Source: Pigoraptor vietnamica (taxonomy: Eukaryota > Opisthokonta > Filasterea). From it: a DNA stretch of 52,259 bases. The notes beneath the pieces are model-generated. The model was not told the origin of the DNA, made no database searches, and saw only the letters and a list, made by a program, of their open reading frames with translations. Location: the NCBI GenBank assembly GCA_943704525.1, contig CALSCQ010000342.1:1-52259 (forward strand), given 5' to 3'. The number at the start of each line of letters is the position of its first letter. Position 1 is the stretch's first letter. Of this stretch, positions 1-52,259 are shown in pieces. The translations under genes were made by a program, and so were the position numbers.

Positions 1-91
<91 letters not shown>
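1..91. repeat. (CA)n microsatellite at left edge
   Basis: About 45 uninterrupted CA dinucleotides open the window. VPS53 is cut off here: its last visible exon ends at 232 with a normal donor, so this run lies in or next to the following VPS53 intron. Confidence 0.97.
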
Positions 92-95
<4 letters not shown>

Positions 96-231
96 CAGAG
101 CAAAGCGAGAGGCGAGGGAGAACGTGAAAGTTGTCGTAGTCAGAGCATGCAGAAAACGATGGATATTTGGATATTGAAAGGATCCTATGGACATCGCGAC
201 ATGTTAGATTGGTGAACAGTAGCGCACTCAC

Positions 232-1601
232 GTCAGGCTCGAGGACGTCGATGGCGTAGCACGCCTCGTTCAGCACTTGCACTTGCGTTGGGTTGGGGTT
301 TCCCTTCGCGTTAACGTTTTGCTCAAAGTCCTCCATGATTTGCTTCCGCAGTTGCGTCTGCGGGCGCGTTACCCCTCCGTGAGCACGAGAATATGTCACA
401 CAAACGATGCACGCACGCACGCACATACGCCACGCGCGCACATGTGAAAACCGCATGCACTGACGCGGACGCACGGAAAGAGGGCCACAACATACCTTGA
501 GCGTGGCGATGCGCTCGGCGAGGTCAGCAATGTGCTTGATGTGACGATAGTTGTCGAAATGGCCAAAGACGTTCACGCACACGTGCAGCACTTGCGAGAT
601 CTCGCGGTATTGCCGCTGCTTGCTCAGCGTCTGTGACGAACAGACAACAGCGTCACGGAACGGCAAGCGGACAATTCACATCCACAACACGACAATTGCT
701 TCTATTGTTCTGCTCTAAATCCAAGCCTCGCTTCCCCGACGGCGTGCGACTCAACAACACCCACCTTTAGCGTGTCAAGGCTCCCGACGAGCATGTAGAG
801 GTGGTTGAGGGCGACAATGGAGGCCGTGAGGTGCTTCTTGGCGTTGTCGAGCTGCTTGATGTCGCGCGTGATCTCGTTCACCATGTGCTCCGACGCGTCC
901 GCCTTGCGCTTGATGTCCTTTATCCGCGTGAAGAGCTCCTGGATCCCCCGCTGTGCCTCTCCAAGTGCCTGCGCAGCGACAGCCGCTCAGCGATAAAGCC
1001 GCTTGCACGATCACCACTTTCCCCAACAACAACCGCTGTGGTAGAGCCGTCTCGCACAGATGCGTACCTTTCGGCCTTCGTCGCCGACATGCGATTGGCC
1101 ACGTACAACGACGCGGATCTTCTCGTCAAGTCGCCTGAAGAGAAACGCCATCAGTACGCATCAGCCATGTCGCCTCGCTTTTCTCTCTGTCTCTCAAGCG
1201 TCGACAGCAGGCACATCATACATACTCACCGGATTTTCACGCGGAATTTGCTTGCGATTGGGTCGATTTGAGAGAGCGATTGCTCGTTGGGGAATATTGT
1301 GTTGATGTACTCAACGGGATTAAAGTCGGCGCGGTCGAGGGGGTCGGTGCTTGGCAACACCTGTCGCACACACGCGCAGAACGAAGGGTTAGAAAAACGC
1401 AAAAGAGCGTCCCTGCCCTCGCACACGTATACTTGCACAATTCGTCGAAACACACGCGGGGGAAGACGTGCATTTTATAGAGCAGCTCGCGTCACACAAC
1501 TAGATTACCTGCGCAATGGCCGCCTCCACCTCCGGCGGGAAGTTGATGATGCTGAGGTCCTCGTGAGGGGCCTCGTCTTCGTCGTCATAGCGCCCCGCCA
1601 T
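232..1601 (-). CDS. VPS53: VPS53, GARP/EARP tethering subunit (N-terminal part)
   Basis: VPS53 is a subunit of the GARP/EARP complexes, which tether endosome-derived vesicles at the trans-Golgi or recycling endosomes. Six exons join in phase: 1601-1509, 1360-1230, 1134-1068, 968-765, 630-496 and 357-232, giving 252 residues. The start is the ATG at 1601, followed by an acidic stretch ([10 protein letters not shown]). Exon 2 holds the family signature [19 protein letters not shown], exon 3 reads VVVRGQS, and exon 4 carries the coiled-coil segment [19 protein letters not shown] followed by [14 protein letters not shown]. These match the Vps53 N-terminal domain closely. The exon at 357-232 ends in a GTGAGT donor, so the remaining two thirds of the protein lie beyond the left edge. 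The gene is divergent from CFAP119 across a 443-bp spacer. Confidence 0.93.
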
Positions 1602-2044
1602 TCTTCAGCTGCGAACGCGTTGCAACAAACCCGCGATGGGCAAAGGTGGATGGCGGGCGCCACCCGCTCACGCGTCCCTCACCGCAACTCAGTCGAAGTG
1701 AGTACGCACGAACACACGTCTATTAGAACGGGTGTGAAGCCTTGGCGAATGCTGCGACAAAGGCTGTGGTGGCGAGGGCCGTCTTCTTTTTACGGGAGCG
1801 ATGAGCAACTCACCTTCCATTCCGATAAGAAAACAGCTGTTGTGCCGTCATTGTGACGTATAATTCCAATGTGACGTCAATTAAATATGATACGTCAATA
1901 TGATGCATGCATCAATCCATGGCAACAGCCAATCGCCGTTGTGCCTCTTCCTAAAACTGTGTCCTGCGCTTTCTTCTCATACGAACGTGAACTTTTTGTT
2001 GGAAGGCACAGTCTCCAGCACACACACACCCCAAACTAGAGAAG
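1602..2044. promoter_or_regulatory. Divergent VPS53/CFAP119 promoter with CRE cluster, X-box half site and CCAAT
   Basis: This spacer separates two divergent start codons. It contains a perfect CRE palindrome TGACGTCA at 1872-1879, flanked by TGACGTAT at 1854-1861 and TACGTCA at 1891-1897. A sequence CCATGGCAAC (1917-1926) matches the right half of an RFX X-box, and a CCAAT box follows at about 1929-1933. The X-box half site lies about 120 bp upstream of the ciliary gene CFAP119, where RFX sites are expected in ciliated opisthokonts. The motifs are seen; their function is inferred. Confidence 0.5.
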
Positions 2045-3314
2045 ATGCCCGCAGCGACTACCCGCCTGTTTTTTGAGCCTCCGAGGCTCTGCGTGTGGAC
2101 GGACATCACGCCCGAAATCGCGCGCGAGCTCGTCGTCGCAGCGAAGAACCCACAGCGGCGCCTGCAAGTCCTGTGCGAGACGTTCGAGTTGCAACCCGCC
2201 ACAGACGAGACGGGCCGCGATGCCATGACATGCGACCTCCTCAACAGCGTCGTCAACTTCTGCTTCGATCAAAAGTTTGGGCCGCACCAACTGAGCGCGC
2301 TCGTGTCGATCGTGAAGCGCACGCACGGGTACTGCATGCTCGGCTACGAACGCACTCTCGACGAAGGCTATGCTTACTTTCGGGAGATTATGATGCGGCA
2401 CAGCGTGCAGCGACCGCCGCGCAGCGAGGCCATCTTCCAACTTGCCGAACTCACCGCCGTCAACGAGTTTGTGCTGGCGACATACTTTCGCCATTACAAG
2501 CTCTACAACTACGCCTTTGGTTCCCGCGCGAAGCAACCCGTCGAGAGTGCCCCCGCCGCCGACCGCCCGCCGACGGAAGTGGACGGCGATGCACTCGTTA
2601 TGCTAGACTTGGAAGGGGCGGGTGCTGGGGGGGAGATCGGCCCCGACGGTCTTCCCGCCGTGCAGTCGTGGGCGTCGGGTGGCTCGCCACTCATCGGGGG
2701 CGAGGACCGTCCCGTGTCTGTGACTGAAGGCGGCGTCGGTGGGACATCGTCAACATCGATCCCTCCCACGCCCGGCCTTGTCGATGGAGCCGACCGTCCG
2801 ACGTCGGCGCCGCTGGAGGCTGCACCCGTGGATGCCGTGCAGCAGCCGCAGGAAACGCATCTTGGTGGGTGCGACAGCCGCCGTTTATGCTTTGTGTGTG
2901 TGTGTGTGTGTGTGGTGTGTGTGTGTGTGTGTGTGTGTGTGTGCACGACGCAAGTGGTGCGCCCATATTGGCATCTTCAAATATGTGTGCATGATGACAG
3001 TGAGTGCGCGTTCCGGTTGATTAACCTTGCGTGACATTACGTTTGCAGTGGACACGTCCGCACTCCTCGCGCAAGTGCCGGAGCCCGTGCGCGATCTCGT
3101 GCTTGCGTCGCTGAACAACCACATCGCCGAGGTGAAGAAGACGCTCGAAGACGAAATTGAGGCGCAGAAGGCCGCCCTTCTCGACCGCATCGCTACACTG
3201 GAATCGCGCCTGGCCGCGGATGTCGCCTCTCCCGCAGCGACTGGCGCAAAGGCCTCATCGGGTCGGCTCAGCTCCATGTCGTCGAAGGGCGCGAAGAAGA
3301 AGGGCGGAAAGTGA
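2045..3314 (+). CDS. CFAP119: CFAP119/CCDC189-like ciliary protein
   Basis: Two exons, 2045-2864 and 3049-3314, join in phase 1 to give 361 residues. The first 165 residues resemble the conserved domain of CFAP119 (CCDC189/FAP119), an axonemal protein: LCVWTDI near the start, a segment reading FGPHQLSALVSIVKRT, then MMRHSVQRPPRSEAIFQ and VLATYFRHYKLYNYAF. The middle is Pro/Gly/Ser/Thr-rich and probably disordered. The end (about residues 285-335) is a predicted coiled coil, followed by a Ser/Lys tail (GAKKKGGK). The single intron (2865-3048) holds a (TG)n run. The assignment rests on remembered family motifs. The 3' end is convergent with VPS29, 251 bp away. Confidence 0.75.
2895..2942 (+). 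repeat. (TG)n microsatellite in CFAP119 intron
   Basis: TG dinucleotides with one break near 2914 fill the middle of the only CFAP119 intron. Confidence 0.95.
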
Positions 3315-3565
3315 GGGCGGTGCCTGTCGTTGCGTGCGTGCGTGCGTGCGTGCGCGTGCGTGTTGAGTCTTTGCGTGCCTCGTTTGCAGGAAATGGACGT
3401 AATATTTCGCCATGTTCGGAGTCCCACTCAATCTGGCACAGTGAGCGGAGTACAGACTTTGGTTCGTTGAATGCTTTGCTTTCTTGTTCGACAGACACCG
3501 CTCACGCGCGCGCACACACACATGCGAATCGACGTCAACGCACTGCGCCTTACGCAAGCACTCCT

Positions 3566-5713
3566 CTATGCCGTCTTCTTGTAGTCGATGCGCTCGACCT
3601 TCACGTCGTCGCCGTGGAGCGTGTACACGTACGTCACCACGTTGGCCCCCTGAATGTCCATCAGCACGAACGACGGCACGACGTCACTGCGGTGGCAGAG
3701 GGTAAGATCAGAAGCCGCGTAAAAACGCACGCGAACCGCGTAACAGCTCAAAGTGCATGACATGGGAATTCGCGCTCAGTTGCTCAGCGTGCGCCGCAAT
3801 ACTGTGTGTCGGCCAGTGGCGAATTATTTTTCACGCACCTTGTGAGTGCGCTGTACGCGCCGGTGGCAGAGCCCGGGTTGACGAAGAAGCGGCCCTCGCG
3901 CTCGAACGTGTCGCACTTGTGCGTGTGCCCAGTGATGAGAATGTCGACGTCCATCTGCACGCAATTCAAACATGAGACGGGCGCACAACAATGCAGAACG
4001 GGACAGAAAGCGCAAACAAATAACACTATGAAAAAATTAGGTGCGACCACGGCGTGTGAAGCCATCTCTCTCTCTCTCTCGCAAAACATACAGAAATGCA
4101 ACGCGCCCTTCTCAAATTCGGCGGAACGATGGAACCAAAAGAAGACGAGAGAGCCCCTGGCTATACATCGACAGCCGACTTCGCCACTCGCCTGTCGTTG
4201 GAGGAGGGAGAGGGCCTCGAGGTCGCCCCAGGGCACTATTTGGTGGCCGTGCGACAGGCCAATGCGGAACTGGCCAACCGTCACCACCTTCTGATCGGGG
4301 TAGGCAATGTTCTGGGCAAGGAAGCAACAGGATACATGTCAGTGTGTGGGTGTGTGAGAGTGGGATGTGGACGGGTGATTGTGTGTGTGTGTGTGCGTGT
4401 GTGTTGGAAAAAAGAGAGGGGGCGGGGGGGTGCTGGGTGTTGGCTAACATATTTACAGTCAAAATTGGGCAAAAGGGCACTGTCTGGCGTAACAGTCGCT
4501 ATGCGCAGTACGTGACGCGCAGCGCTGCTCACAAACAACAAGCAGCGCAACAACGGGCACAGAGGGACCCACGCACCTCATCGAAGTCGCCCTTCACGAC
4601 GTGCACGTCGCTGGCGAGCGCCTTGAGGTAGTCATATGTCTCCTTGCAGCATAGGTTGCCCGTGCAGAGAATGTGCTGGATCTTGCCGGGAACCTGAGTC
4701 GCGGCGTCCACAACGGGTCAACGATGGTCAGGCGCTCGCGTGACAAAGAGTTTGAGAGCGGTTTGAGGGCAGCGTAAAAAGTGGCCTGGAGTCATGCGAA
4801 TGAAATACCAATGGCGCGACGCACACAGTCTCAACGTGGACAACAATTGGGCGCTGTGCTGCACTCGTGACACGTAACAACAACGGCCGCTGTCGTCACG
4901 TTGTGTGTGGGGGCGAACATAGCACGCACGCGATGTTGCGTTGAAATCAGAGTTGATGCGCACCAAAAGCTTCTTGAACTTGGCAGGAAGATCGTTTGTA
5001 CGGTGGGGAATGTGCAAGTCGCCGAGCACGAGAACAAGCTGTGCAAGTGCGCACAATGTCAACGCTTGACATCGCAAAGCAGGCTCACGCAGACATACGC
5101 AAGCACACAAAGTCGATTCTTCATACGCAAAGGCACATCCACAGCACATGCACACAGGCGCACATGTGCACAGCAAGAGACTCCTCGCACACAGACAGCT
5201 CACGCAGACATACGCAAAGGGCATCCACACAGCACATGCACACAGGCGCACATGTGCCAAGCAAGAGACTGTTCGCACACAGACAGCTCACGCAGACACA
5301 CGCAAGCACACAAAGCCAATTCTTCATACGCCAAGGGCACCCACACAGCACATGCACACAGGCGCACATGTGCCAAGCAAGAGACTGTTCGCACACAGAC
5401 CCAAGCACAGATCTCCGTTCCATATTCCGAGTGTTAAACACAGCCTCTAACAATCACTATGAAATCGAGTGCAGTGTGCCGCACCCCCGCACACACACAC
5501 AATACAACACAACACAAACTCACCATTTTCAACGCCACACACAAAATTGCCCTCCGCAAGACTGAAGAACTCCCTCAAACTCTCAACAGCAGTACCACGC
5601 GGACACTCTCTACAACGCCTTCTGCGTCTGTGTGTGAAAACGAAGATTCAGCATACACTGACACAAAGAAAGCGCATAACACAAAAGCCAGTTGGGACTG
5701 CCGGGCCGGCCAT
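3566..5713 (-). CDS. VPS29: VPS29, retromer subunit
   Basis: VPS29 is the metallophosphoesterase-fold subunit of retromer. Exons: 5038-4964 ([13 protein letters not shown]), 4693-4577 ([18 protein letters not shown]), 4311-4192 ([16 protein letters not shown]), 3954-3839 ([26 protein letters not shown]) and 3686-3566 ([18 protein letters not shown], ending YKKTA). A short first exon at 5713-5699 would give MAGPA joined in phase 0, like the MAGHR start of a human isoform, but its donor (GTCCCA) is poor, so the start is tentative. With it the protein has 187 residues, close to the usual 182-186. The intron between exons 4 and 5 (4191-3955) starts with GC. Intron 1 holds a three-unit minisatellite. 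The family GDxH, GN and GHTH positions are kept; VPS29 is generally regarded as a scaffold rather than an enzyme. Confidence 0.92.
5083..5400. repeat. Three-unit minisatellite in VPS29 intron 1
   Basis: Three tandem units lie at 5083-5197 (115 nt), 5198-5285 (88 nt) and 5286-5400 (115 nt). Each contains GCGCACATGTGC, a 12-bp palindrome, followed by GCAAGAGACT and TCGCACACAGAC. The middle unit lacks an internal block of about 27 nt. Units 2 and 3 are most alike, which suggests recent duplication. Confidence 0.9.
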
Positions 5714-6059
5714 TAATTTGAAAATGTGCAATTTCCGCTCACATTTCCCAATTAGTCAAATAAATTGCTCTTTGTAGTTCTACCGAGATCTCGGGCACTG
5801 GCGACACGTCATGTCTTGGAACTTGCTCCACGAGAGCAAACATGCATCTCGCCGTGTGCGCACGGTCCATAGGTTCAAAACAGTACTGTCTGCTTTGACT
5901 TGATTCATTTGTTGGGTTTTGCCTTTTCGCCTTCTGTTTCAGTGTGCGGTGTTTCTGCTGTGCGTGGTGGACGGGGCGTGTTGTGCGTGCGTGTTTTTTT
6001 GCGCGTTGTGAGCGTGTGCGTGTGAGGGCGCGGGTCGCCCCTGCTTTACCTTCGTCATC
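5714..6059. promoter_or_regulatory. VPS29/Derlin divergent promoter region with an ACGT element
   Basis: This 346-bp spacer lies between the tentative VPS29 start and the Derlin ATG. It contains CACGTCA at 5805-5811 (TGACGTG on the other strand), which is the core of a UPRE/ATF6-XBP1 site, about 250 bp upstream of the Derlin start. The 150 bp before the ATG are T/G-rich. No TATA box stands out. Regulation by the unfolded protein response is inferred only. Confidence 0.35.
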
Positions 6060-6849
6060 ATGGCGCAACCGGTGGAGAACTGGTACATGGAAGTGCCGGT
6101 CATTACGCGATTTTACATGACGGCCTGCGTGCTCACGTCGGTCGCTTGTGTGAGTGCAGCTGCGTGCGCCCGCTGAGATGCGTTGAGATGCGTGAATTGG
6201 GAGCGCTGGTGTATACGTGTCGTCTCAGTGGCTCATCCGCTCAACTCTTGTGGAAAGTAATGCTTGCCGTTATGCGCTCCCATTATGCCGTATTAGTGGT
6301 GGCTGCATGTTCGTGAGAGTGTGATGGCGAGTGCGCTGACGGGTCGTTGCCTCGCGACTTTCCCCTGCAGCAACTCAATTTCGTGACGCCGTTTCAGTTG
6401 TACTTTAACTGGCATTTGATAACGCACAAGTATCAGGTGACGTGTGTGTGTGTGTGCGGTGTGTGCGTGTGTGCGTGTGTGTGCGTGCATGCCTGTGCGT
6501 ATGTGTGCGTGTGTGTGCGTGCGTGCCTGTGCGTATGTGCGCGTGTGTGTGCGTCTGTGTGCCGAATGCGGCGTATGTGCTAAGTGTGAGTATGTTGGTG
6601 TGCGTGCGTGTGTGTGGTCCGCAACGCATTGCTAATTTGCACTCAACTTACATCCTCAGTTTTATCGCCTTATCACGACGTTCCTCTTCAATGGGACGCT
6701 GGGACTCGATTTTCTCTTTCACATGTTCTTTCTCTATCGCTATTCGCGGTATCTTGAGGAGGGCTCGTTCCGCGGGAGGCCCGGCGACTACTTCTTCATG
6801 CTTCTCTTTGGCGCCGCCTGCATGATTGTGAGTACGCCCATACGTGCAT

Positions 6850-6911
<62 letters not shown>

Positions 6912-7757
6912 CTTAAGATATGCCCTTCGTACGTACCACCCCAGTTGTTCGTTCCAGCGGTGCTTGACTTGTTTTGTGTCACAGAGTTTCGCGTAAATTG
7001 CAACTTTGCATTTCATACTTCTAATTTTTCTGCGCGCAGGGCGTGGCGCCGTTCATCGATATGCTGTGGCTCGGGTCCGGCCTGACGTGCATGCTCGTGT
7101 ACGTGTGGGGACGACGAAACCGCCACGTGCGCATGAGCTTCCTGGGCCTCTTCACGTTCACGGCGCCCTATCTTCCTTGGGTCTTGCTCGGTGCGTGTGA
7201 GAGCCGGCAATCGCGATCGCTCTCGCAGACCGACTCACTCACTCTCTTGCTTGCACTAGTGAATGATGGCCACACGTCTATGGTAATAAGCCGATCCGAC
7301 ATTTCTCGCTCGCTCGCTCACGTTTTTTGGTCGACGCGCAGGGTTCTCTGTGCTGCTCAACAGCAGTCCGCTTGGCGACCTTCTCGGCATCGGCATCGGG
7401 CACATTTACTATTACTTTGAGGACGTTTACCCCGTCCTCTTCCCTGGACGGCGGCGTCCGCTCAAGACGCCCGCTATCATGTACGTGCACGCAAGCCTTC
7501 CGAGTTCCGCATGTTCATTTTTCCGCTTTCTCCCCATTCTTATTGCTTATTTTTTACGATTTTTTTTTCGTTCGCGTTACTCCGATCTTCTCTCACGGAC
7601 GCCCTATGCGCATTGCAGCAAGTGGCTGTTTGAGGGCACGCCGCAAGGTGCCAGTGCCGAACCTCCTGTGGATAACGGCGAGGAGCAGAGGCGGCCCGGT
7701 GGCTTCCGATGGGGGGAGGGACAGCGCCTGGGCGAGGATGAAGAGCCGGCGCAATGA
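6060..7757 (+). CDS. DERL2: Derlin (Derlin-2-like ERAD membrane protein)
   Basis: Derlins are rhomboid pseudoproteases of the ER membrane that help retrotranslocate misfolded proteins to p97/VCP. Six exons, 6060-6149, 6371-6436, 6660-6827, 7040-7190, 7342-7480 and 7619-7757, join in phase to give 250 residues. Family matches include [65 protein letters not shown] and [13 protein letters not shown]. The C-terminus [12 protein letters not shown] is the SHP box that binds p97. No rhomboid GxSG catalytic motif is present, as expected. Introns 2 and 3 are filled with TG and CA runs. The sequence is closer to Derlin-2/3 than to Derlin-1, judged from the remembered human proteins. Confidence 0.94.
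6437..6620 (+). repeat. TG-rich tract in Derlin intron 2
   Basis: Imperfect GTGTGTGCGTGTG repeats occupy most of the intron between Derlin exons 2 and 3. Confidence 0.85.
6851..6909. repeat. (CA)n microsatellite in Derlin intron 3
   Basis: Nearly perfect CA run of about 29 units inside the intron between Derlin exons 3 and 4. Confidence 0.95.
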
Positions 7758-7954
7758 CCCCTGTGTGCGCAAAATACACAACCGCGTCCGGGGTGACTGT
7801 TACACTTTCGCAACACGAATATTTTGTATTTTTCTTTTTTTTTTTTTTTTTTTTTGTGTTCTCGGATCCCTCTCTCCCCTCAAGCACCCGTTCTCCTTCG
7901 TGTGAATCCTTGTGCCAAGCGCATCCGTCGCCTTCCCAACGGCGTGTCTTCGCC

Positions 7955-8201
7955 ATGCTGACCCGGACGTTCCTGGGTGCGGTGGTGGAGGCCGCCCGTC
8001 TTGTCCGACCGTCTCGCATCTTTGCTTCGCCACTGACGCGGTGTTTCTTGCGTGGTGTTTCTACGCGTGTCGCGTCGTCCCCTTCGTCCGCTCTCCTCTC
8101 GCTCTCTACAACTCCCGCCTTGCGTCGGTCGCCTTCGGGTCAACCGTCGATGCTGCTCGTGCCGGTGAAGCGGCTGTTCTTCGCGCGCCTGCTCAACCTC
8201 C
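7955..8201 (+). CDS. Possible first exon with mitochondrial-type presequence
   Basis: An open stretch starts at ATG 7955 (MLTRTFLGAVVEAARLVRP) and ends at a strong GTAAGT donor at 8202. It is rich in Arg, Ser, Leu and Ala and has almost no acidic residues, like a mitochondrial targeting sequence. It lies just upstream of the P-loop NTPase gene on the same strand and may be its first exon. However, the donor leaves phase 1 while the next recognised exon (8519) starts in phase 0, so the join is unproven. It could instead be a 5' untranslated or unrelated exon. Confidence 0.35.
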
Positions 8202-8518
8202 GTAAGTATGTGTGTGTAACTATGCGTGCACATGAGCTGAGAGGCGTGCATGCACGCCCGTGAGTCTCATGTGTAGCAGCCCTTTAAAAAAAGTGGTGCG
8301 AGCGGACACTTTGCGACGGCGTGGTCAGATTTCCATTGCCGCCGATTTGCTCCTCTTCTCTACCCAACATCTTCCGGGATCCGTCGCATTTTTTGTGCAC
8401 GCTTGCGTGGGTTGCTTTAGTGCGCTTCGCATTGGTCGTGACGGCCCCCGGGGCATGAGTGTTTCGCAGGGTGTTGCAGCATGTTTCTCGAGGGGTTTGT
8501 TGAATATGGCTGTTTAAG

Positions 8519-11507
8519 AACCTGTCCATCTCAGTGTTCGGCACTCTTCCCATGTTGATCGTAGAGGTGCACAACCCGATTCCCGCCGAGTTGGCGGCTC
8601 TGCTCGACGGCATTGGGGCGTACGTGCGCACAACACCCAAGACCGTGAGTGCTTTTGTGCGTACGTGCGTGAAGTGTGGCTTTGTGTGCGTGCACTGGCA
8701 TGTACGGGGTGTGTGATGTTTGTGCAACTCACATTCGCCACACTCATGTCAGCTGCTCAATCCGGAAGAGATGCGCATACCCCTGCGCGACCGTCATCAG
8801 ACCATTGAAGCCATGCGCGGCTGGGCTGCTGGCATCGTGAGAGAGTGGCGCCTAGCTCGGTGCGACGGGCGGACTGCCATAGCTAACCATCTGTACTCCC
8901 CCCTCGGGTGTCTGTTGGGACCGCCCGGTTCTGGAAAGACCCGGATGCTGTGCGAATTTGCAGGCGTGCTTGCGCCAGACGTCTCGTCCGCCGTTGAGGA
9001 GGTCATGGGCCAGCCCTGCCGTCCGTACTCGTTGCTGGTGGACCTGAACGAAGCCACCTTTCTGGAGGAGCGTTGCGAGCGTGCACGGCCTGTGCACGCG
9101 GTGGCGGTGTGCATTCTCTACGCTGCCTTTGCGCTTCCCAGAACCGATAGTCTTTCGGACTTCGCCCGCTTGTTTCCGAAGAATTGGTCCGTTCGTATCG
9201 ACGTCGCGCTCAACACTGTCCACCAAGCCTTGGCGCGTGCCCATGGCGGCGATCCGGCACCGCGCACGCTCTTCTTCCTCGGAATCGACGGGTTCACAAA
9301 GCTTTTGGACACCAACTACGTCGCCGAGCCGTCGAATCCGTGGTATCGAGAGCCACTGAGGGAAGTCATCGAGACCGTCTGCACCAGCTCTCTCTATTTT
9401 GGCGGCGAATACGCCACCCTTCCAGTGATCGCGGGCACGAACTCTGTTGAGCTTTCTCGGGCCGTTTCTTTGTCAAGAAGTCTGCAAAATTTTCACCTTC
9501 CTGTATTCAGCGAAGAATCGGTGGTCGCGGTCGGGGACCACGTGCTCGGAAGCGTGTGCCCGGAGTGGCTGACGTCGCGCAGGTTCCGCCACCAGCTCCA
9601 TTCGATGGGAGGTCGTCCGCGCTCTGTCATTGACTACTTGGAGTGTGCGAGAGACGCATGTCGACGCGGCCCCCATAGGCCCCTGACCACTCTCAATACT
9701 CTCAGCGCACCTCTGATGCCGTTTCAAGTTGCGGGGGCAACGACGCGGCACTTCGACACTCTTTTTGCCGTGGCGGTAATTGGGGGGAAAGTCGACCTGT
9801 GCCTCCCGGTTGTCGAAGGATCGACGCTGACGTATGACCACTTTGTAGCTTCCGGAGCAATTTCGATCGAGCCCGTATACGCGATTACGGGAGCGGGCAC
9901 GCCTGCAGTCTGCGTGGGATTCTTGCGTATGCCGTACGGCTTCTTGCGCACTATGGCCAGTATGTCCTCATCGCACTTCCGTGCGGTGGCGGCGGATGTG
10001 GTCAACATCCTTGACTCGGCCGAGGCCCTATCGTACGAGAAGCTGGTGTCGGCGTGCTTTGTTTTGCGACTTGCGGCATTCGGAGTGCTCTGTTCGAGAT
10101 GGTGCGTGTCGTTGAAGAAGTTTGTTCCTGCAACTGCGATGGGGACGCGCGTGCCGTTGACCGATGCGATCGGGCGTGGGCTTGTGGAGCCGCTTCGACT
10201 CCCATCATCAATAATCGGAGGGGTCCCGCCGGACATTCCCGGCCGACCTCGCACGGTTTATCTCGCAGCGGGCAATGAGATGGGGATCGATGGTTGGGTG
10301 GTGCCGCCGCTGCAGGTGGGTATGCTACGCTTGGTTCGTACGGTTTGTTCAGTCGTTGAGTTTGCAGTCTTTTACGAACCACATGCGCAACATCGATACT
10401 TGTTCTTGGCAGCAGGACGGAGCGGAAATGAGAGTGCGGTTCGAATCGTGCGCGTCGACGCGAAGCTTTCTCGAAATGGAACAACAGGCTTTTAAACGGA
10501 ACAAGGAGGTGCTGCTTGGGGGTCGAGATTCGTGGGCGTATATGTGCGCCTTCGGTGTACTGGAGAATTTAGCGCACGCCGGCGGCCCTGAAAATGTCGA
10601 TCCCATGGCCGTGACGCGATGGATGCGTAAGAGAGAACGCTAAACTGTTGTTTTATTATTTTTGGTGCAGTTGAAGTTTGGACGCTTGCCAGGCACGCGC
10701 AAGGACTCTCCCAAAGAGGTGGCCCTTCTCGCAACTGCTGCCACCCGTGTACATGGGCAATGTTGACGTGTGGTCAGGACTGCGTATGTCTTTGTGCCCG
10801 TCTTTGGGTACAGCAATCGCTCTCGCGTATGTTCAATTGTCATGTGTTTTCTGCAGGCTCAGACGGTTGCGGCGCTCAAGACTTTCAATCGCAAGTACGT
10901 GGATCACAAGGTCAGTGCCAGCCCTCCGGTTTTGTGAACCGTATGTCAGTGTGCTGTATGTCTGTTGAAGGCTCTTATGTCGTGTCGAGTGCCTTGACGC
11001 CTTTCCAAAGAGGGTCTTGCTGGTGTTTTCGGCCCGCAAAGCCACGGAGCTGACGGAAGTTGGGCCTCGCACCGTCCTCGTTGATGGGTCGTCGATGCCG
11101 CAGTTCCTGGAGCCTTTTCTGGAGAAGGTCGCACGTGGGTCACCTTGTCACGATGTTTGCGTCGTACTTCAGTGAGCTGCATCGTCTTTATGTTGAATTT
11201 TTCTTGCGAAATCACAGAGATCGGTCTGCCCAACCCGAACATCATGACTGCGGCCGAGATTGGGGCTTGTCTCCCCTCGGAGATATTTCAGCAAGAGGAT
11301 GTCAATGGCACACTGCGAACGGCCACTGGGTTAGTAATGGAGCATCGGAGGAATCGGGAGCCCTTTCGTGATGTGGAGGGCTTTCGCAAGTGGCTCGGTA
11401 CAGTCCCGGAGGAGGACTTGCGCGCTGTCGAGGAGAAATGGCGCGAAAGTGTGCGCTCGCGGCTGTGGCGCCTCTCCTGCTCTGACTTGTCCGAGTGGTG
11501 GTTTTAA
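8519..11507 (+). CDS. P-loop NTPase, possibly of the Crinkler/RHS type
   Basis: Seven exons join in phase and total 826 codons: 8519-8644, 8753-10315, 10368-10610, 10671-10748, 10857-10910, 11011-11134 and 11218-11507. The ends at 10610 and 10748 are my choice among alternatives. The large exon has a Walker A motif GPPGSGKT near 8918-8941, then a plausible Walker B strand LFFLGIDG near 9270. The order (N-terminal segment, NTPase, then NEMGIDGWVVPPLQ near 10275-10315) recalls Crinkler/RHS proteins, in which a P-loop NTPase precedes a PD-(D/E)XK-like domain with an Asp and a later Gln. This resemblance comes from motifs only. The start codon is unresolved: ATG 8553 lies inside the first listed exon, and the exon at 7955-8201 may come before it. 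No close functional assignment is possible. Confidence 0.55.
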
Positions 11508-12001
11508 TTGAAGCGAAACATCGGACGGGTCCAGCTATCAGTCAGTCCGGCCATCGTGCGACTGTCCTCCTTGCCGTGGACCATTTGCCAATGAGCCGAG
11601 GTGAAACCCAGGACAGACAACAAGATACATAATTAAATGATCAGCTGCAGCTGTCCCCTGCCGTTGTACCGTCGTGGTCCAAAGCAACCGCACCGCTTTG
11701 CACACACGCGCGTGCACATACCGTCAGTGAAACTCGGCGTTCGAGGACTTTCTTGGAGTGGCATGGTCGTCCCTTCCTTCTCGGTCGACCTGACAGAGGC
11801 TCGTGTGTTAGCGAGGCTGCGGCCGGGCGCCTTGTCACCTTTCGCCACAGGCCGCTTGCTTCACCTCAGAGTCAGTCAGTCAAAGCCAACTATCATTCGT
11901 CAAGGAACGCATAAGTGCCAGTGTGTTCTGTCTTCCCCCGCAAGCTGCATTTGTGGTTGAGCGGTGAAACTATCTGTTCGAAAACAGCCGTGTAATTCCA
12001 C
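11508..12001. other. Convergent spacer, nothing recognised
   Basis: This 494-bp spacer lies between the stop of the NTPase gene and the stop of PRPF38B. I see no coding pattern, RNA gene or repeat in it. Confidence 0.6.
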
Positions 12002-13611
12002 TCAACGCCTGTCGCGACTCCTGCTTCGCCTGCGCTCCCCGTCGCTGTCCCGCCTGTCGCGATGCCGGTCGCTGCGATGGCCACGATCGCGGCTCCTACT
12101 CCTGGACCTGCTGCGGCTCCGACGGCGGCGGTCCCTGCTTCGACTTCGGCTGCGATGCCGCCGGTCCTTGCTCCGGCTCTGGCTCCGGCTCCGCCGGCGC
12201 CTCCGATCCCCGCTACGACTACGGCTGCGGCGCCTGTCGCGGCTGCGACTGCGACTCCGCCGACGTGTGCGATCTCGAGAGCGATCACGAGACGAATCCC
12301 GGCGCCGATCTTGGCTGCGACTGCGACTAGGCGAACGAGAGCGCCTGCAAAAAAACAAACATCAGCCACTGTCCACACTGGCTGACACTGGCGGAATAAT
12401 TCCACTCCACTCACCGCGACGCTTCCTTCTTCTCAGGTTCCACTGTCGTCGCCTGCGCCCCATCTTCGCCTTCCTGGCCTTCGCCGCCTTCCACGCCCAC
12501 GTCATCGGGAACGCCGTTCAGCATGGTACCGCCGTGACCGACGGCGCGTTCGTCCGGCTTGGGCGAAGGCCCCTTGGTCTTCAGCTTCTCGAGCAGATCC
12601 TTGTGAACGGGCACCGGGATGCGCGGCAGCATCGTGTTGACAAACTTGGGCTCCGTGATGAGCTCACGCACAAAGTGACCCATGCTTATTTTCGGCGCGT
12701 GCTTGTCCCAGCGAACTTTGATAGGCTCCGGGTCCGAGAGATACGGCTCAAAGCGCTCCCACAGGCCCTTGGGCGGCGTCGCGAAGCGAATGTAGAGGAA
12801 GCCAAGCGCGCTTCGCGAGTGTTGGTATTGGAATAAACAAATAGGGATAATCAGATGAGAGAAGACGCACTTCAATCCGATTTAGAAATGCATCATAAAC
12901 ACGCGCAAAACTCACCGAATGTATGGCGAGTCCGTGTGGTGGAGAATACCCGCAAGCTGCTTCTCGGTCAGCTTGAGCGTGAATAATTTGTAGAGGAGGC
13001 AAAACGCGGACGATGGCCTGTTGTCGCCGCCGGGCAGAATGGGCTCCAAATGGTCCACGCGATTGTAAATCTCGTCAATGACCTGTCAAAGGACGCGTAA
13101 AAGATGAGCGTTTTCGTTGACCAGATTAAAAAAAGAAAGAAAGCGAAAAAAGAAGGTCAGTTTTTCAACGAGAGTGACGACGCGGAGAGGCGCGCGCTCA
13201 CACGTACACGACACGACGCAAGTCGTGCGCACGCGTGGCCTTGAACCTGCCGACGGATGGCGTCTGCCGTGCAAGAACTTTTTCCAATCGGTTCGTGTGA
13301 GCACAACAGGCACAACAGCACGCGGACATGCCTTCAATCCACCCAGCAAAAAAAAAAAAAGGCCCCAGGCACATAAAATTCACTCACACGACTGCCATCA
13401 CCTGCCAGCAAGAGGAGACGCGCCACATAAGCACGCGACGCCCACGCACCTCGTGGTATGTCTTGAACGAGTAGAGGTCCTCCTTAAAGTACGCACTCGA
13501 GAGAATGCTCGTGTGCAGTATGGGGTTCATGTTCATCGTCTTCTCGTTTCCCCACAGCTCCACTTGGTTCTTGCGCGTCGTCGCAGCATTCTCTCCGCCC
13601 TCGTCCGCCAT
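12002..13611 (-). CDS. PRPF38B: PRPF38B-like pre-mRNA splicing factor
   Basis: Four exons, 13611-13450, 13082-12916, 12810-12415 and 12344-12002, join in phase to give 355 residues. The PRP38 domain is clear: VELWGNEKTMNMNPILHTSI and LSSAYFKEDLYSFKTYHE in exon 1; VIDEIYNRVDHLEPILPGG, FCLLYKLFTLKLTEKQL and HTDSPYIR in exon 2; ALGFLYIRFATPP and MLPRIPVPV in exon 3. The last exon codes for an Arg/Ser domain of about 110 residues made of RSRSRSRDRR-like repeats, typical of splicing factors. Human PRPF38B is longer (546 residues), mainly in its low-complexity regions. The protein is expected in the nucleus, acting in spliceosome activation. A 46-bp element shared with a neighbouring gene lies about 220 bp upstream of the start. 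Confidence 0.93.
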
Positions 13612-13832
13612 GAGTGCGACCGGCGCCTGACCCGCAGAAACAGCGAGCGTGGCTCAGCAACTGTACACTGCTGACAGAGTAACCTATGAAAAAATCCGCG
13701 ACCTCACGTTAGGCATCAATGCGTGGAGTTGCCGAACAAAAAAAAAAAAACGAATCTTCCGGGCACAGCGACCAGAGAAGCACGCAACTCCAAACTTTTT
13801 TGCGAGTGGATTCCACCTGCTGCAACAGCTGA

Positions 13833-13878
13833 CGACACAAATTCTAACCGAGATTTCGGAAGTTTAAAGAGATCCGAG
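13833..13878. repeat. Dispersed 46-bp element, copy 1
   Basis: Starts CGACACAAATTCTAACCGAG, continues with ATTTCGGAAGTTTAAA and ends GATCCGAG. A near-identical copy lies at 15907-15951. It contains the inverted repeat CCGA-GATT-TCGG. It sits about 220 bp upstream of the PRPF38B start codon. Confidence 0.9.
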
Positions 13879-14127
13879 AAAAGCCAGGAGATCGAGAAAA
13901 GCCAGGGAGCTTCGTAATTCTCTCCTCTGCTTCACGTCGGCAACACACACACACGCACGCACACTTACAGGCACGCACACAGCACACGCACACACACGCA
14001 CATGCGCACGCACGCACACGACGCTCATGACCGAGGGTAGTTTAGTGGGCAATCCATCGTGACGGCGTTCATGAAAGTCGCACGCGCATGCGCGCACTGC
14101 GCCGCCCTTCTTTGTAGAAGGGCGACA

Positions 14128-14455
14128 ATGGCGCCGAAAGCGACAAGCATTGATGCGAAAGCCGACAACAAGAGGGTCGTCAAAACGTCTCTAGAGTGTG
14201 TGAGGCTGACGACAGACTACTCAGGAATTTGATCCGCTCCTACGGCGTTCGTCTGCATCACATCGGGACAGAGGGGTGCACTCTCATTTAGCGCTCGCAT
14301 GCGTCGCCTTCTTGAGAAGCGCTTGGAAATTACTCCGGAGATGTCCTGTGCGGCGATAAGGCCTTCCCGAGACTTGTAGCGTCGCCAAGCGGCGGAGCTC
14401 AAAACTGCCTCGAAAGCGGCACCAGCGGACAAGTTGCAGCGTTTGGCTGCGCATT
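14128..14455 (+). other. Short open fragments, possible gene remnant
   Basis: An ATG at about 14128 opens MAPKATSIDAKADNKRVVKT and reaches a possible donor after 25 residues. Further open pieces follow in different frames, for example RRLLEKRLEITPEM and AAELKTASKAAPADKLQRLA, with stops between them. Base composition is like the coding DNA around it. This could be a decayed host gene or chance. I do not recognise a family. Confidence 0.2.
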
Positions 14456-14836
14456 ATATATGTATATGACGTTCTCGATTTGTGGTGGTATGGAGTCCCT
14501 CGCCGCACTATGCTTTCACGCCCATCGCGAGCAGCGCTCTCTCTCTCTCTCTCTCGTGCAACACGGCGAGGTCGTTGAAGATCTATGCGCGCCGGCGATG
14601 TAATCGTCACAACTGATTCGGTCTGAGTCACCGCTAAGTTCACACAGCCGCGGGACGCACAGGCGTTTTATGCACAGCCTCCTTTGGAATAGCTTGGGAA
14701 AGCCAGAACAATACCCCGCCCGGCCGTTCAATCAACGCAAGCCGCTTCGCACCCAACTCCCCTCGTTGACTGCCGCGCTCCGAACCAACTCAGCCGGCAA
14801 CACATCACGGCCGCGCTGTCAGTGCGTGCCTGCGTC

Positions 14837-15706
14837 TCACGGCTCTGACGCAGCCTCCGCCTCCTGGCCGCCGAGGAGTGCCTCCGATAGCGACGCCGTC
14901 GACGCCCTCCGCCTGAGAACGAATACGCCTGCCACCCCCGCAATGACGGCGGCAAGTGCCAGCACGGCGCCCACCGATCCGACGACTATTGCCGCAGTGA
15001 GTTTGGCATTGCTCACGCTCGACCCGCCCGATGTCCCGTTGAAGCCCGTCGTGAAGGCTGTTGCGGGTGCATCAGCCGGCGGCGGTGCGGCAGGCACAGG
15101 CGCACCGCATACGCACGGCTCGGCAGTCGTCCCCGCCGGCCTCATGGCGGGATCGCAGTAGCTTTCGGCGATGAGTGCATCCGCACCAACGTCATAGCAC
15201 GCGGCCTGCCGCGACATCATGCAGCCACCTTGTGCGGCCGCTGGCATGCAACCACTCCACGCCCCCATGCGCCACTCTGCGCACGACCTCTGGATCGTCC
15301 ATTGCGTGTGGACTTCGGCTTCCCTAGTCACGCTCCCGACCTCCACCGTCATGGGGCGGCCGGCCCTGCCGACGACCGCGGGCGTGATGATGCACTTTCC
15401 GACAGCCGACTCGTACGGGCCGTCGCCGCCCTTAATCATGAAACTGGACTGGGACGTGGCGGCGGTGCGCAGGAAACCAGCCACGATGGGTGATTGGCCC
15501 ACGCCGCAGCGGATGTCGTCGTTGACCATTTTGTAGTGCAGTCCGTACCAATCGTTGCTCGAGATTCCAACCGTGCTCCACATGACGTCGGTTGGCGGGT
15601 TGTCGCACATTTCGGGGCGCCACTTGTCACCCGGAAGGCCCGTCGCAGGAAGCGCTCCAGTCGCCAGTGCGACGAACACACTGACGAAGATGCCCACGCA
15701 ATACAT
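14837..15706 (-). CDS. Small type I membrane protein with a TSP1-like segment
   Basis: A single exon of 289 residues. I chose ATG 15706 because it starts a signal peptide (MYCVGIFVSVFVALATGALP); an in-frame extension to 15835 is less likely. The ectodomain of about 210 residues is Cys-containing. Its second half has a thrombospondin type 1-like stretch: EWRMGAWSGC, then GGCMMSRQAACYDV and further Cys to CVC. A Pro/Ala linker with a glycosylation sequon (NGTS) precedes one transmembrane helix (AAIVVGSVGAVLALAAVIAG), followed by VFVLRRR and a short cytoplasmic tail. The first half of the ectodomain matches nothing I know. It is likely a cell-surface protein. It is divergent from the acid phosphatase gene, with the second copy of the 45-bp element 200 bp upstream of the chosen ATG. 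Confidence 0.75.
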   Translation of the reverse strand: MYCVGIFVSVFVALATGALPATGLPGDKWRPEMCDNPPTDVMWSTVGISSNDWYGLHYKMVNDDIRCGVGQSPIVAGFLRTAATSQSSFMIKGGDGPYESAVGKCIITPAVVGRAGRPMTVEVGSVTREAEVHTQWTIQRSCAEWRMGAWSGCMPAAAQGGCMMSRQAACYDVGADALIAESYCDPAMRPAGTTAEPCVCGAPVPAAPPPADAPATAFTTGFNGTSGGSSVSNAKLTAAIVVGSVGAVLALAAVIAGVAGVFVLRRRASTASLSEALLGGQEAEAASEP

Positions 15707-16092
15707 TGCGGCAGCAGCTTTGCCCGGAAGCCCAGTGCTGTGCGTTCGCAGGAGGAGGTCAATTTCAGTACGCGAATATGAAGAAACAGGGAAGACCGAA
15801 TGGCACCGACGCCGGCAAACAGTCGCCGGCGACATGTCGCTGAATTACATATGCCCGCTGCTATGCAAAATGTATGGATTTTATTAGATTTTATTTCATT
15901 TTTCCGCGACACAAATTCTAACCGAGATTTCGGAAGTTTAAAAGATCCGAGATTTCGCCGAGAAAAAGCCGCGCTTCAACCAATCGAATGCGTGGGATTG
16001 CCCTTGCACACATGACCCCATCCAACGGAGGCACAGCACACGCGCACGCAGGCACACATACTCTCGCACGCACACACGCACGCACACGCACG

Positions 16093-16130
<38 letters not shown>

Positions 16131-16210
16131 CAGGCACATACGCACGTACGCACGGCTTCATGTTAACACAGATGACCAAAAACCAGCGATATCGTCCCAA
16201 CGGCTGGAAA
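15707..16210. promoter_or_regulatory. Divergent promoter region of membrane protein and acid phosphatase
   Basis: A 504-bp spacer containing the dispersed element at 15907-15951, a second CCGAGATTTCG just after it (15948-15958), and a CA-rich tract at about 16022-16146 that includes a (CA)n run of roughly 17 units near 16095. No TATA box is evident. Confidence 0.4.
15907..15951. repeat. Dispersed 45-bp element, copy 2
   Basis: Matches 13833-13878 except for a small indel in the A-rich part (AAAAGATCCGAG against AAAGAGATCCGAG). It lies upstream of the membrane protein gene on the minus strand. Confidence 0.9.
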
Positions 16211-17866
16211 ATGCGGGTATTACTCCCACTCGTGTGCGTCGTGCTCCTCTGTGGCCTGGCAGTGGCGCAGGCCCCCGAGCAGGTCCACCTGTCCTTCACC
16301 GAGAATGCGGGCGAGATGTCCGTGATGTGGACCTCGATGCGTGGGATGGAGACGGAGGCGGACGCTGGCAGCCACTGCACATACGGCAGGACGTCCGGCG
16401 CGCGGGACGCGACGGCGTCCGCGGAATACCACACTTACTCTGCCGGCGGCTTCAACGGCACGCTCCACCGTAGCGTTCTTACGGGCCTGGCGTCTTCCAC
16501 CAAGTACGTTCTATACGCATCTGCACACTCCAGCGTGATGTGCTGTCGACGCTACAATTCACGCGTGAATTGCGCGCGTGGGTTCATTGTGCTACGTGGA
16601 CACTGCAACTTATGCGTCAATTGCCAGGTATTATTACGTGTGTGGGAGTGACAAGTATGGCTACACGGCAGAGTTCAGCTTCACGACGGCGCCGCCGGAG
16701 GGCTCTGAGGACACCATCCGCATTGTCTCGTTCGGCGACATGGTAAGCCTTGCGCGGGGTGCGATGCACGTGTTCTGCGTTCAATTCTCACGCAATCTTA
16801 CACCGTTTATTTTTGAAGGGGGTCAAGAACTCGGACCACACCGTGCAGCGCCTCACGGAGGACATCACTTCGGGCGGATACACCATGGCCATTTCCGTGG
16901 GCGACTCGTCGTATGCGGACGACACGCTGACGGGGAACAGCCGCGTGAACGACGCCTTCTTCAACAAGATCCAGCCCTTCGCCGCGTTCGCGCCCCTGCA
17001 GCTCGCCGATGGCAACCACGAGGTGCAGTACGACTACGCGGCGTTCCTCAACCGCACGCGCATGCCTGTCGTCGGCAGCGGCCCCCTCAGCCGCTTCTAC
17101 CACTCGTTCGACTACGGTCCCATCCACTTTGTTGTGTTCAGCACCGAGACCATTCACATGGATAGCGTCGCGAAAGCGGACGGGGAGCAGCGCCTCTTTC
17201 TCGAAGCGGACCTCGCCGCTGCCGACGCGAACCGCGCAGCCGTCCCGCACATCGTGGCCGTGTCTCACCACCCGATGTATTGCACCGATCTGATCCTCTT
17301 CAACCGGTGCCTGTGGGAGGCTGCCACGTACCGCGAGGCGCTCGAGGAGGTGTTTCACAAGTTCAAGGTATTGGCCTTGCTTGCAATCGGCCGACGTCTG
17401 GTATCTCGCGCCTTGCGAGGCCTGTTTTGTTTTTTTCATACAATTGTGCAGTTTTTTTTTTTTTTTTTTTTTTTTTTTCTCTTAGTTTGACCCTCCTCGC
17501 TCACTTGTTGTGCTGATGGCGGCTTTTTAACGGATTCCATCGCAGGTGGACGTGTACATGTCCGGCCACAACCACCAGTACGAGCGCAGCTGGCCCGTCT
17601 ACAACGACACGGTCGTCAAGTCGTACGACAACGCGCCATACACAGTCCACATCGTGAACGGCGCCGCGGGCAATCCCGAGGGGAACGACCCCACGTGGGA
17701 CCCCGTGAGCAAGGTGCGCGCATTCCACGGCTCCGGGTTCGACACGGGCTACCTGCGCATCACGGCGAACAGGACTTCGATCGCGTTCAATTTTGTGGAC
17801 GCGAACAAGAACGAGGTCATTGATGAGTTTGTCTTGACGAAGCCTGATACGCGCGCGGCGCCGTGA
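16211..17866 (+). CDS. Purple acid phosphatase, secreted
   Basis: Four exons, 16211-16503, 16628-16742, 16819-17367 and 17546-17866, join in phase to give 425 residues. ATG 16211 starts a signal peptide (MRVLLPLVCVVLLCGLAVAQ). A fibronectin III-like domain follows (EQVHLSFTENAGEMSVMW). The metallophosphoesterase domain has all five metal-ligand blocks of the family: FGDMG (residues 133-137), GDSSYAD (164-170), GNHE (201-204), VSHHPMY and GHNHQYER (from 326). The enzyme would hydrolyse phosphate monoesters at acid pH using a two-metal centre, outside the cell or in lysosomes. The length is normal for the animal-type (ACP7/PAPL) group. Intron 3 carries a T tract at about 17451-17480. The gene is convergent with IML1. 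Confidence 0.93.
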
Positions 17867-18192
17867 GGGCCCGCGTGGACTCTACGCTGTGTGTATGAGT
17901 GTATTGTGAGATGAGTGCACAATCGCGGTTGGCGTATGTGCAACTTGTCCTTTCCTGCCGTTGGCGTGCATGCCGCGTCGTGTGGACGGCGACGAGTACG
18001 CCTGCAAACGGATCTCAATGAACAGCTGTTATCGTTTCTGAGAACAAACGCAGTGGTCTAGACGCCTTATAACGGATGCCATCCCATCTCGGTGAAGGTT
18101 GCCCCTTCCGCTGGATGTGGTGCTCCAACACAAGAGTCCACGCGACCCACATCCCTCGGTTAGTACTGTTTATCATCTCAGTCTTGCGCCCC
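17867..18192. other. Convergent spacer, nothing recognised
   Basis: This 326-bp spacer lies between the stops of the acid phosphatase gene and IML1. No repeat, RNA gene or coding pattern is seen. Confidence 0.6.
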
Positions 18193-21100
18193 TCAGCGCC
18201 GGCGCGCGAAAGCCTCCGGCATTGCCATCGGGTCTGCCTGCGCCTGCATCAGATAGTACGCGATCCGTGTGAGCGCGTTGCCTCCTCCGACGATCCCGCT
18301 CACGTAGTCGTCCACAGAGGCCGACCCCCGCAAGCTCGCGGACGCCGACGCACGCTGCACGGCCGGCGAATCGCGTGGCGTCGTCGCCGAATTGGCGCGC
18401 GCCGGCTCGGCAGGAAGATTCGAAGTCAGACTCGCGCCGCCCTTCGCCTTCGCGCCCGACGACGTCCGGCGCTTCGTATCTTCTCCCTCGGGCGCGCCCA
18501 CATGGGGCTCGTCCGGTGTCGCGCTTCGAGAGTCCGCCTCCCGAGGCACGACCTCGAACCGGCCCACGCGGATAGCAGGGTCCGCGGCCTCGCCGTCCGC
18601 ACTCGCGTCGGCCTTTGTCTCCACCTCCGGGGCAGGCGACGCATCCGACGCGCTCAGCTGCTTCGGCATGCGCGCCTCCATCTCGCTGACGAGCTCACGC
18701 AGGTCGCCATACTTGCCATCACTCGTGCCGGCCTCTCCACTCGCGGCGGCCGCAGCGCCCTTGTCGAAGTTGGCAGCCGCGGCAGTGCCCGGCGCAGGCG
18801 CAGACTCCCGCTTGCGCTTTCCCCGCTCGACAATCGCCTTCCAGAATGCCTCGAGACCCTCGGCGTTGGCGCAAAACTCGGACAGCTGCGAGAGAATTCG
18901 CGCGTTGACGGCCGCGTCGGTGCCGGCGCTGGCACGCCACTTGTTGGTCATGAGCGGGTTCGAGGAGAACAGGAAACCGGCGCCGGCGTCGAGGACCTGC
19001 ACGATCGCGGCACCGGTGCGGTGAATGTACTGCGGGTGGCGAAACTCGGGGCGACGGTACGAGAAGACCATCTGCCGGCCGCTCTCCTCAAACGCGCTCT
19101 CGACCTCAATGTCGGACTCGGTGTCCAGCATAAAGTCGAAGCGCGCGAGAAGGGCCTCCTCAAAGTAGTGCCGGCGCGACGGGAACAGCGACGCCAGGCC
19201 GCCGCTCACGCTCGTCGTGCTGCCCACCGAGTCGCTGTGGTTTGTGTGCGTCCCGTGCGCACCGTACGTGCCCCTCGGAATCGACGTCTGGCGCGTGAAC
19301 GCCGTCCCGAAGAAGCGTGAGTCTCCGCCGACCTGGCCGCGGTTGAAAGGGCTGAGGGGGACGAAGGCGTGCGCGCCGGCCGATGCGCTGGGTGAGAAGG
19401 GGTGCGCGGGGACGACAGCGGCAACGTCGACAATGCCGGCGGCGTCGGCGGCCTTCTTGTCCGGACTCCAGGCGAGGGGAACGTGGATGTGGGCGCGGAA
19501 CGGATCGCACTCGGGCCGGTCCGGCAGTGGCTGCTCGCAGGGCACGGGGACCATGAGTATGGAGCACTGCGCCGCCTTCCGCGACCACGTCTGCACGAGC
19601 TCCTCCACAATGCATCCCGTGCTCACGAGCCAGTGCACCTCGAGGTGGTGCCCACGGGACGGGTCGTAGAAGGCGTCGTAGTGAACCACGAGCCACTCGC
19701 GCCGGTCGCTCTTCTTCTGCGGGTCAATGTCGAGGACGAGTGAGCGCGTCAGCGCAACCGGCTTGTCACGGTCGGAAGACGAGGCCACCAGTTGCGCCAG
19801 GCTGCGGCGTCGGTCGGGCCAAGCGTGTGCCTGGTCGCGCGCTTGCGCAGCCGAGGAAGATGGCGATGTCAGCGGGTCCACATGCCCGGTGGTGGGCGAC
19901 GTCACGGCGGGTCCCGAGCTACGCTGCGAGATGGTCGCGGCGCGCGCAATGGCGGCAGCGGCGTCGGCGAGCCCGACGTTCTTCGCTCCCGAAGCAGCGG
20001 CGGCGACCACCGCAACCACGGAATCGGGCGCGCGGTTCCTGTTGATCGAGACACTGAACTCCCCAGAGGCAGCGTCCGAAGTCTGCCGCAGGGGCATGGC
20101 GGGCGGCCCGGATTCTCGCGCCGTCGTGGACGACTGCAGGGCGGAGGGAACCGCGGACGCCCCCGAGCCGTCCTTCCGCGTCGGAAGAGGCGCAAGGGTG
20201 TCCCCGCGCTCGGAAGCAACAGATGGCGTGCTTCCAGTCTGGGGGGCCGGCGCAGCGGCCGGCTGTGTCGCGGCGCCCGTGCCCTGAGGACTGCCGACCG
20301 GCGCGCCCGTCTTGTGAGTGTCGGTAGCCGTCGTCGGCTGCGGGGATCCTGGAGCCAGCTGCGACTCGGGCTCGACACCGCCCTTCTTCGTGGTCTTGGC
20401 GTGCTTGAAGACGTAGAGGAAGGCGCCGTCCTGAAACGGGTGCGCGCGCGTCACGTGCTCGATGAACCCGGCGCCCATCAGCGCGCGGCCGAGGGCGACC
20501 GCGTCGTCGCGGCTCTTGAGGTCCGAAACGCGCTTGAGCATCCAGTCGACGCACTCGCGCCCGACGAAGCAGTTCTTGTACGTGCGCAGGTGATGGCGCC
20601 TGTCCTCGACGGCGACGCCGTAGAAGCGGTGCTGCATGGCACCGACAATCACCGAGAGGTCGGCGTCCTTCGAAACGGGCTCGGCCGCGGGGAACTGCTG
20701 CTGGACCTGCGCCTGTACCGGCGGCGCGTCCTTCTCCTTCTCCCTCTCCTTCTCACGGTGCTCGCGTTCCCTCTCTCTATCGCGCTGCAGCTGCGCTTGC
20801 GACGGCTGCGCGACAAGCTGCGATGCGCCCTGCGTGCCGGCGGGTGGCTGGGTCTGCGATGTCCCGTCCTTCCCGACAATGTTGACGCCGAGATCGTCCT
20901 TCGCGCGCGGCTGCGTCGCGGCCTTGAGCTTGTTCAGGATCCCCAGAAACTTGGCAAAATTGGCGATGCGCGCCTCCTCTTCCTCCTGCTCGGCCGCAAA
21001 GTCCGGCATGCCCGCGAGTATGTTGTCGCCAGCGCCGGCCGGGTGCCCCGCCGACGTGTCGCTACGCGTGAGCCCCTTCTTCGTGTTCGACGTCATGGGG

Positions 21101-24100
21101 AGGAGGACAAAGCGCGCGCGCCAGTACCGCAGCGACTCGACGAGGTCGGCGTAGTAACCGCATATGAGCTGGTCAAGGTAGTTCCAGTTGTAGTCGCCGG
21201 CCGCTTGCTGCCGAAACTCGACCATCACGCACTGCGGCTCCTTCTGCAAGGGCGCCCGGAGCACGTAACGGTAGGGGATCGCACGCGATGTCGGCCGGTA
21301 CCGCTTCATGTACCGCCGCACCTCAATGTTGCGCGCGCGGGGATCAAACACGAGCTTGTGAAACGTGTGGCCCATGCTCATGTAGTACGCCGTCGTCGCG
21401 CCCGTCGCGCGCCCGGCACCCGACATCAGTCCACCGGCCGCAAATCCCATGACGACCCCCGAGCCCGCCGAACGCGCAGACGCGCCCTCCGACGTAGAGT
21501 GGCCAGGCGAAGTGCGCACAGAGGCAACGGAAGATCCCGCCCCAAGCATCCCGGCCTGCCCTCCAGTCACGGCTGCCGTCAGCGCTGACCGGGGACCGCT
21601 CTGGGACGGCACTAGACCCCGCTGCTTGCCTTCGCCCGCGCCCGCGCCGTCCGCGCCCTCCATCCCGAAGACCGTCTGGTCGCTCTGTGCCGTGTCGAGT
21701 GCGGTGGAGACGATGATCTGGAACCCCTGCGCCAGGCGCTGGCTGACGAGTTCCTTCAACACGGCCTCGGTGCGGTTGCCGTAGATGTTGCTGTCGCGGT
21801 CGTCGTCGTCGAGTGCGAGCGAGTACGTGTTCTCCAGGTAATCCCTTCCGAGGTCCACGGAATTGGGGAAGTAGTCCGTCGTTAGCGGCAAGGAACCCGG
21901 CGTCGACAGCGACTTCCAGTTGGGCTCCACCTGCTGCCACCCGCTGCCCACAGGGAAAATGTGCGACCACCGCCGCCGGTTGCTCGTCACGCGCCCCGTC
22001 GACATGAGCGCAGACGTCGGCTTGAAGGGGTTGATCGCGCGCGCAAAGTCGGACCCGCGATCGCCTCCAGCACCACCGTCAGCGATCGAGACGCCGGATA
22101 CGCTGCCGATCAGCTGACGCGAACTGGTCGCATGCAGGATGCCGGGACGCTGGGCAACAACAGGGCCCGCACGCCCGCTCTCCATGCTGTACGTCCGCGA
22201 GGGCTTGCGGCGCATGGTCGCCGTCGCTTCGCCCGTGCCCGGCGAGCCGCGCGTGAAGGTGCTGACGTCGTCGCCGTATTCGCTGTCATAGAGAGATCTG
22301 CGCGCACGAAAAAAAAAAAATTATTCGTGCACTCATAAAGTAAAGCAGGACACTACACAAAACACGAGAACAACACGCAACGCATTCAAGACACGCACCC
22401 GACGGGAGACCCTCCCCGGCTGCCAACGTCGTTGGCGAGCGTCGTGCTGATGCCACGCGCTCGCGGAGGCATTGCCGAAGAGAGAGCAACAGACGACTGC
22501 GGCACGTCCACAGCCAGCCCTGCGCCCAATAGACTCCGACGCTTTGGCGGGACGTCAAAGGCGGCCGACCTGTCCACGTGACCTGGGCAACGCGACACAG
22601 TTTAGCCGCACAAACCGAACAGAGCACTCTCACGTTGCATAATTCTAGAACGCACGGTTTCAATCGCTAGTGCAATGGCTGAGATGGCATCAACGCACAC
22701 AGTGCAAATGCGTTCCGCAAGATTATTTTCGCAACAAAGCCCATTCGCAAGGGAGACACACCGGCACCATCACGTGACTTGGCTGGCGAGCGGTCCGTGA
22801 GCACAGAGAGGGCATCGGCGCCGTCACGGCGACCAAAGTTCTGGGTGAATCCGCTGCGAAGCGAAGTGAAGGCGGGAAATGCCGCGCACATCAACGAATG
22901 AGCGGAGGCCCGCAATGCCGCGCACACCGACATACACGCGCACGCACCAGCATGCACACGCGCAGTGGGCACAACAGTACACACGAAGAGAGCGCTGGAT
23001 AACTCACTCGGTGCGGTCGTCCAGACTGGAAGACTCGAATGGCCGTTCCGTGGAGTCTTCGCGCGCCCCAAACCTGCAGATTGACGGATGAGCACGTGCG
23101 TCGCAACCATGTCGCACGGAGGACGCCACACCGTGTGCATGCACACGGCCAGCACGGCCTTCGCATGCTCGTACCCCGCGCGCACGCCACGCACTCACTT
23201 TGCTTCGAGGTACTGCGCCCCTGTGCGTTGCTCAAGAGAGCGGCTGAGGCTTCCCACAGATGCAACCGTTGGGAGATTCACCTCACTCCCACTGCAAACA
23301 CACACAAACACACCGCGTGAGCTCAGCGAATCCAATCCGCGACAAAAGCCCAAAGCAGAACGCATACACGCACGCACGTACGTACAACAACATGCACAGC
23401 AAACAAACACACACACACTCACGCACACGCTCACGCACACACGCAGGCACGCAGGCACGCACACACGCACACACCTCACGCGTCGGATGCGCTTCGGGCG
23501 CATGGGTGCGACAAATTCGCCAGCAAACACAGCGGCATCGTGCGTGTCGTACGTCACTCTGTACGTGCCCTGCACTGACGACGAGGCATTCGACACGCTG
23601 GAGAGCGGACCGACCGCTCCGGGCGACGCCGACATGGGCCCCAACTGCACCGGCGTGTCCGCGCGCGCGGAACCCTGCGACTGCGGCGTCGCTGCGCGCT
23701 CGAGCATGACGGCCGGGACGCGATCGATGGCCGACGGGCGCCTCATGCCTTCAATGCCCACAAGTGCGCAGTCCTGTGCACGCGCAAGGGCGACGAGGGG
23801 AGAGACTGCCGCGCCGACGTCCGCGGACGGTTCAGCACATCCGTCCGCGCCACATATGCCTGCGGGTGCGCGGTCGTGAAGGCGACAGACGAGCTCAAAG
23901 CGAGGCGCCACGTGAAAGGCAGATGGGAGGTCCTTGGCGGACGGAGGGGCCGCACTCGACGTGGACATGGACTGCAGTTTGGGCAGTTCTGCGGCGTCGG
24001 CGTCGTCCAGCAGCGCGGCGCCGTAGTAACTCGCGTTGATCCAGTGGGGCGTGTTGTACATCGGCTGGCTTGTGTTGAAGATGTCAGCGCGCTTGAAGCG

Positions 24101-25618
24101 GAAGACGGGCGCAATGTGGAGAGGGGGCTTGGTGAGGCACACGAGGTCGCACCCGATGCCGCTGTCAATCATGCGCTGCTTCGTCACGTTCGTCAGGTTC
24201 GCGTCCACCTCGTAAGCACCGGCGCCAGCGGAGACGACCACGATCATCTGCCCCGTGCGCTCAAAGTTGCGGTCGATGTAGTGCCGATCGAACGCGTTCA
24301 GGGCGAGGTTGATCGCCTCGAGAAAGTTGGCGCGCATGGACGACGAGTTGCGCCCGCGGGGCTCCGACGCAGCCGCCGATGTCGCCGCGGCGCAGTTGAT
24401 CGTCGAAGGGTACTTTGCAATCTCCCGCTTGAGCTGAACGAGGGCGCCCGTCCAGTCGGCGCGCGTCTCGTGGTGTATGGCGACAGTGTAAAAGTCCTCG
24501 TACACCTGTCCCGTCGTGTCCTGCTGCAGGGACGATTGGCGCTCCGCGGCAAAGTCGGCGAGGGAGAACGAATCGTAGTACGTCCGAGAGAAGAGGATGA
24601 TCGAGACGTCGTGGTTGCACTTGAGCTCGCGCCACCGCGCAAACAGCTCGCTGAGGAACCCGTCCACCAGCCGCTCGCAGTGGAGGTCGCCGTCCATGCT
24701 AAACTCCCACATCTCCGCGCTCATCTGCAAGAATATGTAGAACTGCGCGCTGCACGACCGAAAGACGACCTTCGTCCGCTCCGAGATCAGCCCGCTCGTC
24801 ACGCGCGCCCCGTCCTTCCACAGCTCGGCGACCTGCGCGCGCACGCCGGCGAACGTGACCTTCTTCGTCGGGTACGCGCACGAGTTCATGAGCGTCGCCT
24901 TGAGCCGCCACATGTCGCTGCGCCCGATGTACTGGTCCTTGAAAAACAACTCGACCATGTCGAGCGAGATGATGTCGGGATCGACGCGCTGCACGGCGAC
25001 CTCGCCGCGGTTCTGGAGCTTGAAGACGTCGGCGATGAGGCGATCGACGCTGATTTGCCCACCGGCAGCTGCGTGCGTAATAAATGCAATCAGCATCCAC
25101 AAAGAACAATGCCGTGAAATTTTTTTAAGTGATTGGTCAACGCGCAGAGTGACACTGCGAGGCACTCGCCAAGACGCACTTTTCAGTTGCTTGCCGGCAG
25201 CGAGCGACTTGTGCTGCACTTCGACGACAAGCCGTCTGCGCGCACACATTAAAGCACGTTCAACAGTCGGCTTCGCGAGGACGTCAGAGGACACTCCACA
25301 CACTCACGTCTCTGGCCTGTCGGGGTGAGAGATCTCGAGGAAGTCCCCCGCTTTGATGCCAGGCATGACGTCCTGGTTGAGCACAAGCTCCTCCTCTGCG
25401 TCGTAGAAACAGCGGCTTTAATCCACGGAGCTGCACCGACCCACACCCACACACTTCACTACTTGCCCCTCGAACAGAGACAGACAAGGACGCACGCCGT
25501 GCACAGCTCACAACACGCCATGTCCACATGCGCGCGCACAACACGCACCATTTTTGTAGTAATTGGGCTCGTGGATCCACAGCTTGAGGCGCGGCGGTCC
25601 CTGCACCTTGGCGGCCAT
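18193..25618 (-). CDS. DEPDC5: IML1/DEPDC5, GATOR1 subunit
   Basis: GATOR1 is the GTPase-activating complex for RagA/B that restrains mTORC1 when amino acids are scarce. Nine exons: 25618-25549, 25395-25308, 25235-25180, 25068-about 23475, 23291-23199, 23073-23008, 22853-22762, 22582-22399 and 22297-18193. The total is about 2115 residues against 1603 in human; the excess is Gly/Ala/Ser/Pro-rich linker in the last exon. Landmarks are DMVELFFKDQYIGRSDMWRL, VVFRSCSAQFYIFLQMS and MWEF in exon 4, and SNRRRWSHIFPVG and PGSLPLTTDYFP in exon 9. A DEP domain (about residues 1290-1380) runs from VIVGAMQHRFYGV through FVGRECVDWML to FQDGAFLYVFKH. The C-terminal domain begins near REWLVVHYDAFYDPSRGHH. 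The exon 4 donor is uncertain by 5 nt (23480 or 23475; the latter keeps frame with 23291). Confidence 0.94.
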
Positions 25619-26221
25619 GTTAGCGAATGGCACACCGCTGCGCACCCCTTGCGTAGCCGCGCCAAGCGGCCTTATCGAGAATCTACCACCATAATGACGT
25701 TCCTACGACCATTCACGACTGCTTTCGTCCTCTACCGACGCTGCCAAGAGTGTAAGTGACAAGAGCTGTGCACACTGGTTCAGCAAGTTTTGAAGTTCCT
25801 CGCGCACGTGATCACACGTGATTTCACGTGATTACACGTGAGTGCTCGTGTTGTGGAACATGTTCAGATCGTATTGCACAAAGTCGAATGGAGATTCCAT
25901 TGTTTCGATGTAGCTATTGAATTGTGATATTTACTATTATGTTTGAAACATTATGATAAAAATGTTAACAAAGGTACTTCTATTAGTAGAATTGAAAATG
26001 TGGCGGAAAGTGTCCATACGATGTCGGCACCTCGGAAACCGCACACACGAGCGCCGAGATACCGTGTGTGTGTCACATGAAAGGCGCTCTACAGCGATAC
26101 AAAAAAAACTAGCGCCACCGCACGTACGCGTTTGCTGTGCATCGCCCATTGAACGACGGTTGCGAGTACCACTCGGCACGCAGTCTTCTCTCTGCTGCGC
26201 TCGTGGCGGAGGGGATTGGAC
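25619..26221. promoter_or_regulatory. IML1/PP5 divergent promoter
   Basis: This 603-bp spacer lies between two divergent start codons. Its main feature is the CACGTG array at 25805-25840. An AT-rich stretch (about 25905-25995) follows on the PP5 side. No clear TATA box or other conserved element is seen. Confidence 0.55.
25805..25840. promoter_or_regulatory. Four CACGTG E-boxes at exact 10-bp spacing
   Basis: CACGTG occurs at 25805-25810, 25815-25820, 25825-25830 and 25835-25840, each followed by A. The third reads TCACGTGA, the core of the MiT/TFE (CLEAR) and SREBP E-boxes. The 10-bp period puts all four on one face of the helix. They lie about 190 bp upstream of IML1 and 380 bp upstream of PP5. 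bHLH-leucine-zipper binding is inferred. Confidence 0.6.
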
Positions 26222-29200
26222 ATGGGGAAGGATGTGGTCACCGACGAGGACAAGGCCCTTGCCGAGGCGTGCAAGGAGAAGGGGAACAAGCTGTTTCAGG
26301 GTGCGGGGCGCGGAATTGCACTGAATTCCTCTGTCGTCTCTCCCAATTTTTTTTTTTTTTTTTTTTTTTATATTCATCCGGTGTGCATCTCGCCAGACTG
26401 TGCGCGTCATCGGATGGGTACCAAAATGTCTTTGTGTGTATTGATTCGCGAACTCTGAGTTGTGTATTGAATCGCGAACTCTGGACTGAGTGGCTATCCG
26501 TTGTAACCCGCAGAGAAGCGGTTTGACAAGGCCGTAGAGGAGTACACCAAGGCCATCATTTTCAACCCGGACGTCCCTGCGTACTATGCCAACCGCGCGT
26601 TTGCGTACCTCCGCGTGGAGAGCTTTGGGTATGCGTTGCAGGATGCGACGAAGGCGATCGAAATGGACAAGACGTACATCAAGGTGTGTGCATATGTCCG
26701 AGGGATGTGTGGCAAACTTGTATGCACACTTGTCTAAGCGTCCGCTCTGTGATTACTGCGAAGGCGTACTACCGACGTGCGTCTGCGTACATGGCGCTGG
26801 GCAAGTTCAAGGAAAGCCTCCGGGACTTCAAGACGGTGGGTTTGCGTGATTCGTGAGTCATGGCGTTGTTTGCAACCGCAGGAAGTAAAGCTTGGGAGCG
26901 GAGCAGACGGAATAGAATCTCCCTTGTGTGTGTGTGGTTGCGCGTGTTCGGCCGAAATTATGGGTCGCTTCCGTGTGGCGTTTTGGTTCGATGAAAGACG
27001 GGCTTGCGCTCTCGCGTCGTCTGTTCGCGAGTTGAGCGCCCTGTCGCTGTCGTGCAGGTGGTGAAGTTCGCTCCCAACGACCACGACGCGAACCTGAAGC
27101 TCAAGGAGTGCGAGAAGATTGTCAAGCGCATCGCCTTTGAGAAGGCCATTGCCACCGACGACAAGAAGTCGGTTATTGACATGGCCGAAGTGGATGCGAT
27201 GGGTGCGTCGGCGTGTTTTTGTGGCCGTGAGCGCCGCTCACTCTGTCGTCGTTTTATTTTTTTTTTATTTTTTTATTTTTTGCTAATTCCATGTCGGCTG
27301 CAGCAAGCTTTAGAATAGTGCAGCTTGTGCGCATCGATTGCCGCTCTGTCTGCGCGATGTCTGAGGCTTCTTGCTCCTTCGTTTTTTGTAACACGCAGTG
27401 GTGGAGCCCGACTACGACGGCCCCCATCTCGGCGAGAACGTGACGGTCGAATTCGTGGCGGAGCTCCTTGAGCACTACCGCAAGGAGAAGAAGCTTCACC
27501 GCAAGTATGCCTTCAAGGTGCGTCCTCTCTCACTGGCAGCGTCACGTGCACACGCGCTCGAACACGTGCGGAAAATCCGAAATGCGCGGGTGTTTGGGAT
27601 TGCGCTCGAACTTGCGCTCAAACTGTGGAATGCCTGAGAGGGGACGGGTGTGCCCGAACACGGACGGAATTACAAAGTGCCGAGTGGAAATGGTTTTTTG
27701 CGAATCGATTTTTTCAAAAGCGCGCAAATCGGCCCTTGGTCAACGCCTTCCCGCTCTTTCCCCACGCGCAGATTCTCCTCAAAGCGCGCGAGCTGATGAT
27801 GAGCCTCCCTTCGCTCGTCGACGTGTCGTTCCCCGAGGACGGCAAGTTTACGATTTGCGGCGACATTCACGGCCAGTTTTACGACCTGCTCAACATTTTC
27901 AAGCTCAACGGAGTGCCTTCCAGGGAAAACCCTTACATATCCGACCATGTCCGTCAGCACGCCCACGCGCACGCGTCCACGACCACTCACACCCACACCC
28001 ACACACTCTTTCTTCCGCCGCTGTCGTCCCTTGTTTGAACCGCCCAGGCAATCTCTCATTCCTTGACTATGCGCCCCAATTCCGCGTTGTCCCTTTCTCG
28101 CTCGATCTGATCGCGCGCATGTGCACATGTTCAACGGCGACTTTGTGGACCGCGGCTCGTTCTCCGTCGAGTGCATCTTCACGCTCCTCTCCTTCAAGCT
28201 GCTCTACCCGAACCACTTCTTCATGAACCGCGGGAACCACGAGAGCGACAACATGAACAAGATGTACGGCTTCGACGGCGAGACAAAGCACAAGTATCCG
28301 CCCGCGTTGCCGGACCTATCCTTTTTCGTCCATGGCTCGTTCATAGACTTTCTAATTTGGTGCGGACTGGTCGATGGCTTTGTCAGAGGACTGTTTGCGT
28401 GTTTTGTTATCCTTCACTCTGCACCGCGCCTTCAGGTACAACGAGAAGATGGTCTCTATTTTCCACGAAGTGTTCAACTGGCTGCCGCTGGCCCATTGCA
28501 TCAACAAGCGTGTGCTGGTGGGTTGAGCGGCTGGACATGTGAAACCCTCAGCCTCAGTGCGACCCGGCCAGTCGATTGCGCACAACTGCAGGCTGTGTAA
28601 TGCGTGTGGCGTGCGGTGTATCGTGTGTACGTTGGGGACGGTGCGGTACGTTGCTTGCGTGCGAGTGGCTACGATCCATGGCTCACACGGGCACCTTTTG
28701 CAGGTGATGCACGGCGGACTGTTCAGCGCCGACAACGTCACCCTTGATGACATTCGCAAGATCGACCGCTTCAGGGAACCCCCCGAGTCCGGTACGTGGC
28801 GACCTCGTGTTCGTCTGCACACAGTGCACTTTGCGAGATGTTTTTAACTCCGTGCGCCCAGACTAACAACCCGTTTGCCTGTCACCAACATGTGCACGCC
28901 GATTTATTGCCGACCATTCTCATCTATTCCTTCTGTTCAGGCCTCATGTGCGAGTTGCTGTGGTCGGATCCGCAGCCGCAGCCGGGCCGGGCGCCCAGCA
29001 AGCGCGGCGTCGGCATTCACTTTGGCCCCGACGTCACGAAGCGTTTCTGCGAACTCAACGGTCTCGGTACGTGTCTGCTGTGATTGTGTGCGCCCATATA
29101 CTTTACGTGCCGTTCTGTATCTCTCTATTTGTTCGGCCTGTGTCTTCGTCGATTTGCCGCTTACGTTGACACCTGTCCAGACTACATTGTGCGGAGCCAC

Positions 29201-29658
29201 GAGGTGAAGGACAAGGGCTACGAGGAGATGCACGACGGCCGGTGCTTGACGGTGTTCTCGGCGCCGAACTATTGGTGAGACTGCATGTTCCCTCTCTCTT
29301 TTGTTGTCGTCCCGCCTTCCGAGACACGCATCTTATGCTTCTTGTTTGCGTTTAACTGAATCGCTGCCGTTTTCTCTCTCGTTTTTGCCCCGTGCAGCGA
29401 CCAAATGGGCAATAAGGGCGCATTCATCACGATGACGTCCGACATGAAGCCCAACTTCACGTCCTTCGATTGCGTGGTGAGTGCGCGTGCGACCAAATTG
29501 TGGAGGTCAAACGCCGCCACCACATGTTGTCTTGGCGCTTTGGTACCGTCTCCCTCACCCTTCTTCCTCACCCTTCGCCTCCACCCGTCTCCTCTACGCA
29601 GCCGCACCCCAACGTCCGACCGATGGCGTACGCCGGAAACTTCGGCATGTTCATGTGA
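26222..29658 (+). CDS. PPP5C: Protein phosphatase 5 (TPR-PPP serine/threonine phosphatase)
   Basis: Thirteen exons join in phase to give 480 residues (human 499): 26222-26300, 26514-26683, 26764-26835, 27058-27202, 27399-27517, 27772-27936, 28127-28293, 28436-28517, 28704-28791, 28941-29066, 29181-29274, 29398-29476 and 29602-29658. Three N-terminal TPRs (about residues 10-125) would bind the Hsp90 C-terminus and hold the enzyme inactive. The PPP catalytic motifs are intact: GDIHG (225-229), GDFVDRG (254-260) and RGNHE (285-289), with [18 protein letters not shown] and [16 protein letters not shown] downstream. The C-terminus [14 protein letters not shown] fits PP5. The introns at 27937-28126 and 28294-28435 look U12-type. 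Intron 1 holds a T tract at 26347-26369. Confidence 0.95.
27937..28126 (+). other. Candidate AT-AC (U12-type) intron in PP5
   Basis: The family sequence requires NPY(I/M)FNGDFVDRG across this gap, and no GT-AG pair delivers it. An intron starting ATATCC and ending GTGCAC gives NPY|MFNGD in phase 0. A perfect U12 branch-site match TTCCTTGAC lies at 28059-28067, but 60 nt from the 3' end, farther than the usual 10-20. A weaker TCTGATC with its A at 28110 has normal spacing. Confidence 0.6.
28294..28435 (+). other. Candidate GT-AG U12-type intron in PP5
   Basis: The donor is GTATCC, the U12 consensus, unlike the GTGAGT/GTGCGT/GTACGT donors elsewhere in the window. A branch-like ATCCTTCAC lies at 28409-28417, with its A 19 nt before the 3' splice site. 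Flanking exons join in phase 2 to give HKYNEKM. Confidence 0.65.
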
Positions 29659-30028
29659 GAATGTCTCGTCGCCTGCATTTGCTTGCAGGGCGAGCGCCAG
29701 CGTGCGTGCGCGTGTCCCGCGTTGCGGCTTGTTCATTCTTCCTCGAGCGCGGAACTGCTCGGTGCTGGTCTCTGCGGTTCCATTCCTCCTTTGCGTGTGG
29801 CGGCGGCGGCGGAAGTGCGGCTGTGTCTTTGCGCGTGCGTGCGAGTGGCTTGCTTTACGTGTGATTGTAGTAGCCCTCGTGGACGGTGGGCGATGGCCTG
29901 TTATGAAAAACAGGCTTACAAGAAGGGTGTGCGGAGTTCAAAATACATTGTCTCTCGTTCCAGTCGGATGGGTCCTGCCCGTTCCGGGTGAAACAGCTCG
30001 CAACCGCGAGCACACGTCGCCCGCCATT
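29659..30028. other. Convergent spacer, nothing recognised
   Basis: A 370-bp spacer between the PP5 and DHODH stop codons. No repeat or RNA gene is visible. Confidence 0.6.
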
Positions 30029-31621
30029 TCACCAAAGCGACCACCCCCGCCGCAGCGGCTTCTCTTCGGCGGCGCCCTTCGCACCAGGGGGGAGTGGATT
30101 GTCCACACCGACCGCCTGCGCAACCGACACAAAGCCGTCGCGCTTGAGGAGCGCCGCGAGCTCGTCCTTGGTCTCTCGGAGGAGGCGTGGGCCCTGACGA
30201 GTGGAAATTGGGGGAAGAAGTGGGTATCGCGCACACAATTTGACGGAGACTAACAGACGACCCAATGTGAACGAGCATGTCGCGACAAACGAAAAGAGAG
30301 AGAGCGCACCTGCAGTGAAAACGCCGTGTAGAACTGAACGAGGCTCGCGCCGAGGCGAATCTTGCGGTACGCGTCCTCTCCGCTCTCCACGCCGCCCACA
30401 CCAATAATCGGAATGCGACCGGCCGTGAGCCGATACATTTCAGCGAGGGCACTGTCCGCGAGCGGGCGAAGCGGGCGCCCACTTAGCCCACCCGTCTCTC
30501 CCTTGTGCACGCTCTTCAGGTGCTCCGGGCGCGCAATCGTCGTGTTCGACACGATAAGGCCGTCCACGCCGCACGACAGCGCCACAGCGGCCACGTCCTT
30601 CATATCCTCTTGGTTGAGGTCGGGCGCTATCTTAACGAGCAGCGGCGGAGGGCGACGATTCGACTGCTCGACAATCGTCGCGCGCGCTTCCTGCACGCGG
30701 CGCAGGATCGCCGTGAGCTCCTCGCGGCCCTGGAGCACGCGCAGGCCCGGCGTGTTGGGCGACGAGACGTTGACGACAATGTAGTCGGCGTGGCCACCGA
30801 GTTCGAGGACGCCCGCCGCGTAATCTGCAGCAGCATCAGTGCTCGTCTTATTTTTGCCGAGGTTGATCCCAAGCACCGTATCCGCGCGCGCGTTGGCGTC
30901 CGCAGCACGCTGTACGAGACGCTCCTTGACAAGCGCGTGGCCGTCGCTGTTGAAGCCGTAGCGGTTAATCACGGCGCCGTCGTCGAGGAGGCGAAAGACG
31001 CGCGGGCGTGCGTTGCCTGGCTGCGGCTGCGCCGATATATCGAAAACAGGCGTAAGAGCATGCGCCACGCGTCAGTGCGGCGATGATATCTGCGACAATT
31101 TCAGCGCACCTGCGGGGTCACACTGCCGATTTCGACAAATCCAAAGCCCATGGCGCCCATTGCGTCGATGGCCTCGGCGTGCTTGTCAAAACCCGCCGCC
31201 AAACCGACGGGATTGCGGAAGGGCAGTCCCCACACAGTCGTCCGCTGCACGCACCGTAAATTAACAAACACATGGCGCTCGTTGAAAAATGACGGCCGGA
31301 ACACTACATGAGCACGCACACGCAAGTCATGGGAGTCTCCAAGTGAATGGTGTAACACGCTCGAAATCATTTCCCTGGCGCGTTACAGAAACACGCAACA
31401 CGCACCAGGACAGGGTCATCCTCCTGCTTGTCCCTCGGCGACAGTCCCCACGACGCCAGGACGATGGCGAGTCGGTGCGAGCGCTCGGGGTCGAGCAGGC
31501 GCAGGGCGGGCATCACGACGTGAGGATACAGCTTGGTGCGCGTGTCCGACAGTGAAAACAGAGTCATCGCAATCGCACCGGCGCCGACATACGACGCCAC
31601 GCGCCGCCCCGTGAACGCCAT
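30029..31621 (-). CDS. DHODH: Dihydroorotate dehydrogenase, mitochondrial class 2
   Basis: This enzyme catalyses the fourth step of pyrimidine synthesis, oxidising dihydroorotate with FMN and passing electrons to ubiquinone. Four exons, 31621-31406, 31244-31110, 31026-30310 and 30193-30029, join in phase to give 410 residues. The N-terminus has an Arg pair, then a hydrophobic segment (about residues 10-25) typical of the inner-membrane anchor. Class 2 signatures follow: [69 protein letters not shown] and [12 protein letters not shown] with the catalytic Ser, [28 protein letters not shown] and [15 protein letters not shown]. Nothing is missing. The gene is divergent from the next gene, which is also probably mitochondrial. 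Confidence 0.96.
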
Positions 31622-32115
31622 GTTGCAAACGGCGCACCCGCGCACCAAACTCGCTCAGCTCTGAAAGCCTTTCTGCGATTTTGCGACTCGGTTTCTTTGA
31701 GCAGCAAGGGTGCTGACCAGTGAGCGCACGTGATTTGCTGTAACATACCGAGAGCTCGGAAACTTTCGGGGCTGCATGTGGGCACTGACAGCGAGGACCA
31801 CTTGGCTGGTGTGGACGCACACCCTCTGACACTTTTCACGTTTCAACGGTGTAGACAGCCGCGACAATGGAAGGGTGCGGCGCGTGTGCTCTGCTTTCTC
31901 GCAGTTGCGCTCTCCGGCGTTCGAGTGGTTACATCCGCCGTTGGGAGTTCGGGGGAGCGCGTTACGGCACTCACCGCGGTTGCTGGGGCTGGAAACGTGT
32001 CCACCAAGCGCTTATTTTCGCACTACGTGAGAGCGCGCCGTTTTGTCGGCTGCGCGCGCCACCCGGGCACGATGAGGTGCCGGTATGTGACGCAGCGATG
32101 AGTTGAACTTTGGCG
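31622..32115. promoter_or_regulatory. Divergent DHODH / mitochondrial repeat protein promoter
   Basis: This 494-bp spacer lies between two divergent starts. It contains one CACGTGA at about 31727-31733. No TATA box, CRE or long repeat is seen. Confidence 0.35.
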
Positions 32116-35100
32116 ATGACCTCGCTTGTGCGGCACTGCGTGCGGGCGCGGCGCCCACCCGCCATCCACGCGGGTGCGGTGGGGCGCTGCACGCGTGCGC
32201 TGCCGCGGAGTCCGCCACTGGCATGCGCAGGCCATGTGCGCGCGCCGTCGTGGTCCCCCACAAGTCCGTGGTTGTCCGTATGGGACCGGGGCGGCCCGCC
32301 GCTGTCCATCACGCTGCGACGCATGCACACGCTTTCGGGCGGCGTCGACGCGGGGACGGCGCAGGTGGCGGACGACGACGGCAGTGTAACGGACGTCGCA
32401 GAGGCCACTTCTTCGTCTTCTAGAAAGCACTCTGGGCCACGAAGTGCTAGGAGGGCCGCGAGACAGTCGGTGGATTCGTTACTCCGAAGTGGCGCGGTGG
32501 AGGACACGGAGGCGGGGACGGCTGAACATGGGGCGGTCGGCGCGACCCATGACGTTGTAGATGTGCCGCGCGTCGCACGAGCCGGCGCGCGTTCGTCGGC
32601 CGCAGAGACGCGCAACCCGTTTTCCAAGTTTTTCGACATCGAAGTGTTTGAGCATCCAGACGATTCGTTGCCCGCTCTTGCGGAGTATTCCGAAATGGCG
32701 ACTTCTTTGGGGTACGGCGACGCAGAGGCGCTCACATACGTCCTCGCAATGCTGGAGCGGCGGCTGGGCGAACTCACGAAGATTCGCACGCGCCGCGACA
32801 AGCACTTCTGGCTGATGGGGTGGACGCCGGAGACATTCGACGAGGCTCGCGCGGCGGTGGCCGTTATGCAGCGTCTCAGAACGGAGCGCACGGTGTACCG
32901 CGCCGTTCGCGACGCCGTGAACGTGCACGTGCGGAGGCGCGGCGAGGTGACCGAAGAGATGGTGGGCGCGTACGCGTGGCTCATGGAATTTTTCGGGGAC
33001 GGCGTGAGCGCGGGGGACCTCGCCTTCGAATTCATCGGGCGGTCGTCGCGGTTTGAGATGCGCGCCGTTGTTAATCGCGTGATGCGTGCGCTGGAGGCGA
33101 ACGCGGACGGCTACCCACTGGCGACCATGCGCGCTTTCTTTGAGGACGCGGCGGCGCATCCCGACCCGAGCATGGTTGCGGCGTGCATCGGTTCGTACAT
33201 GACGGCGCTCTGCCGCACGCGCGACTACGAGGGCTGCCTGAACGTGTACCGTTACGCGAAGGAGAGGAAGGTGCGGCTACCCGGGCGGGCCATACAGGTG
33301 GCAATTCGCGCGTCGTATTGGTCTGGCCGCCCCGAGTTTGTTGACGCGCTTGCCGACGCGGCGATGTTGTCGGACCGGCCGTTTTGGCGGAGATACCATC
33401 AGAAGCTGAACATGAGCACGTATGCGCACAGCCGCGTGAGCGTCGAACATCTTGTGAACATCCTCTACGCGATGGAAGAGACTGCAAGGAGAGACTCTAT
33501 TCTATGGCACAATGGAAATCTCGTCGCCGTGGCGCAGGATGGGCATTATTTTGCGCACGTGGCGAACCTCGTGCTCCGTGCGGCGCCCGCGTGTCGTTCG
33601 GACGCGGACAGGGAGGCGATCCTGACCGTCCTGCGCGACTTTGGCATCCCGCCCCCGGCGATCCTGTGGCACGAGTTGCTGAACGCCGCCGTGCGGGAGC
33701 ATTGGGAGGACTGCAAGGTGGAGCTGCCTTCCGATCTCTTCGCCTCGCTCGTCCCGGTCGTGGACGTGGTGGGTCGGAACGATGTGGACGTGGTGGGTCG
33801 GAACGATGTCGACGCCGGTGTGACCCGTGCGGGGCGTGGAAAGGCCGTGGCCGCCAAGCCGCCCAAGGCGGTGTGGGGCCCACGTACAGTGGCTCCGGTC
33901 GCCGAAGAACCGTTGGAAGCGACCCCGCCGCCCGTGCTATTCGAAGATCCGGAGCCGCCGATTGAGTGGGCGGACGGGATCGAGGATGCACGGGAAGGGC
34001 TGGAGAAGCGGGTCACGTCGCCGCTCGCGCGCGATCGCGTGCATGCGGCGTCTACGCATATCCTCTCGCTGCTGGCGGCGCGGGGACTGGAGCCCGATTT
34101 CGAGTTTGTGTTTCAGCTGTTCGCGTACGGCGTGCTGTCGCACAGCGGCCTCGTGGCGTTCGTGGGCGGCGTGGACGAGCCCCACCGCACCACGCTGCTC
34201 CTGCGCTTTTTCCACAGTCACGCGTTCGGCGGCAGCATTCAGAAGGTGAACCTCGTCGGGAGCTTGCTGGAGGCGTTCCCTGACTACGTTCCGCAGCAGG
34301 CGATTGTCGACCGCCTCCTGGCGATTGGGCAACATGACGTGGGGACGCAGCGGGCGGCCCTGCGCGTGCTCTATCTAATGGCGGTGAAGGGGGTGCCTCT
34401 CTCCCACCAAAACCTCGTCGATATGCTGAACCTCTGCAGGTCGCAGAAGACGGTCGTGGCCGCGCGGCTCGTCTACGGGAAGATCGCGGAGCACTTTAGG
34501 CACACCGCCGAGACGCTCGCTCTCGCCGTGCAGTGCAACTCGCTGGCTCGCATTCTCCGTCCCTTCGAAACGACGGCGCCGGAGAGGCTCGCCTTCGTCT
34601 CGGACATTGTGCTGGACCTCGTGCGGCTCGAAATCAGTCCGACGGCGCGGGTCTTCAACGCGCTTGTCGAATTTCTCGTAGTGAACCGCCGCGTGGACTG
34701 TGCTGTGCGCATGATCAACCGCGTCCGCGGCGTGAAGGACGAGGCGGTGTGGGCGAAGCGTGTGGAGGACGACACGTTTGCAGCGGTCGTCGACATTGCT
34801 TGCGCCCTCCCGCCACCCCCGGGCTTTCCCAACGCGGAGACGTTCGAGTCGATGGCGGTTGCGTGCGCGACTTCGGAGGACAGGGCGCGGCTGATGCAGC
34901 TGATGCAGGAGAACGGAGTGCTGCCGAGCGGTCGCCTGGCGTACCCTCTGCTCTGCGCGGGGCTGTACGAGTTTTTCGTGGACCCGAGCGCGCGTTTCGT
35001 CGACGGCGAGTGCGTGCGGAGGGCTGAGGAGCTCGCGGACGAGCTGGTCAACAAGCTGGGCATTCCCATCACGGAGGGCGACATCGAGCGCCTCGCGACG

Positions 35101-35712
35101 GGACGTGCCTCTAGTTCGCGCGCCCTCCCGCTCACGCTCCTCCCTATCGCCGACGTCGCGCGTGTACGACTGGGCAACCACACGCTCGGGAGGGTCATAT
35201 TTCTCCTTGCTCGCCGTGGTCACGAGACGGAGGCGCTTGCAACCTTCGAGGCCGTTGTCCGTAACAAGTTTGGCAACTACCACGGCGCCGCGTCGGTCAT
35301 TTTGGGCGGCTTCCGTGCGGCCGTCGCGTTTCGCGACCGCCACTTGAGGAAAGAGCTGCGCAAGCGTGTGCTGGACGCCGCCATGGCGACGAAGCCGAAC
35401 GTGCGAATTGTCCTTTCGATGTACGCGCAGGCCGCCGTGGAGGCAAAGGATCCCGACGCGATTGCGGAGGTCATCGAACTCATGAGGTCGCTCGGTATCG
35501 AGGTGCAGCGGGACGTGTACGAGGAGTACGTGTCGCCGGCCCCCTCTCGAGTGTGGAAATTTGACATTCAACTCCAGGAGCGCTTCCGAATGCACCGCGA
35601 GGGCCAGGGACTGCTCAGGCAGGCGCTGTTTGGCGTCGAGCCCGAACATTATGGCGACCCCAACCCGCCTGTCGACGCGTGGAGTGTCGCGAGGGACGAG
35701 GAGGACAATTAG
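32116..35712 (+). CDS. Large helical-repeat (PPR-like) protein, probably mitochondrial
   Basis: An uninterrupted reading frame of 1198 residues from ATG 32116; a TTG two codons upstream is not needed. The first 70 residues are rich in Arg, Ala, Ser and Pro and almost free of acidic residues, like a mitochondrial presequence. The body is strongly helical with segments in the style of pentatricopeptide repeats, for example YMTALCRTRDYEGCLNVYRY and ARVFNALVEFLVVNRRVDCA and VIFLLARRGHETEALATFEA. PPR proteins bind organellar RNA, so a role in mitochondrial RNA processing or translation is a fair guess. A 24-nt direct repeat near 33760-33808 codes VDVVGRND twice. The gene has no intron, unlike nearly all its neighbours. 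I cannot name an orthologue. Confidence 0.7.
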   Translation: MTSLVRHCVRARRPPAIHAGAVGRCTRALPRSPPLACAGHVRAPSWSPTSPWLSVWDRGGPPLSITLRRMHTLSGGVDAGTAQVADDDGSVTDVAEATSSSSRKHSGPRSARRAARQSVDSLLRSGAVEDTEAGTAEHGAVGATHDVVDVPRVARAGARSSAAETRNPFSKFFDIEVFEHPDDSLPALAEYSEMATSLGYGDAEALTYVLAMLERRLGELTKIRTRRDKHFWLMGWTPETFDEARAAVAVMQRLRTERTVYRAVRDAVNVHVRRRGEVTEEMVGAYAWLMEFFGDGVSAGDLAFEFIGRSSRFEMRAVVNRVMRALEANADGYPLATMRAFFEDAAAHPDPSMVAACIGSYMTALCRTRDYEGCLNVYRYAKERKVRLPGRAIQVAIRASYWSGRPEFVDALADAAMLSDRPFWRRYHQKLNMSTYAHSRVSVEHLVNILYAMEETARRDSILWHNGNLVAVAQDGHYFAHVANLVLRAAPACRSDADREAILTVLRDFGIPPPAILWHELLNAAVREHWEDCKVELPSDLFASLVPVVDVVGRNDVDVVGRNDVDAGVTRAGRGKAVAAKPPKAVWGPRTVAPVAEEPLEATPPPVLFEDPEPPIEWADGIEDAREGLEKRVTSPLARDRVHAASTHILSLLAARGLEPDFEFVFQLFAYGVLSHSGLVAFVGGVDEPHRTTLLLRFFHSHAFGGSIQKVNLVGSLLEAFPDYVPQQAIVDRLLAIGQHDVGTQRAALRVLYLMAVKGVPLSHQNLVDMLNLCRSQKTVVAARLVYGKIAEHFRHTAETLALAVQCNSLARILRPFETTAPERLAFVSDIVLDLVRLEISPTARVFNALVEFLVVNRRVDCAVRMINRVRGVKDEAVWAKRVEDDTFAAVVDIACALPPPPGFPNAETFESMAVACATSEDRARLMQLMQENGVLPSGRLAYPLLCAGLYEFFVDPSARFVDGECVRRAEELADELVNKLGIPITEGDIERLATGRASSSRALPLTLLPIADVARVRLGNHTLGRVIFLLARRGHETEALATFEAVVRNKFGNYHGAASVILGGFRAAVAFRDRHLRKELRKRVLDAAMATKPNVRIVLSMYAQAAVEAKDPDAIAEVIELMRSLGIEVQRDVYEEYVSPAPSRVWKFDIQLQERFRMHREGQGLLRQALFGVEPEHYGDPNPPVDAWSVARDEEDN

Positions 35713-36043
35713 ACTTTGCGGGTTGCGTGTTTTGTGGTTTTTTTTGTTTTTGTTTTTGTGAAGGGTCTATGTAATTAGCTTGCGCGTGCGTGCTTTTGCG
35801 TTGCGTTGCGCGTCGTGCGTGCGTTTGCGTTGCGTGTCCTTGTGAGGGATGAAGTGGGCCCTCTGGATGTAAACAACGGTCCCGCGCCAACTGGCTTGGA
35901 CGGGTCCATGTCTTGACGTGTGCCCAATCTTGCATGAGTACGTACAATTGTTAACTTCATTCCTTTTTTCTTTTTGGTTTGCCCTAAATGCCACTACGGC
36001 ACTTCGTATAGCGTATCGCCGATTAGCGAGGCGCGCCAGCGTG
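35713..36043. other. Convergent spacer, nothing recognised
   Basis: This 331-bp spacer lies between the repeat-protein stop and the fusion gene stop. It contains a GTTTTTT-rich stretch (about 35738-35760) and TGCGTGCGTT repeats (35785-35840), but no gene. Confidence 0.6.
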
Positions 36044-39000
36044 CTACCACTCGAGCGACTCTCGCGGCGACGGCACTTCGGCGTCTGCGAAGGCGGCGAT
36101 TTCGGCCACGTGGTCCTTGAAGTTGGAGCGCCCGACAAACACCGTCCCCATTTTGCCGCCATGAGGACCGACGATGAACGTGCGCGCCTTCGGAATGCCG
36201 CACTCGCCATACGCCTGCACGCAACGACACAGATATGAGAAGCGCGTGCACAGGGGGCAATTTCATGCTGTCGCACCCACACAGCTGCTTTCCGCACGCA
36301 CGCACATACATTCACGCGCACACAAAAATTCAATCTCAAAGCGCTGAACGAAATTAAGTACGCACCTTGATGTCCGTAAGCGTGTTGCCGTACGCCGCAA
36401 ACACGTTGATCCCAATGTCCTGCAGGCCGCGTATGTAGTCCCTCTTAAACACGCCGACCGACGGGTATAGGGGAAGCGTGGGCACGTGCGTGCGCGTGTG
36501 GTGGATGGCCCCCGGGGGAAAACCGTGGCGCACCAGCCACATGCGCGTGAGATTGTAGAAGGAGCCCGCGCGGCCACTGAGGTAGAGCGGCAGGTAGCCC
36601 TTCGATGCCCACATGCGCACAAGAGAAACGGCGCCCTGGAACGATGCGATTGTTTCGTCAGCCAGACACAAAATAGTGAGGGGTTGTGAGGGGCAAATGT
36701 GCGCACACGCGCGCGCGTATGCTTAGTGTATGCCTGTGCAATATGCGTGGTGTGCATGTGTAGCAGCGCACCTTTCGGAGCTTGACGTCGTGGCTGACGT
36801 TGATCGAATCCTTGACGGCCTGCTGGACGACCTCCTCATCGCCCACCGTCAGCGTGCCGTCAATGTCATACACGATCACTCCAGCGCCTGCGAGACGCGC
36901 GCACGTGTGAGCAATTGAAGGAACCGAGATAATGAATAGCAGCAAAAAAACAAAACAAAGAGCACGCACGCACCCTACAACATAGGGTAGCCGGCAAGCC
37001 CCACCTTTTCTCAAGAGGAAGACGGACCCAGCCGCAAACGAGTGGTCATGAAGCGCGACCATTCGCACGCGCACGTGACCAGGACTGGACGTCAGAGCAT
37101 CCGGCAGCGAGACGACGACACGCCTGCGCGCGCCATGAGAATAAGAACGCGAGTGTGACAGTGGTAATCAACGAGCGAATGCAAGCGGACACAGCGTCAC
37201 GACGACGTATCGGAGAAGGGTGGGGATGGAATGCATGTAAGGAGCAAGTTGCCAACGAGATGAAGCGTCGCGACTCACCCGCTCGCGTTTGTTCTGCTCA
37301 CGCCCACGGACGACCATGGCTGCGGCGCCTGCGTCGCTGGCTGCACGAACACTTCGACGTTTTCCGTCGCCATCGCAGTCGTGAAGTACTCAAACAGGCC
37401 CTCCACGTACACACTCTTGTGGCAGTCCTGCGCACAGCAGCAGAGGAAGAAGTGTGAAACGCGTTGGTTGAAATACAAAATTGAATAAAATGGAAGATGA
37501 TCACGCCGGGGATCGAACCCACGTCCTCTATGGCGGGCGCAGTCGAGCACAGCGATCCGTCATCGTTGATGACGACGAGGTTGTGGAAGGCGCAGCACGA
37601 GTGGTTGGCCTGGGAGAGTGACGTCATCACGCCCTTGAATCCTCCGAGGGGGGCGCCGGGCGGTACGAAGGGTTCGGGACCAAGCGACAGCCCGCGGTCG
37701 ACGGTGCCGTTCAGAAACCTGCGCGTAAGTGAGCAATGTCGGATCAGCATAGATCACAGACGTGCCCATCGACTTCGCTAGCGGAGGGAACAAGCGGTCG
37801 CGTCACGTGAGCGCTGTGGTCGAGAGGAGAGAGGCATGTGGAAGAAAAGGACGGTGGTAGCTGCTCACCGGTACTCGAGCACGAGGCGGAGGCTTCCCGT
37901 CAACCGAACGCCGACGCTCTTGTCGCGCCACGGGATGAGCGGCACCCACTGCGCGCGATGGAGGCACAGGGTTGAGAATCGGCCAACACACACACTTAAC
38001 CGATGAGGCAATATCATCAGAACACATGCGCGCAGTAAACAATAACAGCGCGACTGCTTCGTCGTCGTCAAATGTCCTACCTTGTCCGTGCGCACGCCCG
38101 CTTCAATGGCCGACACGGGGAGGCGCATTCGCCCAAGAAAGTCCTTCTCGGGGTCGAAATTAGCGAGCCTGCAAGGGCGCGTCGCAGCCGTAAGTCAGTT
38201 GCGCGGAATGGGGACGAACGGCGTGTGTGTGTGTGTGTGTGTACAGGTGTGCGCACACGCGCGCAACCACCCACTTGATCCTGCGGTCGAGGACGGTGAT
38301 GGAGATCATGGCGTTGCTGCGCGTGACAAAGAAGTGGAACTCCTCGCCGAACACAGGGCTCCGCGTCTTCCGCACGACGCGCGACTTGAAGACTTCGTGA
38401 TCGCACTCGACGATGAGATAGGGGTCGCACGAGTCGTCCGTGTAGAGGTCACGGCCTTCGAGCACCGTCACGCGCAGGTGCCCGACGAACGAAGAGTTGT
38501 CAGTCGCAACAGAGGGACGGCGACTGTGCGTTAATAGTGTCAGTATGAGAAATTGCACGCACTTGCACAGGCACATGCACGCACGCACGCACACACGCAC
38601 ACACAGACAGACACATACACGTATACATACACATATATACACCACAACGCCCATCGCACAACACCCACGGCAACACGTCCACAAACGACGAATCGAACGT
38701 CGACATCTGCAAGAGCGATCCCCGCGAAGACCCGCGCGTCACAGGCGTGTCCGGCAACGACCCAGAACTCGCCGCCGACGCCACAGCGCCCGACGCGGCT
38801 GTCATGTGATCGGCCGCCGATTTCGTAGTCATCTCGATGTAGTTGTGCACGGCGACACGCACGGCCGGCGACGTGGCCATCTCCCTCTTAAGCCACGCGC
38901 GCGCCCCCTCAATTGGCATCGCATTAATCTCGCCTGCTATCATCGCAAGCGCAGAGTCCACCGCAGTCGCCGTGATGCTGCCTTGCCGCGCCAGAAGCGA

Positions 39001-42000
39001 GCCAACGCGCGACGGCCTCTTGAACGACTCGGTCCGTTCGGGCACCGGGGAGAGCCCGGGAGACATTCGCGCGATAGCGCCCTCCGTGCCTCGCCGCGGC
39101 GGAATGCCGACGCTCGCGTCCGCGACAGCGTTGGCGAACGCCGCGTCCTGCTCGAGCGAGCCGACGTCGCTAGCGAGGCTCGCGATGGACTTTACGCTGG
39201 CCATGGATTGCGAGGCGCTGGGCGACGAGGACTCCGATATGTCGTCCACGGCGGTGGTGGCGCGCCCAGTGATGACGATGCGGCGCAACAGCGCGCGGAC
39301 TTCCTCGTCCGGAAGGAGATCGACCGCGGGGGAGTCGGCCGCGCTGGCGCTTCCAAGGTACGACATGGAGGACGTGATGCCAAAGCGATCGGAATCCTGC
39401 GGTAGGACGCGCGGTGTGAGGGCGGTCAGTGTTTGTGCGTGCGAGTGCAGGCACGTGCGTGAAAGTGCGTGCGAGTGCTTGCAAGCACATGCAGAGCTTG
39501 CATACAAGCCGTGCAAGTGCGTGCGAGTGCGCATGCGGAGCGACTGCCACACGTTCGCTTGCCTGCGCCAGTTTGTACAGGACGTCTTGGTCGCGGAAGT
39601 GCTTTCGCTTTCCGCTCGTTGGGCGGAACACACCCATCTCCATGAGTAGTTGGCCCACCTGACGATTGCGCGCACGCGTGAGTAACGGCGCGTAACAGGT
39701 TCCGCTAAAATGGACACGTCCCCTCCCGCAAACGCCTATTTCTAAGCACGACGTGCAAAAAGCTGCCTACTGCGCGCGTGTGACATTACTAGAGCAAAAA
39801 AAAAGGTTCTCTCTCCACCCGCTCACCCGCCACGCCTTGATCCGGTCGTCGGTCTTCAGGTAGAACATCAGCCAGTCGATGGCTTCGGAACCGGAAAACA
39901 CGCGCTCGCGGGCGCCGAGGCCGAGCACCTTTCGCTCCCGCATAGGCAAGCCCTGCACAAAGTCCGACGCAACCTGTTCCGCGCGCTCGGGCTGCGGTTG
40001 CGACGATGATGGCTGCACGTCAAAAGTCATGCGGTACACAGCCGCGCAGCAATCGCGCAAAAATTGCACATTCCGACTGTGAATCAACACGATGCGTACG
40101 ACGACGCACCGTAATCTCGGCGGCTGCATAGTCGGCCTGAAAGCGGTCCTTCTTCGCAAGGCGGAGCATCTTGGAGCGCCCCGCGAGAGAAACGTCAATG
40201 CGCGCGGGCGGTTGCAGCCACGGCTCACCGTCCACCTGTGCGCAGCAAGCGAGCACGTGTGAGACGCACACGTACACACACATTCACCTCGTACAAATAG
40301 AAGGGAAATAAAAAAGAAATTGAGAGGGAAGGATAGCAGAGGCACAGATGGGCACCTGCATGGGGAGGTTTTCGTCGACGACCGTCACGACGATGCGGCG
40401 CCCCTGTGCGATCCGCCGCCCGCTGCCGAGATGGGCCTGAATACGACCAATGTGGGACACGCCCTTGAGGCCGACCACCTGCAAAAGCCAAAACAAACCG
40501 CGGTCAGAAGAGAAGATGACAGCACACTCACGACCACGAAGAGCGATGAATTGCACACAAACAAGGCATATGGAGTTGGCACATACACGGCCCGTAGAGA
40601 AGTTCCGCGCAAACGGAGACAACTGCACAGACAACGGCACAAACAAAGGCAACGCCCACCTCGAGCAGGCCGTCGCCGAAGTCCTGCTCCGCGAACTCGT
40701 CCTGCGACGCGGCAACGCACAGAAGTGATATCAGCACATGCTATTTCCACACGTATTATAAACCCGTGCAATCACACGTGAACGTGCACATGTACACTCC
40801 ACATCCACATCTTACGAACAGACGCACATCGATACGCGACGCGGACCTGCTTCTTCGGTCCCCACGGGTCCGAGCCCCCGGCATAGCTCGGAATGTTGAG
40901 GAGTATCACGGCCTCGACGTCCGCGCCAAAGTCAATTCGCTTGTCGTCGACCTCGATGGCGACGCGCTGGTGAAGCGGTTTGTCGCTGCTCACCATGGCC
41001 TTGGCCGCGAAGGTGACGTACCACAACTTGTTCATAACCTGGGCAGATTGAGCTTGTGAGTGGGTGTGTATATGCGCGTGCAGTGAATGGATAAATTGTT
41101 TAGAGAGAAAAAGGAAAACTATCGTGACTATGCCATCGTCGCCTTTTGCAAAGTAACAAAGAATAGTTTCCGGACGAACCTGGTGCTTGAAGCGTTGCGG
41201 GTTCGATTCCCGCGACCGATGGAAGGAGAGCGCGATTTTTGCATCGACGCCAAAGCTGAGATAGTTGATCATGGTGAGTCGCTGCGGCATCGCTTCGTGC
41301 TGCGTCGTGGCGTGCGTCGTCGTTTCCGACATGGCAACCGTCCAGCGGTCCAGGTTCACGACGTCCGCACAGCACATCGTATAGAGAAGCTCAAGCATGT
41401 TGTGGGCCGCCTGAACAAACGCAAAGCAGGTGAAAGAAGGAGGCGAAAATGTTAAAGATATCCGACCCACGCGGACGTAACGACGTGTGCTGCGTCCGGG
41501 CATGCAGCGACAACGACACGGCACGCGACAAATAGCAGGCCGGACTGGACGGGGATGAGCGCCCACCTTGAGGGCCGGCGCACTCGCGCCCCAACCCATT
41601 ACGCGCGAGAGGTCGTTGCCCGTGCCGAGGGGCATGATGGCCACCGGAGGCTGCGCGTTACCGGCGTAGTCGATCTTCTGTATTTCGCTCAGCACCCAGC
41701 CCACAGTGCCGTCGCCGCCGCACGCGAGCACAAAGTGGTGGGGAACGTCCTTGAACTGCGCAGAAAAATGAGACTCACATCCGTAACTGGCAAGAGAAAC
41801 GAGGCTCGCACCAAAGATGGACACGACCGGCACACATCTGCCGTACCTGGAGCAGCCCGGACCGCGGACCGCCCTGCGCGAGGTCCCATATCTGGCACGG
41901 GTGGAGGCATTGCTCCAGTACCGCAATCACACGCGCGCCCTCTTGCCCGCCGGACCGCCGATTCACAAAGACGACGACCGGCCGCGAGTCCTGCGGCGCC

Positions 42001-43432
42001 CTTATTCCCCATTTCGTCTCGCCACCCTCCAACATCGACACGGCCGACTGCGGCAGCACCATCGGGTTGTACTGCACGGGAGTCATATCCTCGCGGCGCT
42101 CGTTCGCGGCGTCGCTGGCCGTTTGAGGGGGACACGGGTCGCTTCCGTGTTTTCGCCGGTCGTACTCGATCGTCTTTGGGCAGAAGGCGGCGGCGTTGAC
42201 CTTGCAGCGGAGGTGGCAGCGCATGTGGCAGTTCGCACACTCCTCGACCTGTGTCAGCCACATCATCTGCAGGCACACGTCGCACACGCCCGGCCGTATG
42301 TTGTCCATGTGGTGGAACATGTGTCCGTCCGGCGCAATGTCCAACACGAGGAATTCCTCCGCGTCGCTGAATCGGAACGTCGTCGCGTCGTCCGCAAACG
42401 GCACATCGCTGTCCCCCTTGTCGTCCACGGCGACAATCACTTTGCGATCGACCAACATACGACCAATCTGAGTCGCACGGTGCCGCGTGATGCCGAGGTG
42501 TGTCACGAGGTAATTTACCGCTTCCGTCCCTGCACGCACACGCACACGCACGCACACACGCATTGAAGCACGCACATAAGGTCAGTATGTGTCTACATGC
42601 CCAGTAGAAAGTCACGCATTCAGAGCGTGCGCACGCACCGGCAAACGCAGTGGACGACCCCTTCGCCGATCCCTTCGGCGTAAAGTGCGTCGTCATGAGC
42701 GTCTCAGCCTCCTTGTACAGGCCCTCCGGCACAAGCGCGTGCACCTCCAGCAACCCCGCCTTCGTCGTCGCAAGCATCAATCCCTCCCCAAGTGCGTCGG
42801 CTTCGGCACTCGCCGACTGTTGCGCGCCCTCGTCCGCCGTGTCCTCGTCCTCGTCGTCATCGGCATTTGGATCGGTCGCGACGACAGACGTTCGGAATTG
42901 GTTGTGCGCCTCTCTGAGAAGGCACGAGACGCAATTCAACACCACCGTTTGAGACAATTGAAGGGGCAGAGTTGTGCGATACGATAAGACACATACGACA
43001 CGCAGTTCAGCACACAGTTCAGCGCCACGGCATTGTGCGGCGAGACTCAGCGCCACGGCGTTGTGCGGCGAGACAGTTCAGCGCCACGAGAGACACATTT
43101 GAGCGCCACCGTTCGAGACAAATTGGCGGGATACGGAGCTGCTCTCTGTCGCACCTTTCGAGATTGAGCACGGCCACGGCCTTGTGCAGCTTCATGATGG
43201 CATCTTGGCCCTCGGATATCGAGTCAACAATCTGAATCACACGCGCCGATAATCAGCAAAAACGGCGACGACGACGACAACAACACATCCACAGTGCTTT
43301 GCTTCACCCCTCGCAGCATCTCACTACCTGGGCCAGTTTCTCGCTGGCAAGTGCATATGCTTCCTTGAGCAACGCCACTTCGTTGCGGAGGGCTGCGCAA
43401 CCCGCGCACTCGCCGGGCACAGCTCCGTCCAT
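36044..43432 (-). CDS. Multidomain DEP-C1-diacylglycerol kinase-DEP-C2-LNS2 fusion protein
   Basis: Twenty-two exons join in phase to 1496 residues: 43432-43328, 43231-43155, 42913-42639, 42529-41847, 41755-41567, 41410-41180, 41038-40847, 40701-40660, 40478-40356, 40235-40110, 40012-39827, 39658-39563, 39396-38669, 38523-38275, 38168-38081, 37948-37869, 37718-37523, 37427-37279, 37123-37005, 36887-36772, 36635-36366, 36214-36044. Domains: DEP (about 121-206); C1 zinc finger (His222, Cys235, 238, 250, 253, His258, Cys261, 269); DAG kinase (about 335-675; GGDGT 393-397, [13 protein letters not shown]); DEP (about 696-775); Ser-rich linker; C2 (about 1030-1156); LNS2 (about 1280-1496). LNS2 keeps DIDGT (1319-1323), Ser1370, Lys1414 and GN...D (1433-1438), as in lipin phosphatidate phosphatases. 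One enzyme would make phosphatidic acid, the other could remove it. Splice phase never breaks. The start follows a possible acceptor, so an upstream exon (near 43546, CKSCK) is possible. Confidence 0.85.
39397..39562 (-). other. Probable GC-AG intron in fusion gene
   Basis: The exon for the second DEP domain ends CAG followed by GCAAGC, the usual GC-donor context; the acceptor is CGCAG before GATTCC. An alternative GT donor 12 nt downstream also keeps frame and would add ASER, so the call is not certain. Confidence 0.5.
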
Positions 43433-44017
43433 CTGCACCGACATTACCCCAAATCATTACCTCAACGCACTTATGAATAATAAGGACATGCAACCGCACC
43501 GCAACATCGAGTCAACACTCCGAACTACAAAAACAAATGCGTACCTTGCAAGATTTGCACTGAGGCGCCGGATTGCGCAATCGGTATTCTCGTTGGAGAT
43601 GGGTGGTGTGAATACGTGCCGTTGACCATACAGCGGTCACGAGACCACCGGGCGCGAAAGAAATGGGGACCGCCCCACGCCGTTCGCGAGCGTACACGAG
43701 ATTCGCGCGCGCGTGCCGCGTCGTTTTGTCCAACTGCTGAAGAACGAGAAGCACCCCAGTGTCAGCATATCCTCAGCCAATCCGGATGCACGCGCAAATG
43801 ACGTCAACATTCAAATGACGATATGGAAAACTCTTGTTACGACGGATAAATTCCAGTTTACTCCAATGTTACGAGGAATTTACTCCGCGCAATCTTTGTT
43901 GACGTGGGGAACTTCAAGTCTCCCTCCCGGCACAAAAGTCCCTCGCTGTCGTTTGTCTTTTGGGGCTTCGTTTATTCGATCGAGACTAAGGCGCGAGTCA
44001 GCGTTAACCCTTGGAAG
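43433..44017. promoter_or_regulatory. Divergent fusion gene/cortactin promoter with CRE and CCAAT
   Basis: This 585-bp spacer contains a perfect CRE TGACGTCA at 43799-43806, a second TGACG at about 43818, and CCAAT at 43778-43782. The same pair of elements occurs in the VPS53/CFAP119 spacer. An open reading frame without an ATG runs through 43546-43760 on the minus strand and ends in a GTACGC donor; it may be an upstream exon of the fusion gene. Confidence 0.45.
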
Positions 44018-44513
44018 ATGTGGAAGGCCGATGCGGGCGCGAAGCTGAACGTCGCCAAGAGCGCGGACGACGACTGGGACACGGATGCTGACTATGTCGT
44101 ACGTGCCCCTCTTCGTGTTTGCGCATCCACTCGTGCCGTTATGCGCAGAGTGCGATCCATTCCGCGTTGATGGTCGCTGATGGGGGTTTCCCACGCGCGT
44201 GGTGCAGAACAATGTGTCAGAGCAGGAGCAGCGATGGGGCTCAAAGTCGATCCCAGGCTCCGGGAAGCAGGAGGCGACCAGCATGGCCGCGATCCGCGAG
44301 ACAACAAAGCAGGCGCACGAGTCGAAGGTGCAGGGTGAGTGCTGTCTGCATGAGTTGCAGTTGAAGCTGATGCACGTGCGAAAATGCGAAAACTGAATCG
44401 CGCATTTTGCGTGCGCCTGCAGAGGAGTACAAGTCAAAGTATCCACCGAGAGCGCGTTTGTCTGTGTATATTGTGTGCGTGAGACGGAGTGGCTGTGTAT
44501 GAGTGTGTGTGTG

Positions 44514-44563
<50 letters not shown>

Positions 44564-45497
44564 TGTTTGTCTGTGTGCGTGCGTCTCTCCAAACAGTGCG
44601 CAGTTTTGTCGAGTGTTGTCGCGAACACCTGTTGCACATATGAGCGACCCATTTCAACTTGGTGTGTGCAGCCCCACTTTACATGTTGTTGTGTCCTTCA
44701 ATCTGCCGTCTCTCCTCAGGGGCACATTCGCCGCTGGGTACGGTGGTCAGTTTGGTGTCATGGCGGACCGCATGGACAAGGTGAGTGAAGCACCTATCGA
44801 TTGCGCTCTTCCGCTTCGCTGTGCAAGGCTGTTGTGCTGTGGGTCAGTTTGTAATCGCACCGTCCCTCAACTCCCTTTTATCTTCCTCTCGAAGTCTGCC
44901 GTCGGCCACGACTACCAACACCAGAAGGAGCAGCACACGTCGACCAAGTTCAACCAGGGGTACGGCGGCACCCACGGCGTCATGACGGACCGCGTCGACA
45001 AGGTGCGCGGGGTGGCCTCGCGTGACTGTTTCGATATGCACGTCGTGTGTGGATTGGCGGACGCGTTCATGTGTGTTTGGAGCGGCGAATGCGTTCATGC
45101 TGTTATTCACTCTCCGCTTTTCGCAGTCTGCGCTCGGGTGGGACCACGTTGAGCAGTCGCAGCAGCAGAAGACGGCGGCGCCCGTGCAGGTCGATTCCGG
45201 CAAGGTGCGATCGCACACGCGCGCAGGGCCTTGTTGGGCTTGTGCCGTATCTTTTGGACCACCGGAGTTGTGCGGCTGAATTTGACCATATGCATAGTAG
45301 TTAGTGAGTGCGTCATTGGAGGGATCTCGGTACTGAATGTGTCGGGCAGTTGTGTTGACATCGAGAGGGCATGTCTGTCCACACAGGCCGGTTCGATCAA
45401 GGCCCGCTTCGAGTCGATGAAAAACAACGAGGAGGAGGAGCAGCGCAAGAAGATTGAGGCGGAGCGCGAGAAGAAGAAGCAGGAGCAGAAGTGGGTC

Positions 45498-45536
<39 letters not shown>

Positions 45537-46370
45537 GTGTGTGTGTGCGTGTGTGCGCGTGCGTGGGTGTGCGTGTGTGCGTGTGTATGTGTGCGTGTGT
45601 GCGTGTGTGTGCACCATACATCAGTGAGAGGTCATCGCTGCACTGGCGCACGTGCCTGACTCGGCGTCCTGTTGCAGGGAGGCGGCCGATCGTCAGCGTA
45701 AGGAACGCGAGGCGCAGGAGAAGAAGGAGGCGGAAGAGCGCGCGCGTGCCGACGCCGCCCGCAAGCAGCGCGAGGCCGACGAGGCAGCCGCCAGGCAGCG
45801 TGCAGAGGAGGAGGCTGCTGCGGCTGCTGCTGCTGCGGAGCCTGAGCCCGAGCCCGAGCCTGAGGCTGCCCCCGAGGCGGCTCCGGAGGTGCGTTGTGGG
45901 CGGTGACTTTAGGCGTCGTTGGGACGTTCATATTGTTGGCCTGCTGTTTTTCTGTTCCGTTCTTTTTGGCTTGTCGCGCGTTCATGCCCTTTGTGTAACT
46001 GAGAAATGCTCTCGCGCGAAATGTGCAGGAGAGTGGCGCGACGGGCTTCTCTGCGAAGGCCATCTACGATTACCAGGCCAACGGCGACGACGAGATCTCG
46101 TTTGACCCGGAGGAAATCATCACGAACATTCAAATTGTTGACGACGGTGCGTGCACGTTCGCCGTCTCTCGTTTCTCTCACTTTTCTCTCTCTCATTATT
46201 AAGAGTCGATTGGGGTTCAACCCCTATGACTGCCACGAACTGAGGTCGCTCCTTTTTCCTGTGGCATGCGACTTAACGTGTCTTGTGTTGTTTGTGCAGG
46301 CTGGTGGCAGGGCGAGGCCCGCGGGAAGTTCGGCCTCTTCCCGTCGAACTACGTCGAGCGCATCGACTGA
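44018..46370 (+). CDS. CTTN: Cortactin
   Basis: Cortactin binds Arp2/3 through an acidic N-terminus and F-actin through its repeats, and recruits partners by a C-terminal SH3 domain. Ten exons, 44018-44098, 44208-44334, 44423-44438, 44720-44780, 44895-45002, 45127-45204, 45387-45490, 45678-45888, 46029-46146 and 46300-46370, join in phase to give 324 residues. The N-terminus [15 protein letters not shown] and [11 protein letters not shown] matches the Arp2/3-binding DDW motif. [11 protein letters not shown] follows. Repeats read [46 protein letters not shown] and [10 protein letters not shown]: about two, against six and a half in mammals. A charged coiled coil and a Glu/Pro/Ala run precede the SH3 domain (about 269-322; [39 protein letters not shown]). 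Exon 3 is only 16 nt, and intron 3 looks U12-type. Confidence 0.95.
44423..44438 (+). other. 16-nt microexon of cortactin
   Basis: This exon encodes EYKS plus split codons on both sides. It has a normal CCTGCAG acceptor, and its donor is GTATCC. Both neighbouring exons need it to stay in frame. Confidence 0.7.
44439..44719 (+). other. Candidate GT-AG U12-type intron in cortactin, with (GT)n run
   Basis: The donor is GTATCC. A branch-like TCCTTCAA lies at 44694-44701, with its A about 19 nt from the acceptor CTCAG. The intron carries a (GT)n run of about 22 units at 44517-44561. Confidence 0.6.
45496..45612 (+). repeat. TG-rich tract in cortactin intron 7
   Basis: (TG)n with CG interruptions fills the intron right after the donor of the coiled-coil exon. 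Confidence 0.9.
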
Positions 46371-46650
46371 GCTTGGTCGCGCAATAGCGCGGCAACTGTG
46401 GACGCGGCGTGCTTTCTTCCCGCCATGGCGTGGGGGTAGTACATAATCAAGTTTGCGCGCAGAAGTCCGCTCATTTAACCTACACGCAAAATGGTAGTCG
46501 CGTGCGCCGGATAGCGCCTGAGGCAAGACGCCTGAGGTGCCGGTTGTTGGGAGGCCTTAGGCAGTTGGCGAAGTAGCCTGAAGGGCGAGAGAGACTAGCC
46601 TTTGGGGGCAAAATGTTCGGCAGTCCCACGCACAGTACGCACGCCGCGCT
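46371..46650. other. Convergent spacer with short direct repeats
   Basis: A 280-bp spacer between the cortactin and IFT22 stop codons. CGCCTGAGG occurs twice at about 46515 and 46531, with related GCCTTAGGC and GCCTGAAGG downstream. No gene is seen. Confidence 0.5.
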
Positions 46651-47990
46651 TTAGTTGTTCATCACCGAGAGCTCCTCCTTCTCCCTGTTCTCGGACCAGA
46701 TGCCGTGGACGTTTGCCAGCAAGTTTGTGAATTCGCTCTTGATCAGCTCGCCGGTGGACTCGACGTTCGTCATGAAGACGGGGATCTTCTGCATGTTCTT
46801 GGCTGCGCGGGTGTGTGTGTGTGTGTGTGTTTGGGGGGGCAGTGGCACGCACGTGAGGAGAGTGGCAGGGAACACACGGGAACAGTCATGCACACGCAAA
46901 CCGCGTTTTGCAGCCCATGAACGCCAGTGGGGGAAGTAGCTGCTTTCGCAAAGCACAAGGCATAGCAGACGACAACGACGGTATGAAGCATCGCCCACGG
47001 GGGAGGGGAGGCCTGCGGACACTCACACAGCTTGACCTTGCCCGACCCCGACTGCGTCGATCGGTGGGCAAACACAATGCACTGGTTGTCCTTGAGTCCA
47101 GTTTGGTACACGAATCGAGAGTGCCTTCGGGAGGAGTTGGATTAGAGAATGACAACATGCATCCACAAAGCAGTGTGCGTGAAGGTGTGTGTGTGCGTGT
47201 GCGTGTGTGTGCGTGTGCGTGCGCGTGTGTGTGAGTGCGCGTGCGTGACTGTGTGTGTGTGTGTGTGTGTATTTGTGCGTGCACGCACGTATGATGTGAC
47301 GCGCGTATACGTGCCAATGAGAGAATGGATGTCCACACGTCGACAGCAGCAAACAGCATTAGAAGATTTCAGCGTCATCTCATCGCTTTGTTCCCACGTG
47401 CGCACAACACACCAGTTTTCGATGGCAGCCGTCTGAGACTTGTCTTCGGGGTCAAACACGAGCACTACGGCAATCGCATCCTTCAAAATCGCGGGATAGC
47501 AGGCCTCAAACCTGAAAGAATGGTACACATTGAGAAACAAATGGGCAGAATAAACGGAGGATTCAATAGTGACAGAGAAAAAGAAGTCCGCAGTATGTGT
47601 GTGTGTGTGGGGGGGGGGCAAAGCTGTAATGCGTGTAACGGACCATCCCTCGACAGAGAATGACAAAAAGGGCCGCAATGCAACGCACCTAGAGTCGCCA
47701 CTGACGTCCCACAATTCGACCTGCGCCGTGACGCTCCTTTGGCGTCCCGCAGAGGGCAATTCGCGGTCAAACTCGAGTATCCGCACGCCCTGCGTGGGCT
47801 TGTAGTCGCCCACAACAGAGTCGCTGAGATCCGCGAGAAAGTTCGAAATGACCGTCTTGCCGGCCTATTATGCATCAGGGGTGTAGTGTGAGCGCGTGGG
47901 CGCAAACTGCTTCCCAAGCTTCGACGAAGCCGTGTTCCGCACCTGAGAAGGCCCCACAACCAGCACTTTTGGCTTGTACTGTGACGACAT
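46651..47990 (-). CDS. IFT22: IFT22/RABL5, intraflagellar transport small GTPase
   Basis: IFT22 is the small GTPase-like subunit of the IFT-B complex, which moves cargo along cilia. Five exons, 47990-47943, 47864-47689, 47511-47413, 47124-47027 and 46802-46651, join in phase to give 190 residues (human 185). The P-loop reads GPSQAGKT (residues 13-20, split by intron 1). YKPTQGVRILEF and LWDVSGDSRFEACYPAILKD match the family, and the G4/G5 region is degenerate (VFAHRSTQSGSG), as in other IFT22 proteins. The C-terminus GIWSENREKEELSVMNN is typical. Introns carry TG/CA runs (about 46811-46831 and 47186-47280). With CFAP119 this supports a ciliated organism. Confidence 0.94.
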
Positions 47991-48274
47991 GGCCGGCAAA
48001 TTGTGTCGCAACCCTCGCACGGGGCCTTAAGGAGTCCTTACAAGCCCTCACGCCGATGTCCGAGAGCCGGTTCTAAAATGACCACAAACTCGAGTGATCA
48101 CTCAAACGCTTTCACTGAAAACACACAGCGGCGCCGACCCACATTCCTCAAACAGCCAATCACAACATCCCTGCTAACATCCACCGTTCACGCACAGGGC
48201 GTAACAAGGTTGCGTGTTACTCCTACCGACCAGCTCCCAGTCGTTCGCTTTCTCAGACGATCCCTTTCTCTCCC

Positions 48275-48319
<45 letters not shown>

Positions 48320-48520
48320 ACACGGCGGTATCTGTAATGTCAGAATTTTTCAATAGAAGGTTGTAAGATGGTTTCGGCGATTGTGCATGTAATCGAATGC
48401 CAATAATGCACTGTCTTGGTATTGTGTGTTGCGCGCATGCCAGCCTTTGTATCATGTATGGTCCAGCGCCCGTTGGTAGTCCTTATAGTTTACATATGTG
48501 CACGAGAACTCCACCGCATC
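47991..48520. other. Spacer upstream of IFT22 with (TG)n
   Basis: This 530-bp spacer lies between the IFT22 start and the PC-esterase stop. It contains a (GT)n run at 48279-48316. No gene is seen. Confidence 0.6.
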
Positions 48521-51176
48521 TCATTTGCCCTCGTCTGCGACAATGTTCAGCAACTCGTCCACCACTGGCGCCTCTACGTCATCGTTATAGTGCCGGTTGT
48601 CAGGCGTAGCATCCGGTCGTCCGAGCGATATCTGATAATAGTCGAGCACGCGCACGGGCGCTCGTCCACCCGCTTCTTCTTCTCTGTTGAACGCCACGAT
48701 GGCGCTCGCCGCCCTTTCGTTCGCGAATGCGACGCGGTAGGCTGTGCGGCACCTGTGCGCATCCGACAGCGCGCGATTCGGCCACTGTGTTGTCGCCGTC
48801 GATCGCCACAACATCGTCGACTGCGGGAAGTCCTCTCGCACGGTTCGTAGAAACGACAGCACGTGCGACTCGTAGTCAGCGTCGAGATGTGGGTCCCTGT
48901 CGTCCGCGACGTGGTGCAGCCCCTTATTGACGAGTAGGAGGGTGGGGTCGCGCTCGGGAAACAGCTTGCGTAGCAATGCTGTGTCGACGACCTCGACGGG
49001 AACCGGCGGGGGTCCTTGCGGGACGTCGCGCCGAGACCGTCTCACTCGCCCCTCCACCGACGCGGTGGCTTGAGGGTCGGAGGGAGTCGTCGACGACTGT
49101 CGCGCTGAATCGAATGTTGCGGCGGGCGCGACCACAGCAAAAACGGCGCGCCGCCAAGAATCGGGCGACGGCGTCTCTTCAACACCCTCCGGCACACTGC
49201 TGCGTGCGTCCAGAGCGACTGCAGACGATACTGCTGACGGTTCGGAGGGGGGTGCGGCACGTGCAGTGGGAGGCGACAGGAGCATTAATGGCAGCGCCAT
49301 CGCAATCGACGATTCCGGTGGTTCAAACACACGGGACGTCGCAGTGTGTGGGTCACCCTCTCCCACGGCCGGGGCGCTCGTCGCCGACGCACTCGCACTC
49401 GCAGGCGATAGAGGCGTATACGCGGGCATAGCCGGCGCCGTCGTCGCAGGGACGTCCGTAACTGGCGCGACCACGTTGACGTTCGCAACAACGGACGGTG
49501 TGCCGGTCGCAGCAGTCGGCGGGACGGCCGTTGCACGCGTTGGCGCGCTCACTGACGGTGCGATGCCGTTTGCAGTCGTAGGTGGTGGCTTTGAGTCCGC
49601 AGTCGTCGCTGGCGACTTGGGCTCCCAAAAGCTCTTGTGTCGGTCAACACAACGGAGGAAGGGCTCGTCCTTCCACGCCTTGAAAGTGAAGTGCGGCGGC
49701 TGGCCGTTGCTGAGGGACGGAAATATCATCCAGTGCTGCGTCAGCGTGAAATTGAGGCGGGGAAATTCGTGCCACATCCACCACAGACTGTAACGTCCCC
49801 TGAACACGCGCCCCGTCGCATCGTCAACCCACACGCGCCGTCGCGCGTCCGACACGCATCCCCTCTCGAGGATGAGCAGGGGGAGGGGGGGTATTGGCAC
49901 ATCCCACACCACCGTCATTGTCCCGTTCGCGAACACAACGAGTTCGGCGCCGTCGACGTTTCTGTACACGCAGTGGCGGTTGACGCGCAGTCCCGTACGA
50001 GCGAGAAGAGCCCCCACAGCGTTGTTGAGGTTCCGTGATAGCGAATCGCCGATCGAGTGGATCCACTGACCGCGAAGGGACGCGAGGGGAAACACAGGCC
50101 GCCCGTCGTTGAGGGGGTGCCACACTAATTCGTTTGAGTGGCGCATGCCCGCGTAACAGCCGCTGCCAAACTCGCCTTCGCTCTTGCACGTGAGCGACTC
50201 GTTCTGCCAGCGCCCCTGAAAGTACGAGGCGTCGTTGAAGGGTAGTTCCGTCGTGTATAGAATTCCGCGCGAGTAAGACGTGTCCATGGCAATGCCTTTG
50301 CCGCCTGCGTCACTCGCGTCCGCACCAGCCGTCCGCCGGACCGTCAGCACCCTTCCTCCCGCGCGGCCGACGAATTCGAACACCATTTCCGTGACGTTCG
50401 TTGCGTTGCACCGCGACAGCCCTTGGCACGCGCGGTAATCGTGGCGGGCGCGGATCATGTAGTCCCCGGGATCGAACAGCACGACCGACAGCGCGTACGT
50501 TCCATCCAGCAGATCGACGGGAAAACCCTGGAAGACACTTGGGCCGCGAATGTCCACCTGAAAACTGTCGCCGCCGCACGCGCGATCGTCACCCCTAGCG
50601 TCGCGTGCGTGGATGACAAGGAGAAAAGGCTCGCCGGCTTCGACGACCCACCCGGCAAGAGTGCCCCGCGCTTGTGCGAGAATGACGTCCGAACTTCGGG
50701 CGTCCGTCAGCCGTGCGAGGTCTAGCACGCACGGCGGTGGTTCCTTGCAGTAGTCGAACGCCGCCCGCCACGCGCGCAAACCGGCATTGCCAAGCCGACT
50801 CGAGATCGCGTTGTAATAGCCGGAGCTCGTCGAAGACAATGTCGACGCCTCCGCTGCCGCGCATGCCGTGGATCGTGTTAGACAATCATTAATTTCGCAA
50901 CAGTCACATGGTGATAAGGAGGAGAGTGAGGTCAGTGGGTGCACGTGTGTGTGTTGTTGTTGGGGGGGGGGGGGGGGGGGGGGGGGCGCCTGCGCGGCTC
51001 CCAACACCGAAGGCAATCAGCAGCTTACCGGCAACGAATACGACAGCGGCATCAGCCCTGACTGACGTCCCGTCCACGACTGACGCCGACGAACGAGCAT
51101 AGAAGAGCCATAACAGCCCCAACAATTGCAGCACCACGATGACGACGGCGATGTGGATGCCGCAACGTCGCTGCAT
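48521..51176 (-). CDS. Membrane-anchored PC-esterase/NXPE-like protein
   Basis: Two exons, 51176-51029 and 50853-48521, join in phase 1 to give 826 residues. The N-terminus is a type II signal anchor (IAVVIVVLQLLGLLWLFYA), placing the rest in the Golgi lumen or outside the cell. The GDS block reads WIHSIGDSLSRNL, and the last 40 residues contain PDNRHYND, which fits the DxxH block; both are hallmarks of the PC-esterase (PMR5/NXPE/CASD1-related) SGNH fold, which acts on acyl groups of glycans. Before the GDS block come about 290 residues with a beta-rich segment (SFQVDIRGPSVFQGFPVDLL) like the neurexophilin-type region. A long Ala/Thr/Pro linker (about 460-640) separates the two catalytic blocks, which is unusual. 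The intron contains a run of 25 G on the plus strand. Confidence 0.75.
50962..50986 (+). repeat. (G)25 homopolymer
   Basis: An uninterrupted G run lies within the PC-esterase intron, so it is a C run in the transcript. Length may be affected by sequencing error. Confidence 0.9.

Positions 51177-52259
<1,083 letters not shown>

Follow-up and report, generated by a model that had tools for sequence, protein, structure and literature searches.

The window, that is, the whole stretch of 52,259 nucleotides from the filasterean Pigoraptor vietnamica that was analysed, carries on its minus strand a predicted gene that starts with an ATG at 43444 and whose stop codon ends at 36044. It consists of 22 exons, which together encode a protein of 1496 residues with no internal stop. 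The model was obtained by reading the three minus-strand frames over 36044-43444, splicing them with a purpose-written gene finder and refining the result by hand. Gene finding, Pfam and splice scores all bear on this feature (36044..43444, minus strand), and the encoded protein is ordered as DEP, C1, DAG kinase catalytic domain (DAGK_cat), DAG kinase accessory domain (DAGK_acc), DEP, linker, C2, Ig-like beta-sandwich and LNS2. The open 22-exon frame and this domain order were computed directly; the same holds for the motifs of the kinase and for the preserved phosphatase residues described below.

An earlier note on this DNA had proposed a 22-exon frame of 1496 residues without a phase error and the order DEP, C1, DAG kinase, DEP, C2, LNS2. 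The exon count and the length were reached again when the gene was rebuilt, and the order was recovered by a Pfam domain search of the 1496-residue product. The extent proposed at that time, 36044..43432, coincides with ours at the stop end, but position 43432 corresponds to the second Met of the rebuilt protein. Since both models have 1496 residues but different start coordinates, they must differ by a few residues. Two T-arm-like stretches, near 37500 and 41205, were considered as possible tRNAs and rejected, as no tRNA is detected by ARAGORN anywhere in the window.

All the features of the gene lie on the minus strand. Exons 3-4 (41847..42913) encode, according to Pfam, an N-terminal DEP domain (residues 153-210), a C1 domain (residues 226-274) and the start of the kinase domain. 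The N-terminal DEP taken alone reaches 37.3 bits, against a cut-off of 32.7. The C1 domain remains below its cut-off of 26.5 bits, scoring 19.4 bits in the whole protein and 25.7 bits alone; its Cys and His residues fit the arrangement H-12-C-2-C-11-C-2-C-4-H-2-C-7-C, the usual third spacer of this domain being 13-14. The catalytic domain of the DAG kinase (residues 340-444; exons 4-5, 41567..42529) is recognized by Pfam with 76.2 bits and holds GGDGT (397), the glycine-rich ATP site motif of DAG kinases, and GTGND (428). It is followed by the accessory domain (residues 493-648; exons 6-10, 40110..41410), which scores 173.8 bits and covers positions 1-158 of the 158 in the profile; both are over their Pfam cut-offs and in order. 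The second DEP (residues 699-769; exons 11-12, 39563..39991) covers positions 1-71 of a 72-position profile across the junction between its two exons, the donor of exon 12 being a GC in this model. The two DEP stretches together score 89.8 bits, which is over the Pfam cut-off. A Ser/Ala-rich linker of about 245 residues occupies exon 13 (38660..39396), open only in the coding frame, with 6 and 4 stops in its two other frames. The C2 domain (residues 1032-1134; exons 14-16, 37869..38523) matches its profile over its full length (1-104 of 104), with 64.5 bits and likewise over the cut-off. An early model of 1503 residues was dropped in favour of the present one, in which another exon-14 donor lifts the C2 score from 61.2 bits to this value.

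Residues 1234-1304 (exons 18-19, 37005..37427) resemble the Ig-like beta-sandwich of PITM type (PF24695), with 25.7 bits against a cut-off of 27.7; this domain is absent from the list given by the earlier note. A candidate amphipathic helix ahead of the sandwich is modest, with windows starting at 1181-1184 in the 94th-96th percentile. The last three exons (20-22, 36044..36887) encode an LNS2 domain of the HAD type with the motifs DIDGT (1319), LSGR (1369), VFKRDY (1412) and YGNTLTD (1432). Residues 1316-1456 match LNS2_PITM1-3 (PF24694) with 85.8 bits (cut-off 27.7), and the LNS2 profile itself (PF08235) gives 40.2 bits (cut-off 32.3). The best solved match is PITPNM1 (7.9e-23), in an alignment that spans residues 1240-1489, from exon 18 to exon 22, whereas the lipin Pah2 is far weaker (0.0057 and 0.006). 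The identity to the compared sequences is 27-31%, and 27% to each of two lipins, Tt Pah2 and the lipin of this genome. No match to N-Lip (PF04571), PITP or DDHD was found in the fusion protein up to E 0.1; according to PMC7066176, N-Lip is required in lipins. The 'lipin/LNS2' label previously given to this end of the protein needs amending: although LNS2 exceeds its cut-off, the profile is of PITPNM/Nir type and the N-Lip domain is not matched.

The active-site residues of Tt Pah2 (D146, D148, T150, S191, R193, K244, N268 and D272), whose roles are described in PMC7066176 (the Thr being the T of DxDxT), were compared in a MAFFT alignment of five sequences. All eight are kept in the fusion protein, with K244, which adjoins a gapped stretch, as the least certain position there. 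When HMMER aligns the protein to 6tzy, these eight residues (D, D, T, S, R, K, N and D) are again paired, the Lys of K244 included. The genome's own lipin also keeps all eight positions. The genome's own Nir LNS2 shows Ser at D146, T150 and N268, and PITPNM1 (9jtz) shows these three Ser plus a Thr at S191. In addition, motif IV of the fusion LNS2 is free of the one-residue gap seen in both Nir sequences. By its profile, this domain is of the PITPNM/Nir kind, yet its active site appears as intact as that of lipins, and the domain looks alive. The eight conserved positions favour hydrolysis of PA over sensing alone, which sharpens the initial proposal that this domain 'senses or hydrolyses' PA.

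The best explanation that we can offer, held tentatively and at about even odds, is that one chain makes PA from DAG and can turn PA back into DAG. Slightly less than evenly likely is the boldest reading, a single polypeptide in which the DAG kinase and the PA phosphatase both work, the phosphatase being a Nir-type LNS2 with preserved catalysis.

It is unlikely, although it is the strongest of the alternatives, that the gene is indeed one but its LNS2 acts as a PA sensor only, as in Nir proteins, with the product of the kinase pulling or holding the protein on the membrane. In this equally unlikely form of regulation, the kinase would be under positive feedback or the protein would be a product-gated tether, and the catalytic-looking residues would be relics or would serve in Mg-assisted binding. 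The PITM/Nir-type profile (85.8 bits versus 40.2 for LNS2) and the best solved match, PITPNM1 rather than the lipin Pah2, point in this direction. Moreover, PMC12419160 and PMC7385082 describe the LNS2 domains of Nir proteins as binding PA and as probably non-catalytic. However, the features that Nir domains share with lipins exclude, according to the paper on PILS-Nir1 (PMC12419160), the catalytic Asp and a further residue that coordinates Mg; the three residues missing in both Nir sequences are present in the fusion protein, and conservation of eight out of eight positions at 27-31% identity would be unlikely had catalysis been lost.

Other members of these families are encoded elsewhere in the genome. 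A separate lipin, with N-Lip and LNS2, is located on contig C1368, which bears both PF04571 matches of the genome. A PITP domain and a partial DDHD are found on C1006, and the end of a DDHD followed by LNS2 at the end of C130; these pieces seem to belong to a single Nir gene that is interrupted by the ends of the contigs. Two further DGK loci are located on C920, where GGDGT and GTGND also seem to occur, and on C1231. The contigs of these two loci gave no match to PF24694 or PF08235, in a search in which exons were scored singly and short ones could be missed. Over the genome contigs, matches to PF24694 are confined to C130 and C132, and those to PF08235 to C1368; the PF08235 search did not list the gene of the window, whose full spliced protein reaches the 40.2 bits mentioned above. 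The genome is eukaryotic in its introns and genes, and a search for light-harvesting proteins gave no match at E 0.001. The genome holds side by side a Nir LNS2 without catalytic residues, a lipin and the intermediate-looking LNS2 of the fusion protein.

That kinase and LNS2 belong to one gene is backed by the domain matches, by the scores of the splice sites and by the gene finder. Phase continuity across the exons, taken alone, is weak proof of one gene, because many in-frame splice choices exist at some junctions (62 at junction 12/13 and 40 at 13/14 within the ranges scanned). At the five junctions enumerated, the choice made in the model ranks top at 16/17, where it has the best in-frame score of 3 options, and at 17/18, second at 12/13, third at 10/11 and eighth at 13/14. 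Because of these alternatives, the ends of exons 1, 7, 11 (start), 12 and 13 may shift by between 1 and about 36 residues. Two donors are weak, those of junctions 12/13 (GC, 3.0 bits) and 13/14 (-2.1 bits). Domain bridging is a stronger argument than frame continuity: matches to Pfam or to PITPNM1 extend across 13 of the 21 junctions, by only a few residues at 3/4 and 9/10. The remaining eight (1/2, 2/3, 5/6, 10/11, 12/13, 13/14, 16/17 and 17/18) are unbridged.

With a penalty on intron length, the gene finder, applied to the entire window, predicted one gene at 36044-43444, but with 21 exons and 1639 residues, and this prediction differs from the 22-exon model at several junctions. This run yielded 31 predictions, reduced to 17 once overlaps were removed. 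The gaps between these measure 251-1236 bp in 15 of the 16 cases, and the remaining one, of 88 bp, is a false split that interrupts a PP5-like gene within its calcineurin-like domain. Runs free of penalty were discarded, as they merged neighbouring genes absurdly (2036-46196 as one gene; 33502-46129). Kinase and LNS2 were placed within one gene in four of six settings. The other two broke the frame at 39767/39643, inside the second DEP, which Pfam matches across that junction, and one of them broke it also at 40284/40283, between the accessory-domain exons 9 and 10. With a high cost for opening a new gene, all three settings returned one gene; with a low cost, all three split the region (into 3, 5 and 6 genes) and cut off exons 1-3, and two of them cut inside the second DEP domain.

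If there were two genes, the likeliest break would be intron 16 (37719..37868), with a TGA at 37867 and an in-frame ATG at 37750. It is somewhat less probable than a pure sensor, and improbable in itself, that two tandem genes occupy the locus, one encoding DEP-C1-DGK-DEP-C2 up to this TGA and a short one encoding LNS2 from this ATG. Such an arrangement is suggested by the stop, which lies 2 nt beyond the donor of exon 16, by the ATG 114 nt further on, by a C2 match that is already complete at that point and by a junction 16/17 that no domain match spans. Nevertheless, the sites of intron 16 are strong: on the gene strand its donor comes 19th among 564 GT sites and its acceptor 7th among 297 AG sites, with matrices trained on the gene's own sites, those of this intron included, and both sites also score well under leave-one-out (7.1 and 8.6 bits, respectively). 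Besides, a gap of 114 nt is less than half of 251 bp, the smallest other gap between predicted boundaries once the false split of 88 bp is set aside. The table of stops and ATGs was built on the 1503-residue model and scored only ATGs upstream of the next exon, not starts inside exons. In this table, the read-through stop and the ATG of junction 9/10 abut (0 nt apart), at a place crossed by the accessory-domain match.

Even with two active heads on one chain, the HAD head might act on lyso-PA, ceramide-1-phosphate, a phosphoinositide or a protein, a doubtful option to which we give still less weight than to the tandem genes. The LNS2 domain is just 27% identical to both compared lipins, it shows weak matches to other HAD phosphatases (APP1_cat, 0.0088; Acid_phosphat_B, 0.036), and the genome already has a separate lipin. 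Against this option, its nearest relatives bind or hydrolyse PA (PMC12419160 and PMC7066176), and PA is the expected product of the kinase next to it. Finally, an assembly artefact or chimera putting two genes end to end is very improbable. The assembly is fragmented (1395 contigs, 32.5 Mb in total), and contig ends seem to interrupt even the Nir gene; yet there are no Ns in the window, and a chimeric join would have to keep the reading frame in the middle of a series of coding exons and to leave splice sites that can be used.

The points weighing against a two-headed enzyme are the two unsure donors, the unbridged junctions (8/21), the settings that split the gene (2/6), the lack of an N-Lip match, an Ig-like part below its cut-off, the closeness to PITPNM1, the modest amphipathic helix and the lack of a confirmed relative in the prokaryotic and viral collections searched.

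Under the preferred reading, that of a two-headed enzyme, we infer that one transcript covers the gene, that both heads are active, that the phosphatase acts on PA and that the two activities are controlled reciprocally. The gene product would be a peripheral membrane protein in which the DAG kinase head converts DAG into PA, while the PITPNM-type LNS2, with its kept lipin/HAD active site, would convert PA into DAG. The C1, C2 and DEP domains would dock the protein on membranes with DAG, PA or calcium-dependent signals, and might set which activity wins, in the style of PFK-2/FBPase-2. The two heads may work together, alternate or be set by calcium through C2. The DEP domains of Epac1 and Dvl2 bind PA, according to the titles of papers cited in PMC7555651.

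The fusion protein shares features with several known systems. It resembles lipin/Pah proteins (Tt Pah2, lipin 1-3 and Pah1) in its HAD LNS2, whose active-site positions hold DxDxT, S-R, K, N and D, but it has no N-Lip match, is nearer to PITM by profile, carries a DAG kinase and is 27% identical to the lipins compared. As in PITPNM/Nir (RdgB) proteins, a PITM-type LNS2 is preceded by a PITM-like beta-sandwich, here only a candidate below the cut-off; in contrast, PITP and DDHD are not matched, and the two compared Nir sequences show SIDGS and a Ser in place of the Mg-binding Asn, whereas the fusion protein shows DIDGT and keeps the Asn. DAGK_cat, DAGK_acc, GGDGT, GTGND and C1 are common to eukaryotic DAG kinases. 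Animal DAG kinases carry two or more C1 domains, whereas this protein has one, below the cut-off, together with two DEP domains, C2 and LNS2. PFK-2/FBPase-2, a two-headed sugar kinase/phosphatase, would be similar only in its way of working, with opposing reactions on one chain; it is unrelated, and in the fusion protein the substrates would be lipids and the activities are predicted.

No DGK-LNS2 fusion was found in the titles and abstract openings among the matches listed from the open-licence literature. With a single-protein query, which finds close relatives only, LNS2 gave 65 pattern matches in prokaryotic contigs, none of them confirmed; a search of viral contigs, likewise for close relatives only, gave 5 pattern matches for LNS2 and 1 for the kinase, again with none confirmed. 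Each domain family is already known, and their combination in one protein appears new among the literature matches listed.

As lipid signals, PA and DAG oppose each other. If the two-headed reading is true, both directions of the PA/DAG cycle would reside on one polypeptide; we know of no earlier built-in PA/DAG switch. If LNS2 only binds PA, the protein would instead be a self-recruiting kinase. PA/DAG cycling has been proposed to act locally at membranes in signalling, in the recent review PMC11555698, and if both heads are active this idea would be testable with one gene, disabling each head in turn. An apparently catalytic LNS2 of Nir type also bears on the origin of the Nir PA sensor, because a single genome holds a non-catalytic Nir LNS2, a lipin and a domain that looks intermediate. 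If the two-headed reading is true, it would point to a functional phosphatase as the ancestor of the dead PA sensor in animal Nir proteins.

The PP5-like gene at window positions 26222-31086 (+), identified by its matches to PPP5/TPR and calcineurin-like phosphatase domains, was used as a control for over-splitting by the gene finder, which broke this single gene into two predictions at 28038/28127. Another predicted gene, located at 18193-25618 (-), encodes a product with a strong match to the IML1 domain (PF12257, 3.4e-108) within its residues 1-512, and this product is a GATOR1/DEPDC5-like protein.

By eye, introns of the window contain microsatellite-like tracts rich in CA/TG, for example at 38560-38640. 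Near 37500 and 41205 there are two short segments that look similar to a tRNA T-arm, one of them being intronic and the other lying within an exon of the kinase accessory domain; ARAGORN reported no tRNA in the window.

Elsewhere in the same assembly (G000), a second PITP-family locus (contig C882:6805-8333) contains an in-frame TAG inside one matched stretch, perhaps reflecting an intron or a broken copy. Parts of a PITPNM/Nir gene, recognized by PITP, DDHD, and LNS2, are encoded at the start of contig C1006 and the end of contig C130, and they seem to constitute one gene divided between the two contigs, the LNS2 of which carries SIDGS.
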